Shown here: in pieces, positions 1 through 64,000 of the stretch | Layout: every line of letters starts with the position of its first letter | Position numbering within the stretch: the stretch's first letter is position 1 | Source: Stieleria neptunia | GTDB taxonomy: Bacteria > Planctomycetota > Planctomycetia > Pirellulales > Pirellulaceae | DNA length: 64,000 nucleotides | Assembly (NCBI RefSeq): GCF_007754155.1 | Contig: NZ_CP037423.1 | Span: forward strand, 930,001-994,000 | Reading direction: 5' to 3' | Notes under the pieces: generated by a model | Told to the model about the DNA's origin: nothing | The model's database searches: none | What the model saw: only the letters and a program-made list of their open reading frames with translations | Position numbers and translations under genes: made by a program

Positions 1-2
1 TT

Positions 3-3000
3 GACAGAAATCCTCCAGCTGATCGATTTGAAGAGTCGCTGGACGACAGCTCAAAGAATCACAAACGAGATGGCAAGAAAATATCGGACCTAGAGTTATT
101 CCGCTGGGTCCTCAACGCTGTGCGCAAACGAGAAGGTGCCAGAGACGAGGAGATCGAACTAAGCAAGCGAAAAGTTTGGCATCTTCTTGGCCGATTCAGG
201 ATGCAAGAAAACGAAAACCATGAGCTACAAACTGCTAAGCTAAATCAATTCTTGATCCACCACGTTGAATTCGCAGAAGATGTTGACGCAAAACGACGTG
301 AACTGTGCGGCGTGCTTCTAGATGCAGCGTCACAAGGTCCACAAGAGCTAAGTGCGGAATCACTTCTTCGGCGAGCAAGCATTCCGCTCTATTCCTTCCG
401 AGATTGGGACAGGCTTCACACGAGGTTGAGCAAGCGTCTCACGGAGCAACTGAAAAAGGAAGGATACACAAGAGAATTGGACGTTCGCAAGCAAACGCCC
501 AGCCTCCGAAACGAAATTTTTGTTACCGGCGATAGCGGACAAGGGAAAACCTGGTGGTTGGCGCGAGCTGCCAGCAATATGGCCGAGTCGGGAGCACTTG
601 TCGTTTGGGTTCCTGCAGCCCGCGGCGGCAAGGATGTTGAGGCGTATGTCGTTCATGAGGTTTGGAATTATGGTCTACAACGTGACGCACCAATAGGTTT
701 AGAGAGACTGGCAAACCGGAAGGAGCAAACACAGCCAGACGCTCCTTCGCCATGGTTAATCGTATGCATTGACGATATCAAATCAATCGCCGAAGCAAAC
801 TCGCTGCTTTATCTCGATTGGGACAGATGGGGAATACAGCTGCGAATGACAGCGCCTCTTAAGCTTGCAACTGACCTTTCCCTAACACAGCTCCAGCCAA
901 TCGTAACCGTCCCAAACTTTAGCTATTCCGAGCTTCGTGACTACTTGACGGAACGCGGGGTGGGTTGGACGACGGTACCTAGTGATGTGCGGGAATTAAT
1001 TCGACGGCCGGTATTGTCGAAGATATTCGTCAATATTGCCTGCACCGAGGCGGAATTCAGGCCACGAAACGAATACGACCTCGTGGAAGCGGCATGGCAA
1101 CGTGTCTCAAGCCCAATCGCGCAGGCGTTGCTAACGAGGACAGCGGGAAGACTATACAAGGATACGCAGGAGTATCCATGGCAACTGAGATCCGTGTTGG
1201 AATCCGGGTTTGCGCCCGGACTGGTCGAGCAATTGATCACAGAAGGGTGGCTGAAGTACACCGACTCAACCCATATTGCGTTCTGGCATCCACGGTTCCT
1301 TTGCTGGGCATACGCTACCTATCTTTTCCAAGAATTCCGCAATAGGAAGCTTTCGATTGACGAGCTGATCGAGGAAACTCGAGCATGCGTGCAAGGCAAC
1401 CGTCAAACGCGGCAATTATCACTAGGTTACGTACCCATGGACCTGCTCTGGCAAATGTCAGGAGCTGAGAAGAACAGCGATTGCTGGAAACTAGTCGAGG
1501 CGTTGGAAACCTCTAATGGACTAGGCCACGACGGCGAAACGTTGTACCGGCATCTGCTTGCGAGTCTAGGAGAACGCGCAATCAATCCAATCGTTCGGCG
1601 AGTGCAAAACATTGAACATCTTCAGCACAGCGCGATCCCGAGCCGTGCGGCCGAGGCTTTATCAATCATTGGACGCAATCATCCTGAACTGATTGCTGAC
1701 ACTGCGCGCGACTGCCTTCAATCTGGCAATGAAGCCATGATCGAATTGGGGCTGCAGCTTGCAGTGCACTTTCCGTCGTCTGCCAATGTAGGCCGGATCT
1801 GGACCGTCTATTGTTCACGCATCTTGGCCAGAAAGGAGAACGCAACCGACTACTCGGCGCAAGAACGAGCGTGCTCGGCGTTTGAAGCTGTCGTCGCAAA
1901 CGACCTTGAATGGCTGAGAACGCAGTTGCACGAGTCCGATCCCAACGACGAGTGTTTTAGGTTTCTCGTATTTGCACTCGGCAACTTAGATTTGTCGGCG
2001 GCAGCTGAGGTATGGGATGCAACCAAAGAACGGTTGCTAAGCGAGATATTGCCATCTGATCGACGGTGCATGATTGGATGCATTACGAGCCACGACGATG
2101 CCACCGGATTTCCGATTCTACAGCAATGGGCGGATGTGGAGGAAGACTTCGTTGGCGTGACGGCCCTGCAAGCTCTCGCACATCGTGATCCTTCTAAGGC
2201 TCTGGAGGCCCTAGGTCGCGTTCCGCTTCGACAACTTGCCCTCTACGCGGGTTCCATCGGGCAATCGCTGTTTGCCGAGATACCCGACCAGACTTGCACG
2301 GATGTGCTCACTCTAATCACGAATGGCATGTCGGAGAAAACGACCTACATAAGACTCGCAGCTTCGCAAGGTGACCGCATCTCCTCTCAGGTAGCAGAAG
2401 CCGTTTTAGATCTACTTGACACATCGCTTGGAGAATATCTCGAATCAGATAAATCGCGGAATGCCAGCACACCTTGGCGTGAAATGGACATGGTAGACAA
2501 GCTTCACGGTCGCGTCATTCTAGAAGCTCTACGTAAACGACGAGGCACCAGCCTTGAAACCAGACTACTGGCGTTCTCCGAACCTCGTGTAAATCGAGAC
2601 TCGGAGTTTGTTGACTGCCAATTTGAGCTGGCAACAAGCTTGCTGAGGCGAATTGCCGGCACTGGCTTTACCAAGCTGGTGAACGCGATGATTTCTTCGC
2701 CATGTCGACACACACGACTGAAAGGATGTGAACTCGCTATCGTGAGGCCTGACGCTACAACTCGAGAAGCCTTGGCTGCAGAGTCTATTAGTGACGTAAT
2801 GTGGGACACTGGATCCAGTGATACCAATCTAACTCAGATGCGGTCTATCGATAGTCTCGCGGCCATCGGCGAAGACGCGGCAGTGGTAAACGGGATACTT
2901 AAATGGGGACTCAGAGTTTCACCATACATTGGTGATTTTCGGGCACGCCAAGAACCGATGTCCGATCAAGACATTGCAGCAGCTGTTAAGGTTTTCCAGG

Positions 3001-3503
3001 AAGCAGATGCCCCTTCCTTTACGAATGCAATACTGGCAATCGGACAAAGCGGCAGGCAAGAGTATCGAGAGAGGATTGAAGACACCCTCCTAAAGTGCAG
3101 TCCTGACGATGAACTTAGCCAATACTGCTTGTTAGCACTGGAGAACCTTCCGGGCGACTGCAATCGGACGCTTGGCAGACTTGTCGAACAGTTTCATTCT
3201 GGTCATTTCAAGTACGCGGTGTTGAAGGCGTTATCACGATGTAAGCTTCCAGGCGAGACCTTATTGCAACTACTACCCGACGATGGTCAGCTCGATGAGA
3301 TGGATCAGCGACTCGTCAGGTACCTCGTGTCCAAGGGGGTCCCTCGGGCCAAGATTGAAATCCATATTGAAAATCTGGTCAGCAGCAGTGGTAGCACGAT
3401 GCACGACATTGTCGCTCTCCTTGATCCCTCGGAACACAGGCATCAAGAATTGCTTTGGGAGAGAATGCTCGACCACGACCAAACGGTTCACCACGTTGGC
3501 TAA
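3..3503 (+). CDS. STAND-like P-loop NTPase with HEAT-like repeats (5' partial)
   Basis: The frame is open from the first bases of the window, so the true start lies outside; a GTG at 120 is only an internal candidate. Counting from that GTG, a Walker A motif GDSGQGKT lies at residues 137-144 and a Walker B-like WLIVCIDD at about 212-219. A winged-helix-like stretch follows, then about 700 residues of alpha-helical, HEAT/Armadillo-like repeats. This order (NTPase then repeat sensor) is that of STAND ATPases, many of which act in bacterial immunity or signalling; a defence role here is inference. Base composition is AT-richer than the phage late genes. The frame stops at a TAA (3501-3503), but the same frame reopens at once and continues with more repeats (3504-4172), so the protein looks interrupted. 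Confidence 0.7.
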   Translation, partial: DRNPPADRFEESLDDSSKNHKRDGKKISDLELFRWVLNAVRKREGARDEEIELSKRKVWHLLGRFRMQENENHELQTAKLNQFLIHHVEFAEDVDAKRRELCGVLLDAASQGPQELSAESLLRRASIPLYSFRDWDRLHTRLSKRLTEQLKKEGYTRELDVRKQTPSLRNEIFVTGDSGQGKTWWLARAASNMAESGALVVWVPAARGGKDVEAYVVHEVWNYGLQRDAPIGLERLANRKEQTQPDAPSPWLIVCIDDIKSIAEANSLLYLDWDRWGIQLRMTAPLKLATDLSLTQLQPIVTVPNFSYSELRDYLTERGVGWTTVPSDVRELIRRPVLSKIFVNIACTEAEFRPRNEYDLVEAAWQRVSSPIAQALLTRTAGRLYKDTQEYPWQLRSVLESGFAPGLVEQLITEGWLKYTDSTHIAFWHPRFLCWAYATYLFQEFRNRKLSIDELIEETRACVQGNRQTRQLSLGYVPMDLLWQMSGAEKNSDCWKLVEALETSNGLGHDGETLYRHLLASLGERAINPIVRRVQNIEHLQHSAIPSRAAEALSIIGRNHPELIADTARDCLQSGNEAMIELGLQLAVHFPSSANVGRIWTVYCSRILARKENATDYSAQERACSAFEAVVANDLEWLRTQLHESDPNDECFRFLVFALGNLDLSAAAEVWDATKERLLSEILPSDRRCMIGCITSHDDATGFPILQQWADVEEDFVGVTALQALAHRDPSKALEALGRVPLRQLALYAGSIGQSLFAEIPDQTCTDVLTLITNGMSEKTTYIRLAASQGDRISSQVAEAVLDLLDTSLGEYLESDKSRNASTPWREMDMVDKLHGRVILEALRKRRGTSLETRLLAFSEPRVNRDSEFVDCQFELATSLLRRIAGTGFTKLVNAMISSPCRHTRLKGCELAIVRPDATTREALAAESISDVMWDTGSSDTNLTQMRSIDSLAAIGEDAAVVNGILKWGLRVSPYIGDFRARQEPMSDQDIAAAVKVFQEADAPSFTNAILAIGQSGRQEYRERIEDTLLKCSPDDELSQYCLLALENLPGDCNRTLGRLVEQFHSGHFKYAVLKALSRCKLPGETLLQLLPDDGQLDEMDQRLVRYLVSKGVPRAKIEIHIENLVSSSGSTMHDIVALLDPSEHRHQELLWERMLDHDQTVHHVG

Positions 3504-4172
3504 AGGGCGCAGGCGATTAGGATGCTGGGCACGACGGCACCCGACGCTGCTTTCGAAATTGGAATTAGCACACTCGGTTCTGATCGCCGTGATCGCAATT
3601 CAATTTCCCTGGTGCTTCTCGATCTTGATCCGAGCAGAGCAGTCGCAGAGCTTATCGCTGTCGCGTGCTCGACATACGAGAAGACGATTTCTAGCGAGAT
3701 CGCACGCGCCTTTCGAGAAAAAGCCGACCCAAGCATGCTGAGTGAAGAACTTGGAAAAGCCCTACATTCGAGCGACAGTAAACGGCGACGAGTTGCTTCC
3801 TTTTTGGCGTCGTTTTGCGGGAGCGGAATTTGCGATGAACAGCTTCGATCCATAGCCTTCAGTGACCGCAACTGGACGGTATGTGCCGAAGCGCAGGCCG
3901 CAATCCGAAGTCGTCAACGAGAATCCGAGGCGATTGAGCTGTGTGTAACAGTTGCAAATCTGCAGCCGTGTGAAGTCTGGGGGACGATCGACTGCATACT
4001 TGGACTCACAGACCCCGGCGTGTTGACGCTACCAAACGACCCTATTGGTTTTGTTGCTGTGCTCTCGGAACAGCCGTATGCTGTAAGAAGGCGCACCTAC
4101 GAATCAATAAGAAAACTGAAAAAGAAGGTCAACGACGATATGAAGTCATTGGCTGGGAAGTGGAAGGACTAG
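3504..4172 (+). pseudogene. C-terminal HEAT-like part of the preceding NTPase, separated by an in-frame TAA
   Basis: This segment is in exactly the same frame as the NTPase gene and starts right after its TAA. The residues bridging the stop (…TVHHVG-stop-RAQAIRML…) read as one continuous helical repeat. The first ATG is at 3522, giving 216 aa if translated alone. The chain is alpha-helical with HEAT-like leucine/alanine spacing and a Lys-rich end. No clear Shine-Dalgarno precedes 3522. One CAA-to-TAA change would explain the split. The alternatives are a genuine two-gene arrangement or a sequencing error. If the split is real, the upstream gene loses roughly its last 220 residues. Confidence 0.6.
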
Positions 4173-4458
4173 GCACAACGTTTCGGCCCGGTGTCGACAC
4201 GAGACATCTCGTTGCTATCTTGGCGGATCAAGCAAACGGTCTCCATTGCGCCGAGCCAGAGTTTTTGTTGGTAGCCGACTCATTTACTCGCACCGAAGGC
4301 CGACACCGGTCCACTTCCAGGTTCACCTGCTTCTATGGGATTTGCTCCAAACGACTGCTGTTCAACAGATGTAATTGCTAGGCCGTTATGTCTACCAAAA
4401 TCCCTCTCCGCTTGCTGACGCGGAGGGGGCGTGGTGGGGTCTGTAGGATTCGGGAGAT
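4173..4458. other. Intergenic region before the phage late genes
   Basis: I see no convincing gene in these 286 bases. The stretch separates the AT-richer NTPase locus from the GC-rich late operon and contains the hairpin at 4402-4429. A search by eye for a second copy of the tRNA-Leu 3' end, which would mark the left attachment site, found nothing here. Confidence 0.5.
4402..4429 (+). terminator. GC-rich hairpin, possible terminator
   Basis: CCCTCTCCGC and GCGGAGGGGG form a 10-bp stem with one G-T pair and an 8-nt loop. No T run follows on either strand, so termination is uncertain; it could be a dispersed repeat. Confidence 0.3.
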
Positions 4459-5154
4459 GTGGACTTTGGTAAGCCTCTCTCTTTGAATCTTCAGGCCAAT
4501 CTTATGCGTCGGGCTCTCTGCGGTGTCCTGCTTGTCGTTGTCTTCCTCTGTGCCGTCGGGTTCTCCGATGGGCCGATCAGGCGACTGCTGTTTCGTAACG
4601 CGTCTGTTTCACGGCAGGTCGAACGGAATGTTTGTACCGGACCGAATTGTGCGAATACCCCGGCGGCACAATTGACGGAAACGTCGCCGTGGGTTGTCGG
4701 CGAGTCGGTGTCCGCGATCGCGGGTCCCGTGGTGTTTGCTCCGCCATCGCCGCCGGTGGTTTCGCGGAATCGAACGGTGGCGTTTGCAGCGCCGCCGGCG
4801 GGCTCGATGCCGTTTGATGCGGCGGAGAATTTGATCGAGACCGAAGCGTCGGACGGATTTCGGCGGGCGGTGATCAAGGCGTCTCGGGAGGCCCGACGGA
4901 GCGGGATGATCACGGTGCGTGACGCCGCGTTGCTTCGCGTCGCTTTGATTTCTCCGTCGTTTCGGCAGGCCGCCGAGGATCTGGCGGTCACGCAGATGGC
5001 GTTCTCCGGGGATCCCGCGGTGGACGAGCTGCCTCGCAAGACCAGCGGTGAGATCGATCGCACCGCGATCGACTGGGAAGGCTTTGGGGCGTTCATGAAG
5101 GTGTTCATCCCGCTGCTGGTCGAGTTGTTGATCGCCGTCGGCGTCGGAGCGTGA
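4459..5154 (+). CDS. Phage late membrane protein, unknown function
   Basis: The protein has 231 aa from a GTG at 4459, or 216 aa from the ATG at 4504, which puts a strongly hydrophobic segment (MRRALCGVLLVVVFLCAVG) at the N-terminus; I find the ATG more likely. A Pro/Ala/Val-rich middle follows, then a helical region and a second hydrophobic stretch at the extreme C-terminus. It is therefore probably an inner-membrane protein with one or two membrane segments. Its stop overlaps the start of the protease gene, so the two are translationally coupled. Position at the head of the late operon and this topology allow a holin-like or envelope role, but no family is recognised. Confidence 0.6.
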   Translation: MDFGKPLSLNLQANLMRRALCGVLLVVVFLCAVGFSDGPIRRLLFRNASVSRQVERNVCTGPNCANTPAAQLTETSPWVVGESVSAIAGPVVFAPPSPPVVSRNRTVAFAAPPAGSMPFDAAENLIETEASDGFRRAVIKASREARRSGMITVRDAALLRVALISPSFRQAAEDLAVTQMAFSGDPAVDELPRKTSGEIDRTAIDWEGFGAFMKVFIPLLVELLIAVGVGA

Positions 5155-6065
5155 TGATGACAGAGACGCTCACTCTACCCGCCGACGTCGATCAGGCGTC
5201 GTATTCCAACGAACCGCTCGGTCCGTCCAGCCAGGGTTGCTGCAAGGTCAGCAACGGGAACGTTTGCGGCTCGGGATCCCTGGTCGGTGTTCGCAACGGC
5301 CGATCACTGATTCTGACCAATGCCCACGTCGCCGGCACGAAGCTGGGAAAGTCGATGCGGTGCACGTTTCCGCACGCCAATAACAAGACCGTGACCGCCA
5401 CCGTGATCATGGCGGCTTACTCGGACCGGATCATGATGGATTGGGCCGTGCTGGAAGCGGATCGCAAGCTGGATCTGCCGCACGTCAAACTGCAGAACCA
5501 GGTCCCCGAAGGCGAACACTACACCGGCGGGTACCCACGCTGTCGCGGACCGTATTACCAGCGGCTCAACACGACGCGGATTACGCACAACGGAACCGTG
5601 TGGCGCTGGCAACCGATCAGCATCGGCGGACAGTCGGGAAGCGGTGTCCACAGCGCCCGCGACAACCTGCAGTACGGATTGCTGACCTGGTCGTGGGGCG
5701 GTGATGGTGCCGGACAGACGATGCGCTCTGTTTGGCTGCAGTATGCCAACCGCGCGGCCGTCGGATTCCCGCGACCGCTTGATCTGGTCGAGCTGAGTGA
5801 TCGTGCCGAGGATCTGGAGGAAGGGTTCTTTCAGCAGACGAATATCACGACGCTGCCGATTTGGGATCACTTGGATGACGGCGGTGACGATGATCAGCCG
5901 GAGGATCCGGAGCCGAATCCGGAGTTGGCGGAGTTCATGATCCGGCAACTCGGTGAGTGGCAGGCGGAGGTTTCGAATGCGATGGAAAGGGTTCGGAAGT
6001 TCTTGCCGGAGGGTGATGGGGACGACGGTGGTGGGAACGATACTGGGCCGTTGTTTGGATTGTAG
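5151..6065 (+). CDS. Trypsin-like (chymotrypsin-fold) serine protease
   Basis: All three catalytic positions are visible: His in TNAHVAG, Asp in MMDWAVLE and Ser in GGQSGSGVHS, the spacing and glycine context of chymotrypsin-fold peptidases. The protein is 304 aa; the protease domain ends near residue 220, and the rest is an acidic, Gly/Asp-rich tail with a short helix. The start is GTG 5151 or one of the two following ATGs (5154, 5157); all overlap the preceding stop. There is no signal peptide, so it acts in the cytosol or on the virion unless released with a membrane partner. It is not the prohead protease, which is encoded at 20105. Roles in envelope attack at lysis or host-protein cleavage are inference. 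Confidence 0.75.
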   Translation: MMMTETLTLPADVDQASYSNEPLGPSSQGCCKVSNGNVCGSGSLVGVRNGRSLILTNAHVAGTKLGKSMRCTFPHANNKTVTATVIMAAYSDRIMMDWAVLEADRKLDLPHVKLQNQVPEGEHYTGGYPRCRGPYYQRLNTTRITHNGTVWRWQPISIGGQSGSGVHSARDNLQYGLLTWSWGGDGAGQTMRSVWLQYANRAAVGFPRPLDLVELSDRAEDLEEGFFQQTNITTLPIWDHLDDGGDDDQPEDPEPNPELAEFMIRQLGEWQAEVSNAMERVRKFLPEGDGDDGGGNDTGPLFGL

Positions 6066-6078
6066 ATGTTAGCGGCGT

Positions 6079-6134
6079 GTGGGATAGGCTTCTAGCCTGT
6101 CATTCGGATTTGACAGGCTGGAAGCCTATCCCAC
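6079..6134. repeat. Dispersed palindromic repeat A (copy 1)
   Basis: The arms are GTGGGATAGGCTTCTAGCC and its near-complement GGCTGGAAGCCTATCCCAC around a short spacer. Other copies lie at 21902 (half), 23779, 26408, 36371 and 49918. The last lies in host DNA, so this is a genomic REP-like family that has entered the prophage. Confidence 0.85.
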
Positions 6135-6216
6135 TGTTTGCAGACACTCGCCACTGGCTTACGCCACGTGCTGGGATGGGCGAGTGGCGGGTGGATGGAT
6201 CGGAGATTCACTGTTC

Positions 6217-6257
6217 GACCTCCCCTCGCTTCGCTCGACCCTCCTGCCAGGAGGGTG
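6217..6257. repeat. Dispersed repeat B (copy 1)
   Basis: A 41-bp element contains ACCTCCCCTCGCTTCGCTCG and then a hairpin CCCTCCTGCCAGGAGGG. Near-identical copies are at 21350-21390 (prophage) and 63446-63486 (host). Confidence 0.8.
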
Positions 6258-6295
6258 GCTTACTTAATACGACGAATGCTGCAGGGGGCAGAACA

Positions 6296-6568
6296 ATGAT
6301 CAGCGAAAATGAACCACCCACTGGCTGGCATTGGGTTGCGGTCACGCTGGCCGGGGCGGTCGCCGTGCTGTGGCGTGTCATCGTGTCGTTCGTCAAATCC
6401 GATATGCAGAAGACTCAACGCGAGCATTCATCCGCAATCGCGGAACTGAAGTCCAGCAACGCCGAATTGAGAACTCGATCCGATGCCTGCGAAGAAGATC
6501 GTGCCAACATTCGCGTCGAACTGGCGACGGTGAAAACGGAGTTGGACATCATCAAGTCGCGAGAGTGA
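6296..6568 (+). CDS. Small single-TM coiled-coil protein, possible lysis/holin-like
   Basis: The open frame extends further upstream, but the ATG at 6296 has a G-rich ribosome site (GGGGGCAG) 5-10 bases before it and starts downstream of repeats A and B. The 90-aa product has one membrane segment at about residues 12-30 (WVAVTLAGAVAVLWRVIVSF) followed by a charged coiled coil to the end. This N-in TM plus coiled-coil design is common for small phage membrane proteins, including holin/spanin-like ones, but no specific family is recognised. It is closely followed by the gene at 6573. Confidence 0.6.
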   Translation: MISENEPPTGWHWVAVTLAGAVAVLWRVIVSFVKSDMQKTQREHSSAIAELKSSNAELRTRSDACEEDRANIRVELATVKTELDIIKSRE

Positions 6569-6572
6569 AGGG

Positions 6573-7133
6573 ATGAGCAAATCACTGAAAACCGCGATCC
6601 AATCGGTTCCCGATTGGCGGTCCATGACGCCGGCGGATCTGCTGGCGGCGCTGAACGCGGTGAAGCACGAAAAGAAACCCGAGAGCGATCGTCGTTGGTC
6701 GATCGCCGGAATCTCGCGGGTGTTTGGGGCGGAGGTCGGTGAAGCGGTCTACCAGGCAATCCTGGCGGCGGGACTGACCGGCAACGCGGCCAGGTTCGCT
6801 GCGCTGGGACTGGACGCGACCGATCCGCAGTGGCTGGCGATGGCGGACCAATTGATCGCCGCGCCGGAATTGGCAAAGCTCCCGGACGCGACGAAGCAGC
6901 AGCTGAAATGGATCGGCCACACGGAAAGCCGATTGTGGAGCGATCCGATCACGCGCGACGACGTGCAAACCGCACAAGCTGATTTGATTGCCGCCGAAGC
7001 CCGTTACGCGGCCTACGCATCGATCGTCGCCAGGGCAAACGCGGCAGTTGGCGTTGCCGAACTGGCCCTGAAGGCGAACGCGACTCCGGCCAAGATTAGG
7101 TCCGACGCGGAGGCCGCTTGGAATGCCGTTTGA
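6573..7133 (+). CDS. Phage hypothetical protein, Ala-rich
   Basis: The 186-aa protein starts 4 bases after the preceding gene with a ribosome site (GAGTGAAGGG) just upstream. It is alanine-rich and helical, with a possible C-terminal coiled coil (residues about 130-180), and has no signal peptide or TM segment. Its stop overlaps the next gene by 11 bases, so it belongs to the late operon. I do not recognise the family; a structural role is likely from position only. Confidence 0.6.
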   Translation: MSKSLKTAIQSVPDWRSMTPADLLAALNAVKHEKKPESDRRWSIAGISRVFGAEVGEAVYQAILAAGLTGNAARFAALGLDATDPQWLAMADQLIAAPELAKLPDATKQQLKWIGHTESRLWSDPITRDDVQTAQADLIAAEARYAAYASIVARANAAVGVAELALKANATPAKIRSDAEAAWNAV

Positions 7134-8220
7134 GGCAAAAATCAACTTTCGAGAAACGGCCGGCCACGCGACCGATGACGCCGGCGAAACGTTTTGCTTG
7201 GGTTCCGATTACTTGTCGATCGATGCCTATCCCGTTTCGCGCGCCGGGCTGACGTTCGGTCACGAGGACAGCGGCGGAGTCTACACCACGACGCGACAGG
7301 GTTCCGACCTGGCAAGCCCGTACAACGCCGATCCGAACACGGCCGGCAGTGTGCGCTACAACTCGGGGAATTTCTTCGATTCGTTTCGACTGGACCTGCC
7401 CCACGCGGGTGTGTTCGCGATTCGCATCATTGCTGCCCGCCCCGACCTCGCATTCACCGACGGCTATTTCCGCCTGTACGACGGCGAGACGCTGGTGTAC
7501 TCCGTGCCGACGACACTGGCGAACCACACGGTCGGCAACGTCACCGACCTGATGGGCCGGGAAGTGCATCATGCGACTGCGTCGGCAGCCGGCGGATTTA
7601 ACGGATCGGTCTATGTTCACGACTTTGCCTCGACCACGATGCGATTGGTGGCGACCACGGACGACTACCTGTCCTACGTCGAGGTGATCGAGCAGGCGTA
7701 TCGCCCGGCCATCAAGGTGGGGCCTCCCGACGCCAACCGCAACGACTTTGGCGGCGACGTCGGTTACCGGTTCACTCCGGCGCGTGACATCACCGTAACA
7801 CATCTGGGACGGCCGACCGATGCAGTCGCTGGGATGTCGCAGAATCACAACATCATGGTCTGGCGCGACAGCGACTTGGCGCAGGTCGCCTCTTGCACCG
7901 TGACACCCGCCAGCACGCTGTTGAATGGACACTACATCGAGCCCTGCCCGCCGGTGACGTTGACGGCCGGCACCGCGTACCGGGTGTCCAGCTCGGAATT
8001 CGTGGGCGGCGACAAATGGATCAACGACTACGCCGTAGCCGATTATGACACGTCGATGCTGTCGATCACCGGGCGGTGCTACACGGTCACCCAAGGGAGT
8101 TTCCCGAGTGTTGGCGGAGGCGTGCCCGGCTGGGGCTACGTTCACCAGAATTTGTATGAAACGATCGGCGACAGCAGTGCGCCCTCGCCGTTACTGAACA
8201 TGGTGAGGCAGCACGGATGA
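7123..8220 (+). CDS. Virion-associated fibre-like protein with DUF4082-like domain
   Basis: The 365-aa protein is beta-rich (many Gly, Thr, Val, Tyr) and has no signal peptide. The C-terminal half, from about residue 205 (GGDVGYRFTPARDITVTHLG onward, through HNIMVW, PPVTLTAGTAYRVSS), resembles the DUF4082 beta-sandwich, known from secreted and carbohydrate-active proteins. The N-terminal half also looks beta-sandwich-like. It overlaps both neighbours by a few bases. Receptor binding or virion decoration is the likely job. The position upstream of terminase, rather than after the tail genes, is unusual. Confidence 0.6.
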   Translation: MPFEAKINFRETAGHATDDAGETFCLGSDYLSIDAYPVSRAGLTFGHEDSGGVYTTTRQGSDLASPYNADPNTAGSVRYNSGNFFDSFRLDLPHAGVFAIRIIAARPDLAFTDGYFRLYDGETLVYSVPTTLANHTVGNVTDLMGREVHHATASAAGGFNGSVYVHDFASTTMRLVATTDDYLSYVEVIEQAYRPAIKVGPPDANRNDFGGDVGYRFTPARDITVTHLGRPTDAVAGMSQNHNIMVWRDSDLAQVASCTVTPASTLLNGHYIEPCPPVTLTAGTAYRVSSSEFVGGDKWINDYAVADYDTSMLSITGRCYTVTQGSFPSVGGGVPGWGYVHQNLYETIGDSSAPSPLLNMVRQHG

Positions 8221-9623
8221 GGCAAGTCACCCACGGAAGTGCCGACCAATCGGTCTACCTGCAGTTCCTGGACACGGACGGCCTGGCGTTGAATCCGGTA
8301 CCGACGTCCGCGTCGACGGGAATTGAGATTTGGTACCGGCGTCAGGGCGGACTGAAGGTCACGCTGGCGCTGTCGGACCTGTCAGCGGTCGATGACGCCC
8401 ACAGCGACGGCGGGATGCTGCACATTTCCGACGGGATCGTGCGCGTCGATGTGCCCGACGCGGCGTTCGCCGCGGGCGCGTCCGAAGTCCTGTTCGGCGG
8501 ATCGATCGACGGCGGGGTGGTCGTCAAGGAGACGATCGGGCTGATCGGTCACGACAACCAATCCGTTTACGTGCCATCCATCGCATCAAACATGCGGGGC
8601 ACCGACGGCGCGGCACTGGCGGCCGAATGGACGGCAACGCGTGCCGCGTACATCGACCACCTGTCAGCCGGCCCGATCGCGACGCAAGCCAGCGTGGACA
8701 ACATCCAAAACTCGGTGCGGTCTTCGTTGGTCGTTCCGAAAGAGTATCCATTGCCTGAGAGCGGAACCCAGCGATTCCGAATCGATTTGATGATCTACTC
8801 GCGCGATGATGTGGGGATGGAGGACCCTGATGGGAACCTTGTGACGATCAGTGCAAAGAACGCGGCAGGCGTCGATCGCTCGGGAAATCTTTACACGGCC
8901 GCGACGGGCGGCTTTCCGACGTCCTTCATGGCCCGCGACGGTGTCGGCCAATTCCACGCCTATTACGAGGTCGACAGCGCCGACCCTGTGGAGCAGCTGA
9001 ATTTCAAGGTCGATTTCAGCGAAGGCGGCAATCCGATGGTCGATGGGAATTCGACCGTGATTGTCGCGGTGCCCGGTGGCGACGGCACGACGGTCAGCGG
9101 GTTCGACATCGCAGCCCTAAAACAGCTATTCAACGTCAACGTCGATGAAACGGCGATTGCGGGATCGGTCGTCCAAGCGTCACAGGGGGCTGCCGGCGGG
9201 GACGTCAGCGTCGATTCCTTTACGGCGAGCGCACTGCAGCAACTGTCGGCCGTCAAAGTCGTGTTGATGTCGCTGCTGGATCCGAAATCCAAGACGCTGG
9301 TCCTGGTGCAAAACAAGGACTACACATCGACGTCCGCGATCGGTCCAGTACGGATCCAGATCACGCAGGCCAGCGTGTCAAAAAGTGACACGGTTCGATT
9401 GGGATGGACGCTATCCAGCGGCGAAACCGGAGAAGCAACGGGGACCGTCGTTGATGATGCAGGCACACTCTACGGCGAAGTCGAACTGACGAAGGAGTCG
9501 CACACGAATTTGCCGGCGGACAACTACGGCAAATACGAATTCGAGCACATCAACGGGTCGGGTGAAGTGTCGCCGCTATTGGCGGATCAGCGACTGATCA
9601 TCCTTGCATCCCACCCGAATTGA
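8217..9623 (+). CDS. Large beta-rich virion protein, possible fibre/baseplate
   Basis: The ATG overlaps the previous stop (ATGA), so it is translationally coupled to the fibre-like gene. The 468-aa protein starts with a beta domain (residues 1-115), then a helical linker (about 125-165), a second beta domain (about 170-285) and a C-terminal Ig-like region. Multi-domain beta proteins of this kind are typical of phage fibres or appendages. There is no enzyme motif. Family not recognised. Confidence 0.55.
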   Translation: MRQVTHGSADQSVYLQFLDTDGLALNPVPTSASTGIEIWYRRQGGLKVTLALSDLSAVDDAHSDGGMLHISDGIVRVDVPDAAFAAGASEVLFGGSIDGGVVVKETIGLIGHDNQSVYVPSIASNMRGTDGAALAAEWTATRAAYIDHLSAGPIATQASVDNIQNSVRSSLVVPKEYPLPESGTQRFRIDLMIYSRDDVGMEDPDGNLVTISAKNAAGVDRSGNLYTAATGGFPTSFMARDGVGQFHAYYEVDSADPVEQLNFKVDFSEGGNPMVDGNSTVIVAVPGGDGTTVSGFDIAALKQLFNVNVDETAIAGSVVQASQGAAGGDVSVDSFTASALQQLSAVKVVLMSLLDPKSKTLVLVQNKDYTSTSAIGPVRIQITQASVSKSDTVRLGWTLSSGETGEATGTVVDDAGTLYGEVELTKESHTNLPADNYGKYEFEHINGSGEVSPLLADQRLIILASHPN

Positions 9624-9643
9624 TCCCAGGCAGCGAATGATGG

Positions 9644-10174
9644 ATGTCAGACCACGATCATCAACCCGTTCTTGCGGAGACGATTTCGGATGCTGCCAAG
9701 GCGATCGGCGTTCATGAACGAACGCTCAAGAGCTGGCTGGCCGAGGACGCGCCGCCGAAAACCGACGCCGGTTACGACGTCGATGCGATCAAGGCATGGA
9801 GGAAACTGAACCGCAAATCATCGCAATTCGAGTTTGACGATCCGGAGGAGTTCAAGCTTCGTATGGCGAAGGCGAAGCTGAAGGAGCAAGAGGGCAAGGC
9901 CGACAAGGTCTGCTCTGAAGCGGTCATCACGGAATTCAAACGGCAGTTGATGTCCGAAGGTCTCGTGCACAAATCTGCCGTGAACAACTACTTGGCGAGG
10001 GTTTTGTCGACGTGCCGCAATCAGATCCAAAAAATCCCCGCTCAATTGGCCGCCGGCTATGCCCCTGAAATCCAACGGGAACTGGAACGCGATTGTTCTC
10101 AGCGCATCGATATTGTTCTGCGTGCTCTGCGGACCCAGCTCGCCGATCTTCGCGAGATCGAACATGACGATTGA
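9644..10174 (+). CDS. Terminase small subunit, Nu1-like
   Basis: The 176-aa protein opens with a helix-turn-helix (TISDAAKAIGVHERTLKSWL, about residues 12-32) of the winged Nu1 type. A charged linker follows, then a helical part with KLRMAK-type heptads, the usual build of Nu1 small terminase subunits, which recognise packaging sites and recruit the large subunit. The neighbour encodes a GpA-type large subunit and the genes overlap by 11 bases, which supports the call. Confidence 0.8.
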   Translation: MSDHDHQPVLAETISDAAKAIGVHERTLKSWLAEDAPPKTDAGYDVDAIKAWRKLNRKSSQFEFDDPEEFKLRMAKAKLKEQEGKADKVCSEAVITEFKRQLMSEGLVHKSAVNNYLARVLSTCRNQIQKIPAQLAAGYAPEIQRELERDCSQRIDIVLRALRTQLADLREIEHDD

Positions 10175-12158
10175 AGTCGAACCGTTCGTGCCCGATGACC
10201 GGACACTCGACTGCATCCTGCCCGTCGAGCCGATCAATACGTGGGAGTGGATGAAGGAGAACAGTTACACCAAAAAGGGCATCCCGTTCAACTATTTTGA
10301 CTATCCATGGGTGCAGGGGATCGCGGAGGCATGGGACAACCCCAACGTCAAACGAATCTTCTTCATGGCCGGCAGCCGGCTGGGGAAGACCGAAGACGGA
10401 TTGTCGTTCATGCACGCGGCGCAGGACCACAATCCAGACGTCGGGATGATCATCGGCCCGGACCAGAAAATCGTGGAAGAAACGATCGGGGACCGGTTTT
10501 GGCCGATGCTGGAGAAGTCGCCCAAAACCCGCGGGTTGTGTCCGCACGTGGCGCGGCGTGCCAAGCAGAAGGTCAAGACATCGACCTTCACGATCTACGG
10601 CGCGTGGTCGGGATCCGCGTCGACGCTCGGCGACAAGGACCCGCGTTACATCGCGATGTTCGAAGTCGACAAGTACACCAAGGACAAATCGGAAGAGGCC
10701 GACCCGTTCCTGTTGGCGATGGCGCGTGGCGAAGAGATCCCGGATCGGAAACTGTATGCCGAGTCGACGCCGACGATCGAGGGTCAATCACGGATCGGCA
10801 AACACGTTGCGATGGCGACCAATCGCCGCTTTCATGTTCCCTGTCCGCACTGCGGCCATCACCAGGAATTGGTCTGGAACGAGGGCACCGACCGCTCGGC
10901 CGGCGGCTTGTGGTGGGACCGTGACGAAAACGGGGATTCCAACCCGAACACGGCTGCAAGAACAGCGGTGTACGTCTGCGAAGAATGCGGCAATGACATC
11001 CGCGAGGAACAGCGCCGGGAAATGATTCGCAAGGGCGTCTGGTGCGCCGAAGGCCAGTACGTCGATTCATCGGGCGAACTTGTCGGGACTCCGACCAACG
11101 ACGGGCCCGACGAATCGTTTCAGCTTTCCCGGTTGTACGGTCCGACGTTTTCGTTTTCCGACAACGCGCGGGCGTACGTCGAATCGCGGGGCGATTCAGA
11201 ATCCGAACGGTCGTTCGAGAACAATTCGCGGGGAATGCCCTGGGTTCCGCTGGTGGTTCAGATGAAGTCGGAGGAGTTGGCCCAGCGACTGTGTGTCGGC
11301 GACTGGGATGTAGGAACGGTACCGAAGCCGGTGGTGTTCGTCACGACTGCGGTCGATGTCCAGCTGGACCATTTTGTCGTGGGCACCTTCGGTTGGGACC
11401 GGGGCAAAATCGGCTACCTGATTCAGCACGGAACGGTGCCAAGCTGGAACGACGTGGCGATGTGGCTGCAGACGCCATGGCCGCACGAAGACGGCCATCC
11501 GATCTACAGCCTGATGAACCTGATCGATTCCAAGGACGGGAACCGTCAAGAAGAAGTGTTTTCGTTTTGCATGTCAGTGAACCAACCCCGTTCGCCCTGG
11601 GTTTGGCCGTTGGAGGGAGCCCGGTACGGGAACATGGGGATCAAGATGTTCGGCAAGCGGGAGCTTGAGAATCGGTTCGGCGGAAGCAACTCCAAGAACC
11701 CGAACGAGATTTCGGGGCTGCAGTGCATCCAGGTCAACACGATGGTGACGCAAAACTGGCTGGACAACGCGATGGTCCGCCGGCTGCCGGGCGACCCGAT
11801 GTCGATCATGCTGCCACGTCAGATCGTCGGCGACCTGGACTTGTTCGATCAACTGCTCAACGAACGCTACAACCCACTCGAAGGCAAGCACGTCCGGATC
11901 GACGAATCCACGATCCCCGTCGATTTCCGCGACGTCTTCCGCTACGCGCGGACCGCGGCCGAAGTCTTCACCAACAGCAAATGGGAACGCCAGCCCAATG
12001 AACGCCGCTTCCCGGCCGAGAACCGCGACCAACGGCTGCAACGCCAAACCAAGCTCGCGTCCTCCCCAAAGCAGCAACCCGCCACGAAGCCGTCCTCGGG
12101 CGGTTTCGTCCGCAAGCCAAACACTCAAGGCCGATTCATCCGGAGGCGACGATCATGA
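10164..12158 (+). CDS. Phage terminase large subunit, GpA family
   Basis: The 664-aa protein starts at the ATG inside the end of the small-subunit gene. The ATPase motor shows a Walker A-like GSRLGKT at residues 70-76. A zinc finger CPHCGHH…CEECGND lies at about 219-275, a hallmark of GpA-type terminases. The C-terminal nuclease domain includes TTAVDVQLDHFVVG, with the expected acidic residue. It cuts concatemers and powers DNA packaging into proheads. The length is usual for the family. The last residues overlap the zinc-ribbon gene. Confidence 0.93.
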   Translation: MTIEVEPFVPDDRTLDCILPVEPINTWEWMKENSYTKKGIPFNYFDYPWVQGIAEAWDNPNVKRIFFMAGSRLGKTEDGLSFMHAAQDHNPDVGMIIGPDQKIVEETIGDRFWPMLEKSPKTRGLCPHVARRAKQKVKTSTFTIYGAWSGSASTLGDKDPRYIAMFEVDKYTKDKSEEADPFLLAMARGEEIPDRKLYAESTPTIEGQSRIGKHVAMATNRRFHVPCPHCGHHQELVWNEGTDRSAGGLWWDRDENGDSNPNTAARTAVYVCEECGNDIREEQRREMIRKGVWCAEGQYVDSSGELVGTPTNDGPDESFQLSRLYGPTFSFSDNARAYVESRGDSESERSFENNSRGMPWVPLVVQMKSEELAQRLCVGDWDVGTVPKPVVFVTTAVDVQLDHFVVGTFGWDRGKIGYLIQHGTVPSWNDVAMWLQTPWPHEDGHPIYSLMNLIDSKDGNRQEEVFSFCMSVNQPRSPWVWPLEGARYGNMGIKMFGKRELENRFGGSNSKNPNEISGLQCIQVNTMVTQNWLDNAMVRRLPGDPMSIMLPRQIVGDLDLFDQLLNERYNPLEGKHVRIDESTIPVDFRDVFRYARTAAEVFTNSKWERQPNERRFPAENRDQRLQRQTKLASSPKQQPATKPSSGGFVRKPNTQGRFIRRRRS

Positions 12159-12367
12159 GCGACGACCTGTGTCCAGTCTGTCAAAAAGGAACCCTGCGAG
12201 TCGAAACGACCCGCGTCAACCGCAAGTTCAACACCCGAACGCGGTACTACCGCTGCGGAAACTGTGGCTACCGGCCGGAAAGAAAGAGCGTGGTGTCGCT
12301 CGACGCTGCGCCGGTTCGAATTGCGATGAAACGTGCATGGCTGGGACGGCAAAGTAAGTTGCCATAA
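12155..12367 (+). CDS. Small zinc-ribbon protein
   Basis: The 70-aa protein has CPVC and CGNC pairs about 30 residues apart, a classic zinc ribbon of the kind found in nucleic-acid-binding proteins. The ATG overlaps the terminase stop (ATGA), implying coupled translation and perhaps a job in packaging or late transcription. It is the last rightward gene before the leftward cargo island. Confidence 0.65.
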   Translation: MSDDLCPVCQKGTLRVETTRVNRKFNTRTRYYRCGNCGYRPERKSVVSLDAAPVRIAMKRAWLGRQSKLP

Positions 12368-12529
12368 GCTTTAGAAGTCGCAAACTGGCCACGATGTGGA
12401 TCAATGAAGAACAACGAGACTTGACCTGCAACAGAGTATTCAGATCCTTATTTCTCCTCTACCTGTGGACCTGCACGTGCGGTCGTGGGAAAGAACGCCA
12501 GTAGGCCGATCCCCCTTCCCGATTAATCT
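12368..12529. other. Convergent intergenic gap
   Basis: These 162 bases between the rightward terminase cluster and the leftward nuclease-like gene contain no recognisable gene or clear terminator. Confidence 0.4.
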
Positions 12530-13408
12530 CTATTCTTCGTCGGGGAATACAGCTTTGACCCCGTCTTGGGAGAACGCTTTCGCGGCGAGGTCCCCCGTCA
12601 AAAACCCGTTGCATAAATCAGCAAGTCCTTGTTCGGTGACGATTTCGAGGTGAGAGAAACTGGCTGCAATCCCAGCGAAGCGGTCTGCTGGGGCAACAAA
12701 TTTGTCAATGTACATCGTAGTGCGACTAGTCCTTTCCGGATCGCTCGCCCTCGTTCCGTCAGACTGATACTTGATTCGCCATAACCGATTGTTGGGAACC
12801 ACAAGAATCGGAAGAACAAACGTCACACATGCCTTCTGTTCGTTTGACTCCCAATCGTTGTTTGCACGATCAACAAGATCGTGGGCTGAATGAATCGCTT
12901 GGTACCATTTATCGTAGACCTCAGCATCATTTCCCGTAAGGTCATTGCTAAGCAATCTCCCAACTTGAGAGCACGCTTTCCCAACGTATTCGTGCGGGGG
13001 ATAAAAACTAGAATTGCCTGCTAGCCGCAGTTTCGCACCATGCGAGTCCATGATTGGAATCGACAAAACCGAGTCGCCTCGCTGCGGTTCGTGCGAGAAG
13101 ATAACGTCGTGGTAACTCTCGGTTTCAGAGCGAGGGACTTCAAACATTACAAGAGGGAAATTCTCCCGTAGGTTTTTACATTCAATTGCGAGCCGAATAC
13201 GCAGTGTCCCGAGATCGACTAGAGCGCGAATGTCGAACTGTCGCGGTCGCTGCGTGACGGGATCGTCGTACGTCCCGCTGTGCTCACAATCGATCGACAA
13301 CCCTTTGAGCGTGGAAAGTATCCTAAGTTCAAACCCAAAATCTGACGCGCTATCAGCGAATTCGCGTATGTCCGCATCGGAAACTGTAGTGTTTTGGAGC
13401 TTGGCCAT
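12530..13408 (-). CDS. PD-(D/E)XK nuclease-like protein, cargo gene
   Basis: The 292-aa protein has an N-terminal restriction-endonuclease-like core: FELRILSTL (about residues 26-34), then QFDIRA and AIECKN (about 77-95), giving the D…ExK pattern of the PD-(D/E)XK fold. The rest is mixed alpha/beta without known motifs. Whether it cuts DNA or RNA is not shown. It is the last gene of a leftward, AT-richer island that interrupts the head genes, so it is probably cargo. Anti-phage defence or an orphan restriction-like role is inference. Confidence 0.6.
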   Translation of the reverse strand: MAKLQNTTVSDADIREFADSASDFGFELRILSTLKGLSIDCEHSGTYDDPVTQRPRQFDIRALVDLGTLRIRLAIECKNLRENFPLVMFEVPRSETESYHDVIFSHEPQRGDSVLSIPIMDSHGAKLRLAGNSSFYPPHEYVGKACSQVGRLLSNDLTGNDAEVYDKWYQAIHSAHDLVDRANNDWESNEQKACVTFVLPILVVPNNRLWRIKYQSDGTRASDPERTSRTTMYIDKFVAPADRFAGIAASFSHLEIVTEQGLADLCNGFLTGDLAAKAFSQDGVKAVFPDEE

Positions 13409-13556
13409 TTTTTCAAGTATATTGCTACCAGTCAGCTGGAGGCGGACGTAATCAAATCAAGGGTCAAGAATTGCATCAGAAAGTCGCAATCGCCCCAACT
13501 TCTAGATTCGCAACAAGCACCTCTGCCTTCGTCATGGTGAGATCATAATGTGTCGC
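13409..13556. other. Spacer between ankyrin and nuclease-like genes
   Basis: These 148 AT-rich bases may hold the promoter of the nuclease-like gene, but I cannot point to good -35/-10 boxes. Confidence 0.3.
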
Positions 13557-14312
13557 CTACGATTGATCACGCATCGCGCCAGACTTAGTAAGAAAACTCG
13601 CCAAATTGTGGTATCCATTGTCAATCGCAAGTCTTAAGGGAGTTCGCCCATCGGAATCCATCGCGTTTACATTGGCCCCGCACGAGATCAGTTGTGCCGC
13701 TAGAGATCGATGTCGTTCCTCAACGGAGCTGGTTAATCGCCATGCGCTGGCAAGTAGATGCAGGGGCGACTGCCCGATTGCATCACGGACATTTACATCG
13801 GCTCCGTGATCGATCAATGTGGAAACGAAGTTTCCACCGCATTGCACAAAGATGTGCTCACAGTACTTGAAGCCGCTTTGGCAAGCGACGTGCAAGGCGG
13901 TTCCATGCTCGCCCGTTGCGTTTACGTCGGCACCGTTTGCGAGCAGTGCAGTTGCTAAGTTGTTGTGGAAACCGCGAGCTGATTGGATGAGCGGTGTTTC
14001 TCCCGAGCAGTCGGTGGCATCGACGTTTGCACCGTATTTAATCACCAAATTGAAAAACGGCACGTTATTGCAAAAAGTAGCAAGCATTAGCGGAGTTAAG
14101 CCGTTTTCATTTCTTACATCAATGTTGGCTCCTGCGCGCACCAATGCAGCAGCGGTCAAGAAATGATAATTGGAAGATGCGGCCGAGAGGCATTTGGAAA
14201 GATACAACCGATCGAACGTGTCGTTTTCCAAAAATTGCTGAACCTTGCGGAGATTTCCCAAGCGAGCAGCTTGCATTAGGTCTCTCGGGAATAGTTGCCG
14301 CCATTTGTTCAT
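13557..14312 (-). CDS. Ankyrin-repeat protein
   Basis: Several ankyrin units are visible (for example NGLTPLMLATFCNNVPFF, SGETPLIQSARGFHNNL, IGQSPLHLLASAW, DGRTPLRLAIDNGYHNL), with the usual GADVN/GANVN loops, so it is a protein-protein interaction scaffold. From the ATG at 14312 it has 251 aa. A GTG at 14330 is possible, but those bases lie in the end of the IS630 element, so the insertion has replaced the natural upstream region and may have removed the promoter or a few N-terminal residues. No signal peptide is seen. It is part of the leftward cargo island. Confidence 0.75.
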   Translation of the reverse strand: MNKWRQLFPRDLMQAARLGNLRKVQQFLENDTFDRLYLSKCLSAASSNYHFLTAAALVRAGANIDVRNENGLTPLMLATFCNNVPFFNLVIKYGANVDATDCSGETPLIQSARGFHNNLATALLANGADVNATGEHGTALHVACQSGFKYCEHIFVQCGGNFVSTLIDHGADVNVRDAIGQSPLHLLASAWRLTSSVEERHRSLAAQLISCGANVNAMDSDGRTPLRLAIDNGYHNLASFLTKSGAMRDQS

Positions 14313-14325
14313 TCTGCACCGACTA

Positions 14326-15517
14326 AGCACGTCAGCACGAGTTATTCGGCATAACTTTCAAGTGATGGCATGTAGGTTACCTCACCGATTTCGCATAGCT
14401 TCGTCGTCAGCGTTTGTAACAAGGTTTTGAATCGTTCCCAGGCCGTGGCGGGCATTTGTTGATACTTTAGTTTCCTCCATAGTCGCTCGATCGAATTCAG
14501 TTCGGGACTATACGGCGGAAGATGATAAACCAGCAGCCCACGCTCTGCCCAGCGTTCGATCGATGCTTCAAAAGCTCCGCTGGTGTGGCAAGATGCATTG
14601 TCGAGGATGACCACCGTTGTTTGGTCAATCGTCTCACAAAAATCATCCATGATTTCAATGACCGTTTGCGTGTTGACGTACCCTTTGTGAAGATAGGTAT
14701 GGGTGGTTCCATCTTGATGCTCAAAGCCAAGTGCCTGAACCGTCGCCCCATGGGCGCCGGTGACTGGCACATCGGTCCGTTCGCCGATGGGAAGCCATCC
14801 GTATGGCACCACGCCCTTAAGCGAAAATCCCGCTTCGTCAAAGTATACGACATCCAGTTCAGGTTCATTGAGCAACTCGGCGAGTTCCTCTTGAGCCAAC
14901 CGGAAAGCCTTTTCGTCTCGTTTTTTCCGCAGGCTGCGCCGAAACCGCTTCCAGCTCAAATTGAATCGTCGGGCGTAACGACGCAGCGAATGTCGGCTGA
15001 TCGATTTGCCGGTCCGTGTTCGCAAACGCGACAGGACTGTGGCAGGCCGGGAGGGAAATTGCCGCAACAAATCTTTGAGGATTTGCTCTTCCTGTTCATT
15101 GAGCTTCCTCGGTCCGCCTGGTCGCTTTTCGTCCAGCAGGGCGTCTGGTCCGTCTTGTTCAAAGTGTTTGATCCAAGCTCGCACGCTGTCTCTACTGACA
15201 CTAAGAATATCGACGATCTGCTCAATTTCGTATTGAGCATCGCTCAGAAGAATCGCGTGTGCCCGTATTCGTGTGTAATGGTTTGGATGCTGTTTCCAAA
15301 GCTCAATCAGACGGTCACGTTGCTGCTGGTTCGTGATTTTCGCGAAAACGGTTGCAGGTCTTGCCATGGTAAGTCTCCCGTGATTGTCGGGAGGCACCGA
15401 CCTTGCCAGGCCCGTCCGACGACCGGACAATTAGCTAGCAAAAGAACGAACCGCGCCCATCGTGACAAACCTGCAAAAGCCTTGCCAATTTCCATGAACT
15501 ACACATGCTCACGTGCT
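14326..15517 (-). mobile_element. IS630-family insertion sequence, intact
   Basis: The ends are inverted repeats: AGCACGTCAGCACG on the left and its partial complement on the right (minus strand AGCACGTGAGCATG). Both are flanked by TA (14324-14325 and 15518-15519), the TA duplication typical of IS630/Tc1-mariner elements. The element is 1192 bp and carries one transposase gene. Clean ends and an uninterrupted gene suggest a recent insertion. Confidence 0.85.
14342..15367 (-). CDS. IS630-family transposase
   Basis: The start is the ATG at 15367 (MARPATVF); the frame runs further upstream but out towards the IS end. The 341-aa protein has an N-terminal helix-turn-helix region (QIVDILSVSRDSVRAWIKHF) and a DDE catalytic domain: D in VVYFDEAG, D in VVILDNASCH and E in LNSIERLWRKLK, the IS630 pattern. 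It cuts and joins the element at TA sites. All key residues are present, so it is probably functional. Confidence 0.9.
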   Translation of the reverse strand: MARPATVFAKITNQQQRDRLIELWKQHPNHYTRIRAHAILLSDAQYEIEQIVDILSVSRDSVRAWIKHFEQDGPDALLDEKRPGGPRKLNEQEEQILKDLLRQFPSRPATVLSRLRTRTGKSISRHSLRRYARRFNLSWKRFRRSLRKKRDEKAFRLAQEELAELLNEPELDVVYFDEAGFSLKGVVPYGWLPIGERTDVPVTGAHGATVQALGFEHQDGTTHTYLHKGYVNTQTVIEIMDDFCETIDQTTVVILDNASCHTSGAFEASIERWAERGLLVYHLPPYSPELNSIERLWRKLKYQQMPATAWERFKTLLQTLTTKLCEIGEVTYMPSLESYAE

Positions 15518-15688
15518 TAGTAGAGCTTATCTCAGCTTGCAAACGCCACCCAGAACGCGCGAAAACATTTCGGCTTTTAAGACTGCCTGACTCGCCTGCG
15601 TGGGCACACGTGGTTGTTACGCCATTTTTGTAGAAGTAATACCCGACCAGCGATTTTTGATAAGAAATACGACGCTTCGATTACGAAG

Positions 15689-15895
15689 TCAACGGGTCAT
15701 CGCGGTCGGATAGTCGTGATGCTCGGGATTGAGGCGGACAAATGTCGAAACAGCATCATTCCGCCTGACAGTCACAAAGGCGGGTTGGAGAGCGTCCAAG
15801 TCGTTCGGGCCTACATTTCGGGCGTGAAATGCAGACAGACTACGGATAAAGTTCCTGAACTCCCAGACGGCGAATTCGCGCTTTCGGCTATCCAT
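15689..15895 (-). CDS. Possible small protein downstream of the membrane gene
   Basis: This 68-aa frame begins 20 bases after the stop of the leftward membrane protein gene and has a GGAA-type ribosome site about 7 bases upstream of the ATG. Residue composition looks protein-like (FAVWEFRNFIRSLSAFHA, FVTVRRND). A competing rightward frame over the same bases looks less natural. Family not recognised. Confidence 0.3.
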   Translation of the reverse strand: MDSRKREFAVWEFRNFIRSLSAFHARNVGPNDLDALQPAFVTVRRNDAVSTFVRLNPEHHDYPTAMTR

Positions 15896-15915
15896 TGATG
15901 TTCCAGAATCTAGAA

Positions 15916-16467
15916 TTAATCTACTTGGTTCACCCAATTGTCGTAACCTTCCGCGATTGTTATGAGCCGTTCGAGTTCAGCCGCCTCACGGAGATCTGCG
16001 ATGTCGACAATTTCCTGCGGAAACCATTTATAGGGTGCAGGAAGCAAGAAGGAAAGAATCATTGGGAAAATCAATGTAGTTCCGAGCCCTAAAAACGCGG
16101 CACCAATTCCTATTCCGGCATGATCGGCACGCTCTGGCACGATGGAACGCCACTTTGGTAAATAGTAGAAGCAAAACGCGCCTATGCCGAGACCAATAAT
16201 AATCTGTCCCCAAACCCAATACCCGTTGCGTTCTTTCATTCTGACGTTGTGGAAGTACTTCAATTCTTCCAATCGATTTTTGAATTCGATAGGTCGATAT
16301 TCAAGCTGGCCGTTTGGACCCTCCGTTTCGAGAACGTCCACTACCGCATCTGGTGCCATTGGTAGTGGCACAATGAAAATCGCGGACCAAAGTGCACTCG
16401 CCAGGTACGAAAGCGTTCCGAGCGTGAGGACAAACGCTGCTATGTGAAATGGCTTCTGAAGCGACAT
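15916..16467 (-). CDS. Membrane protein with about four TM segments, cargo gene
   Basis: The 183-aa protein has TM segments near residues 9-35, 85-103 and 118-145; the third may count as one or two passes. A soluble loop of about 45 residues lies between the first and second segments, and a charged C-terminal tail follows. No enzymatic motif is seen. It is the first gene of the leftward cargo island and looks more like a host-type protein than a virion part. Confidence 0.55.
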   Translation of the reverse strand: MSLQKPFHIAAFVLTLGTLSYLASALWSAIFIVPLPMAPDAVVDVLETEGPNGQLEYRPIEFKNRLEELKYFHNVRMKERNGYWVWGQIIIGLGIGAFCFYYLPKWRSIVPERADHAGIGIGAAFLGLGTTLIFPMILSFLLPAPYKWFPQEIVDIADLREAAELERLITIAEGYDNWVNQVD

Positions 16468-16911
16468 CGATTTTACGTGTTGGGGCGACTTGTAATTCTG
16501 CCGCGCAATAAGGGATGAAAGGGGGAAGGAGAATATTCTCGCTGATTGGACCTTCCGGTTTTAGTGTGGCAATGCAATTTGGGGAACCTATTCCCACCCA
16601 TTTCGCCCCTGTTCTCGAAGCGCGGCGGCACCATTGGTCTGGCGTATTCTCACCACTCCACGCGACACAGTCAACTTTTGTGATTCCCTTGTCCCTAATG
16701 ACCTATTGGGCTTCGGGGATCGACGCTAAGCGTCTTGCAAACAGTATGCCGTGTCAACCATCGCCACACGTGGTCGCTACCTTGAATGCGCCTCGACGAT
16801 TTGCTGAGACATTTCAGGCACCAACCATTCTATCTACATTCGTTTAAATGAGGATCCTAGAAATAGGATATTGTTTGTTGAGTCCCGATTACTGGCCGCC
16901 ATGCTTAGGTC
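16468..16911. other. Divergent gap between cargo island and connector gene
   Basis: These 444 bases separate the leftward island from the rightward gpW-like gene and must hold promoters for both directions. The reading frames here do not look like proteins. A short TCCTAGAAATAGGA hairpin lies at about 16854-16867. Confidence 0.4.
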
Positions 16912-17157
16912 ATGGCTGACCACTTCTACCTTACCGAGCTTCAACAACTCCGCCACGACGTCATTGCCGCGATGCGGACGACGTTTTCCGGTGGGAAACG
17001 GGCAACGGCGGAGTTTTCGATTCGGAATCGCAGTCATCGGATGGAGTCGCTGGAGGGTTGTCGGAAGCTATTGCAGTGGATCAATGAGGAGATTGGGCGG
17101 CTCGAATCGGTCTCGAAAATGGTTCCCACGCGTCACCGGGCTCGATTGACCAAATGA
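16912..17157 (+). CDS. Head-tail joining protein, gpW-like
   Basis: The 81-aa protein has the gpW pattern: an N-terminal helix (LQQLRHDVIAAM), a short GKRATAEFSIRN beta-hairpin and a second helix (LEGCRKLLQWINEEIGRLES). In lambda, gpW joins the connector after DNA packaging. Its stop overlaps the portal start (ATGA), the same order as W-B in lambda, which supports the call. Confidence 0.8.
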   Translation: MADHFYLTELQQLRHDVIAAMRTTFSGGKRATAEFSIRNRSHRMESLEGCRKLLQWINEEIGRLESVSKMVPTRHRARLTK

Positions 17158-18872
17158 TCGCTCTCACAGGTTCGAAACGGCCTCGCAAACCGGCGGATCG
17201 GAAGGATGTGTCGCGACTCGAGCGGGTTGGCAATGCGATCGATGAGGCGATCTTCACCGTCGCGCCGACTTGGGGTGAACGACGCATCGCGTCACGGCTG
17301 AAACGCCGGCTTCTGGCCGAGCAGGCCGGCAGGATGAAGGGGTTCGGTCGGCGGTCTCGTCACGCGCATCCGTCGGTTCGGTCCGCACCACACCGTGACG
17401 GACGTTGGTTCAACGACCACAGCGGGATCAACGACCAGCTGGAAGAAAGCCAGCAGGAGATGCAGTTCCGCGCGCGGGAACTGTACCAATCGAATCCGCA
17501 CGCCCACGGTGCGATCGAGGGTCGCGTTTCGCATGAGATCGGCGTCGGACTCGGATGCCGGCCGCAGATCACCGAAAGCAAGATTTTGGAAAAGGAACAG
17601 GCCGATCTTGCCAACAAGACGCTTAAGAGAATCTGCAAACGTTGGAGCAATCGCGGGGTGGATCGCGCCCGGCGTCAATCGCTCGACGAAGCGCAGCGGT
17701 TGATCTGCCGAACCTATGCAATGTTCGGCGAAGCGTTTGTGCTGTTCCGCGACGCGCCGTTCCAGGGTCCGATCGGTTTGACGGTCGAAGTCATCGATCC
17801 GATGCGGGTGGAAACGCCGCCGGATCACCGAGACGACGAGAACGTGCGGATGGGGATTCGCTATCACGCGAAGACCGATCAGATCGTCGGCTACTACATC
17901 CGCAAACAGGTCAAAAACGGACGACGCTACGACGTCGAGTACGAATTCGTCCGACGTTACAACTCCGCCGGCCAAGAGCAAGTCGTCCACTTGTTCGAGT
18001 CGATGTTTCCTGGTCAGAAGCGGGGCATCCCGTGGCTGTGCGCGGCGTTCGCGTTCCTGAAGGATTTGGACGATTTCCACGAAGCCGAATTGATCGGCAA
18101 GCAGATCGAAGCCTGCTTCGGGATCGTGATCAAAACCGGCAAGCGTGGGGGCACGCCCGCGGAGATTTCGGCGGGGATGGCGTCGGGCGAGTTCGATGAA
18201 CAGGGCAACCCATTCGAAGAGATCTTTCCAGGGATGGTCGAACGGATCAACAGCGACGATGACCTGGTGAAGGTCGATCCGTCGCGGCCGGGTTCGACGT
18301 TTGCGCCGTTCGTGGAGGCTTCGTTACGCGCGATCGCGGCGGCGCTGAATTATCCGTACGAGCTGCTGGCCAAGAATTTCTTTCGGACGACGTATTCGAG
18401 CGGCCGGCTGGCGATGCTGGATGGGCGGATTGGATTTCGGATGCGCGCCCAGGCGATGATTCATCAGGTGCTCAAGCCGCTGTGGCGTAGGATCGTCGAC
18501 GATGCGTTTTTCTATGGGCACATGGACGACGTAACGGATGTTTTGACGTACACGCGGCATGCGGAAGAGTTCCACGATCATTCCTGGGGCGGGACGTCGT
18601 TCGGTGCCGTGGACCCGGAGAAAGAGGTTTCGGCGCACGAGGTCGCGATCAATAGTGACCAGGAGACGCTTTCGGAAGTCTACGCCGACAAGGATCAGGA
18701 TTGGCTGGAAGGGATGCAGCAGCGCGATGTGGAATTGCGCGAGAAGATCCGGTTGGAGATCGCGCGGGAGAAGTGGGAAGGTGAGGAGCGGGAGCGGGCG
18801 GGGTTGGGGGCGAAGGTGGGAGATGGGAGTGGGGAGGTGGGAGAGGAGAGTGAAGTGGCCGGCGCAGCGTAG
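17154..18872 (+). CDS. Portal protein, lambda gpB family
   Basis: The 572-aa protein matches the lambda-family portal: an Arg-rich N-terminus, then ARELYQSNPHAHGAIEGRVS, a typical portal segment, RTYAMFGEAFVLFRD, EVIDPMRVETP, and GIPWLCAAFAFLKDLDDFHEAEL with the wing/stem helices after it. It forms the dodecameric ring through which DNA is packaged. The last 30 or so residues are Gly/Glu-rich low complexity and come from a G-rich dispersed sequence, so the original C-terminus has probably been replaced. Confidence 0.92.
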   Translation: MIALTGSKRPRKPADRKDVSRLERVGNAIDEAIFTVAPTWGERRIASRLKRRLLAEQAGRMKGFGRRSRHAHPSVRSAPHRDGRWFNDHSGINDQLEESQQEMQFRARELYQSNPHAHGAIEGRVSHEIGVGLGCRPQITESKILEKEQADLANKTLKRICKRWSNRGVDRARRQSLDEAQRLICRTYAMFGEAFVLFRDAPFQGPIGLTVEVIDPMRVETPPDHRDDENVRMGIRYHAKTDQIVGYYIRKQVKNGRRYDVEYEFVRRYNSAGQEQVVHLFESMFPGQKRGIPWLCAAFAFLKDLDDFHEAELIGKQIEACFGIVIKTGKRGGTPAEISAGMASGEFDEQGNPFEEIFPGMVERINSDDDLVKVDPSRPGSTFAPFVEASLRAIAAALNYPYELLAKNFFRTTYSSGRLAMLDGRIGFRMRAQAMIHQVLKPLWRRIVDDAFFYGHMDDVTDVLTYTRHAEEFHDHSWGGTSFGAVDPEKEVSAHEVAINSDQETLSEVYADKDQDWLEGMQQRDVELREKIRLEIAREKWEGEERERAGLGAKVGDGSGEVGEESEVAGAA

Positions 18873-18993
18873 CGTCACGCAGTAGGGTATGTGTCTACCA
18901 AGGCTGCACGGTCTCTTGAAGTACCGACAGCGCAGCCAAGACGAACGTCCCGCCAAGAATCAAACCCACGAACAGGATCACAACCAACCGCGA

Positions 18994-19536
18994 TCAGATC
19001 ACGGACAATTCCTGCCTCAGGTTGAGCGGTATCTTCCACTGCTTCTTCTCAATCTCATCCAACTGTTGCTGCCGTTCTCTCAGATAGATTCTAAGCCCAG
19101 CCCCGCTATTCTCATCGGCATTGAGGCGTTTTATCCGTTCTGCTATGTACTTGGCTTGCTTCTCCAGCATCAATAGACGCAGTTCGATCTGATCGCTCTT
19201 CGAATCGGAAAGACCGTCTGTCTCTCGCATTTTGAGCTTCAATAGTTCTCTCTCTTGACGGACATCGAACGCTTTCAGGTATTCCGAAACCCGAAACATC
19301 TGATACGTCTTCCGCAATCTCATCGCCTCGGTCGCGGTGTTGTCAAAGACTGGATCCGGCTTAATCGTGTCCAGCATCTCGGATCGAAGCGTGCTCCATT
19401 TGACCGCAATCTCATTTTCTTTCTTCTCGACTTCTGATGTCTCGTTTCGCCTATCCGCTGAAATCGCTTCTCGCGATACACACATAACGCAAGCAAGCAG
19501 AAATGCCCAAAAAAGAGTGAGATTTGATCTGGTCAT
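18994..19536 (-). CDS. Secreted coiled-coil protein inserted between portal and protease genes
   Basis: The 180-aa protein begins with a signal peptide (FWAFLLACVMCVSREAISA), followed by a long, charged helical region with heptad spacing (residues about 35-170). It is probably exported and forms a coiled coil. It runs against all neighbouring late genes and is AT-richer, so it was probably gained separately as a moron. Family not recognised. Confidence 0.55.
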   Translation of the reverse strand: MTRSNLTLFWAFLLACVMCVSREAISADRRNETSEVEKKENEIAVKWSTLRSEMLDTIKPDPVFDNTATEAMRLRKTYQMFRVSEYLKAFDVRQERELLKLKMRETDGLSDSKSDQIELRLLMLEKQAKYIAERIKRLNADENSGAGLRIYLRERQQQLDEIEKKQWKIPLNLRQELSVI

Positions 19537-19769
19537 TACGTCTCCGACACGACAGTGAAACCAACCGATCCAAAAGTTCTGCCATCGTACACACCATCAT
19601 GACCATCCCACAAGTTTGCTTTTGCGAACACGATCTCGCTTATCGTGAGGTCTTTGGACATTCCCGTCTCAGATCAGTGGAAACCCAACTTTCGCTGCGG
19701 TGGTCAGCTTGCCTGATCAACCAAGATCAGGATTCATGGCACGTCTCAGTCTATCACAACGCCGGGCCC

Positions 19770-20045
19770 CTCATCCCCAGCCCTTCTCCCCCGCAAAGCC
19801 GGGGGAGAAGGGTGCCAGGGTAGGTGCCAGGGTGGGTGCGCGCGATGGTGTTGTGTGGATGCCAGCGGGAAGCGTGAGCGAGCGGCGCGTGGTGGGGAGG
19901 GATCGTGCGTGAATCATGCACGCGCCACTAGCTGACGCGGCGTGCTGGGGTGCATGCCAGCGGGAAGCGTAAGCGAGCGGCGCGTGGGTGAAATGGACAG
20001 GCTGAAGCAGTCACGCGCCACTGGCTGACGCCACGTGCTGGGATG
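19770..20045. repeat. Cluster of dispersed repeats
   Basis: The cluster contains a hairpin element CTTCTCCCCCGCAAAGCCGGGGGAGAAG, a GTGCCAGGGTAG/GTGCCAGGGTGG doublet, and two copies of an element around GCGCCACTAGCTGACGCGGCG and GCGCCACTGGCTGACGCCACG. A related copy lies at about 6148-6177 and another, reversed, near 50006-50049. These are host repeat families. Confidence 0.7.
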
Positions 20046-20104
20046 GCTCCTACTAATAGGACGCTGGTTGTTGTATTGGGGTTTTGGTGCGGGATGATTG
20101 GGGC

Positions 20105-21319
20105 ATGGAACTTGCCACGGTCACTGCTGAGCCCACGAAACTGCGTGCGACGAAGGTTGCTTCGGATGATCGGATCGGTGTGGATCGTGCCAACCGTCGC
20201 ATCAACGGCTATGTGGTCTGTGAACAGGGACCGTGTAAGAGCAAGGGCCGCGGTGAATTTGACGTCGAGGCCCTGCAATCGATCGTTCGACTGGGCAACG
20301 AACAAACCAAGGGAGTGAAGGTTCACTTCCAACATGAATCCTACAGCGACGATGGCCTGGGCAAACATGTCGCTCGGGCGAAGAATTTTCGTTTGGATGA
20401 GCGGGACGGACGCAAGATCGTTCGCGCGGATGCTCATCTGACCGAAACGGCGATGAAGCACAACGCGACCGGCGGCAAAACTCCGCTGGGCGTGTTTCTG
20501 TTGGATGCCGCAGATGAAGATCCCGGATCGTTTCAGTCCAGCGTGGTGATCAGCACCGACAAGCTGGAACGTGAAGATGACGAACAAGGGAATCGGCGTC
20601 CGCCACTATTCCGTCCGACCAAGCTGTGGGCATCGGACTTCGTCGATGAAGGCGATGCCGTGCACGGTGATCTGTTCGGCGTCGAATCGCTGGGCACCTT
20701 CATGGCAGGTAGCGATCGCCGCGTTTCATCGAAGCTGGCCGTCGTGCTGGACCAATACGTCGACAAACTCTTTCCCGACGCGCCCGCCGAAGTGCTGTCC
20801 GCACGGATCGACGGACTGCGAGACCGAATTCTTGAAAGCCGCTTCGGCCCCAAAAAACCAAACCCCAAACCGGAGATCGATTCCGTGACCACGACGACCA
20901 CCGAAACCGCTTCGAGCCAGCAAGAGACGTCCGCTGTCGATGCTCTGTCGAGCAAGATTGACCACTTGACCGAGCAACTCGCAGCGAAAGATACCGCGGA
21001 AAAGGCTGAGAAAACGCGTACGAACACGATCGCGGCGCTGGGGAAACTGGCGGGCTTGGATGTGACCGAAGAGTTGGCCGGCGAACTGTCGGTTGATGAT
21101 GCGATCCAGAGTCTGGCGAAGCGGAAGCAGGAAAGCCATGTCTCGCTGGGGCACGACGACGGTGCCGGCGGAAAGAAGCTGACGGCGAAGGAGACGCTCG
21201 GCAAGGAGTTTGAAGAGCGGAAGGAATTGCTGCAGGCGGCGGGCTGGTCCAAGGCGGATTGGGTCAGCTTCACGGCCAGTGAACGTGGGATTGATCTTGG
21301 GGGTGACTCGGACGAGTAG
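20105..21319 (+). CDS. Prohead protease/scaffold fusion
   Basis: The start is taken as the ATG at 20105 (404 aa); a TTG at 20084 is possible. The N-terminal 220 residues resemble phage prohead proteases of the Mu gpI/HK97 type: a His in VKVHFQHESY, a Ser in GSFQSSVVIS, and an Asn-rich KHNATGG loop. From about 255 there is a Thr/Ser/Glu linker and a coiled coil (IDHLTEQLAAKDTAEKAEK), then a helical tail typical of scaffolds. A protease that carries its own scaffold fits the position before the decoration and capsid genes. Confidence 0.75.
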   Translation: MELATVTAEPTKLRATKVASDDRIGVDRANRRINGYVVCEQGPCKSKGRGEFDVEALQSIVRLGNEQTKGVKVHFQHESYSDDGLGKHVARAKNFRLDERDGRKIVRADAHLTETAMKHNATGGKTPLGVFLLDAADEDPGSFQSSVVISTDKLEREDDEQGNRRPPLFRPTKLWASDFVDEGDAVHGDLFGVESLGTFMAGSDRRVSSKLAVVLDQYVDKLFPDAPAEVLSARIDGLRDRILESRFGPKKPNPKPEIDSVTTTTTETASSQQETSAVDALSSKIDHLTEQLAAKDTAEKAEKTRTNTIAALGKLAGLDVTEELAGELSVDDAIQSLAKRKQESHVSLGHDDGAGGKKLTAKETLGKEFEERKELLQAAGWSKADWVSFTASERGIDLGGDSDE

Positions 21320-21349
21320 GGCGGCCGGGGAAGCGGTGATCGGCGAGCC

Positions 21350-21390
21350 GACCTCCCCTCGCTTCGCTCGACCCTCCTGCCAGGAGGGTG
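21350..21390. repeat. Dispersed repeat B (copy 2)
   Basis: It is the same 41-bp element as at 6217-6257, lying between the protease/scaffold and decoration genes. Confidence 0.8.
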
Positions 21391-21446
21391 ACTTCCCGGA
21401 CGGGTTTGAAACGGTGACACGGAACTTACTTCAACAGAACTGAACC

Positions 21447-21863
21447 ATGGCTACGACTCTCAATCAACGCATCCGGATGACCGGCGGCACGGGCGGTCTT
21501 TCGTCGGGACCGGTCGCCGCGGGAATCCGACTGCCGCACGGCACGTTGTGCTTCATCGACTCGACCGGGCATCGCACCAACGTGATCGCAGCGGGCGCGA
21601 ACCGCTTCGCGGGGATCGTTCACAGCGAGGCGGATAACGCGGCCGGGGCGGATGGTGATCGCGACGTCGAGCACTACATCAAACACCGCTTCGTGCTGCC
21701 GTTTCCCGGCGGCATCACGCAAGCCGACGAGGGGAAAAAAGTCTACGCCAGCGACAACTGGACGCTGACGACCGTCCCGACCAACAACTCCTACGTCGGT
21801 ACGCTTGAAAAATTTGTGGATGCGAATACCGGGCAGGTCGCGATCGATTTTCAGGCGGCGTAG
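21447..21863 (+). CDS. Capsid decoration/stabilisation protein
   Basis: The 138-aa protein is small and beta-rich, with a Gly-rich N-terminal arm (RMTGGTGGLSSGPVAAG) and segments (AGANRFAGIVHSEADN, GKKVYASDNWTLTTVPTNNS, VGTLEKFVDANTGQVAIDF) like the DUF2190/lambda gpD-type proteins encoded just before major capsid genes. It probably binds the outside of the capsid. Confidence 0.7.
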   Translation: MATTLNQRIRMTGGTGGLSSGPVAAGIRLPHGTLCFIDSTGHRTNVIAAGANRFAGIVHSEADNAAGADGDRDVEHYIKHRFVLPFPGGITQADEGKKVYASDNWTLTTVPTNNSYVGTLEKFVDANTGQVAIDFQAA

Positions 21864-21901
21864 GTAGAGAACAGCTGGAAAGACAGAGAGCAACGCTGGT
21901 T

Positions 21902-21925
21902 TGACAGGCTGGAAGCCTATCCCAC
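21902..21925. repeat. Half copy of palindromic repeat A
   Basis: Only the right arm (TGACAGGCTGGAAGCCTATC then CCAC) is present, 20 bases upstream of the capsid start codon. Confidence 0.8.
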
Positions 21926-21945
21926 TTTTTTAGGACATTTTGCGG

Positions 21946-22893
21946 ATGACAATTCACAACAACGCTCTGTACGCCGAGGTCGGGAACCGGGTCCGGCATC
22001 AGGTTCAGGTCGGACTCGAACGGGCAGAGCGGTTCTACCCGCGGCTGTGCACGGTCATCGAGTCGAACCAGGACTCGGAGGACTACGATTGGCTGGGCGC
22101 GTTCCCCGAAGTCTACGAATGGCTCGGGGACATGGTGTTCGATCAACTCGCCAGCGCCGAGTTCCAGATCCGCAACAAGGACTGGGCGAACGGAATCCGG
22201 CTGCCGAAGAAGAAGATCGATGACGGCAACTCGGGATACTTCAACCGGATGGGCGAAGGCTTGGTGGAGATGTTCGCGCGGCACCCGGACAAGGTGCTGT
22301 TCCAGTTGATGACCGCGGCCGAAACGATCGAATGTTTCGACGGTCAGTTCTTTTTCGATACCGATCACGTCTGGGGGGACAGCGGCGTTCAGTCGAACCT
22401 GTTGACGATCAACGTGACGGATCCGGCCAAGCCGACCACGGAAGAGTTGCTCGACGCGGTCACGCAGGTCCTGCTGAACATGCTGACGTACAAGAACGAC
22501 CGCGGTGAACCGTTCGTGTTTCCGACGGCCCACGACTTCAGCGACCTGGTCATCACCTGCTCGCCGAACCTGTGGCCGATCTTCGACAAGGCGTTCCAGG
22601 CCAAGCTGGTCTTGGAAACCAATGCGGCCGGGACCGCCGGCGCGGCGGTCGACAAGTTCACGCTGACACGTCCCGAAATCATCCCGCTGGTCCAGTACAC
22701 CGGCAACCAGTTCGACGTCTATCGGACGGGACAATCGATCAAACCGTTCGTGTTCCAGGATCGTCAAGCGATCACGATGTTCACCAAGAACTACGACGAC
22801 CCGGAAGAGAAGGACGTCAAGGTCGGTGGGAACGGGCGCTACAACTTGGGCGTGTTGGCCTGGTGGTTGGCGAACCGCGTCAAATTGACCTGA
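21946..22893 (+). CDS. Major capsid protein, Mu gpT-like
   Basis: The ATG at 21946 has an AGGA ribosome site 10 bases upstream (315 aa). It matches the Mu gpT family: YDWLGAFPEVYEWLGD (about residues 46-61), FQIRNKDWANGIRLPKK, and ECFDGQFFFDTDHVWG, the CfDGq-FDTDH core. It forms the HK97-fold shell. A gpT-type capsid together with a lambda-type portal and gpW indicates a mosaic head module. Confidence 0.9.
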   Translation: MTIHNNALYAEVGNRVRHQVQVGLERAERFYPRLCTVIESNQDSEDYDWLGAFPEVYEWLGDMVFDQLASAEFQIRNKDWANGIRLPKKKIDDGNSGYFNRMGEGLVEMFARHPDKVLFQLMTAAETIECFDGQFFFDTDHVWGDSGVQSNLLTINVTDPAKPTTEELLDAVTQVLLNMLTYKNDRGEPFVFPTAHDFSDLVITCSPNLWPIFDKAFQAKLVLETNAAGTAGAAVDKFTLTRPEIIPLVQYTGNQFDVYRTGQSIKPFVFQDRQAITMFTKNYDDPEEKDVKVGGNGRYNLGVLAWWLANRVKLT

Positions 22894-22963
22894 TCCTGAA
22901 TCCCTGAAACGCAACCCAACCCTCTCGCAAACTGAATCGTTCATCAACCCGAGTCGTCGTCTG

Positions 22964-23767
22964 ATGCCAAAACCCGTTCTGACCGTCGCACGTCATCCCG
23001 GCAAAAAACAGCCTTTTCACCGTGCCGTGCGTGACAAACGCGGCAAGGTCAAGAAGGTCATCACGTTTGATCCCGACCAGCCGGTCGGGCTGTCGAGCGA
23101 AGAGGCCGAGTTGGTCAAACGGGACATCGGGCGGGCTTTGGTGATCATTGAAGCGGACGAAAAACGTCCCGGACGTTTCATCGTCGATTGGGAAACGACT
23201 CGCGGTGTTTTTCACACGATTCATAAGCAGGAGTTGGAGGTCAGTCCGCGGGCGCGGCGGGCGATTGGTGCGAGTGAGACTCCTCCGCCGAGTGTGATGG
23301 ATCTTCGTGGGGATGAGGCTGGGAAGGATGCTGATGCTGTTTCGATCGAACTGCCGGATGAACTGGTCGATTTGCTCGAGCGGAACGGTGATTCGCTTCC
23401 GAGTCCGCTTTCGGCCGAAAGTTTGACTCAGTGGATCGGTGACGGCGGCGAGTTGGTGTTGCTGGACGGATTCACTGTTGATTCGGCGGCTGCGGTTCAT
23501 GCTGCTCTCGGGTTGGATGCTCCGGTTCAGGAGACGGACGATGGCGGAGACGTTGATCCTGGTGACAAGTCGAAGCTGCTCGGCGCTGGACTGTCACCCG
23601 AATTGGCTGAGGCTCTGGCGAAGAATGCGGAAGAGCATCCCTGGGTGATGGATCCGGAGCAACTGAAGGTGAAGGTTGCCGATGGGTTTGATCTGACGCA
23701 GTTGACCGACATCGCTGGCGGAAGGGCGAAGCAGATTCGGACGGCGCTGGGGGTTGCGGCGAAGTGA
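22964..23767 (+). CDS. Head-associated hypothetical protein
   Basis: The 267-aa protein follows the capsid gene by 70 bases. Residues 1-100 are Lys/Arg-rich (KKQPFHRAVRDKRGKVKK), the middle is acidic, and the C-terminus holds helix-hairpin-like repeats (LGAGLSPELAEALAKN, LTQLTDIAGGRAKQI), suggesting binding or oligomerisation. Function not recognised; a connector or head-fibre part is possible from position. Confidence 0.5.
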   Translation: MPKPVLTVARHPGKKQPFHRAVRDKRGKVKKVITFDPDQPVGLSSEEAELVKRDIGRALVIIEADEKRPGRFIVDWETTRGVFHTIHKQELEVSPRARRAIGASETPPPSVMDLRGDEAGKDADAVSIELPDELVDLLERNGDSLPSPLSAESLTQWIGDGGELVLLDGFTVDSAAAVHAALGLDAPVQETDDGGDVDPGDKSKLLGAGLSPELAEALAKNAEEHPWVMDPEQLKVKVADGFDLTQLTDIAGGRAKQIRTALGVAAK

Positions 23768-23778
23768 TTGGGTAGGCA

Positions 23779-23836
23779 GTGGGATAGGCTTCCAGCCTGT
23801 CGATTCAGGGGATGACAGGCTGGAAGCCTATCCCAC
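23779..23836. repeat. Palindromic repeat A (copy 3)
   Basis: Full palindrome with both arms and a short central spacer, lying 12 bases after a stop codon. Confidence 0.85.
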
Positions 23837-23912
23837 GTCTGACTCGGGAGGCGGAGCCTCCAGGACAGTGTGTTCCAAGGCGGAGCCTTGGAACCAGAAC
23901 TCAGACCGGAGA

Positions 23913-23970
23913 GCGGCTAAAGCCTGGACACCAACGTTGACTCGAATGCGGCTAAAGCCTGGACACCAAC
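23913..23970. repeat. Tandem repeat C, two copies of 23 bp
   Basis: Each copy reads GCGGCTAAAGCCTGGACACC plus AAC, at 23913-23935 and 23948-23970. A third copy (one base different) is at 36028-36050. The second copy ends exactly before the next gene's start codon. Confidence 0.8.
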
Positions 23971-24408
23971 TTGAACTTGCGTGATGTGATTGCCGAGGCG
24001 AATGGGGTGTTCTTCGATACCGATGGGTTTGCGGAGACGGTGGAGTATTGGCCTGGCGGCATCCAGGCGGATGCGTTCGAAGTGGATGCGATCGTGGATT
24101 GGTCGGACGAAGAGGGATCGAATCAGGTCCGCGGCGATGGCCGGGGCAGTCTGAATGCCGACAAGGGACGCGTGGTCCGGTCGTCGGCGGTGATCGATTT
24201 TCCCGTTCATCGAATCGATGACGCTGGGAACTGTGTTCCGCTGGTGATCAGTTCTTCTGGCAAGGACCGTGTCATCGTCACCGAAAATGACCAGGCGATC
24301 AAATTGAACGTCAAGCGAATCATCGGCCACGATGCGGCTGTTCAATCGGTGTTGTGCACGCGGCAGAAAGAACACCAAGCTTCGCACTCGGTCGGGCGGA
24401 GGGGCTGA
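23971..24408 (+). CDS. Head-tail connector, possibly gpFII-like
   Basis: The 145-aa protein probably starts at TTG 23971, which directly abuts repeat C, and there is no normal ribosome site. The N-terminus (DVIAEANGVFFDTDGFAETV) and the following beta segments resemble the small head-tail attachment proteins that follow capsid genes. Residues after 125 are basic and poorly ordered. The stop overlaps the next ATG. Confidence 0.5.
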   Translation: MNLRDVIAEANGVFFDTDGFAETVEYWPGGIQADAFEVDAIVDWSDEEGSNQVRGDGRGSLNADKGRVVRSSAVIDFPVHRIDDAGNCVPLVISSSGKDRVIVTENDQAIKLNVKRIIGHDAAVQSVLCTRQKEHQASHSVGRRG

Positions 24409-24953
24409 TGTACACGCCGACCGGGATTTTCTCGACCAAGCATCAAATGCGGTTGCTGTTGGCCGAATGTGCGACGGTGCGATCGGTGCTGGGTGTCGCG
24501 GACGCGGCTGCGGCGCTGGCCAAGATCAAAACCTACGCCCCGATGTACTTTCCCGATGACGGCGGCACGATTCTGCTGCCACCGTTTCAGTACCCGCGGA
24601 TCCTGATCGACAGCGAGGGCGTTGAATTCGACTCGACGACCGACGGCAACCTGAGTGACGTCCAAAGCCGGACGATGATGGTCGCGATCGGGATCTATGT
24701 GCCTGACGACGAAACAATCGTCGATGAAAGCGATCAAGAAGCCTGGGTCGATGACCAATTCGGCAACATCCTGATGGAGTGCATGGCGATCCAGGGCACC
24801 GGAGAATCGATCCCCGGACAGTCGCACTTGTGCCTGATGAATCCGTCCTACGGCGGTGCGACGCCGCAACCGGACGACGAGCGGGACGAAGTACAAGATT
24901 CTCAGCCCGACCGGCCGCGGTGGCTGGGCATGCTTCGGTTTGAGGTGCGCTGA
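24408..24953 (+). CDS. Tail terminator-region protein
   Basis: Start ATG 24408 has an excellent ribosome site (GGAGGGG) and overlaps the previous stop by one base. The 181-aa protein is mixed alpha/beta (LILLPPFQYPRIL, SRTMMVAIGIYVPD, WVDDQFGNILMECMAI), with the size and place of a tail terminator or minor tail protein. The match is by gene order, not by motif. Confidence 0.5.
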   Translation: MYTPTGIFSTKHQMRLLLAECATVRSVLGVADAAAALAKIKTYAPMYFPDDGGTILLPPFQYPRILIDSEGVEFDSTTDGNLSDVQSRTMMVAIGIYVPDDETIVDESDQEAWVDDQFGNILMECMAIQGTGESIPGQSHLCLMNPSYGGATPQPDDERDEVQDSQPDRPRWLGMLRFEVR

Positions 24954-25438
24954 TGGTCAGTCCACCGAACGCAGTGAAAATTCACGGGCAAGGTGTCGGC
25001 CGATCACTGCGTCAGGCCTACGTCGCCGCGTCGGTGCCGGCATGGCAGGACACGGGGCGGCATTTCCATCTGCAGCATCGACCGAAACGGTTCACGCACA
25101 AACACGCGACGGAAGCGGACTATGGGAAACGGAAACCCAAGTACCTCCGCGAAAAATTTCGTCGGTTCGGTCACACGTATCCGTTGGTGAAGACGGGTGA
25201 AGCCCGCCGGCTGGCAGCGACGGCCCGGATCACGGCGCGGGCGGGGACCGGCCAAGTGCAAAACCGCGGCGGCGTGAAGGTCGCCTATCCCCAGCTGCGG
25301 AAGCTGAATTTCCGACACCCGAATTCTGACATCGACATGGCGGACGAGTTCCGCCGCGTCCCGGACCGAGAATCCGTCCTACTCGGTCACTACTTCATTG
25401 CTCGATTCTCGCCCCGCTTCGAAGGGAACTTCCGATGA
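24953..25438 (+). CDS. Tail completion-region protein (gp10-like position)
   Basis: The 161-aa protein is strongly basic (Lys/Arg/His) with an N-terminal amphipathic helix. Position between the terminator-like and tube-like genes is that of HK97 gp10-type proteins. No enzyme motif. It overlaps both neighbours by a few bases. Confidence 0.45.
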   Translation: MVSPPNAVKIHGQGVGRSLRQAYVAASVPAWQDTGRHFHLQHRPKRFTHKHATEADYGKRKPKYLREKFRRFGHTYPLVKTGEARRLAATARITARAGTGQVQNRGGVKVAYPQLRKLNFRHPNSDIDMADEFRRVPDRESVLLGHYFIARFSPRFEGNFR

Positions 25439-26403
25439 CCCGCAACACGTCCTACGCCATCGAGCTCCGCGCCGGCGATCCGCTGCCCAGCGAATCCGTC
25501 TGGATCGGTGGGATTTCACAGCAGAGCATTCGCCCCGGCGTGCAGGTCAACACCGAAGTCACCGCGGGCAGCGAAAACGCGTCCTACGGTGAAGTAGGGA
25601 ATGTCCAGCCCGATGCGACATTCACCACGATGGACATCAAGACGTTGCTGAATGTCATCGGCACCAAGGGCGAGTGTCTGATCGGCGGGAGCGACCTGGG
25701 ATTCAAGATGTGGGCAATCAAACGATTGCCTTGTGGTGGAATCGATTTGACGGGCGTCTCGCCGGCCGGAAAGCACACGAGCTGGACGATCCCGAACGGA
25801 TTGATCATTCCGCAAACGCTTTCGGTGTCCCACGGCAGTCGTGCATCGTTGTCCGCCCAAGTGTTCTCGCTGTGGGATGAGACAAACGATTCATTGATCA
25901 TCACCCCGGACATCGAGTATCCGGGCGCAGCCGTTACGCCTCCGGCGATCACCGACGTCAACGGCTACCACCTGGGGCCTGTGGATATCTGTGGCGAAAC
26001 GTTCACGGACAAGACGTCGATCTCGATCGGATTCGGGATTTCGGTGCAACCGCAGTCGGCCGACGGTGACATCAACGCGAAATCGTTGTTCATCGCGGAA
26101 CGCAAGCCGGTGGTGCAAATCACGTGCTACGACATCGAAAAATTTCGGGATTCCAAGATTCCGCTGGTCGGCAAACACGCCACGCATGGCGACACCTCGT
26201 TCGTGCTCCGCAAGAAGGTGCACGGTAGCGGTGCGTTTGAAACCGGAGCGAATCACGCCGAGTTCACGATCGACGGCGTGGCGACGATTCAAGAAATCAG
26301 TGCCAGCGGGCACGCGCCGCATGCGATGCAGGTGACGGTCAACGGACTGGACGACGCGACCAACGACATGATCGTGATGGATCTGGCCCACACGCTGGCG
26401 TAA
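25435..26403 (+). CDS. Major tail tube-like protein
   Basis: The 322-aa protein is beta-rich with many Gly/Thr/Ser and no signal peptide. Its place, after the completion genes and before the short ORFs and tape measure, is that of the tail tube subunit of long-tailed phages. The ATG overlaps the preceding stop. The sequence alone does not prove it. Confidence 0.55.
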   Translation: MTRNTSYAIELRAGDPLPSESVWIGGISQQSIRPGVQVNTEVTAGSENASYGEVGNVQPDATFTTMDIKTLLNVIGTKGECLIGGSDLGFKMWAIKRLPCGGIDLTGVSPAGKHTSWTIPNGLIIPQTLSVSHGSRASLSAQVFSLWDETNDSLIITPDIEYPGAAVTPPAITDVNGYHLGPVDICGETFTDKTSISIGFGISVQPQSADGDINAKSLFIAERKPVVQITCYDIEKFRDSKIPLVGKHATHGDTSFVLRKKVHGSGAFETGANHAEFTIDGVATIQEISASGHAPHAMQVTVNGLDDATNDMIVMDLAHTLA

Positions 26404-26407
26404 ACCA

Positions 26408-26465
26408 GTGGGATAGGCTTCCAGCCTGTCATCCCCTGTATCGACAGGCTGGAAGCCTATCCCAC
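26408..26465. repeat. Palindromic repeat A (copy 4)
   Basis: Full palindrome placed 4 bases after the tail tube stop codon and about 16 bases before the next start. Confidence 0.85.
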
Positions 26466-26480
26466 TTTTAGGAACCGATG

Positions 26481-26729
26481 ATGAGCAAGAAGAAACCCGA
26501 TCTGCCGTTCGTGATTCGTGCGATGACGGGATGCGGTGTCCCGACATCCAAGCGCCAGGCGTCGGCGATTTCGAAAGAGGATGCCACGGCGATTCTCGAT
26601 GCGTACAAGAACAAACGCGGCCGCGGAGTGCTGACGCACGCTCTAGGGAAGATTCAGGCGTCGGAGTCTCCGGCGGTCGTTCCCGATTCAGGCTCTGACG
26701 AAAAAACGACCGCTGACAATCAATCCTGA
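26481..26729 (+). CDS. Small tail-assembly-region protein
   Basis: ATG 26481 is preferred over 26478 because the ribosome site AGGAA is then 6 bases away. The 82-aa basic protein (DLPFVIRAMTGCGVP, ATAILDAYKNKRGRG) lies where tail assembly chaperones are usually encoded. No frameshift signal linking it to the next gene was seen. Confidence 0.45.
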   Translation: MSKKKPDLPFVIRAMTGCGVPTSKRQASAISKEDATAILDAYKNKRGRGVLTHALGKIQASESPAVVPDSGSDEKTTADNQS

Positions 26730-26744
26730 TCAACGCTCTGACAC

Positions 26745-27536
26745 ATGCCTTTTCTGTACTTTATCCCGAGCGACGCAAACCAGGTCACGCCGGCGGACAT
26801 CGATCGGCTGGGGCTGGGCTACGCGATTGACCATCCGACGTCGAAAGGATGCATCGGTCCCGATGGTCGTCGTGGATTCATCATGGGCCGCAACCCCAAG
26901 ACGTTGCACGCCATGAATGCGGAAACGCAAACGTGGATCCCTGCGCCGAAGCTGGGCCAAGATTCGCCGCCCTACTGGGTCGGATTCGAATCAAAACCGA
27001 CGGTCGAAGGTTTGGCGCGCGAAGACCAAGTCACCAGCGTGACGGTGGAGACGACGGGCGGGTACAAGTGGAACGTCCCCAAGTTGGTAATGTGGCAGGA
27101 GGGTGACAACACGCCCGCGGTCTGGAACACTCCGCTGCCCGTTTGCATTGACATCGACGACGACGGGAATCCGATCGATGGTGCGGTGGTCCCGCAGTAC
27201 CGGGAAATGTTCGACATCGGGCTACGGGTTCTGACGCGGCTGGCCGGTGGGAACGATGGTGGATTGTCCAGCAGCCAATTGATCCGATTCGCCGCCAATT
27301 GCATCGGCATCAACTACCGGGTATCGCTGCTGGAACTGTCCAGCCGAGTCCTCTCATGCCTGTCGACGGAGGATGCGTTGCGGGTGATTCACGCCGCGAT
27401 CGACTGGCAGGGCTACCGGGACGCGGTGGGAAACTGGGATGGCCGGCAAGGCCGGCCGACTACCGCTACGGGATCTGGATCCGCAGAACCAACGCCGGAC
27501 AGTCCAGCGACTACCGACCCACCGTCGGCCAATTAG
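26745..27536 (+). CDS. Tail-region protein, unknown
   Basis: The 263-aa protein begins with a compact domain (FLYFIPSDANQVTPADIDR), followed by a possible beta region and a helical part (residues about 145-225); the last 30 residues are Pro/Thr/Ser-rich and disordered. Encoded just before the tape measure. Could be a chaperone or minor tail protein; not recognised. Confidence 0.5.
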   Translation: MPFLYFIPSDANQVTPADIDRLGLGYAIDHPTSKGCIGPDGRRGFIMGRNPKTLHAMNAETQTWIPAPKLGQDSPPYWVGFESKPTVEGLAREDQVTSVTVETTGGYKWNVPKLVMWQEGDNTPAVWNTPLPVCIDIDDDGNPIDGAVVPQYREMFDIGLRVLTRLAGGNDGGLSSSQLIRFAANCIGINYRVSLLELSSRVLSCLSTEDALRVIHAAIDWQGYRDAVGNWDGRQGRPTTATGSGSAEPTPDSPATTDPPSAN

Positions 27537-27554
27537 CAGCCTGGGTAGAGCATC

Positions 27555-30500
27555 ATGGCGGGTAAAGCTCAGCTGATCGTCGAACTCACCTCGGACGAGG
27601 AACGGCTGCTGAACGGGTTTCGCAAAGCCCAAGCGGCCGATGAGGAGCTGCGCGCGGGTCTGAAGAAGACCGGTGTCGAAGTCGACGCAATGGGCAAGGA
27701 AATGGTCGACGCGATGCTGAAGGCCGGCAACGCGACCGCGGCGACGACCGACAAAATTCTCAAGCAGCTGCGGGGCATCGGTCCCCAAGGGAAGAAGCTG
27801 TTCGGTGAACTGAGCCAACACGGCAAACAGTCCGTCGATGACATCGTCAAAAAGCTGGACGCGGTCGATCAGAAGCTCGCCGCCCAAGCGAGAAACCTGC
27901 TCGCCGAATGGGCGAAGACCGATAACGCCGACAAGTTCGAAAAGACGCGGTCGCAGCTCGAATCACTCGGCGGCGACTTCAAGGTCCTGGGGGCGGAGAT
28001 CAAGAAGGCGACCGAGATTCCCGAGGACCGGATCGGTGAAGCCCAAAAACTAGTCGCCGAGCTGAATCGGATCGATCCGAATTCCGCCAAGGCGATCGCT
28101 CGGGCGATGAAGCAGGCCAAGAAACACGTTGAGAAATCGCGTTTGGATCAATTCGTTTCGCAGTTGGCGGGAGGCACGAAGCAGGCGAGAGAGCTGGCCA
28201 AGGTCCTGGGCGTTGACATGAAGGAGTCGTCACTGGCGGCCGAGGGAGGCATCGAGGGGATCGCCCAAAAGATCATCGCGTTGCGGCCGGAGTTGAAACG
28301 CTCGGTCAACCGCTGGAAGCGGGACATGGCGGAGGCCGCGAAGTTCGGCGAAGGGAAGTACGAGCAAGCGTTGAACGCGCTGCGTGCCGGCGACCCCGTC
28401 AGCACGCAGGTGGCCGACAAGATCAAAACGCACTTGGTCAGTTCCGGCAAGATCGTCGAAAGAACGTTCAAAGACATGATCAAGCCGCTGGAACAGATTG
28501 ATCCGAAGCTGGCGGCGGAGGCGAAGAAGTGGCACAAGCATCTGCAAGATCACGAGAAGAAGAGCAACAACGCGTTCAGGCAGGCTTCGTCGTTCGCCCT
28601 GACCGAGATTGCATCGATCGCGGCGGCGTATGTCGGGGTGCAGGAGGCGGTTCAATTCGTGACGCAGGCGATGCAGGAACAGCAGGATGTGCTCAAGAAG
28701 GCCGCGGAGGAACAGCGCACACTGGCGTCCGCACAGCAAGAAGCTCTCAAGAACCTGGCGACGGTCAGCCAGTCGGACCGAACGGACTTGCTTCAGAATC
28801 TGGTTCCCGACACGGCGGTTGCTGCGGCGTTTCCCGATCTGGCCAACCTGACCAAGGCGATCGGTGACACTCGATCGGCCGGCGCATCGGTGGACCAAAT
28901 CAAACAGATCTTGCCCGTCGCGGCAAACTTGACCGCGCTGACGCCTGAGTTCGTCGATGAAACTTCGACCGCATTGGCCGATTCGATCCGTGCGACCGGG
29001 AATCAGAACGTGAAGGAGGTTGCGTCACAGCTGCTGCTGGCCGGGTCGGATGCCCGCATCGTGGATCCGTCGAAGTTGTTTCGGAATCTTCCGCCGGTCC
29101 AAGTTGCGGCGGCCAATTCGGTTTCCGATGCGTTGCGGAGCGAGTCGGCGTTGCAAGCGACGGCGGCGTTCACGGCAGTCACCCGCGCCGGTGCCGACTC
29201 CCAGGGCGATGCTTCGCAAACGGCTCAGATTCAAATCCAGGCTCGGTTGCGGTCGTTCTTCCAGGACCTGGGGAAGGACGCGACCGAGGCGACGGCGGAA
29301 CTGGCGAAGCTGAAGAAAGCGGATCCGCTGACAGCGGTGCAACGGAACACGTTCAACAAGCTGAGTCAAAACGAGGCCGATAAGGCCAAGAACGATCGCG
29401 AGATCGCACGTCTGCAATCAGAAATCGACGGCATCGAATCCAAGTTGGATGCCGGTGATCTGGACGCCGAGTCGCGGCGGGTGCTGGGGATCCAGAAGCG
29501 GGACCTGGGGCGTGAATTGGTTCGCGTCAGGCGTGTCGAGTTTTCCGACGACGATGCCGCCCAGTTGCAGGGATTGCGGGATCGGATCGGGGACAAGGAC
29601 CGGGCGTACCAGGAGAAGGTCGCGGAATTGGAGGGCACGATCGCGGCGGCCAGCATCAAGGGCTACAAGGGCGGACGGCCGGAATTGTTCTTTGATCAAT
29701 TGAAGGTGCTGCAGCAGAATCCCGCTCTGCGTGAAGCGTTCTTGAAGGACAAATTCGGGGAGCAGCGGTTCCGCAGTGCGACCGAGCAGTTTGTCACGGG
29801 CGGACAAGCCTACGACGACGCGATCGCGGCCTACGAAAACCTGCGCCGTCATCGGGGCTCGACCGCGTTGTTGGACGACAAGCTGCGAGAACTTCGGTTC
29901 GGAACGCCGCAGCTGGAACAAGCGTATTTGCAGCGGCAAGCCGAGACGGGGCAAGCGTTGCAGTTTTCGTACGATGCGATCGGGGCGCAACAGGGTGCGT
30001 TTCGTGAACAGTTGGCCGACGTGCTGCTGGAAACCCGCAATTCTGGACTGTTGAAGAATTTGAAACAGTCGTTCGAGGAGATTGGCGTCCGCAACGGCGT
30101 GCTATTGAGTGGCAGCGAAGGCCCCGAAGAAGTCTTTTCCGGGATCTTCCGTTTGGCGGAACGATCGCGGGATCTGCGGGCCGGCGGGATCACACCGGCA
30201 GAAGCGCCGCGGGCCCGACGCGTCTCGAATCTGATGGAGACCGCGTTCGCAACCTTGCAGTCGTCGGCGACGCTTGCGGAATCACCGGACGTGATTTCGG
30301 CGTTGTCCGATCGGGCCGGCCGTGTCGCCGGCGCGATTCAGTCGGGCGACTATTCGTTCCTGCAGGGCGATGCCGCGTCGGTGGTTTCAGCGAACAAGGA
30401 GGTGTTTCTGCGGCTGGCGTCGGTGTTGGAACGGATCGAAGCGTTGCAGGCCGAGCAACTCGGTGAAGCGCGAAAGACCGCCGAAAACACGAAACCGAAT

Positions 30501-30566
30501 CAACGCCGGCCGACCGATGCGACTCGACGTGCCGCCGGCGCGGCGGACCGGAGGCGGGCACCGTGA
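27555..30566 (+). CDS. Tail tape measure protein
   Basis: This is the longest late gene (1003 aa). It is overwhelmingly helical, with many Lys/Glu/Ala heptads and a hydrophobic patch at about 345-370 (ALTEIASIAAAYVGV), the usual tape-measure features. By the rule of about 1.5 angstrom per residue it would specify a tail near 150 nm, an estimate only. It overlaps the following gene. Confidence 0.8.
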   Translation: MAGKAQLIVELTSDEERLLNGFRKAQAADEELRAGLKKTGVEVDAMGKEMVDAMLKAGNATAATTDKILKQLRGIGPQGKKLFGELSQHGKQSVDDIVKKLDAVDQKLAAQARNLLAEWAKTDNADKFEKTRSQLESLGGDFKVLGAEIKKATEIPEDRIGEAQKLVAELNRIDPNSAKAIARAMKQAKKHVEKSRLDQFVSQLAGGTKQARELAKVLGVDMKESSLAAEGGIEGIAQKIIALRPELKRSVNRWKRDMAEAAKFGEGKYEQALNALRAGDPVSTQVADKIKTHLVSSGKIVERTFKDMIKPLEQIDPKLAAEAKKWHKHLQDHEKKSNNAFRQASSFALTEIASIAAAYVGVQEAVQFVTQAMQEQQDVLKKAAEEQRTLASAQQEALKNLATVSQSDRTDLLQNLVPDTAVAAAFPDLANLTKAIGDTRSAGASVDQIKQILPVAANLTALTPEFVDETSTALADSIRATGNQNVKEVASQLLLAGSDARIVDPSKLFRNLPPVQVAAANSVSDALRSESALQATAAFTAVTRAGADSQGDASQTAQIQIQARLRSFFQDLGKDATEATAELAKLKKADPLTAVQRNTFNKLSQNEADKAKNDREIARLQSEIDGIESKLDAGDLDAESRRVLGIQKRDLGRELVRVRRVEFSDDDAAQLQGLRDRIGDKDRAYQEKVAELEGTIAAASIKGYKGGRPELFFDQLKVLQQNPALREAFLKDKFGEQRFRSATEQFVTGGQAYDDAIAAYENLRRHRGSTALLDDKLRELRFGTPQLEQAYLQRQAETGQALQFSYDAIGAQQGAFREQLADVLLETRNSGLLKNLKQSFEEIGVRNGVLLSGSEGPEEVFSGIFRLAERSRDLRAGGITPAEAPRARRVSNLMETAFATLQSSATLAESPDVISALSDRAGRVAGAIQSGDYSFLQGDAASVVSANKEVFLRLASVLERIEALQAEQLGEARKTAENTKPNQRRPTDATRRAAGAADRRRAP

Positions 30567-30991
30567 TCAAAATCGACTCGATCGAATTCGATTTCAAACG
30601 CGGCGACATCCTGCTTCCGGAACCGGACGCGATCCCGTTTCGGTCCCAGTCGATCGAAGGGATCGGGATCCAGAAGACGCAGGAGCGGTCTCCCGGTTTC
30701 ACGTTGACCTTGATCCGGTTTGCGGCAGCGACGGCGTTGGTGGTCGAAAAGAGCACGATCGTGACGAAGATCGGCACGACGGTTTCGATCGTCGAACGGG
30801 TCAACGGTGCGGACATCAACTGGTCGGCACCGGGCGGTCACAAGTTTGTTGTCACCCAGGCCCGGATGGTCGACTGGAAAGTGATTCCGGGGTTCTATGG
30901 ATACCGCGGGACGACCTATGGTTCCTTCACGCCGGCGCTGCGGATGGTCAGTCAGTGGACGATGTACGCGATTGAGAACCCGGTCATCTGA
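30563..30991 (+). CDS. Distal tail-region protein
   Basis: The GTG start overlaps the tape measure stop. The 142-aa protein is beta-rich (FTLTLIRFAAATALVVEKST, HKFVVTQARM, FTPALRMVSQWTMY) and sits where distal tail or tail-tip hub adaptors are encoded. No known motif. Confidence 0.45.
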   Translation: MIKIDSIEFDFKRGDILLPEPDAIPFRSQSIEGIGIQKTQERSPGFTLTLIRFAAATALVVEKSTIVTKIGTTVSIVERVNGADINWSAPGGHKFVVTQARMVDWKVIPGFYGYRGTTYGSFTPALRMVSQWTMYAIENPVI

Positions 30992-33144
30992 TGCCAACCA
31001 TCAACCTGAACGGACTCGGCAACCCCGAGAACGCCGCCCTGCTGGTTTTCACGAAATCCGTCTGGTCGGACCCGTTCGTCTATCAGCCAAACGCCATTGT
31101 CGAAGAAGTGGTCTGGACGATCGCACCGGAGGTGAGTGCTGCGTCGCTGCAGTGGCGGTATGGGAACACGGTCTACGTGCCGGGCGCGACGGCCGCGGCG
31201 TCCGTGCCGAAAGTCACCACGCGGGGCTACTACGTCTTGATTCTGCAGCCGATCGGGCCGGGTCAATGGTTGTCGTGGCTGGGGTATGCGGACTATCCGG
31301 TGACGCTGGACGAAGACGACGTCAGCGGCATTCAGCGGATCCCCTGCTTTGGATTTGATCGTGCGTTGCAATACGCGACGATCACCTCGACCGTCCACGT
31401 CGACCCGGTGGATTCTGAAAAGTGGATTCGCAACGACATGGGCGCGACGTTCAACCGGGACACCAAGGGCGATCGCAGTTCCGCCAAGGTGAAGGTGCTG
31501 GATACGGATCCGACGCCGACGGTTTATGCGTTTGAGAATCCGGGTGTCGAGGCTCGCGAGTGGTGGTCCAGTCAAGACATCGCCCAGCACTTGATGACGT
31601 TCCATCTGCCGACGTCAAACTTCATTCCCGGATCGATTCCCTGGACGATCGTCGGTTTGGATCGATTGCCGGATTGGGACCACCCGAAGCTGGAGACGGA
31701 CGATCGATCGGTTCACGATTGTCTGACCGAGTTGACGCCGTCGGATCGGATGTTGGGCTGGCGAGTGATGCCGGAAGTGACGTTCCCCGGCGCGGATCCG
31801 ATCACCAACGTTCCGACAATCAACGCGATCAACATCGAGTTTTTCACTCGGGCTGCATCGCCGATCACGTTGCCGGGTGTGACCAATCTGTCGGCGAACC
31901 ATGACATCCAGACGTGGACGCTGGACGAAGACCGTTTGTCAGACGCGACGATCGACGAAGACGACTCCGACATGGTCGACCAGGTGATCGTCCGCGGTCC
32001 GCGTGAGGTCGCCGTGGGGACGTTCTATTGGTCGGATGATTGGGTGGCCGGCTGGACGCCGACGGAATTGTCGGAGTACGTGTCGGCGTACTCCGGAGAG
32101 ACTTGGTGGTCGGCCGGGACGCTGGCCCAGCAGCGGGAATGGAATCAGTTCTTTCGGGATCAGCCCAAATACAGCGACATCTATCGGACGTTTCCGATCC
32201 GCGATGACTGGGATGGCCAGGTCAACGGCGAACCGCTGTTCTGGAAAGCGGATCCGGGCGACGACGACTACATCCCGTATCTGGGGAATGTCCAATTCAT
32301 GCAGCGATTGCCGCTGTTCAAGGGCATCGACTATTCCGGCGACATTGCGACGGTTGACGAGCAACGTGGCCGGCGGACGATGCCGATCCTGGTCTTCATC
32401 GAGGAACCGGGGCAGCCGAACAAATACCGCCGGCTGCAAACGGTGTTTACCGAGTTCGGTTTGAGTCCTGTAAAGCATCCCAACGCGCTGGAGTACGATT
32501 TGAGAGTGGTTTCGTACTTCGATCGCGGGCCAGGGTTTCGCATTGAAGTCGACGGTGCGCCGCAACACGCTCATCGACCATCGTTCACCGGGAATGATGC
32601 CGACCCCGAAAAGACGAACCCGAAAATCTGGGGCGAACTGGATAGCGAGACGATGATCATCACCGCGGCAATGGTGGGCGATCGCCGACCGGAAGTCCGT
32701 TTCCCGGCCACCGTGTCGGCGGACTTCGTGCGCAAGCGGTACATCGTGCTGGACCATCCGGGTCTGCAGCACGTCGAGATCGCTGCCGGCACGGTTGTCG
32801 GCTACGACTATCAAGGAGCGCTGGAAACGAGTGACGGCGGGACGCTGCGGGATCCGTTTGACATGCTGATGGCACTCGGAACGCTGGCGGCGGAGCGATT
32901 CTTGACGCCCCGCACGACGGCGCGGATCCGCACCGGCCGGGCGCTGAATATCGAAACGGGATCTTTGATCGCGTCGATCAACGGCACGGCGGTCGATGCG
33001 GTGATTAGCGAAGTGCGGATTTCGACACCGGTGGTCGAGTCGGATTCGCCGCCTCCATATGTGATGGACATCACCGCGATCGACAACGATCTGGACATCA
33101 CGAGTCTGATCGCACGTGTCCCCGTTCCGGAGGTGAACCAATGA
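30991..33144 (+). CDS. Tail tip/baseplate hub protein
   Basis: The 717-aa protein starts within one base of the previous stop. Size, position after the distal protein and mixed beta/alpha sequence with many Asp/Trp/Tyr suggest a central tail-tip (hub or gp27-like) protein. Around residues 140-215 there is a segment (RNDMGATFNRDTKGD…) with features of structural hub proteins. The family is not firmly recognised. Confidence 0.5.
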   Translation: MPTINLNGLGNPENAALLVFTKSVWSDPFVYQPNAIVEEVVWTIAPEVSAASLQWRYGNTVYVPGATAAASVPKVTTRGYYVLILQPIGPGQWLSWLGYADYPVTLDEDDVSGIQRIPCFGFDRALQYATITSTVHVDPVDSEKWIRNDMGATFNRDTKGDRSSAKVKVLDTDPTPTVYAFENPGVEAREWWSSQDIAQHLMTFHLPTSNFIPGSIPWTIVGLDRLPDWDHPKLETDDRSVHDCLTELTPSDRMLGWRVMPEVTFPGADPITNVPTINAINIEFFTRAASPITLPGVTNLSANHDIQTWTLDEDRLSDATIDEDDSDMVDQVIVRGPREVAVGTFYWSDDWVAGWTPTELSEYVSAYSGETWWSAGTLAQQREWNQFFRDQPKYSDIYRTFPIRDDWDGQVNGEPLFWKADPGDDDYIPYLGNVQFMQRLPLFKGIDYSGDIATVDEQRGRRTMPILVFIEEPGQPNKYRRLQTVFTEFGLSPVKHPNALEYDLRVVSYFDRGPGFRIEVDGAPQHAHRPSFTGNDADPEKTNPKIWGELDSETMIITAAMVGDRRPEVRFPATVSADFVRKRYIVLDHPGLQHVEIAAGTVVGYDYQGALETSDGGTLRDPFDMLMALGTLAAERFLTPRTTARIRTGRALNIETGSLIASINGTAVDAVISEVRISTPVVESDSPPPYVMDITAIDNDLDITSLIARVPVPEVNQ

Positions 33145-33440
33145 GCGGACCACGGCCGGGATTTCCATTCGAAGCGATCGCGACGAGCGGGGCGGCGGCG
33201 TTTGAAGAAGCGGTCGGTCCGGCTGGTGAAGACAAGTTTCATTTCTTCAGCGCGGTCCCGCTCGAATACACCGAATCGAATGTCAGTGCGGGTGTGGTTC
33301 AGTGGCAGTACGGAAAGCAAAGTGCCGGAGATGTGATCCGAACGCGAAACGCGATCAACGTGGACATCCAGCCCACCGATCGGATCGTGATGATGCTGGG
33401 TGCCGATGGTCTGGGCATCGTTCTGGTCTTACTGTGCTGA
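33141..33440 (+). CDS. Small tail-tip-region protein
   Basis: The 99-aa protein is coupled to the hub gene through an ATGA overlap. It includes a VQWQYGKQSAGDVIR segment resembling the LQWRYGNTVYVPG region near the N-terminus of the hub protein, suggesting a shared small domain. Confidence 0.45.
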   Translation: MSGPRPGFPFEAIATSGAAAFEEAVGPAGEDKFHFFSAVPLEYTESNVSAGVVQWQYGKQSAGDVIRTRNAINVDIQPTDRIVMMLGADGLGIVLVLLC

Positions 33441-33449
33441 GGATGAACG

Positions 33450-34796
33450 ATGGCTGACCGATTGAGCGGCAACTGTTGCCAGGAAGCGGAGTGCGCGGCG
33501 AATTCCTATGACACGATCGGCAAGTGGTCGACCGGAGTCGGTGGCACGATCACGGATGCCGGCATGTTTTGGGTCACGCCGAATGAGCAGATTCAGACGT
33601 TCAACGTGGATGGCGAAGTCAACCCGGCGTTCTTTGTCACGGGGAAGGAGGCGTGGGAGATTCGGTTCTACATGCGGGGACAAGCGACGTTCACGATCGA
33701 TTCGGTTGAGTTGGTGATCGACACCGATGCCCAGACGATCACGGTTGACGGCCACACGGATTCAATCGGGCAGTTTGAGCGGCACTTGCCGTCTGACGAT
33801 CTGTTCTTGTTTCGATTGCGTGTCACTCCCACGCATGCGTATCTACTCGGATATGGAAACTATCAGGTCGGAACAGTGTTCGGAGCGGAATCCAATGCGC
33901 ACTCAATCCTGACCGTTGACCGATCAAGCGATGCGCCAGATTCGTTTTCGGTGGTCTGGACCGACGCGACGATCGGAGGATTTACGATCAGCGAGTCAAC
34001 GGTGACCGTGACCGACGACTACGTCCCGTCGTTTGAGCGTCTTTGCTGGACGGAGCCATCTCTCGAGTGCCCGTACTTCATGGTCAAGCAGATGACGCAG
34101 AATCATCTGTACCAAGACGATCCGGGGTACAACCGCGATTACTACGTCGCAGACATCACTTCGACAGGATGGGACCCGTGGGGATGGATCTTTTCTGATT
34201 GCATGGTTCCAAGTCCGATCGCATGGGCATCCGGAACGGTGCTGACGGGGCCGCCTTCATGGCCGTTCCCTGACGCGCCCGACCCGACGGAAACCTTGCA
34301 GACCCATCAATTTTCAAACCCGTGCGGACAAGGCGGAAGCTTTGTCAGATGGGTCGACGAGGGCGGCGGGTCTTATTCCTACAAGACCATCGACCTTGCT
34401 GTCTACGATGCGGGGTTCACCTATGCGGCACAGCTCGCTCTGACGTGGCCGACCCCGACGTTCTCCCAGCCGTACCCAAAACCGCATTACACCGCGAGCT
34501 TTTCCACGCAGTTCACCCACATCAACCAGTTTTCGTGTGGGGTCGGCAACAACTGCAATCTCAACATCGTGTCCGACGGCTCCGCGTCGGCTGACATCGC
34601 GTGCAATGACTTGCAAAACGGGTTTACCCTGAGTGTTTCCGGGACGCTGTCGTACGATGCAAACGATGACGGCGTCCCAGTCGACCCTCCCGATGAAATG
34701 GATTTCCAAATACGCACCTCGTGCACGATCGAGACCAAGACGCCTGACGAAATTCTTGGCTACTACGGGACTGTGGGAGGAACCTGGACGGTATGA
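33450..34796 (+). CDS. Cys-rich tail fibre/tip protein
   Basis: The 448-aa protein is beta-rich with about a dozen cysteines in the outer parts (CCQEAEC near the N-terminus; CGVGNNCNLN, DIACND later), unusual for cytoplasmic proteins and suggestive of extracellular exposure or metal binding. It probably forms a receptor-binding or tip protein. Its stop overlaps the next gene's ATG, so the last gene of the operon is coupled to it. Confidence 0.5.
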   Translation: MADRLSGNCCQEAECAANSYDTIGKWSTGVGGTITDAGMFWVTPNEQIQTFNVDGEVNPAFFVTGKEAWEIRFYMRGQATFTIDSVELVIDTDAQTITVDGHTDSIGQFERHLPSDDLFLFRLRVTPTHAYLLGYGNYQVGTVFGAESNAHSILTVDRSSDAPDSFSVVWTDATIGGFTISESTVTVTDDYVPSFERLCWTEPSLECPYFMVKQMTQNHLYQDDPGYNRDYYVADITSTGWDPWGWIFSDCMVPSPIAWASGTVLTGPPSWPFPDAPDPTETLQTHQFSNPCGQGGSFVRWVDEGGGSYSYKTIDLAVYDAGFTYAAQLALTWPTPTFSQPYPKPHYTASFSTQFTHINQFSCGVGNNCNLNIVSDGSASADIACNDLQNGFTLSVSGTLSYDANDDGVPVDPPDEMDFQIRTSCTIETKTPDEILGYYGTVGGTWTV

Positions 34797-35986
34797 CTTC
34801 GCGAAAGTGTGTCGGTTGCGGTCGGACATTCGCAGCGGATGTGGCAACCAAATTTTCTTGTTGCGGGCAACCCATCCGGGTCGACGGCAACTCCAGGCAC
34901 CAGGTCGCCGCAAACGCATCACCACGGATCAGTCGCGCCACGAGAGCGATCGCCGCATGCGTGAAGTGTGAGCACTACACGACATCTGACGGCAAGAGCG
35001 GTTGCGGGCTTTTCCGGGGGTCACTCTGCAAGTCGATGTCACTGATCGCCGACGGCGAGGGCTGCCACGATCACGCCAATCCGCGGTTTGATCCTGACTG
35101 GGTGACCGACCATCACTTCTACGGTCCATGGATCACGTACGAAGAATTGCGGCGAGACATCGCGGGCTTTGCGTCACGCCTATCGGTGATGCAATTCGAC
35201 GCGATCGCCGGCGTGCCGCGGTCGGGGATGATGGTCGCCAGCGAGCTGGCCGTTCGGTTGGGTCTGCCGCTGTACAGCCTCGAAGAATCGGGACTGCATC
35301 GATTGGCGACCGGATTGCGACTGCGGAACGTCGAACTGAAAGCCGGCAAGCTGTTGGTGATGGAGGACTCTTCTGCGAGTGGGAGGTCGATCAACGAAGC
35401 GAAGCAGTGGTTGGGCGACCGGCCGAATACGGTGTTTGGAGCGATCTATTCCACGACGCGAGCGCTCGGCGGGATTGATATGCATCACCGCACGCTGGAA
35501 TTGGCCCACTGGTTCGAATGGAATTTGCTTGGTAATCCGTACTTGATGACCACGATTCCGATCGGCACGGATTTCGACGGGGTGCTCTGTCCCGATTTCA
35601 CGCCGGAAGAGGATGACGATGGATTGCGATACCGCAGGCGGATGACCGAGATGCCGTGTATCCGGCATCCAGGTGTTGCCGAATTGCCGTGCATCATCAC
35701 GGCGCGGCTGGAAAAGTACCGTGAGTTGACCGAACAGTGGCTTGCCGAACGGCGAATCAAGTATCGCCGCTTGGTGATGGGGCCATGGCGGACGCAGAAG
35801 GAACGTTCGATGGTGGACTTGGGTCAGTGGAAGGCGCAGCGTTGCCGCGAGTTGGGACTCGACATTTTTATCGAGTCTTGCACCGTCCAAGCCAAGCGAA
35901 TCGCAAACGTCGCCCGTGGCATTGCCGTGGTCTGTCCGGAGGCGAAGACCACGTTCATTCGCGACCGGGTGAGTGTTGGTGTTTAG
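34793..35986 (+). CDS. Cys-rich domain + phosphoribosyltransferase + HAD phosphatase fusion
   Basis: The 397-aa protein shows three parts. Residues 1-95 hold cysteine clusters (CVGC, CC, CVKC, then CG, C, C) like a metal-binding domain. Residues about 115-245 are a type I phosphoribosyltransferase: FDAIAGVPRSGMM and the PRPP loop LLVMEDSSASGRSI (187-200). Residues about 250-395 are a HAD domain: motif I GTDFDGV (D260, D262), motif II IITAR (T303), a Lys near 337 and an acidic end FIESC (361). The chemistry would be a PRPP-dependent transfer plus dephosphorylation, with substrate unknown. It is the last gene of the virion operon and is coupled to the fibre gene. PRTase-HAD pairs are known in metabolite-making modules, but a fused copy with a Cys domain in a phage tail operon is not something I recognise. 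Confidence 0.75.
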   Translation: MTSRKCVGCGRTFAADVATKFSCCGQPIRVDGNSRHQVAANASPRISRATRAIAACVKCEHYTTSDGKSGCGLFRGSLCKSMSLIADGEGCHDHANPRFDPDWVTDHHFYGPWITYEELRRDIAGFASRLSVMQFDAIAGVPRSGMMVASELAVRLGLPLYSLEESGLHRLATGLRLRNVELKAGKLLVMEDSSASGRSINEAKQWLGDRPNTVFGAIYSTTRALGGIDMHHRTLELAHWFEWNLLGNPYLMTTIPIGTDFDGVLCPDFTPEEDDDGLRYRRRMTEMPCIRHPGVAELPCIITARLEKYRELTEQWLAERRIKYRRLVMGPWRTQKERSMVDLGQWKAQRCRELGLDIFIESCTVQAKRIANVARGIAVVCPEAKTTFIRDRVSVGV

Positions 35987-36003
35987 CCTTGAGGCGATTC
36001 CGG

Positions 36004-36022
36004 GTCGCTGCGATGCAGCGAC
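36004..36022. terminator. Hairpin after the late operon
   Basis: GTCGCTGC-GAT-GCAGCGAC, a perfect 8-bp stem, lies 18 bases after the PRTase-HAD stop. There is no T tract; Rho-dependent or structural function is possible. Confidence 0.35.
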
Positions 36023-36027
36023 AATGG

Positions 36028-36050
36028 GCGGCTGAAGCCTGGACACCAAC
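36028..36050. repeat. Dispersed repeat C (copy 3)
   Basis: GCGGCTGAAGCCTGGACACC plus AAC, one base different from the copies at 23913 and 23948. Confidence 0.75.
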
Positions 36051-36370
36051 ACGTATGCTCGAGTCAAAAGCGATACCCCTCTTTCCACGATGATGCTTTT
36101 CGTCATTCACTCGCGCCGATTCAGTTTTGCCTCCGAGCAAAAAAATATGGAATCTTGATGCGATGAAGCCCTGTGCATTCGCCTGTCTGCGATTCGCACC
36201 AAAAGGTACGCGAAAACACGCGGTCTGAAATCGTGCTACACCGCACCCCTGATAGGGGGCGGATTTCCGGGCTGATTGCGCGCGGATTTTCCCCGCAAGA
36301 TTCGCGGGAAAGTTTTTCAAAATTCCCGCGAATCGTTGATGATGCCCGCGAATTGTCCACGTCGATCGAT

Positions 36371-36428
36371 GTGGGATAGGCTTCCAGCCTGTCATCGGCG
36401 GAGTCGACAGGCTGGAAGCCTATCCCAC
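36371..36428. repeat. Palindromic repeat A (copy 5)
   Basis: Full palindrome in the 640-base gap between the late and leftward operons. The gap upstream (36051-36370) holds no convincing gene. Confidence 0.85.
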
Positions 36429-36551
36429 TGGTTTGCCGCGCGTATCGGTGGCGGTCCGCGCAGTGTGGGGAACGCTCGCGCAGAATCGCGAGAATCGGCC
36501 GCTAACGGCCGCGGCGATAGATGGGGCGGATGCATCGGGCGCGCATAGAAA

Positions 36552-36584
36552 AACGGGGGAGCGTAGCCGATACGCTCCCCCGTT
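36552..36584 (-). terminator. Strong intrinsic terminator of the leftward operon
   Basis: AACGGGGGAGCGTA and its exact complement TACGCTCCCCCGTT form a 14-bp stem with a 5-nt loop (GCCGA). On the minus strand the stem ends in GTTTTT, giving a T run, so it fits a terminator for the operon at 36692-38375. On the plus strand there is no T run. Confidence 0.8.
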
Positions 36585-36640
36585 AACGCAACGCGGGGTG
36601 CGTATCGGTCCGATCGATGAACGATCGGAAACCTTTACAC

Positions 36641-36689
36641 ACCCCTGCGCAGGGGTCTCCCCTATGGTTTGAAGCTAGCCGCGGCTAGC
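36641..36689. promoter_or_regulatory. Two perfect 16-bp palindromes between convergent operons
   Basis: ACCCCTGCGCAGGGGT lies at 36641-36656 and GCTAGCCGCGGCTAGC at 36674-36689, both exactly self-complementary. They sit just after the stop of the leftward 52-aa gene. A further stem (CCGATCG…CGATCGG) is at about 36610-36628. They could be operators, processing hairpins or origin-like sites. Confidence 0.5.
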
Positions 36690-36691
36690 CG

Positions 36692-36850
36692 TTATTCCTC
36701 TTCGTCGTCGCCCTCCCGGTAGTTACCGTTGATTGCGTCGTCTACGTCGCGCTCGAGCTCTTCAGCTACTTCACGCGTTTCCGGCATCGTTTCGGGCGCG
36801 TCGATGATGTGACGCAAGAATACCGAAACGCGTTGCAGTAGATCTTTCAT
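36692..36850 (-). CDS. Small acidic phage protein
   Basis: The ATG at 36850 has a good ribosome site (AGGGAGA) and overlaps the previous stop (ATGA); a longer frame upstream belongs to the neighbour. The 52-aa product has a short hydrophobic helix (LLQRVSVFLRHIID) and a strongly acidic second half ending DDEEE. Small acidic phage proteins sometimes mimic DNA or inhibit host enzymes; that is only a possibility here. Confidence 0.6.
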   Translation of the reverse strand: MKDLLQRVSVFLRHIIDAPETMPETREVAEELERDVDDAINGNYREGDDEEE

Positions 36851-37587
36851 TGTTCTCCCTTGAATGCGAAACCGTTGACGCGGGCGCGCGACTTGGCCGC
36901 GTTCGTTCCTTTCAACCGCAAACCAACGACCACGCCGCGCCCGTCGATTGACGGAATTCGGATATCGTGTTTGTCCCCATCGATCACCGGCCATTGTCGG
37001 CCGTGAATGCGGACCGATTCGGGTAGGTTTCCGATCCGTCCGGATTGCGGATGATAATCGACGTCGAACACTTGGGCCACATTCCCGCCGCGGCGCAAGA
37101 AGCTTGCGATGGTGGCGGGGTGGTGCTTTTCATGCCGGCTAAACGTCAACGCGTAGTTCGCGGGGAGCTCCCCCGCCAAGTAATCGCGGAAGCGCGAGCG
37201 TATTTTCGTGTAATCGTAGAATTGCACGGTCGGCCATCGTTCGACTAGGTCAAACCATTCTAGATCACTCGCGACGTTCAACCGGACCGCCGGCTTCACG
37301 CGTTTACGCTCCGCCAATCGCACTAGATTGACGATATCGCGGTTCAATTGGTCGATGAACGATCGGCGATGGCCGAACAACCATTGCGTGTCGCGCAGCG
37401 CCGCATGACGCGACGTCGACGAAACACGCAACCCGGCAAACCAGAGGACACACGACGCGGCGCAACCGTTCGACGATCCGGCGCAAACGTTGTGCCCGGA
37501 CAGATTGTGCGGCGCGAGTGTCAAACCGGCCGACAAGTAGGGCAAACCGGCTAGCTTTTCAAGCTTGGCATTGGTGCGTAACAACAT
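36847..37587 (-). CDS. GP88-like phage protein
   Basis: ATG 37587 overlaps the preceding stop (TAATG); 246 aa. Cysteines cluster early (HNVCAGSSNGCAASCVLW). Later come RLNVASDLEWFDLVERWPTV and FYDYTKIRSRFRDYL, then YALTFSRHE and GGNVAQVFD. This pattern resembles phage gene-product-88-type proteins (Cys cluster, R-x-N/S-GD-like, FYxYTK), whose function is unknown to me. Its coupling to a RadC protein may hint at DNA or nucleotide work. Confidence 0.6.
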   Translation of the reverse strand: MLLRTNAKLEKLAGLPYLSAGLTLAPHNLSGHNVCAGSSNGCAASCVLWFAGLRVSSTSRHAALRDTQWLFGHRRSFIDQLNRDIVNLVRLAERKRVKPAVRLNVASDLEWFDLVERWPTVQFYDYTKIRSRFRDYLAGELPANYALTFSRHEKHHPATIASFLRRGGNVAQVFDVDYHPQSGRIGNLPESVRIHGRQWPVIDGDKHDIRIPSIDGRGVVVGLRLKGTNAAKSRARVNGFAFKGEQ

Positions 37588-38375
37588 TAGGCCGCCTCCC
37601 GAATGCTGGTTGCGTTTGCGCCACCGATCACAATATGATCGAGAACGTTGATACCCAACATTTTGCCGCATTCTGTCAATCGGTCCGTCACGGCCCGATC
37701 TTCCCGGCTAGGCGTGGTATCGCCGGAGGGGTGATTGTGAACCAGGATGATGGCCGAAGCGCTCGCAGCGATGGCCGCGCGGAACACTTCCCGCGGGTGC
37801 ACCAACGACGCGTCAAGAGTGCCACGCGTCACGCGTACCAATCCGGTCGGCCGGTGTTTCGTGTCGAGAGTGACAATCGCGAATTCCTCGCAATCGCAAC
37901 GGTCCGCGAAGTAGTCGCGCAGCAATGCCGGCAGGGTATCGCATGCGATGCGGGTTGATGTGATCGGCGTTTCATAGCGTCCCGATCCCTCTTGAATCTT
38001 GGCCAAACGCGTTTCAAACACGGGGAGCGCGTCGGTTTGCTTGTCGCGTTGTTTGCGTAGTTCGACGTTCAATAGCACGTTGCGCCGATTCCATGCGGCA
38101 TAGCCGCGGATCCGGGACGCGTTGTTAGCCGGGGGCGCTTCGGTGATTGTGGGGAGCTCCCCCGTCGCATTTTGGTAGGCGATTCGGAACAACGTCGCGT
38201 CGTTGTCCTCTTCCAGGTACACAATCGAATCACGCGTGTAACTGAATTGCGTGATTGAGTCTTCAAGCCGAAGCGCCACAATGTCGGCCATCGGGACGCG
38301 TAGCCACGCGTGGGACGGGTCAGAAAAGAATCGGTAGCGGCGCTTCAAAAGACGCTTTCGGGTATCATCGTTCAC
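37587..38375 (-). CDS. RadC/JAB-domain protein with an N-terminal phage domain
   Basis: The start is GTG 38375 (GAGG ribosome site 9 bases upstream), giving 262 aa; the frame runs on to 38423. The N-terminus (RYRFFSDPSHAWLRVPMADI, then FSYTRDSIVYLEEDNDATLF, residues about 14-65) is a small domain found alone in phages and plasmids. The C-terminal half is RadC-like: HPREVFRAAIAASASAIILV and the JAMM motif HNHPSGD (about 216-222). RadC proteins are common on mobile elements; activity is unproven. First gene of a coupled leftward operon. Confidence 0.8.
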   Translation of the reverse strand: MNDDTRKRLLKRRYRFFSDPSHAWLRVPMADIVALRLEDSITQFSYTRDSIVYLEEDNDATLFRIAYQNATGELPTITEAPPANNASRIRGYAAWNRRNVLLNVELRKQRDKQTDALPVFETRLAKIQEGSGRYETPITSTRIACDTLPALLRDYFADRCDCEEFAIVTLDTKHRPTGLVRVTRGTLDASLVHPREVFRAAIAASASAIILVHNHPSGDTTPSREDRAVTDRLTECGKMLGINVLDHIVIGGANATSIREAA

Positions 38376-38848
38376 GGTTTGCAACCTCTGTCGTTGCGGA
38401 CAAGTCGACCGGTCGGGCTGCAATCCCTTCCGGTCGGCGTTTCTTTACACGCCGCGCGGCGTGTTTCCGCGGGCATCATCGGCCGAATCTGGCCCCCGTC
38501 AACAACGCCCCACGCCGCGGAAAACACGGCGAATCCCAAGCAATGCCGGCCATTCCCACCAAGCACCGAACGGGTCCTTCCGAGGGGGCGGGGGTGGCCA
38601 TCGCGGGTTCCGCCTCGAATGCCTTTCCCTGGCACCTGCACAAGAGATCATCGCCACCACCACCACCTTTCTTGGAAACACGCGAAAGTCGCAACCATTG
38701 CGAGGAGTTGGTGAGCGATTTATCATCGCAGGGGTGCCCTATGGCAAACCGAACGCTATTCGGGTTTAACAACTGCCAATTTCCCCAGTCAGTCCCTGGT
38801 CCAGTGGGCTGATGAAGGCGACGAAGTCCCGGCTATACTTTGGTCTCC
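38376..38848. promoter_or_regulatory. Divergent control region
   Basis: These 473 bases separate the leftward RadC operon from the rightward ECF gene and must contain both promoters. A perfect 18-bp palindrome ACACGCCGCGCGGCGTGT is at 38447-38464, and an element CCGGTCGG is repeated just upstream of it. A TATACT (38834-38839) before the ECF start could be a -10 box, without a good -35. Confidence 0.5.
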
Positions 38849-39415
38849 ATGCCTGATGTTACTCGAATCCTCTCCGATCTAGAGCACGGCGATTCTGCGG
38901 CTGCAGAGCAGCTGTTACCCCTCGTGTACGACGAACTGAGAAAGTTGGCCGCCGCCAAACTTTTGCATGAGAAACCAGGACAAACGCTGCAGGCCACGGC
39001 CCTGGTGCACGAGGCGTACGTTCGACTTGTGGATCAGAGCACACCTCCAAATTGGGACGGACGAGGGCATTTCTTTTCCGCAGCTGCCGAAGCTATGCGG
39101 CGCATTCTTGTTGAACAGGCTCGACGAAAAAAGGCAAAAAAACGAGGTGGAAATTTGGCTCGGATAAGTTTGGATCTCGCTTATCCTGCTGCGGCTGAGC
39201 CTACCTACGACTTGTTGGCACTTGATGACGCCTTGCGGGGCCTTGAGGCGATCGACGAGCGGAAAGCGGCAGTAGTGCGATTGCGGTACTTCGCCGGGCT
39301 TACAATACCGCAGGCCGCAGCCGCCTTGGGCATTTCGACGTCAACTGCCGATAATGACTGGGCTTACGCCAAGAGTTGGCTGCGAATCGAGCTGAACGGT
39401 CGCAAGAATTCTTAG
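38849..39415 (+). CDS. ECF-type RNA polymerase sigma factor, planctomycete type
   Basis: The start is taken as ATG 38849 (188 aa). It has the region 2 pattern ([52 protein letters not shown]) and region 4 ([20 protein letters not shown]) of the ECF family abundant in planctomycetes, which are usually encoded next to a Ser/Thr kinase, as here. It would direct transcription of a small regulon. It is AT-richer than the phage genes. Confidence 0.85.
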
Positions 39416-39517
39416 TCGGACAACAAAAATCTGACTTTGTCTGGGTGATTCGAAGTTAGAAGACGCATTGAATCGTGGGAATCGATAAACGCACGAATTG
39501 AATGTTGGAGCGCAGAC

Positions 39518-42244
39518 ATGGCAGAAGACCTGAACGAAGAAATCATCTTTAACACTGCCCGTAAGATCGCGTCGACGGAAGCAAGGGAGGAGTATATTGA
39601 GCAAATTGTGGGCACTGATGTGGCTCTTCGTGAACGGATCGATGAACTACTTAGTGCTTATTCCGCAGAGTCTGAGTTTCTCGATGCGCCACTGGCAGGA
39701 GCTATGCCCACCCTCGAAGCATCCGAGCTCCAGGAGAGACCAGGGGTCGTTATCGGAAACTACAAGCTCATGGAGCAGATTGGCGAAGGAGGTTTTGGAC
39801 TCGTTTTTGTGGCGGATCAGCAACGACCAGTGCGCCGCAACGTCGCTTTAAAGGTCATCAAACCCGGGATGGACTCCCGAGAAGTTATCGCCCGCTTTGA
39901 GGCTGAGCGACAAGCGCTCGCGCTTATGGAGCATCCAAACATAGCCCAAGTTCTTGATGCCGGTACAACCGGTTCTGGCCGACCCTATTTTGTGATGGAA
40001 TTGGTCAAAGGAATTCCGATTACCGAGTATTGCGACCAACAACAGCTGCCGACGAATCAACGTCTCGAACTATTTGTCTCAGTCTGCCAAGCGGTGCAGC
40101 ACGCTCATTCAAAGGGAGTGATCCATCGCGATCTTAAACCATCAAACATCTTGGTAGCGCCACATGATGGAGTTCCGGTTGTAAAGGTCATCGACTTCGG
40201 TGTCGCCAAGGCGCTTGGACAGCAATTGACCGAAAAGACTATATACACTCGCTTCTCCCAAATGATCGGAACTCCACTGTATATGAGCCCGGAGCAGGCG
40301 GAAATAAACGCTCTGGATGTGGATACGAGAAGTGATATTTACAGCCTCGGCGTGCTACTCTACGAGCTACTCACCGGGACGACGCCTTTCGACCGTGAAC
40401 GGTTTGCGACAGCTGCATTTGACGAAATCCGACGGATAATCCGAGAGGAAGAGCCACCCAAGCCGAGTGTGCGTTTGAGCACATTCCGCGAGACACAACC
40501 GAACGTCGCAAAACAGCGGATGGCAGAACCGCTCAAGTTGTCATCCTTTGTAAAGGGCGACCTAGATTGGATTGTGATGAAATCGCTAGAGAAGGATCGT
40601 TCACGACGCTATGAAACGGCTAGCGCATTTGCGGCCGATCTACAACGATTTTTACAGCACGAACCGATCGAAGCGCGTCGTCCGTCTGCAAGCTACCGAC
40701 TGCGGAAATTCGCACGCCGTCACCGCGTCGCGGCTTCGACCATTGCTTGTATCGCAGCAACGTTGGTTGCGGCAACGTTGGTGAGCACGTGGCTTGCAGT
40801 GCGTGCGACTCGGGCAGAGAAAGTTGCACAGGAATCAGAACGGCAATTACTTGAGCTCATGGAAGATCTAGCAAATTCCTACGTGGAACAAGGTAAGAAT
40901 GAGCAGGCAGAAAAACTGTTTTCCAGCTTGCTCAATCGACGACCTGCATCACCATCTGACACTATATCAGGTAATTCCTCGAGGCTGCGGCTTGGGCTCG
41001 CCAAGGCCCGCTTAGGCCTGGGACGTGTCCAAGGCGCTCTAACGCTTTACCAGAAGACAAAGGAAACGCTGGGGCCAGATCATCCAATTTGTGTACAAAT
41101 GGCCGACGAAATTGCAACGGCCGCAATGCGCGTGTATTGGGAGCTGTATGGTGAAGGTGTCGGGACAGATGGCGTCGGTCCGAATACCGACGATATTGAT
41201 GAGCTAGTGAAGCTTGCGAACATTGCGGTCGACTTGAAACCAAGTCGTTGGACGTGGTTGACGCTTGGCACGGCGAAGATGAGCGCTGAAGACTGGCAAG
41301 CAGCTCGAGTAGTGCTAGAAAACTCTGTTTCTCAGGGGGTCTCGCCCTGGCATCTGCTGAGCTTGGCAACAACGCAAGAGAAGTTGGGAAACCATGACAA
41401 GGCGATGGACTATCTCGCAGCCGCCTCTGGACTAGTGCCAGGCGATGAAGATGACAGTCTCACAAAATTGTATCGAGCGACCCTCAATGAGCTCGGCTTG
41501 ACAAAGAATCCTTTTGAAAGCTGGACATCGTCAGAATTCATTAAGAGCTACGATCGATTAATTGTGGTTCATGAAGGCATCGCGTTACTGCACTGGTATC
41601 GCGGTAGCCGACATGGACTCCTGCAGGATTGGGATAGTGCCATGCGCGACATGACACTCGCTGCGAGCTTAACGGGGGACAATCCCCAAGACCTTTGGAA
41701 CATCGGACGGAGTTTGGGCGTACTTCAAGTCCGACAGGGCGACCTGGAAGCGTATGGCAAAACTTGTCATCGGTTGCAAAAAGTTATCAGAAACGCGAAT
41801 CCGTGGGATGGCTGTAATCTCATTGAATTGTGTACTTTGAATCAATCGTCACCAATCGACTTGGATGAATTACATCGGATTGCTGAACAGTTTACTAGCT
41901 CAAGCGCGGGATTTCGGTTGGCCGCTGGAATGTTGGCATATCGGCGTGGGGAGTTCGCGAGTGCGATTGATGATTTGCCCATCGACTATGGTGCACGAAC
42001 ACCGATTTGCCTCGCATTCCGGGCGATGTCACTTTACAAGTTAGGCGATCACGCGGGGGCGCAAGCGACTTTGATGGAGGCTTATGAAATGATGGAAAAG
42101 TATCTCCCAACAATCGACGGGCCACCAATTAAGATCCCGCGTGGTAACAAAGACCGATTGCACGTCTGGTGCTCAAACCAATTGGCACTGGATGAGGCGT
42201 CAAAGTTGATTGCAGCCGATCCTGTAGTTTCGCAGGTTGACTGA
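39518..42244 (+). CDS. Membrane Ser/Thr protein kinase, PknB-like, with TPR-like tail
   Basis: The 908-aa protein has an N-terminal helical region (1-70) with the LxERIDELLSAY pattern of such kinases. The kinase domain runs about 79-345: GEGGFG (89-94), ALKV Lys (112), HRDLKPSN (203-210), DFG (226-228), then GTPLYMSPEQ. A TM segment lies at about 404-426. The remaining 480 residues are alpha-helical TPR-like repeats, cytosolic or periplasmic depending on topology. It forms the standard ECF/kinase pair with the preceding gene. All catalytic motifs are intact. Confidence 0.92.
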   Translation: MAEDLNEEIIFNTARKIASTEAREEYIEQIVGTDVALRERIDELLSAYSAESEFLDAPLAGAMPTLEASELQERPGVVIGNYKLMEQIGEGGFGLVFVADQQRPVRRNVALKVIKPGMDSREVIARFEAERQALALMEHPNIAQVLDAGTTGSGRPYFVMELVKGIPITEYCDQQQLPTNQRLELFVSVCQAVQHAHSKGVIHRDLKPSNILVAPHDGVPVVKVIDFGVAKALGQQLTEKTIYTRFSQMIGTPLYMSPEQAEINALDVDTRSDIYSLGVLLYELLTGTTPFDRERFATAAFDEIRRIIREEEPPKPSVRLSTFRETQPNVAKQRMAEPLKLSSFVKGDLDWIVMKSLEKDRSRRYETASAFAADLQRFLQHEPIEARRPSASYRLRKFARRHRVAASTIACIAATLVAATLVSTWLAVRATRAEKVAQESERQLLELMEDLANSYVEQGKNEQAEKLFSSLLNRRPASPSDTISGNSSRLRLGLAKARLGLGRVQGALTLYQKTKETLGPDHPICVQMADEIATAAMRVYWELYGEGVGTDGVGPNTDDIDELVKLANIAVDLKPSRWTWLTLGTAKMSAEDWQAARVVLENSVSQGVSPWHLLSLATTQEKLGNHDKAMDYLAAASGLVPGDEDDSLTKLYRATLNELGLTKNPFESWTSSEFIKSYDRLIVVHEGIALLHWYRGSRHGLLQDWDSAMRDMTLAASLTGDNPQDLWNIGRSLGVLQVRQGDLEAYGKTCHRLQKVIRNANPWDGCNLIELCTLNQSSPIDLDELHRIAEQFTSSSAGFRLAAGMLAYRRGEFASAIDDLPIDYGARTPICLAFRAMSLYKLGDHAGAQATLMEAYEMMEKYLPTIDGPPIKIPRGNKDRLHVWCSNQLALDEASKLIAADPVVSQVD

Positions 42245-43437
42245 TTTTCGTTGCAGTTCCCGCATGTACGCAGGATCCGATGACACTTTTGAAGCATCTC
42301 TTGAGGACGGCACTTCAATCAGAGACGCATCGACGGCAACAGAGTTCATTCGTGTTTCCGATCGACGCGAATTCTACAGCGTTCTTCGTGAGTGAGCGTG
42401 CACAGACTTCCGCGACGATCAGCGGGGAGCTTCGCACAGCGGTCGGCCACCGCACGAAATTCGAACAGGGCAAAGGAGTCGCTGCGGAACGATGTCAGGC
42501 CGATTTGGTATTTCCCAAGACCTCGATCTGGTTTTTGCGGACGCAGTTCCTCCAAGCCTGATACTCAAACAGGCAGCTCCCTTTTTCGATGCTCAGTGGC
42601 TCGCCGAGTCGAAGGGCTTTCTGGGTTTCGTAGCTGAACCAGTCAGTCGGTTTGGCGTTGGGGCGGCAGGTGTTGACTCGCGTCCCTTTCTAGATGAATT
42701 CGCTCAAGCGAGCCAGTTTGCTGCTAGTGCCGACACGTTTGGTCCGTTGAACGCGGGGGCGGATGGTCGGCGTTAGGGGGCAAGTCTGGCCGCGGAATTT
42801 GACATGGTTTTCCGTTAAGCGTTTGCTCCCAAGGACTTCGGATTCTTCGCTGACGGGTTTTCCACGCACCCTCAAAGTGGGCCTGACCATCCGTGTCATT
42901 TTCGTCGGGATGATCCTAGCAAAAGAAAAAGACAGCTTGATCGCCACGGTTGGCGATTCCAATGAATGGGCACCTGAAGGGCGAGCCGCCACGTTACCCG
43001 ACGGCTCGATGCAACATGAGAGACAACTGTGGACACCACCTGCGTTTGCGTTACCGGTCTCGGGCGGTATCCTGGAACGCTGAAAAAACGACGAAGGGGG
43101 CGGCCGATCCTGGCAGATCGAACCGCCCACCATCAAAGCCCATCCGAGTTAAGCGGACGGAATCAATGACAGCTGCTCCTTCGTGCGCGTGTTGCTGCGC
43201 GCACTTGCTCGGGCCCCGCGCTCGAGGCCCTCCAGCTATGCGCCCCTTCAGCGCGACGGCTTCCCGTCCGTGCTGTCTTTACACCACTGCGTTTTTTAAC
43301 GCTGGCTCGCGGAAGTCCACTTCTGGGCTCAAGCGATCCGGCACCAACTCCACGACTCTGGTGATCAGAGCGGACGCTGGGGGGGCGTGTACGAAGCAAG
43401 TACGGCCAACCGGCGGCGCGTTCATACGGTATTGGTC
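42245..43437. other. 1.2-kb gap between kinase and excision/integration genes
   Basis: Frames here on either strand lack natural composition, and I see no family match. A GC-rich imperfect hairpin (GGGCGG…CCGCCC, about 43098-43128) is followed by T6 on the minus strand some 10 bases on. Decayed phage or transposon sequence is possible. Confidence 0.45.
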
Positions 43438-43722
43438 ATGTCAAAGGATTCTCATATCGAAGCGATTGATCCGAACCTTCTCTACAACGCCGAAAAGCTT
43501 CGTCGAATCGAAGGCATTTCGTTGGCGGAGATGAAAAAGTTCATTCGTGAAAACTGTGTTTACTCGGAGGCCTGGCAGGGCCGCCTGAACGTCCTTGGAT
43601 CTGACTACATCGATGCGATGAGCCGGAGGGGACTGGTTGATTCAGAAGAAAACAAACGGGAACGCCAACGAAAGTCGGGGGCGTCGACCCGAGCGAAAAA
43701 CAAGGAGACAACAGAGCAATGA
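43438..43722 (+). CDS. Possible excisionase/recombination directionality factor
   Basis: The 94-aa protein starts at ATG 43438; the frame extends upstream without a better start. It is basic, with two helices (LRRIEGISLAEMKKFI, AWQGRLNVLGSDYID) that could form a helix-turn-helix. Its stop overlaps the integrase start (ATGA). Small basic proteins coupled to integrases are often excisionases, so the call rests on context. Confidence 0.5.
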   Translation: MSKDSHIEAIDPNLLYNAEKLRRIEGISLAEMKKFIRENCVYSEAWQGRLNVLGSDYIDAMSRRGLVDSEENKRERQRKSGASTRAKNKETTEQ

Positions 43723-44870
43723 AACGAATTCCCACGGTGTGTGTGGGTGTGTTTTGGAAAGCATCCAAGGGCCGCTACTTTCTGCGATGGACGGATCCGT
43801 TCACGGGCAAACGGCGGTCGGAGCAAACCGAAATACTCACCCGCAACAAACGCGGCCGATCGCAAGCCGATCGGTTGGCGGTTGCCAAAGAACAGGAGTT
43901 GAAGAAGTCGCTGCGGCGAGACGACTTCAGCTGGGATGCGTTCGAAGAGAAGTACAAGCAGGAGCATCTGAAGTTCACTTCGACGGAGAACCAGCAGAAA
44001 TGGAATGCGGTCGTCAGGTTTCTTCACGAGGCGGCCGCGGAGAGCCGGCAAGTTTATGGAGAGCTGATGCTTTCGGACGTCAAGCCGCTGTTCTTGTCCG
44101 AGGTCGAGACGTTGATTCGATCGAAGCTGTCCAGCGGCAGCGTATCGTCTTACGTCGCGACGCTGCGAAGTGGACTCTCTTGGGCGGCTTCGATGGAAAT
44201 GATGGATCCGTTGCCGCGTCGTCGCAGTCGCGGTCGGGTCGAACACGTCCTGCCGGCGATGCGATTGAATCCCATCAGCAGGGAGGAACTGGACAAGATG
44301 AAGGACGTCACCGACAAGGTCGTCGGCAAGCGTTACGGCCAGTCGGTCAAGGACTACCTGGAGGCGTTGTGGCTTTCTGGGTGTCGGATGTGCGAGCCGC
44401 TTCAGATTCACGCGACGCGGCGTAATTGCCATCGGCCGTTGAATCTGGCGGGGGAGCATCCGAAGTTTTGCTGGGTCAACACCCAGAAGAACCGACGGGA
44501 TGTGATCGCCAGGGTGACCAAGGACTTTGCGGCCGACGTGGAGCGCCGGGTGGCCGACGGCGGTTTTCTGTATCAACCGAGTTGCGAGACGGGGTTGATC
44601 GAGCGTCGCACGTCGCTGTCCAAGGTCGTTGCGGCAATCGGCAAGAAGGCCGACGTTTGGGCCGAAGAGGGCAAGACGGCGACGGCCAAGCATTTTCGGT
44701 CGTCGTTTGTCACGCGGTGGTCGATTCGGGGGATGCCGATTGCCCTGATTCAGGAGATGGTCCGGCACCGCAGCCGGTCGACGACGGAGAGGTATTACGT
44801 CGGTGACCTGAGTGGGAAAATCGATTTCGATGAATCGAAATTTGGTGACCAAAGTGGTGACCAAGCTTGA
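43719..44870 (+). CDS. Tyrosine recombinase, prophage integrase
   Basis: The 383-aa protein has an N-terminal arm-type DNA-binding region, a core-binding region (about 70-160) and the catalytic domain. Visible motifs are SGCRMCEP (first Arg), KHFRSSF (His-x-x-Arg), IQEMVRHRSRSTTERYY (His, then the nucleophilic Tyr). It lies 46 bases from the 3' end of tRNA-Leu, pointing to it, as expected when the tRNA 3' end serves as attachment site. It has an AGGAG ribosome site. Confidence 0.92.
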   Translation: MKRIPTVCVGVFWKASKGRYFLRWTDPFTGKRRSEQTEILTRNKRGRSQADRLAVAKEQELKKSLRRDDFSWDAFEEKYKQEHLKFTSTENQQKWNAVVRFLHEAAAESRQVYGELMLSDVKPLFLSEVETLIRSKLSSGSVSSYVATLRSGLSWAASMEMMDPLPRRRSRGRVEHVLPAMRLNPISREELDKMKDVTDKVVGKRYGQSVKDYLEALWLSGCRMCEPLQIHATRRNCHRPLNLAGEHPKFCWVNTQKNRRDVIARVTKDFAADVERRVADGGFLYQPSCETGLIERRTSLSKVVAAIGKKADVWAEEGKTATAKHFRSSFVTRWSIRGMPIALIQEMVRHRSRSTTERYYVGDLSGKIDFDESKFGDQSGDQA

Positions 44871-44915
44871 GACTGAAAAAGCAGCAAATTCGCTTTCGAT
44901 GCGTAATTTACGGTA

Positions 44916-44999
44916 TACCGAAGGAGGGACTCGAACCCTCACTCCCTTGCGGGAACTGGATTTTGAATCCAGCGCGTCTGCCAATTCCGCCACTTCGGC
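44916..44999 (-). tRNA. tRNA-Leu (CAA), prophage attachment target
   Basis: The cloverleaf folds with an 84-nt length and a long variable arm as in Leu tRNAs: acceptor GCCGAAG, D arm, anticodon stem CTGGA with loop TTCAAAA (anticodon CAA), variable arm with CCCGCAAGGG, and T-arm GAGGGTTCGAGTCCCTC. The 3' strand of the acceptor is CTTCGGT, so base 72 is T against G1 instead of the usual C. CCA is not encoded. The integrase lies on the 3' side. Confidence 0.95.
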
Positions 45000-45192
45000 T
45001 TCGGTAGTGGGCCGGGACGTGGGAAATCTCGTCCGGCCGAGTAGGGAGATTATTCAACACGAATCGGGTTCGTGCAAGCGGCGGTGTTTTGAGGAATTTT
45101 TTGGACCTTTGGCCGTTTCCCTTGCGACAGGGGGCAAAGCCGGGAAAATGGATCTCAATCTCCTAACTTATCCCCCGCCACCAAGTGTTGCG

Positions 45193-45792
45193 ATGTCCGG
45201 CGTTCCCAAACCGCTGCTTTCCCAAGCCGATTACTTGGCTCAAGAACGCCAGGCAGACTTCAAGAGCGAGTTTTATCGCGGTGAAGTGTTTGCAATGGCC
45301 GGTGCCAGCCGACGGCACCATCTGATCGTCGGAAATGCCGTCACCGCACTCAACCTCGGGCTCCGCGATTCCGATTGCCAGGTCTACCCATCGGACATGC
45401 GTGTCAAAGTTTCAGCCACCGGCCTGGTGACTTACCCTGACGTCTCGGTCGCCTGCGGCGACCCTGAGTTTGATGACGACCAGAATGACACGCTGCTTAG
45501 TCCCGTCGTCCTCATTGAAGTGCTCTTCAAATCGACCGAGTCGTACGATCGAGGAGCAAAGTTTGAGCAGTATCGACACCTGAACTCGCTTCGCCACTAC
45601 CTGCTGATCTCTCAGGATCGCGTTCATGTGGAGCACTTTTCTCTACAAGACGACGGAAACTGGTTGCTTCGCGAATGCAACGAAATCGGCGGCACCGTCG
45701 AGCTGAAGCCATTGAATTGTGAACTGTTGGTCGTAGACCTCTATCGGAAGGTCGACCTGTCGGGGGCCGAAACACGTTCGGCGGAACCGTGA
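45193..45792 (+). CDS. Uma2-family (DUF820) PD-(D/E)XK nuclease-like protein
   Basis: The ATG at 45193 gives the usual Uma2 length (199 aa) and N-terminus (MSGVPKPLLSQADYLAQER). Motifs are FKSEFYRGEVFAMAGAS, YPSDMRVKV, YPDVSVACG and LIEVLFKSTE, equivalent to the D…E-V-x-S-x-STE core of the family, though the usual EVLSPST is EVLFKST here. The role of Uma2 proteins is unclear. First host gene after the prophage. Confidence 0.85.
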   Translation: MSGVPKPLLSQADYLAQERQADFKSEFYRGEVFAMAGASRRHHLIVGNAVTALNLGLRDSDCQVYPSDMRVKVSATGLVTYPDVSVACGDPEFDDDQNDTLLSPVVLIEVLFKSTESYDRGAKFEQYRHLNSLRHYLLISQDRVHVEHFSLQDDGNWLLRECNEIGGTVELKPLNCELLVVDLYRKVDLSGAETRSAEP

Positions 45793-45889
45793 TTGGTTTT
45801 GGCGCCCTAGCGGTTACCATTCATGGCCTAAATGAAGGCTTCTTCGTTTTGCCCCCCCCCTTCCTCGTTCTTGTTTGGAGTGCCTCCTG

Positions 45890-46384
45890 ATGACGATTGC
45901 AGATGAATTGGCTCGATTGCAGGCGCTTCGTGATGCGGGGTCGTTGACCGAAATCGAGTTCGAAGAGGCCAAGCGGAAGGCGCTTCATGAGCAGCCCAAG
46001 CCGGCGATGTCGGGATTCGGTGGCGCGTCGGTGCCCGGCCAGATTCTGGGCGTCAACGAAGAAACCTATTGCACGTTGATGCACCTGTCCCAGCTGCTGG
46101 TCGTTTCCGGGCTGGGCATCGTCGCGCCGATCGTGATGTGGGTGATCAGCAAAGACGAATCCGATCTGGCCCGGCGTCACGGCAACCGCATGATGAACTG
46201 GCTGATCAGCAGCCTGATTTATGCGTTCGTGGCCGGGTTGCTGTGCTTTGTGCTGGTCGGCATCCCCTTGGTCATCTTGATCCTGATCCTGGACTTTGTG
46301 TTCCCGATCATGGCCGCGGTCAAGGCCAACAACGGCGAGCTCTGGTCGTACCCGGGGGCGATTCGGTTCTTTGAAGAGGATTGA
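45890..46384 (+). CDS. SHOCT plus DUF4870-like membrane protein
   Basis: The 164-aa protein begins with a SHOCT-like helix (ADELARLQALRDAGSLTEIEFEEAKRK with the LTexEFexxK pattern), then a DUF4870-like region from residue 55: TYCTLMHLSQLLVVSG, LARRHGNRMMNWLISSLIYA and a final hydrophobic stretch. About three TM segments. Ribosome site GGAG, 9 bases before the ATG. Membrane-associated, function unknown. Confidence 0.75.
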   Translation: MTIADELARLQALRDAGSLTEIEFEEAKRKALHEQPKPAMSGFGGASVPGQILGVNEETYCTLMHLSQLLVVSGLGIVAPIVMWVISKDESDLARRHGNRMMNWLISSLIYAFVAGLLCFVLVGIPLVILILILDFVFPIMAAVKANNGELWSYPGAIRFFEED

Positions 46385-46424
46385 TGGGAGGGGCTTGAGT
46401 GTTCGTCTGGTTTGAGGCGACCGA

Positions 46425-46546
46425 TTTTCGCACGTACGACGTCCCTTCCGGGACGTCGCGCACACCACTTCTTCAAGTACGATGGCCCTTCCGGGCCGTC
46501 GTCCGTAGGACTCTGTGCGACGACCTGGAAAGGACGTCGTACATGT
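46425..46546. repeat. Hairpin-rich dispersed repeats
   Basis: Contains CGACGTCCCTTCCGGGACGT, GATGGCCCTTCCGGGCCGTC and a related third unit. Palindromes of this type lie in gaps in this genome; they could also act as bidirectional terminators between the two convergent genes. Confidence 0.6.
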
Positions 46547-47386
46547 TTAGATCCAGAGTTTCATGCGGTCGTTGAGCATGCCGGGTAGCGCGCGGCGGAC
46601 CATCGTTTTGACTTGCTTGTCGTGGTAGCGCGTGCTCAGGTGCCCGGCGATCACCAGTTCATTTTCGAACCGGTCGGCGCGGTGGCGATAGTCATCGACG
46701 TGCATGTGACCGTGCTTGTGGATCTTTTCTTTGCGATGTTCGGGGGCGACAAACGTCAGTTCGCTGATCAGGATCTTTGCTTTGTAGAACTCGGGGTTGT
46801 TGTCCAGTCCCGGCGGTGAGGTGTCGCCGGTGTAGGCGAAGACGGGAACGCGATGTTCGGTGGTGATCTCGGTCCCGGCGAGTTTGAGGTCGCGGATTTC
46901 GGGGCCGGACAACTCGGCGAATTCGGGCTTGAGTTTGTGACGGCGGTGATAGACCACAAAGCCGAGCGAGGTGATCGTGTGCCGCGTCGGCACCGCCGTC
47001 ACCAAGTACTCGCGGCCGTGCTCGATTTCGTCCCCGGCGTTCAGCCCGACCAGTTCACAAGGCATCGCGCCACGGTCCAGGCGGCGAAAGGTTTGCAGCA
47101 TGTTCCAGGCTTCGTCGACCGCCGAATCGGGCAGGTAGATCACCGGCGGATCCATTTTCATCATCCGACGCCGAGAGACATACGAAGGCAGCGATGCGAT
47201 GTGGTCCAAGTGGGCGTGGGAGATGAACAGCGTGGACGTGCCCATGAAGTCCCAGGGTTGCGCCCCGACGTCGAACAACAGTTTCAGCTCGTTGATTCTC
47301 CAGCAGGTTTGCACGGCCGCGCGAGAAAAACCCTCGATCGTGAGACCATCGTGGTGGTGCGAGATCAGGGGAATGTTTTCGACCAT
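46547..47386 (-). CDS. RNase Z-like metallo-beta-lactamase-fold hydrolase
   Basis: Start ATG 47386 (279 aa) is preferred. It has the zinc motif LFISHAHLDHIASLP, plus TRHTITSLGFVVYH, AYTGDTSPPG and a final HLSTRYH, in RNase Z/ElaC order. It would process tRNA 3' ends or be a related phosphodiesterase. It lacks some features of classical ElaC, so substrate is uncertain. An N-terminal extension to 47500 is possible. Confidence 0.75.
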   Translation of the reverse strand: MVENIPLISHHHDGLTIEGFSRAAVQTCWRINELKLLFDVGAQPWDFMGTSTLFISHAHLDHIASLPSYVSRRRMMKMDPPVIYLPDSAVDEAWNMLQTFRRLDRGAMPCELVGLNAGDEIEHGREYLVTAVPTRHTITSLGFVVYHRRHKLKPEFAELSGPEIRDLKLAGTEITTEHRVPVFAYTGDTSPPGLDNNPEFYKAKILISELTFVAPEHRKEKIHKHGHMHVDDYRHRADRFENELVIAGHLSTRYHDKQVKTMVRRALPGMLNDRMKLWI

Positions 47387-47459
47387 AACGTCTGTGTTTC
47401 CAATGGGGATCGTCGGTGCCAAGCGAGTGCTCGGCTGGGACCGCCGAACCGCGATGCGT

Positions 47460-48632
47460 CTAGTTCTTTGCCGAAAGGCGAAGCTTGTCGCCGGCTGCAT
47501 CGATCTTCAAGGATGCTTGGTCGGTGATCAACCGTACAAGCTGCCAAAGCGTTTGGTCGACGGCCGAGAACGAGACTCGTTTCTCGAGCTGGGGGTTCGC
47601 CGCCGGATCAAACTGACATTGCAAGCCGAGCTGCGCCACCAATGCCTGAATCAATGGCCCGGCCGGTTTGTCGGCGACGTCCAGCGAAAAGGTGCGCTGG
47701 TTCGTCTTCAACCGTTCCAGCGCGTTTCCCGCCGCCGGGGCCCCCTGGGCTGGGACCGGTTCTCCATCAGGAATTGACAGCATTTGCCGACAAAACGCCT
47801 GATGGGCTGCCGGCGTCGCGAGCAATCGAATCTGTCCACCGCTGACCTTGGTTTGCAGATTCGGATCCGTTTTTCGAAGCTCAGCGATGGCGCGAGAGGC
47901 ACCGGCGAATTGATAGGAACGCGCAAAAGGGACGTCGATTCGAGCGTCCGAAAGCTGGCCCAGAAACTGTCCGGCGATCAATCGTAGCGCCAGCTGCGGT
48001 GAAATGTCACGCAGCAATGTTTCCGGCCACAGGTCATGCGGCAGGGCGAGCGGCGCGTGGTCGCCGGATTGGCGACCGGCAGAGTGTCCTCGAACAAGTT
48101 GCAACGCTTCGTCGGGGGTCGTCAGGTCCGGCCATTGCAGGTCCATCGACTCAGCGTCTCCGCGACCGGGTCGGCGGCCCGGCGCGTCATTCTGGGCGTC
48201 ATCCTGGGCGTCGGAATCGAGGCGATGCGAGAGCTCGGCGACCCATGAAGGGCGGCCGATCAGAACACAGTTGTCCACGGGGTAGCAAACACAACCGGCC
48301 GAAGCGGCGATCTTGCAAAGCGATGCGTAGCGCGTTGGTCCCAGGTTGCCGGGAGAAACTGGATAGTCTGGGTTGACCTTGCGGTCCAGCCAGGTGTTGA
48401 TGTGTCGATTGGGTTGAGTTTGGTGTTGGGAAACGATTCCGATGGCGAGGCGTAATGACTGTCCATCAACGAGTCCGGTGTGTGATTCTCGAAGCCGCTG
48501 CGCGAAATCGTCTTTCTGGCTCAGTGGTTCTGCGGCCGCGTTTGGATTAGACAGTTCGGCGAGATGTAGCACGCAGATCACCGTCAAGACGGCGGTGCAA
48601 ACCAGCGGCTTTGAACGGAGGGGATGGGGCAT
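47460..48632 (-). CDS. Exported protein with C-terminal STN-like domain
   Basis: ATG 48632 (390 aa) gives a signal peptide (LVCTAVLTVICVLHLAEL). The mature part has no known enzyme motif. Residues about 315-388 (FSLDVADKPAGPLIQALVAQ, then KRVSFSAVDQTLWQLVRLI) look like the STN domain of secretin/TonB receptors. Similar proteins in planctomycetes are of unknown function. Upstream frame extension is likely artefact. Confidence 0.65.
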   Translation of the reverse strand: MPHPLRSKPLVCTAVLTVICVLHLAELSNPNAAAEPLSQKDDFAQRLRESHTGLVDGQSLRLAIGIVSQHQTQPNRHINTWLDRKVNPDYPVSPGNLGPTRYASLCKIAASAGCVCYPVDNCVLIGRPSWVAELSHRLDSDAQDDAQNDAPGRRPGRGDAESMDLQWPDLTTPDEALQLVRGHSAGRQSGDHAPLALPHDLWPETLLRDISPQLALRLIAGQFLGQLSDARIDVPFARSYQFAGASRAIAELRKTDPNLQTKVSGGQIRLLATPAAHQAFCRQMLSIPDGEPVPAQGAPAAGNALERLKTNQRTFSLDVADKPAGPLIQALVAQLGLQCQFDPAANPQLEKRVSFSAVDQTLWQLVRLITDQASLKIDAAGDKLRLSAKN

Positions 48633-48839
48633 CGTCTTCCTGGATGTGGGACGCGCGGATCGCGGTGCGGATGACGCGACACTTTTTTGAGTTTTTGACA
48701 AGACAGGGGCTTGATCGAGTGGTCGCCGCTGATCCGCCTGTCGTGCTGGTGTGTGGCTCGGTGCGTTGGCGAGTTGTGGAGGCTCTGATCGGCAACTAGA
48801 CTCGTGGACCACCGGGGCTGGAAATCTGGCATGGATCGG

Positions 48840-48867
48840 TTGCCTGTGACACCTTCGTGCCTAGTAT
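48840..48867 (+). promoter_or_regulatory. Probable sigma70-type promoter
   Basis: TTGCCT (48840-48845), 16 bases, TAGTAT (48862-48867). Transcription would begin near 48874, which favours the GTG at 48914 as start of the next gene. Confidence 0.4.
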
Positions 48868-48913
48868 ACACGCGACTTGCACCACGACTCTCCCAACTTC
48901 GACGGATGGCAAA

Positions 48914-49582
48914 GTGACTTCACCTCTCGTGCGGACAACCCGACTGGCCACAGCCTATCGCCGACTTCTTTCCAGTGCGGATGCCCCGCGGTATGCGGCC
49001 GAGGTGGATGAGCATTACTCACCGATGACCTTGGCGACGTTGCTTCGTCGCGGGGATGTCGAACTGCGTCGTGCGGCGGCGATGGCATTGGGGCTGTTGG
49101 GCAACAGTCGGTCCATCGATCCGCTCGGCCGCGCGCTCAGTGATGTCGATCGCGGTGTTCGTCTGGTTGCCGATGATTCGTTTCGCGGGCTGTTGTTGCG
49201 TGATGCGGCACCGACCCATCATCAGCAACTGCTCAAGGTGATGCACTTGACCGACGGCGGAGAGTTTGCCGCGGCGTTGGCGCCGGCGATGATTCTGGTG
49301 GAACAGTCGCCGATGTATGCCGAGGCGCATTTCCAACTGGCCAGTTGTTGGCATGGGCTGGAAGACTATCCCAAGGCATCACAAGCCTACGTCGCTTGCT
49401 TGTGGCGTTGCCGATTTCATTACACCGCGTGGCAGGGACTGGCGCGGTGTCAGATCATGTGCGGCGAGTACCTTGCCGCATCGAAGTCGCTGGAACGTTG
49501 TATCGATATCGTGCCCGATTTGGAAAGTGCCCGCGTGCAGCTGCGGATGCTGCGGCGGCGGATGCGTCGCAGCGACGTCTGA
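48914..49582 (+). CDS. HEAT plus TPR-like repeat protein
   Basis: Start GTG 48914 (222 aa) fits the upstream promoter; GTG 48857 is the alternative. The N-terminal half contains a HEAT unit (LATLLRRGDVELRRAAAMAL), and the second half a TPR pair (SPMYAEAHFQLASCWHGLED, KASQAYVACLWRCRFHYTAW). No signal peptide. A scaffold role is likely. Confidence 0.6.
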   Translation: MTSPLVRTTRLATAYRRLLSSADAPRYAAEVDEHYSPMTLATLLRRGDVELRRAAAMALGLLGNSRSIDPLGRALSDVDRGVRLVADDSFRGLLLRDAAPTHHQQLLKVMHLTDGGEFAAALAPAMILVEQSPMYAEAHFQLASCWHGLEDYPKASQAYVACLWRCRFHYTAWQGLARCQIMCGEYLAASKSLERCIDIVPDLESARVQLRMLRRRMRRSDV

Positions 49583-49645
49583 TGGTGCGCGGCGACTTCT
49601 GACGCAGCGACCTTTGATCACGTCGGGTGCAATTGGGATGACCGA

Positions 49646-49909
49646 ATGACCAGCTACAACGACCTCTTCGTGGCGATGGTCGCGTTCGTCGGCGGCGCGT
49701 TGGCGCTGGCCGTCGCGATCGGGCCTTGGCAGCAGCCGTATCACCTGCGATCGATCTCCCGCGTGGTGGATCGTTACGGCATGTCCGCGGCGCGTTCGGT
49801 TTGGGTCCTGGTCGCGATCATCTCGTTGATCGCCGGCATGGCCATCGCCAGTGGTGTTCGCCCGGGATTTGCCAAGCCCGATCAGGCACGCAACGGCAGT
49901 GCCCGGTGA
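49646..49909 (+). CDS. Small membrane protein, two TM segments
   Basis: The 87-aa protein has TM segments at about residues 8-26 and 51-70, with a short basic loop between. No recognised family. Downstream of the HEAT/TPR gene by 63 bases, possibly the same operon. Confidence 0.5.
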   Translation: MTSYNDLFVAMVAFVGGALALAVAIGPWQQPYHLRSISRVVDRYGMSAARSVWVLVAIISLIAGMAIASGVRPGFAKPDQARNGSAR

Positions 49910-49917
49910 ACAGTCAA

Positions 49918-49974
49918 GTGGGAGAGGTTTCCAGCCTGTCGTTTTCGCCATGACAGGCTGGAAGCCTATCCCAC
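49918..49974. repeat. Palindromic repeat A (copy 6, host DNA)
   Basis: The left arm is GTGGGAGAGGTTTCCAGCC (two differences) and the right arm is complete. It shows the family is not specific to the prophage. Confidence 0.8.
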
Positions 49975-50005
49975 TTGTCGTTCCGGCGATCCTTACGTCA
50001 GGTGT

Positions 50006-50049
50006 GCCGCGTAAGCCAGTGGCGCCGCGTAAGCCAGTGGCGCCGCGTG
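50006..50049. repeat. Direct repeat GCCGCGTAAGCCAGTG(G)
   Basis: Two full copies and a partial third in tandem, related to the GCCACTGGCTGACGC element of 19.9-20.0 kb in reverse. Confidence 0.65.
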
Positions 50050-50089
50050 GCCCCTTGCTAACGCGTGCGGGCTTCGATCGACGGGTGCG

Positions 50090-51319
50090 TTACACGCCCG
50101 GGTTGGCTTCTTCGATCGCTTGATCCATGACTTCGATGGCGGCATCGAGGTAGCGGTCGAACGATTTTTCGAAGTGCAACATGGCGGCTTCGTCGGCGAA
50201 GAAGAACATGCGATTGTGGATCGGGTCGATCACGCCCCACTCGCGTTTGCCGGGGACGATCTTCTTTTCTTCGAAGAACCGGACGACGTCGATTTCGTTC
50301 AGCATGGGAGTGAACGGGATCGGGTCGGACAGGAACAATTCCATCGAGTCCTTGTCGGCGAACAGGTACAGTTTGCCGAGGTGGATGACGCCCAGTTCGG
50401 GTTTGCCTTCGACCCATTCGCCACGATTGACGACGGACACGGCACAGTAGCCTTGGATCGCCAGTTCCGGTTTGCTCGGGGCGTCGGTCGTCTTGGACGC
50501 GGTGGCGTTGTCGGTGGGTTGTTTCGTTGCCGCGTCACCGGGAAGCGTCATGCTGCCGGTTCTTGCACTCGCCAGCGAGGCCTGGACCGAACCGGACTTG
50601 GTCACGCTGGCCGAACGCACGCGGCCGGTCGCGTCGCCGGGCAGCATGAATTGGTTTTGCCGCGACGTCCCGGTCACGGCGGACGGCGCTGCGGAAGATG
50701 CCGCGGCAGGCGATGCCGATGGGGCGACCGCGCCGGGGGCCGGGATTTGGACCGGCAGCGAATTGGGGGCCATGGTGGTCGACGGGGTTGCGGTGGGCGT
50801 CGTCGCGGTCATCGCGACGTTGGCCGCCGGAGCGGGCGCGACATTGGCCGGCGCGGCCTTGGCTGGCGGTGCGGTTTGCCCGGCGCTTGCCAGTGTGGAA
50901 CGCGTCTTGGCGAAGCTGACTTGGGCTTCGGCCAACATGGCGATGTAGCGATCGGGCTGCTGGGGGCTGACCGAGTGGGAAAGCGCCTTGCCGTCGGTCG
51001 TCACGATCACGTCCGTGGGATACTTGGTGACCTTGAACATTTCGGCCAACTTGGGGTTCTTGGTCCCATGAACTTTGACCGGCACGAAGTTCTGGTTGAT
51101 CGACTGCGAGACCGATGCACTGCGAAAGGCGCCGGCTTCAAGCCGATCACAATAGATGCAGTTGTCGGTGTAGAAGTGCAACAGCATCAGTTTGCCCTGC
51201 TGTTTGGCCTTGGCGTGGGCATCGCGAAGCTTGCCCTCCCAAGCGATCTGAGCATGAGACGAGTGCGCGCCGAGACTGGTGAGCGTGAAGACAATGAGAT
51301 AGATCGCGGCGTTTCGCAT
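50090..51319 (-). CDS. Secreted thioredoxin-fold protein with YHS-like C-terminus
   Basis: ATG 51319 gives a signal peptide (IYLIVFTLTSLGAHSSHAQ), 409 aa. A thioredoxin-like domain follows with the CxxC NCIYC near residue 55 and KYPTDVIVT (cis-Pro). The middle, about 125-270, is Ala/Pro/Thr-rich and disordered. The C-terminus carries a YHS-like region (IQGYCAVSVVNRGEWV, HLGKLYLFADKDSMELF) and a similar second one. Such combinations are common in Rhodopirellula-like genomes. Probably periplasmic. Confidence 0.7.
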   Translation of the reverse strand: MRNAAIYLIVFTLTSLGAHSSHAQIAWEGKLRDAHAKAKQQGKLMLLHFYTDNCIYCDRLEAGAFRSASVSQSINQNFVPVKVHGTKNPKLAEMFKVTKYPTDVIVTTDGKALSHSVSPQQPDRYIAMLAEAQVSFAKTRSTLASAGQTAPPAKAAPANVAPAPAANVAMTATTPTATPSTTMAPNSLPVQIPAPGAVAPSASPAAASSAAPSAVTGTSRQNQFMLPGDATGRVRSASVTKSGSVQASLASARTGSMTLPGDAATKQPTDNATASKTTDAPSKPELAIQGYCAVSVVNRGEWVEGKPELGVIHLGKLYLFADKDSMELFLSDPIPFTPMLNEIDVVRFFEEKKIVPGKREWGVIDPIHNRMFFFADEAAMLHFEKSFDRYLDAAIEVMDQAIEEANPGV

Positions 51320-52529
51320 CCTGCGTTCCTGTGTCGATCCGGGAGGAAAAACTATTGGGGGTGAAGCGTCCGAACAAAGCATCCGGACATTGCGCCTGGT
51401 GACTTGATCGGCAGGCGGGAACCTGTCGCTTAACCCGAAAGTACAGAATGGGTCGACTTTAACGCCAGTTCAGCCGACCGGGTGTGATGAAAAAAGCCGG
51501 CGGCGTCGATCGTCGTGTGTTTCCAGACGGCGTTGGGCGGAGCCCGAGAACATAGGGAAATGTCCGGCTGAGAGGAACTCACCGCTGGCGGCGCGGACCC
51601 ACCGCTAAAGAGCAGCCCGGGATCCGCGGGTCCGCGCTGCGATCGGTGGGGTTTATCCAATCGACACGCCCTCGCAATCGTGGCTTGTGGGCGAACGCTC
51701 TGGAGTGTGATCGTTTCTCCGAAGGTCCGCGAGCCGAACGGGACGGCCCGCTCGGCAGAGGGGTCGGTGGAAGGCTTCGCTTGACACAGGCTGTTGCTCG
51801 GCTATATTTCCGATAGCTTTAGTCGGCGGTGTTGCTGATTTGACGGTACACCGCTCCACAGTTCATTGCGTCGCTCCACGACGATTCTGCGATCCGGCTT
51901 TTGAAGGGCCGGAAGGTTGATTTGCCTCTCTTCCCCAATGATTGGCCACCGGTCGGTTCAGGTGTGGGAGTTGAGACGGGAGTTTCCCAGCATCGACGTA
52001 TCCAGGTGTCGGGCGACGAAAACGGAAAGGAATTGGTAGTGTCCGCGGGATGATTCGTCTCGGGACACCGGACAACCCTAAGATCGACACAAGCCAGAGG
52101 AAACGGCATTTTGCTTGGCGGCCGGTGCCGCCGCCCGCCAGTTCGGCGTCAGCCCGTGATTGGGATGCGGATTGGTCGCCATCACCTTGTGCGGTTGGGC
52201 AGCGATTCGGTTTGGCAGCGATTCGGTCGTGTTCGTTCAAGTAAGAAGGTCAGTTGCAGTGTCGTGTCCGGCGGACCGACCCTGGAATGATCGGTCGTGT
52301 GTTGAATTGCCAGTGCGGAAACGGCACCGGCCAGTGAAAACATTTTCGCCAACGCCAGGACGTTGGCTCACGAAAACTATTTGGTTTGACCCTGCGCGGG
52401 ATGGTTTCCGCAGCTTCGCGTTCGGGTCCTTTATCGTTCCATCCTGCGGATTCTTTACATGATTGCCGGCCGACTTCCGCCTCGCGGCGGAGGACGCTCG
52501 ATGGCGCGTCGGCGCTCTCTGGATTACAC
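51320..52529. other. 1.2-kb upstream region of rho
   Basis: No convincing protein gene. It holds the near-consensus promoter at 51781-51808 and a GC-rich leader of roughly 715 bases before the rho start codon. Confidence 0.5.
51781..51808 (+). promoter_or_regulatory. Near-consensus sigma70-type promoter towards rho
   Basis: TTGACA (51781-51786), 16 bases, TATATT (51803-51808). It is the best promoter match I saw in the window. It would drive a long 5' leader of rho unless a small RNA or short gene uses it. Confidence 0.6.
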
Positions 52530-53843
52530 ATGGCGAAAAAGAAACGGTCTCCTCGTCGCGGCCCAAGCTCCAATGGACAAGCCGGAGGCGGGGGTGGTAG
52601 CAAACCGCGTTCGCGAAGACGGCGACGCGGCGGCGGCGGTGGTAACAACGGTGCCGGCGGGAGAGATCAAAACATGGATCGTGAGCCCGCGGATATCCCC
52701 AGTGATGCGCCGCTGGAAGAATGCGAGGGGATCCTGGAGCTGCACCCCAACGGCTACGGATTCCTTCGCAGTCGAGACAATAACTATTCCCGCGAGCGCA
52801 GCGATCCGTTTGTCCCCGGCACGATGATCGAGCGTTTCGGCTTGCGACAAGGTGTCTTCATCAAAGCGATGATGCAGCAGGCCAAGCGTCAGCAAGGGCC
52901 GCGGATCCGCGAGATCTTGGACGTCGACGGCATGTCGCCCGAGTCCTATCCGGACGTCAAGAGCTTTGAGACCCTGACCCCGATCAATCCCGAAGAGTGG
53001 TTGGTCTTGGAACGCGGGCAGCGACCGATCACCAACCGGGTGATCGATTTGCTAGCACCGCTCGGCAAGGGCCAGCGGGCGTTGATCGTTGCACCGCCTC
53101 GGAGCGGGAAGACGGTCATGCTGCAGGACATCGCCAGCGGGATTGCGGAGAATCACCCCGACTTGAAATTGATCGTGTTGTTGATCGACGAGCGCCCCGA
53201 AGAAGTGACCGACATGCGTCGCAACGTCGTCGGGGGCGAAGTCGTCGCGAGCAGCTTGGACATGGACGTCGAAAGTCATGTTCGGCTGAGCCAATTGGTG
53301 ATCGACCGCGCACGTCGATTGGCCGAAATGGGGCAGGATGTGTTCCTGATGCTCGATTCGATCACGCGACTTGCCCGCGCGTTCAACAAGTGGGTCGGCC
53401 GCAGCGGCCGAGGCGGGGCGACGATGAGCGGCGGTTTGGACATCAAAGCGATGGACATTCCGAAGAAGCTGTTCGCCACCGCACGGGCGTTCCAAGAAGG
53501 CGGCTCGTTGACGATCGTCGGCACCTGCCTGGTGGACACCAACAGTCGCATGGACGAAGCGATTTTCCAAGAGTTCAAGGGAACCGGGAACATGGAATTG
53601 GTGCTCGATCGCCGCTTGGCCGACCGCCGCGTCTGGCCCTCGATCGACATCAGCCAGTCGGGGACGCGTCGTGAAGAATTGCTGCACGACGAAGAGACCT
53701 ACGAAGCGGTGACGATGTTGCGTCGGACGCTTTCGAGCATGCACCCCTGTGACGCGATGGAGCAACTGACCAAGCAGCTCGGTCGATTCGAAAGCAACGA
53801 CGAGTTCATCAAGCTGATCAGCGGCGCCAAGACGTCGCTGTAG
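52530..53843 (+). CDS. rho: Transcription termination factor Rho
   Basis: ATG 52530 (437 aa). A short basic Gly/Arg-rich N-terminus (residues 1-50) precedes the RNA-binding cold-shock-like domain (GILELHPNGYGFLRS). The ATPase core has Walker A VAPPRSGKT, then LLIDERPEEVTDM and Walker B VFLMLDSITRLARAFN, and the Q/R-loop region GRGGATMSGGLD, all typical of Rho. It is an RNA-dependent helicase releasing transcripts. The N-terminal extension is disordered and may bind RNA, as in other Gly/Arg-rich Rho variants. Confidence 0.95.
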   Translation: MAKKKRSPRRGPSSNGQAGGGGGSKPRSRRRRRGGGGGNNGAGGRDQNMDREPADIPSDAPLEECEGILELHPNGYGFLRSRDNNYSRERSDPFVPGTMIERFGLRQGVFIKAMMQQAKRQQGPRIREILDVDGMSPESYPDVKSFETLTPINPEEWLVLERGQRPITNRVIDLLAPLGKGQRALIVAPPRSGKTVMLQDIASGIAENHPDLKLIVLLIDERPEEVTDMRRNVVGGEVVASSLDMDVESHVRLSQLVIDRARRLAEMGQDVFLMLDSITRLARAFNKWVGRSGRGGATMSGGLDIKAMDIPKKLFATARAFQEGGSLTIVGTCLVDTNSRMDEAIFQEFKGTGNMELVLDRRLADRRVWPSIDISQSGTRREELLHDEETYEAVTMLRRTLSSMHPCDAMEQLTKQLGRFESNDEFIKLISGAKTSL

Positions 53844-53850
53844 GATCTTG

Positions 53851-53916
53851 AGTTCCAAGTTTCAGGTTCCAGGTTCCAAGTTCCAAGCACCCCAACTTGG
53901 AACATGGAACTTGAAA
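53851..53916. repeat. GTTCCAAG-type repeat/hairpin
   Basis: Five runs of GTTCCA(A/G) are followed by complementary TTGGAAC and GGAACTTG, allowing a long imperfect hairpin. It also supplies the -35 box of the tRNA-Ser promoter and may end rho transcription. Confidence 0.65.
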
Positions 53917-53925
53917 CGCTAGACT
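53897..53925 (+). promoter_or_regulatory. tRNA-Ser promoter
   Basis: TTGGAA (53897-53902), 17 bases, TAGACT (53920-53925), ending 11 bases before the tRNA 5' end. The -35 lies in the dispersed repeat. Confidence 0.5.
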
Positions 53926-53936
53926 GGAGCCCTTCC

Positions 53937-54019
53937 GGAGGATAAGCGAATTGGTGAGCGGCCTCACTGGAACTGAGGTACCCCGTAAGGGGCTGCGGGT
54001 TCGAGTCCCGTGTCCTCCG
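53937..54019 (+). tRNA. tRNA-Ser (GGA)
   Basis: Acceptor GGAGGAT pairs with GTCCTCC; anticodon stem CCTCA, loop CTGGAAC, anticodon GGA; long variable arm TACCCCGTAAGGGGCT; T-arm GCGGGTTCGAGTCCCGT. 83 nt without CCA. Confidence 0.95.
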
Positions 54020-54031
54020 CTGTCGTCAAAG

Positions 54032-54066
54032 CACCTCGAAAAACCCCGTGTTTTTCGAGGTGTTTT
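54032..54066 (+). terminator. Intrinsic terminator after tRNA-Ser
   Basis: CACCTCGAAAAA and TTTTTCGAGGTG form a 12-bp perfect stem, loop CCCCGTG, followed by TTTTT. Confidence 0.85.
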
Positions 54067-54165
54067 TCTTTGGCACACCCCTGTGTGCCAAGAGTGTGCC
54101 ATAATTCGTGTCCCACGCTAGGCAAGATCATCAACAATGATGCCTGAACCAAACGTTGAGTCGGG

Positions 54166-54877
54166 TTACAAAGTCTGCTCGGCGTCGACGCCGGAACGCC
54201 CGCCGTCGCCTCCAAGCAGGTTCAACTGATCCATCTTGCGACACGATTCGTCGTCGCTGAGGTGGTCGTAGTGTCTTACCATTGCGCTATCGGAATGTCC
54301 AAGCCATTGAATCACCATTCGTTCGGGAACCCGTTCGTTTGCACAGCGGCTGCAGACGTAGTGACGAAGACTATGCAGACGCCCGTCTTCAAAACTCTTT
54401 TGTCCGGGGAACGTTTTCGGAAATCGGTCGGACAGTGGCGTGATCACCTCGCTAACCAAAATGTTCCGAACCGTGTCAGGCTTTAACCGGCCTCTGCGCG
54501 GCCCTCTGAATACATACGGACCGTTGTGATCCAATGAATATGAATGCCCACTGATCAGCTCGAAGGCTTGTCGGTAGGCGTATTTCGCGTTGCGAGTTTT
54601 CCAGCCCCGGCGCCTGCGCAATCGATGCGATGGTTTGCCCCGCGTTTCTGTCGTACCTCCCGGCACGCCAACCTTCGCGGAGGTCCCACACGTCCAAGTA
54701 ACCAAGCAACTTTTCTTCGTTGATTCGCCGCTCTTGAATACCGAGACTTTCTCGCGCCTCGAAGCGTAGCTTTGTCAGATCGGATTGAAACTCCTTGCTG
54801 GGAGCACGAGGGTTGTAGATGAGAAGCGGAAAGTCGACCAAATCATCGAATTCCCGCCAATCGCAGCTACTGAGCAT
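54166..54877 (-). pseudogene. Frameshifted tyrosine integrase remnant
   Basis: Two minus-strand frames together make one integrase. The first (from 54877) carries the middle part and ends its natural reading near DLREGWRAGRYDRNAG-QTIASIAQA; the second continues with WKTRNAKYAYRQAFELISGH and ends with SLRHYVCSRCANERVPERMV, WLGHSDSAMVRHYDHL, the His-Arg, His and Tyr motifs. The frame changes near 54600-54615 by a one-base indel. The N-terminus is probably also missing. It points towards tRNA-Ser, so it marks an old integrated element. Confidence 0.8.
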
Positions 54878-56156
54878 AAGCAGCTTTCGGTTTCTCTCCT
54901 CCGTGTCTTTCTCTGTTTTACTGGCGTTAAAGAGAAGAGTGCTGCGGACCTGAGGCTATCCGCACCAACTCCAGAAGCTAACGGTGATCCATCAATATAT
55001 ATGGCGCATTTCGAGCTCTAATTTAGCAATATGGGGCAAGGCATTGCCGAGGCAGGCCTGAGGGCGGATCTGCCTTAACCTGCTGACGCAGAATCGTGTT
55101 CGTCGTTGGTTTCTCTGTCGATCGTCTGCTGCAGTCCGTTAAATGAAGTGCGGGAAGTACCCAGCGTCGGCGCAGTTCCGACAGACTGATCAGACTGCGT
55201 ATTCGGGATACGCCCTCGTCGCGCACTTTCGGGATTGCGTTGTTAGCACGCTGTTGACAAGTGAATTGGAGTCGTCAAATCGACACCCTGCCCGCAGAGG
55301 TCTTCCGCACCGAATTACCGAAATGAGTTGCTGAGGGCGCTTCGGTTGGTCCAACCGAAGCGGTGAAGGGTCCCGCGATCGATAGGACCAATAGGACAGA
55401 TGCGACCTATAAGTCTTATGTGTCCTATTTGTCCCATTGCACGATTGTTACCCCATCCTCGGAGCAACGGCAAAACAATGGGGGCAAGACAATTTTCGGC
55501 TCTGATCGTTTTGCCCCCATCGTCTTGCCCATCGTTCGTTGTCCAGTCGAGCAACAAAGATTGACAACTGATGACGCAGTCGGTTGCATCGACCAACGCG
55601 AGTTCGCTGAATCGCTTGGCCCCAGTTTCCGCCAAATCTTGGACCAACTTTCGAGGAAGCTTGCAGAAGAGCATCAAATCTGCATCGGTGGACACCGACG
55701 TTCCAAAGCGAATCGTCTTTGCGCAGGCGGCTGTGCCCAACCAAACGCTGTTGAGAGTGAGCAGGTGTTCCCGTTGATTTTGGCACTGTATTCCTTCGGT
55801 TGGGGACTTGGATGGACCGTCTACAGTGCGTTCACACCAGACCAACTCCTAAGTTGATTCGGCTCTCGTGGCGACGCGATCAAGGCCGTCACCCTGTCGG
55901 CGTGGTGGTGCGGTGTCTTCTCTGGGCTCGTTTGTTTGCTTGTCCGTTGGAGGCTTACTGGCTAACTTCCCCCCATACGCCGCCCTCGCAATCTGTTGAC
56001 TCTGATCGGCAAGGCACCGACGGTGCAACATTTTTCGATTCGACCCCACGTACCCCGTCTCGCCTTGGTCAGATCATCAAACAAATCTTTCAAAAAGCGT
56101 CAACGCAAGGCTGATCAAAGCCTTGGGTGTTTTGTTTTGATGGCGATAACAGCGGC
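54878..56156. other. Decayed intergenic patch
   Basis: No convincing gene. An imperfect inverted repeat of about 25-bp arms (GGCAAAACAATGGGGGCAAG / CTTGCC…) lies at 55469-55493 and 55505-55530, and AGGACA-type units at about 55384-55440. It looks like dispersed repeats within an old island. Confidence 0.5.
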
Positions 56157-56520
56157 ATGGCTGCTTCGGAAAACAATGACGACTTGCAAAGCGTGTTGAG
56201 GGTCAACGCTGAGCTGATCGAAACGGTTGAACGACTGCAGAAAGCCAACCAACAACTCCGCGAAGAACTGGAACTCTATCGTCGCAAATTCTTCGGCAGG
56301 TCTTCTGAGCGGCACGTTGAAGATGACTCGCAATTGCGTCTGTTTGACTTAGGTGAGCAGCAAGCCGAGAACGACGATGCCGAAGACGATGAAGCAACCC
56401 AGCCCCGCCGGCGTCATCGCAAAAAAAGAAGTCTGAGAAGCTGCCGCCGACGCATCGGTTAGGCCGCAAACACAAAGCGTCATTTTGGACTGCGGTGGCG
56501 ATCAATGTCTCCGGCGTCGT
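56157..56520 (+). pseudogene. IS66-type transposase N-terminal remnant
   Basis: ATG 56157 begins MAASENNDDLQSVLRVN; the leucine zipper-like QKANQQLREELELYRRKFFGRSSERH and LRLFDLGEQQ are the IS66 TnpC N-terminus. The frame goes off at a run of seven A (about 56420-56426), after which another frame has KKKSEKLPPTH, the expected IS66 continuation. The remainder of the transposase (DDE part) is missing. Confidence 0.75.
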
Positions 56521-56830
56521 TGCGTTGGTTACAGGCCCCAAAATGTTGACGCGCCGACACCGCCACTGCGGCCAATTCGCCACACCGTTCCGATGAGTCT
56601 TCGGATTGGTGAAAAGCAGTCGCAGGTCGCCCAAGCCACGAAGCGATACCCGGGCAGATAGAACGCTTACCTCCCAACGAAGAATTGCTGGATTTACTCA
56701 AAACCCACGCTCGTTTGTTGCCGGTACACGTCGGCGGGACTACTATTGGCTAATCCCCCACAGGTCCGGGGGCGTCGGCCGGTTGGTCGATCGACAACTG
56801 ATTTCTGAACGACTCTTGGAATGCTACCTG

Positions 56831-57892
56831 ATGTGGAATCAATCAAAGCTGACTCTGATCGCAATGCTCACTCTCTTCACCGCTCAGTGCGTTTCTTTCT
56901 CAACGACACGGGCGGATCAGCCTCTGGAAACGCTAAACCAAGATTGGGAGGTCACTATTTGGCGGATTTGCTACAAGGCTGGTGGGGAAGATCCAGAGGT
57001 GATAGGGCACCAGGATCACACGTTCACAGTCTCGGCATCTGACGAAACCGATGCAATCGAACTTGCCGCTGACCAATGCGAGGCCCTGCCTGCAATGATC
57101 TGTGCATTTAGTGCAAGTTGTTGTGGTTACGCCGCTGGCGAAGAATGTGATGGCTACGAGCCTGACCCGAACCCAGTGGATCCGGAGATGTCAATAAAAG
57201 CGAGACAAGGCGGCATAGAGGACGAGAGTGAGCCACGACTTTATGAAGTGCGCGGCATTGGGAAGAAGACGAATGCCGTCGTTGTTGGCTATTCCACCGA
57301 TAGTCTCGACCACGCATGGCTTAGATTTCGAAAAGGTGCGGCGCGACAGAACGGACTCATCGCCGGAAGCCTCAAAGTTCGTGATGTTCGCCGTTGGGTC
57401 TATGTATCACGTGTCTTCGTCAAGTCTCGGTTTAAGAAGAAAGTGTACTCTGAAGAGGCCTATTGCGTTGGCGACTCCGTGGAAAAAGCACAACAAGCAG
57501 CAGAGCGATTAGCGATCGAACTTGAATTGCATCTGATGCACAAAGGGCATACGGTTTTGGAGACAAGGCATACTGACCCTGCGAAGAAGTACAATAGCTT
57601 TCAGAACACTTGTGGCCCTCCGTTTCGCGGGACTGCGAAATGCAAGGTGCGTACTGATTTAGGGATTCGTAATGTTAAGGTTGTCAGGCTGGGGCATAAT
57701 CAGTTGCTAGCAGACTACGCTGCTGCGACTGCTTTGTTGGAGCTAGCTGACGCCTACGGCGGTTGCATTGAGGGAACTGCACCAGTCGTACCGAAGTTGA
57801 ACGTTGTCGTTCCAGGGTGCTCGAGCTGTTCGGGTGGCTCGGACGCTGCAAAAGGGCCTGATCAAAAGGAAGAAGTCGCGGAGGCGCAGTAA
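56831..57892 (+). CDS. Secreted Cys-rich hypothetical protein
   Basis: ATG 56831 (353 aa) starts with a signal peptide (LIAMLTLFTAQCVSFSTTRA). About a dozen Cys follow, including CAFSASCCGYAAGEEC. The frame extends upstream through the IS66 remnant region and is not natural there. No known family; extracytoplasmic. The neighbour kinase is convergent and 49 bases away. Confidence 0.55.
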   Translation: MWNQSKLTLIAMLTLFTAQCVSFSTTRADQPLETLNQDWEVTIWRICYKAGGEDPEVIGHQDHTFTVSASDETDAIELAADQCEALPAMICAFSASCCGYAAGEECDGYEPDPNPVDPEMSIKARQGGIEDESEPRLYEVRGIGKKTNAVVVGYSTDSLDHAWLRFRKGAARQNGLIAGSLKVRDVRRWVYVSRVFVKSRFKKKVYSEEAYCVGDSVEKAQQAAERLAIELELHLMHKGHTVLETRHTDPAKKYNSFQNTCGPPFRGTAKCKVRTDLGIRNVKVVRLGHNQLLADYAAATALLELADAYGGCIEGTAPVVPKLNVVVPGCSSCSGGSDAAKGPDQKEEVAEAQ

Positions 57893-57941
57893 CAAGAATG
57901 GGGGCAACAGTTCGGCAATCGTGAATCCAAAGTCGAACTCA

Positions 57942-60900
57942 CTATTGTCCCTCCACGACTTGCTCGATCTGTTGCCGGGCAAAGTCAACTTGATAGCGTT
58001 CGCGTTCCATCTTGGACAATTCTCTCGCCGTGTTGAGAATCGCTTTGGTGTCGAGCAGAATGCTCCGCAGACGCTTGTCTGCGGAGACCACGAATAGCTT
58101 TTCTTTGCCAGCGTGATCGACCGAGGGAATCATTCTTAGCAAGTCGTCGCCGGCAAATGAGAGGAGGCGCTGGCCGTTAGAATCCCACCAGGCGAGCGAC
58201 GTTCCCTGGAACGTCAGCAGTCGCTCGCCTCGCTCGTCAAACTCTGCTGACGAGATTGACTCTCGAGGCAAGGAGATCTTCAAATCCAGTTTGCCGGTTG
58301 CCGGCTGATACAGGAACACCTTGCGAGAAAGCAGCGCCAGGATCCGCTGGCCTGTGGGATCAAACCGAATCTGTCGTACCGATCGCTCGATTGGAATTTC
58401 GGTTGATTCTCCATCAGCCGAGACCACTATCGCCCATGCCTTCTCTTCTTTCCGGCGATCAGGTTTGTTGGCCAACAGCAATCGACTACCCTCTGGCTGA
58501 AACTGAACCCAACGCATCGGTTGATCGGAATGATCATACGGAAGTGGGTTTGCGGATTCCGTGTCCCAGACTTGCCAGGCTCCTTTGTTGGTGAAACTGG
58601 CCAGTCGTACTGCGAAGGCCGAAAAACTGAGCCCATCGATCGGATCCGATAATCCTGTCAGCTCGCCAATGGGATCCGACGTGTCCTCGGCAAGATTCCA
58701 CAACAAGACCCTGCCGGTCGTATCACCGCTGGCCAACCGTTTGCCATCAGAGCTGATGACCGCAGCCAAAACTGGAGCGGTGTGACCCTTCAGGAAACGT
58801 TTCAGTTGAAGGCTTTGTGCATCCCAGATTGCGACGGAATGATCGTAGGAACAGGTGACGATTTCATTGTTGCCGGGAGTGAATCGCGCAAAGCTGATCG
58901 GTGCCGCGTGACCGCCAATCACGCCTCGCTTTTTTCGTATTCGTGAATCATAAACAGCCAGGCTGTGATTGAATCCCTGCCCGATCACCGCATTTTCAAT
59001 CGAGGACTTTTTGAGCGATCGTAATGCCAGATGGGGAAGTTCGATTGTCCGAGTCGGCTGATCCGCTTTTTGAATGTCCCAGATCTCCAGCTTGGATGCC
59101 GGCGACGTCGTCATCTTGCTCGATAACGGCGCTCCCGTTGGCAACGCTGTTGCAGCGACGATTCGTTGTTGGTCCAAAAACTCAGCCGCACGGTAGGGAG
59201 TCTCGCTGATCTGGTCGATTCTTCCTTCGACAAGATCCCAGTGGAACAGGCCGCCCTGCGTGCTAGTGACCACGGCCAGTTTCTCTTCGGGATGAAGGCT
59301 GATCGAGCGCGTACCCGCCGGACCTGTGACTCGATGCAACAGGTTCCCATTCGCCGCATCCCAACAGCAGAGTTCTTTGCTCGAGTGGGCGTAGGTCAAG
59401 ACTTTGTCACCACCGTCAGCGAATTTCCCCGTGTTCATCGGGTAGTCGATCGAGCCGAGTTCCAAGAGGGGCATCAGGTCTTGAGAGTTGAAAATGACGG
59501 CGCGATTCTGGCTGGAGACGGCAAGCAGTCGACTTCCGTCTGGGCTGTAGTGAAGCGCGGTGCATCCATCGACTGAGGCATTTTTTAACAGTCGCCCTGT
59601 TTCCACCTCCAAGGTACGAATCAAACCCTTTCGATCGACCGTGGCGACGACCGGCTGGTGAGGATGAAAGACGTTGTCGTTCAGATCGACGTTGGGGGTG
59701 CCGATGGGAAATCGTACATCGGTCTGCCACTTCCAGATCCAACTGGTTCCTTCCAGGGATCGAATAAAAACGGTTCGGCCGTCCGGGCTGAGTTCAGCGG
59801 AAAGTCGACTTCCAATTCGCTGCTTAAACTTGGCAAGTACCTTGCCAGAGGCTCCTTCCAACACTTGAACCTCCTCTTCGTCGGTCGAGACGAGTATTTC
59901 GGTTGACTCGCGACCGCTCAATCGGGCCGCTCGTGTCAACAATGGCTGACCGCTTTCCACATTCAAGACGACGCTGTGCTGTTGATGGCGGGTGGTCATC
60001 AGGTGCTGCGCGTTGTCGCCGCTGCGGGATACGATGGGAAGATTGGTCGGCAGCGTCTCGGGAAAGTGAGCCCTCTCTGCTCCGGACTGTGCGTACCAAA
60101 CGCGGGTTGTTCCGTCGTTGGACCCAGAGACCAGTCGGTTTGAGTCAGGACTGAATGCTACGGAAAGAGCGGGTCCATCGTGGCCCCGCAATTCCGCGAC
60201 CAGCGTCGTTGCTTCAGAATCCCAGATTTGAAATCGGGTTGAGGTGTCCCATGTCGCGAGGTATCGGCTGTCTGGCGAAAAGACGATCCCTTTCACCGGG
60301 TGCTCAAGTTTGATTTCTCCAATGATTGACAGTTGCGCCGAGTCAACCAACTGAATCGAGCGAGCGAAACCCAATGCGAACTGTTCCCCATCGGGGCTGA
60401 CTGCCACCTCGATCGCACTGCCACAAGGCCTGGAGTCTTCGCTGGCGAGATCCCACAGATCGACCCCCAAGGAAGGAGAGCAAGTGAGCAGTTGTTTGGA
60501 ATCATGCGTAAAGACCACCTGGTTAACGGGGAGCCGTGTGTCGCTGCGGGCCGCCCAGTGGTCCAGCTTTCGCAGTTGTTCGCCACTCTGGGCATCCCAG
60601 ACCCTAACGGTTTTATCATTCGAGAGCGTCACGATCTTGGTTCCGTCCGGCGAGTAACCCGCATAGAAGACCCAATCGGTATGGCCTCGCAGTGTGAGGG
60701 TGGCATCACCGGCAGCATTGAAGACCTTGGCTGTATTCTCCAGCGCAGGGGCAACAATCAAGGTCGCTTCACCAACAGGACAAAAACTCTCTGGCTTCGC
60801 TTCGACCAGAAATGCACCGTCCAATTGGCCAATCCTAACTCCACGGTCAATGTCCCAGATCTGAGGAGGCGACTCGGCTAAGACTTCGGCAGAGTATCCA

Positions 60901-62828
60901 AGCGGAGTGCTCCGCGTGGATGCCGTCAAAACCCGGCGTCCCTCAGGATGAAAGGCCGCTGAGGTAATCGTTTTCGCACCCTGGAGTTTCAGCAGTTCAA
61001 CTCCCGTGGAAGCATCGTACAGCCGGGCCGGCACGGGATCGCTTGAAAAATAGGAAACGTCACCGGTTACCAGGATGGTTTTTCCATCGGGACTGAACTG
61101 AACATCGCCGACAGGAGCTGTTTGTTTGCGGACGAACTGTTCATGGTTCGCGTCCAGTGCTGCCACCAACACCGTCATGGCGTCAGCGTCGCGGTGCAGT
61201 TTTGCGCCTTCTTTAGCCAGGGCTGCGGCAAGACCGGGATTGCGCGAGAGTTCCAACGATCCCAATGCACTGAGTCGCCGGCCCTCTGATTTTTTTAGCG
61301 CGGCCGTCAGTTGACTGTTTTTTGATTCAACATGGCGGCGCGCTTTGGTCTCCGTTTGCACGGCGAAAGCTAACATTGACATCGCCGAGACGATAATGAC
61401 TGCGAAAATCGCTGTCACCGAATTCACGAGCGCGCGGTGCCTGCGAGCCCACTTGACCATCTTTTGGGGAACGGTTGGCCGACGCGCTTTGATCGGCTCG
61501 TCCCTGGTCCAGGCCCTCAAGTCTCCCGCGAGATCTCCCGCTGTCTGGTAACGTTCGTCCGGGTTCTTTGCCAAGCACTTGAGAACGATCAGTTCCAGAG
61601 CCTCGGGTAACCGACGGTTGATCTTGCGCGGAGCGACAGGGTCTTCAAATGCGATCTGCCGCAAAATTTCCGTGCGGGTCCTGCCGTTGAACGCGTGCCG
61701 CAACGTCAACAATTCATACAACGTCGCGCCGAGAGAAAAGATATCGGTTCGGTGATCAACCACGATTCGCTTGGCATACGCCTGTTCCGGGCTCATGTAG
61801 CGCCAAGTACCGATGACATCCCCGGGTTTGGTGAGTGCACTTTCACCTTGCACTTGGGCCAAACCGAAATCGGCGACGAACACATCTCCGTTCTGATCGA
61901 CCAGCAGGTTTGAAGGTTTAATGTCACGGTGGACGATTCCCGTGTCATGGGCGTGCTGCAACGCATCAGCCACCTGGACGCCCATCCTGGCAAACGCTTC
62001 CACAAATTCCCGATTGGACGTGGAGCCTCCGCTTTTCAGAGCATTCTGCAGATCAAACGAACTCAAGCCTTGTGATGTCGAAGCCTCTTGCGCTTTGGCC
62101 GTTGAGATTTTATGTTGCGATGATTTACCTTGGTTTCCATGCGAGGCGTCTTGGCGAAATTCAGCAATCCACCCTGCAAGGTTCTTGCCGTTGATGTACT
62201 GCATCGCATAGTAGTACGTGCCTTTTTCAATTCCGAAAGCATAGACGGGGACAACATGCGGATGATCCAATTGACCCGCCGCGCGGGCTTCGTTTTGAAA
62301 CCGAGTGCGCGCCGACTTGCTGATCATCGCATTGACGGGCAAAACCTTGATCGCAACCGTTTTGTCAAGCTTGACATCCTTGCCCTTGTAGACGACGCCC
62401 ATACCGCCTTGGCCGATTCGGCCGAGTAGCTGATAGTCTCCCAGTTGTTTGACCTGCCAGGATTCGAATGCGATGTCGCTATCGATCATGTCAAACGCTA
62501 CGGTGGGCGAAGGTACGGCAGTCTTACTCTCATCCAAATAAACTGCTCGGATCAATTCCTCGCTTTCAGCGAAACGTGAAACGTAAGAGTCAAGATCGAC
62601 AGTCTCTCCCTGATTGCGGCGGAGATTGACCTCCAGTTGGACCAGTCGAACGAGGAGATGCTCGCGAGAATCACGGTCGACTCGTTCCAGGAACTCGCCG
62701 ATCTGAGGGGCTTCGTTATGCATCCATGCTTGTTTGAACTCAACACAAAGTTGTTGAATCTGGTCCTGTGGTTTGCTTGGGAACTCAGTGGCCACCCTGG
62801 TTCTCCTTTGATCGGACGCCGAGTGCAT
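57942..62828 (-). CDS. Giant Ser/Thr protein kinase with WD40 repeats
   Basis: The 1628-aa protein starts at 62828 (GTG at about 62795 also possible). Kinase motifs: GQGGMG (139-144), AIKV Lys (about 161), HRDIKPSN (300-307), DFG (320-322), RYMSPEQ. An unusual low-complexity insertion (about 225-265) lies inside the kinase domain. One TM segment is at about 467-491. From about 570 to 1590 there are many WD40-like units (VQFSPDGK, VAFSPDSNRLVSGSNDGTTR, ARFTPGNNEIVTCSYDHSVA), probably two propellers or more. This layout is typical for planctomycete signalling kinases. Confidence 0.92.
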   Translation of the reverse strand: MHSASDQRRTRVATEFPSKPQDQIQQLCVEFKQAWMHNEAPQIGEFLERVDRDSREHLLVRLVQLEVNLRRNQGETVDLDSYVSRFAESEELIRAVYLDESKTAVPSPTVAFDMIDSDIAFESWQVKQLGDYQLLGRIGQGGMGVVYKGKDVKLDKTVAIKVLPVNAMISKSARTRFQNEARAAGQLDHPHVVPVYAFGIEKGTYYYAMQYINGKNLAGWIAEFRQDASHGNQGKSSQHKISTAKAQEASTSQGLSSFDLQNALKSGGSTSNREFVEAFARMGVQVADALQHAHDTGIVHRDIKPSNLLVDQNGDVFVADFGLAQVQGESALTKPGDVIGTWRYMSPEQAYAKRIVVDHRTDIFSLGATLYELLTLRHAFNGRTRTEILRQIAFEDPVAPRKINRRLPEALELIVLKCLAKNPDERYQTAGDLAGDLRAWTRDEPIKARRPTVPQKMVKWARRHRALVNSVTAIFAVIIVSAMSMLAFAVQTETKARRHVESKNSQLTAALKKSEGRRLSALGSLELSRNPGLAAALAKEGAKLHRDADAMTVLVAALDANHEQFVRKQTAPVGDVQFSPDGKTILVTGDVSYFSSDPVPARLYDASTGVELLKLQGAKTITSAAFHPEGRRVLTASTRSTPLGYSAEVLAESPPQIWDIDRGVRIGQLDGAFLVEAKPESFCPVGEATLIVAPALENTAKVFNAAGDATLTLRGHTDWVFYAGYSPDGTKIVTLSNDKTVRVWDAQSGEQLRKLDHWAARSDTRLPVNQVVFTHDSKQLLTCSPSLGVDLWDLASEDSRPCGSAIEVAVSPDGEQFALGFARSIQLVDSAQLSIIGEIKLEHPVKGIVFSPDSRYLATWDTSTRFQIWDSEATTLVAELRGHDGPALSVAFSPDSNRLVSGSNDGTTRVWYAQSGAERAHFPETLPTNLPIVSRSGDNAQHLMTTRHQQHSVVLNVESGQPLLTRAARLSGRESTEILVSTDEEEVQVLEGASGKVLAKFKQRIGSRLSAELSPDGRTVFIRSLEGTSWIWKWQTDVRFPIGTPNVDLNDNVFHPHQPVVATVDRKGLIRTLEVETGRLLKNASVDGCTALHYSPDGSRLLAVSSQNRAVIFNSQDLMPLLELGSIDYPMNTGKFADGGDKVLTYAHSSKELCCWDAANGNLLHRVTGPAGTRSISLHPEEKLAVVTSTQGGLFHWDLVEGRIDQISETPYRAAEFLDQQRIVAATALPTGAPLSSKMTTSPASKLEIWDIQKADQPTRTIELPHLALRSLKKSSIENAVIGQGFNHSLAVYDSRIRKKRGVIGGHAAPISFARFTPGNNEIVTCSYDHSVAIWDAQSLQLKRFLKGHTAPVLAAVISSDGKRLASGDTTGRVLLWNLAEDTSDPIGELTGLSDPIDGLSFSAFAVRLASFTNKGAWQVWDTESANPLPYDHSDQPMRWVQFQPEGSRLLLANKPDRRKEEKAWAIVVSADGESTEIPIERSVRQIRFDPTGQRILALLSRKVFLYQPATGKLDLKISLPRESISSAEFDERGERLLTFQGTSLAWWDSNGQRLLSFAGDDLLRMIPSVDHAGKEKLFVVSADKRLRSILLDTKAILNTARELSKMERERYQVDFARQQIEQVVEGQ

Positions 62829-63168
62829 TCAGAGATGAAACGAATCGCATCTTGATTGTACCCGGCCGTGTCGGGCTGGCAGACCCCCCATGCAAGATTG
62901 GCGGCAGTTGCTGGCGGATTCGCTGCCGTTGCGCAGTTCCCATTCGATCGATGTTCGATGCCGCGGTGACGAGACCGCCATCTCGAAGCGTGTCAGCTTG
63001 CGCGCGGAGGTGGCGGACACCGAAGCGAGTCACCGGTGTGGCGAAGCGAGCCCCGGCGGCCGGCACCGGAATGATAAGGGAAACGTGCTCGCCCACGCGG
63101 AACTCATCAACGGGTGAACTGAAAGCATTGCGATCTGGCATCGTTTTCTCTGGTTTGGTTTGCGGCAT
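62785..63168 (-). CDS. Possible protein overlapping the kinase start
   Basis: A 127-aa frame (or 118 aa from the second ATG near 63141) precedes the kinase on the same strand and overlaps it by 44 bases. It has a plausible beta segment (RVGEHVSLIIPVPAAGARFA) but no known motif, and it might be an artefact. Confidence 0.3.
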   Translation of the reverse strand: MPQTKPEKTMPDRNAFSSPVDEFRVGEHVSLIIPVPAAGARFATPVTRFGVRHLRAQADTLRDGGLVTAASNIDRMGTAQRQRIRQQLPPILHGGSASPTRPGTIKMRFVSSLNALGVRSKENQGGH

Positions 63169-63646
63169 GGTTGGGTTACTCCATTGTCATTCGACTCCGC
63201 TTCGTCGATCGTCGAATCACCCATCAGGACGTCGGACGAGTTCGGCGAACGGTGACGCTACCGGAGGTGAGCGGCAGTGCGTCCAACAACGCTAGGCGGT
63301 CGCCTCGGTCGAAGTCGGGTTGATGGCACGGAGTTGAGCGGGCAGTTGGCAGTTGGCAGTAAGGGTTCGGAGCTGACCGGTAGGGTTGCGCCAGACGGCT
63401 GATGCCAAACGGTACCTTTCACTCTTCGAACTTTACTCTTCCAACGACCTCCCCTCGCTTCGCTCGACTCTCCTGCCAGGAGGGTGACTTTTGCAGTGCG
63501 CGGTGACGCTTCGAGCCTGCGCGGTTGACGATGGTACAATGGTTTTGCGTTCTACCGTGCGACGTTCGTGACTCGCTTGCGAGCGCGCGAATCGGAAGCG
63601 GCGACTTCAGCGAAACCCTTCCTCGAATCTGAATCAGGACAAGACC
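63169..63646. other. Intergenic region with repeats
   Basis: About 480 bases between divergent genes with repeat B at 63446 and a GGCAGTTGGCAGT doublet near 63343. No gene seen. Confidence 0.5.
63446..63486. repeat. Dispersed repeat B (copy 3, host DNA)
   Basis: It is like the elements at 6217 and 21350 with one or two base changes. Confidence 0.8.
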
Positions 63647-64000
63647 ATGACAAGAAGCCGATTGACCGTGTGTTGGGCGGGTGTGCTGGCAAGCGTCGCG
63701 ATGATCGGGATCACACCCCTCTTGGCCCAGCCCCCTGCATTGCCGAAAGGCGTCGAAAGCAGTTTTGATTCGGAGGAGGGCTCGGTCCTAAAAGTATTCT
63801 CCGCTGAACACGAAGGCCATCGGTTCATTGCCTACTTGGTTCAATGGAAGGACTTTGAGGTCATCGTGAGTGACCCGCTGGCGCGCAGTGATTTCCAGCA
63901 GGGTGACACGATCCAGTTTTTGGCGCAAAAGGTACGACTGCCGAACCTCTCGACATTAAATTTTGTCCTGCTGGCAGCCCCGGCGGAAATGAAACGCGCC
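63647..64000 (+). CDS. Secreted hypothetical protein (3' partial)
   Basis: ATG 63647 has AGGA 7 bases upstream. The first 118 codons are open to the window end. A signal peptide (LTVCWAGVLASVAMIGITPL, cleavage near LAQ) is followed by a beta-rich chain (HRFIAYLVQWKDFEVIVSDP). No family recognised. Confidence 0.6.
   Translation, partial: MTRSRLTVCWAGVLASVAMIGITPLLAQPPALPKGVESSFDSEEGSVLKVFSAEHEGHRFIAYLVQWKDFEVIVSDPLARSDFQQGDTIQFLAQKVRLPNLSTLNFVLLAAPAEMKRA

Follow-up and report, generated by a model that had tools for sequence, protein, structure and literature searches.

The window, by which is meant the whole 64,000-nucleotide stretch of Stieleria neptunia DNA analysed here, carries a gene that combines a phosphoribosyltransferase (PRT) domain and a HAD phosphatase domain in one polypeptide, referred to below as PRT-HAD. 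The features on which the argument depends are as follows (positions are those of the window):

10059–12158 (+): terminase large subunit gpA (PF05876, E = 3.2e-51)
17154–18872 (+): phage portal protein (phrog_21, E = 5.4e-77)
27555–34796 (+): tail operon, assigned by position and size only
33450–34796 (+): upstream tail-operon protein, 448 aa, 11 Cys, with CCxxxxC near its N-terminus
34793–35986 (+): PRT-HAD gene, intact ORF, 397 aa
34793–35122 (+): Cys-rich N-terminal region, residues about 1–110, low-confidence predicted structure
35123–35530 (+): type I PRT domain, residues about 111–246, with GVPRSG, EDSSASG and HWFEWN motifs
35555–35965 (+): HAD phosphatase domain, residues about 255–391, with D260xD262, T303, K347 and E361

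The occurrence of a terminase large subunit and a portal protein in the same window identifies the region as a prophage. The operon comprises ORFs of 1003 (tape-measure-sized), 142, 717, 99 and 448 aa, with PRT-HAD last, all separated by overlaps or by gaps of at most 9 bases; the five ORFs upstream of PRT-HAD have no Pfam or PHROG match with E < 0.01, so that the label "tail" derives from their order and size. The end of the 448-aa gene overlaps the start of the PRT-HAD gene by 4 bp, and its product may be considered a candidate acceptor or scaffold. A first-pass annotation of this DNA had described a fusion of a Cys domain, a PRT and a HAD phosphatase, coupled to a Cys-rich tail protein and placed last in a tail operon; all of this is borne out, by the intact 397-residue frame, by the overlap with the 11-Cys upstream gene and by the five ORFs ahead of it in a prophage that also has a terminase and a portal gene.

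No recognised glycosyltransferase lies alongside the window gene, the next recognised genes being GP88-like and RadC genes on the other strand (36847–38423 (−), 3' of the tail operon; PF17338, E = 2.9e-43, and PF04002, E = 2.5e-39). Further downstream the window has two matches to phage integrases (E = 1.8e-5 and 4.4e-8), one at 44472–44798 (+) beside a tRNA gene at 44916–44999 (−) and the other at 54253–54414 (−) beside a tRNA gene at 53937–54020 (+); these tRNA-Leu and tRNA-Ser genes are possible attachment sites. ORFs at 38840–42244, between the tail operon and the first integrase match, may resemble a host sigma factor and kinase when judged by eye.

The region is collinear with Stieleria magnilauensis TBK1r at 85–92% DNA identity, and comparison of the window gene with the TBK1r copy gives dN = 0.037 and dS = 0.463 (dN/dS about 0.08), 95 of the 132 differences falling at third codon positions; by this codon comparison the gene is under purifying selection. 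PRT-HAD matches occur in 10 of 149 genomes of the host family and in two of the seven listed for the same genus (own genome counted), a patchy spread such as would be expected of a mobile gene. Two loci on the TBK1r chromosome (L083 and L084) have identical ORF coordinates around PRT-HAD and diverge from about 3.3 kb downstream, which, as a comparison of coordinates and not of DNA, suggests a duplicated prophage.

The same 10.98-Mb host genome contains a second PRT-HAD copy (L002), 34% identical to the first and again situated at a tail end. Four ORFs precede it there, of 579, 340, 283 and 198 aa in that order, the 198-aa one bearing a Cys cluster, and it is followed by a sulfotransferase-like ORF (173 aa) and a radical-SAM ORF. 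A portal match lies about 10 kb away, and because it is interrupted by two in-frame stops this second region appears to be decayed. The prophage-like region as a whole (G000:C1 5775000–5811000; L002 and L180) includes tail-type genes, PRT-HAD and the sulfotransferase-like and radical-SAM ORFs, with an integrase match at 5810201–5810734.

Catalytic residues and predicted fold

Within the window protein the domains run from the Cys-rich N-terminus through the PRT fold to HAD, the PRT motifs being a GVPRSG pyrophosphate loop (residues 140–145), an EDSSASG PRPP motif (191–197) and HWFEWN (239–244); the HAD domain has a small insert bearing DDDG (274–277) and Y280. Conservation was counted over 96 rows, namely the window protein and 95 homologues; the latter were taken from the 120 listed (621 in all) by manual removal of long fusions and certain other rows. 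The acidic pair of the PRPP motif (E/D191 and D192) and G197 are present in 96/96, R143-S144-G145 of the pyrophosphate loop is kept in 94/96, and the HAD residues D260, D262, T303, K347 and E361 each occur in 96/96. Both features of the type I PRT superfamily (a PRPP motif with an acidic pair, and a pyrophosphate loop) are present, and the HAD phosphatase motif set (DxD, T/S, K and acidic motif IV) is complete; the earlier statement that the key motifs are intact agrees with this, as does its description of a PRPP-dependent transferase joined to a phosphatase, in that the predicted fold and motifs both speak for a PRT-fold transferase of this kind.

In 6-oxopurine PRTs a catalytic Asp is found in the PRPP loop and a Lys contacts the 6-oxo group of the base. 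The corresponding positions are lost in the present family, that of A195 being D/E in 0/96 and that of T221 being Lys in 3/96, and as judged from the alignment the window PRT is without the base-recognition residues of 6-oxopurine PRTs. Its predicted fold is nevertheless closest to purine/xanthine PRTs (XGPRT, 1vdm, 4z1o), being compact and XGPRT-like; it differs from these in the loss just described, in its fusion to HAD and in the glycan-gene context of its relatives. The nearest structures to the HAD domain are polynucleotide 3'-phosphatases, and by comparison with T4 Pnkp and Pnkp1 there is here a PRT fusion, no kinase domain, and an invariant E361-S362 where motif IV ordinarily has a different pair. 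A search of a viral structure library returned single-domain matches and long poor matches only, and was not used.

Family, tree and the Cys-rich N-terminus

PRT-HAD is itself widespread in bacteria: 621 proteins match the window protein at E ≤ 1e-3, and relatives are encoded in 453 confirmed GTDB genome stretches and 106 IMG/VR stretches. It is not a chance fusion, since it recurs in these 621 relatives with conserved catalytic residues and has a dN/dS of about 0.08, which disposes of the first-pass concern that it might be a random joining of domains.

A tree was built from 106 rows, comprising 104 of the 160 loci L003–L162, the window and L002; after removal of two identical rows, the remaining 104 split 100/100 into a phage clade of 46 rows and a mainly cellular clade of 58, with the caveat that the bootstrap is unsettled and some long branches are unsure. 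The phage clade, to which the window gene belongs (nearest relatives L003, L083 and L085), consists of 40 viral rows, four genome rows (all planctomycete) and two from the host genome, while the other clade has 43 genome and 15 viral rows. Counts for the phage clade given below are over 45 loci, among which the window is represented by L085.

A tblastn search of INPHARED (50,697 phage records) gave no match with the window protein (1e-5), L016 (1e-3) or P0109 (1e-3). With the window protein the same approach found 41 plasmid records, at 30–34% identity among the matches listed, so relatives at this distance are detectable by tblastn; the lineage was thus encountered here solely in prophage-like regions and in viral contigs from metagenomes. 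A search for the same fusion in other phages, as proposed in the first-pass annotation, finds a clade of prophage-like and viral loci, and no match among the INPHARED records (0/50,697).

Gene calls were made by script as the mechanical longest ORF, so some starts and N-terminal Cys counts will be wrong; with starts assigned in this way, at least four Cys precede the PRT domain in 33 of 39 proteins of the phage clade (45 loci), as against 4 of 52 in the mainly cellular clade (59 loci), counting those in which the motif could be recognised. Outside a 17-row subclade of the phage clade, the upstream same-strand ORF (at least 100 aa) starts with a Cys cluster in 18/25 cases, compared with 13/339 other same-strand ORFs (Fisher p = 6e-17, for a criterion chosen post hoc and related loci that are not independent); inside the subclade the figures are 1/16 and 7/246. 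It must be remembered that this test cannot separate a partnership with PRT-HAD from a general trait of tail-end genes in these phages. The window pair, that is the 448-aa Cys-cluster protein and PRT-HAD, fits the pattern. Typical traits of the phage lineage are a Cys N-terminus, a place downstream of structural genes and, for some of its members, a Cys-cluster protein as partner; the window gene encodes a real, conserved enzyme of that lineage. The first-pass remark that this fusion in a phage is new needs correcting for PRT-HAD as such, given the 453 GTDB stretches and the two-step logic already known elsewhere.

The idea that the Cys N-terminus is a module shared with other enzymes was rejected: a search with that of L016 led to 43 proteins of 195–352 aa, and four out of four read hold the PRT domain at least partly; the corresponding search with the window N-terminus had P0001 as its sole match. 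An Erv1/Alr identity for some N-termini was likewise not used, as a single one of the Pfam matches reaches the cut-off.

Gene neighbourhoods of the relatives

Neighbours of cellular relatives were counted for 32 of 80 GTDB loci (128 neighbours; 34 hand-picked, mostly on long contigs; two without a clean ORF), and they are led by glycosyltransferases and Wzy- and Wzx-type proteins: Glycos_transf_2 24, Glyco_trans_1_4 19, Wzy_C 17 and Polysacc_synt 12. These are raw counts with no background rate, a protein may have multiple matches, and they are not independent because many of the loci are from Bacteroidota and related groups. Single-neighbour tests for eight cellular relatives gave five of polysaccharide type, one carbamoyltransferase (Haloarcula) and two without a match. 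Four of the 41 plasmid records were fetched; two from Paracoccus and one from Bosea are polysaccharide clusters by annotation, and the fourth, from Rhizobium beringeri, is of mixed content. In the Bosea plasmid (L164) the PRT-HAD polysaccharide cluster adjoins CRISPR-associated genes.

Within the phage clade, glycan-type genes occur within 7 kb at 23/45 loci, with the seed loci L002, L016 and L042 counted and no background rate; over the same distance there are sulfotransferase-like genes at 17 loci, radical SAM at 8, GT8-like at 7 and pyruvyltransferase-like at 6. The distribution is uneven, 15/17 in one subclade (L036 to L016) versus 8/28 elsewhere in the clade, and the window gene lies outside that subclade, with no glycan-type gene within 7 kb at L003, L083 or L085. 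Six loci of the subclade (L011, L013, L015, L016, L038 and L042; three are nearly identical) share an arrangement in which a 124–135-aa ORF and PRT-HAD are followed by GT8-like and sulfotransferase-like genes; a pyruvyltransferase-like gene is present as well in five of the six. In L016 the Pfam matches to sulfotransferase (4.5e-5) and pyruvyltransferase (5e-10) are above cut-off and that to GT8 (0.0043) is below it, as is the GT8 match in L042. The sulfotransferase-like set was defined by an iterated HMM, and Pfam, applied to eight such neighbours, gave one clear match (L016), one weak (L024) and six with no sulfotransferase match.

For viral loci, the counts cover 147 of the 198 listed neighbours, from 48 of 80 loci. 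The PHROG galactose-3-O-sulfotransferase is matched by 4/147, Methyltransf_24 by 10/147 (including L021, L025, L034 and L062) and UDP-galactopyranose mutase by 1/147, apparently the gene preceding PRT-HAD in L004. Some members also have GT8 N-terminal to PRT-HAD in one polypeptide, above the Pfam cut-off in P0081 (E = 5.5e-6) and below it in P0066 (E = 0.0036) and P0068 (E = 0.0055); L006 is a similar GT8 and PRT-HAD fusion by HMM. A mucin-like acceptor was considered and rejected, Ser/Thr runs of at least eight being found in 3/45 phage-clade loci and in none of the five window tail ORFs examined. One viral-contig ORF upstream of PRT-HAD (L004, 4669–5508) carries a Cys cluster at its N-terminus and, after it, a long run of Ser (51% Ser+Thr); its product is possibly a glycan-bearing structural protein.

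Proposed function and its alternatives

Kelly et al. 2022 is reportedly the founding paper for the gPRT-PRP enzymes. A two-step chemistry of PRPP-dependent transfer followed by dephosphorylation is established for Bcs3 (PMC10299916), Cj1432 (PMC12096443) and the K. pneumoniae O4/O7 enzymes (PMC11231755), and this logic is known in polysaccharide ribofuranosyltransferases (PMC11127046). In common with these gPRT-PRP/CriT-CrpP enzymes, PRT-HAD unites a transferase of PRT-like fold with a HAD phosphatase in a single chain, in some cases with an additional glycosyltransferase fused to it, and the expected product is a ribosyl residue on a glycan; sampled cellular relatives are in polysaccharide-rich loci, the window gene itself being in a tail operon. 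The differences are also considerable. Bcs3 and Cj1432 are described as having HAD first and the transferase second (PMC12096443), whereas the order here is PRT then HAD; CriT is described with three helical bundles and D680 paired with E818, and the CrpP cap spans residues 393–490 (both PMC10299916), whereas here there is a compact XGPRT-like PRT with an adjacent E/D-D pair and about 40 residues between HAD motifs I and II; and phage PRT-HAD members have a Cys N-terminus. On account of the reversed order, the compact PRT and the small HAD insert, PRT-HAD is not filed as a CriT/gPRT member. CriT/CrpP and the T. composti enzyme are both missing from the matches listed in structure and PDB sequence searches, an absence that means little because there was no positive control. 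The analogy supports the view that PRT-HAD may work like these enzymes, in the sense of likeness of action and not of membership.

The reading we favour, to which we would give a probability of about 0.55, is that the window gene encodes a bifunctional enzyme decorating a glycan or virion by PRPP-dependent transfer of ribose-5-phosphate and subsequent dephosphorylation. The PRT domain would move ribose-5-phosphate from PRPP onto an acceptor hydroxyl with loss of pyrophosphate; the acceptor would be something other than a 6-oxopurine base, and the likeliest candidate is a glycan that is attached to a phage tail protein, for instance the one encoded upstream, or is later to be attached to it. 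The C-terminal HAD domain would then remove the 5'-phosphate to leave an uncharged ribosyl residue, open to capping or extension, and the Cys-rich N-terminus might serve to keep the enzyme bound to substrate or partners. The basis for this comprises the predicted fold, the catalytic residues, purifying selection, membership of the phage clade, the position after tail-type genes and the glycan-gene neighbourhoods of many relatives; from it we infer PRPP use, the acceptor class, the ribosyl product and the virion location. Virion modification, as the first-pass annotation had put forward, is plausible in this light; its suggested ter-type link is not sustained, the recognised neighbours of relatives being polysaccharide and glycan-decoration genes, and DNA as a target gains no supporting neighbour among those recognised.

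A more specific proposal, which is tentative and possible rather than probable, is that the phage lineage ribosylates its own tail, using an XGPRT-derived PRPP enzyme of separate origin from CriT/gPRT that is made with a Cys-cluster tail protein and, in related phages, has sulfotransferase-like, radical-SAM, methyltransferase and glycosyltransferase partners, so as to build a ribose-containing virion glycan. The concentration of glycan-type genes in a subclade that does not include the window lowers confidence both in this proposal and in glycan or virion decoration generally. If true, phages would also spend PRPP, a nucleotide precursor, on virion decoration, a route that would be uncommon among viruses; glycan phosphoribosyltransferases would have arisen more than once, this being a second origin; and this would be the first PRPP-dependent virion modification as far as the literature was searched, no report of one, or of a phage PRT-HAD enzyme, having been found in openly licensed literature. 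A family that some sources call "hypoxanthine" or "orotate" PRTs would gain a testable function, and the gene pair of Cys-cluster protein and PRT-HAD would, if this is right, be a marker for phages with decorated tails. As to phage precedents, the polyvalent-protein PRTases (PMC5512222) share the presence of a PRTase domain in a prophage protein and are described as fused to MuF and other domains, whereas the PRT of the window gene is joined to HAD and encoded at the tail end; in mycobacteriophage Maravista, phage-encoded sugar-transfer genes are likewise taken to suggest virion-protein decoration, though the accessible account terms the enzymes glycosyltransferases and describes no PRPP-dependent step, unlike PRT-HAD.

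Production of a small nucleoside-like metabolite, the PRT joining PRPP to an unusual free base and HAD acting as nucleotidase, is in our estimation unlikely. The PRT fold is nearest to purine/xanthine PRTs, the database names just mentioned would agree with it, and PMC5512222 proposes nucleotide production for Ter PRTases and considers it for phage PRTases; against this stand the glycan genes recognised beside relatives, the fusion of some members to GT8 and the loss of the 6-oxopurine recognition residues. The nucleotide-like small molecule envisaged in the first-pass annotation is thus unsupported for a standard 6-oxopurine base and still conceivable for a non-purine one.

Direct ribosylation of a tail-protein side chain (e.g. 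Cys, Ser or Thr) that bears no glycan beforehand would sit well with a window operon that has no recognised glycosyltransferase and with the 18/25 Cys clusters upstream outside the 17-row subclade (13/339 in the control, which cannot isolate pairing from a tail-end trait, for a post hoc criterion and related loci); the 1/16 within that subclade and the polysaccharide genes surrounding cellular relatives make it distinctly improbable. A nucleic-acid-modifying or repair enzyme is very improbable: the HAD domain does resemble the polynucleotide-kinase 3'-phosphatase, and the PHROG "DNA methyltransferase" (phrog_2675) in 8/147 viral neighbours raises the odds slightly, but the HAD fold acts on many substrates, the families listed for the neighbours include no recognised kinase or ligase, and the sampled phrog_2675 neighbours are Methyltransf_24 by Pfam, which leaves the substrate undecided. 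A ShosT-type anti-phage toxin or defence effector carried by the prophage is hardly credible, the weak ShosT chains in a profile search (E = 0.19) and the match of the second genomic copy L002 to the PADLOC ShosT model (E = 0.013) being set against the gene's place as the last of the tail operon, where it overlaps the preceding gene by 4 bp, no recognised antitoxin-like partner, and no PADLOC match up to E = 0.1 for the window protein, L016 or P0109. The Ter and ShosT readings were accordingly dropped, with neighbours of glycan type and a window protein that has no PADLOC match; the available part of the DefensePredictor paper (PMC13092281) contains nothing specific to the PRT-HAD fusion.

Some members of the family contain more than one unit. 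Two loci of a planctomycete assembly (L168 and L176, in G007) have single frames of 606 and 686 aa with two tandem PRT-HAD units each, which might ribosylate twice in succession or act on two different acceptors, and a 711-aa frame in the same assembly (L178) resembles a tandem PRT-HAD, with one recognisable RSG motif by pattern.
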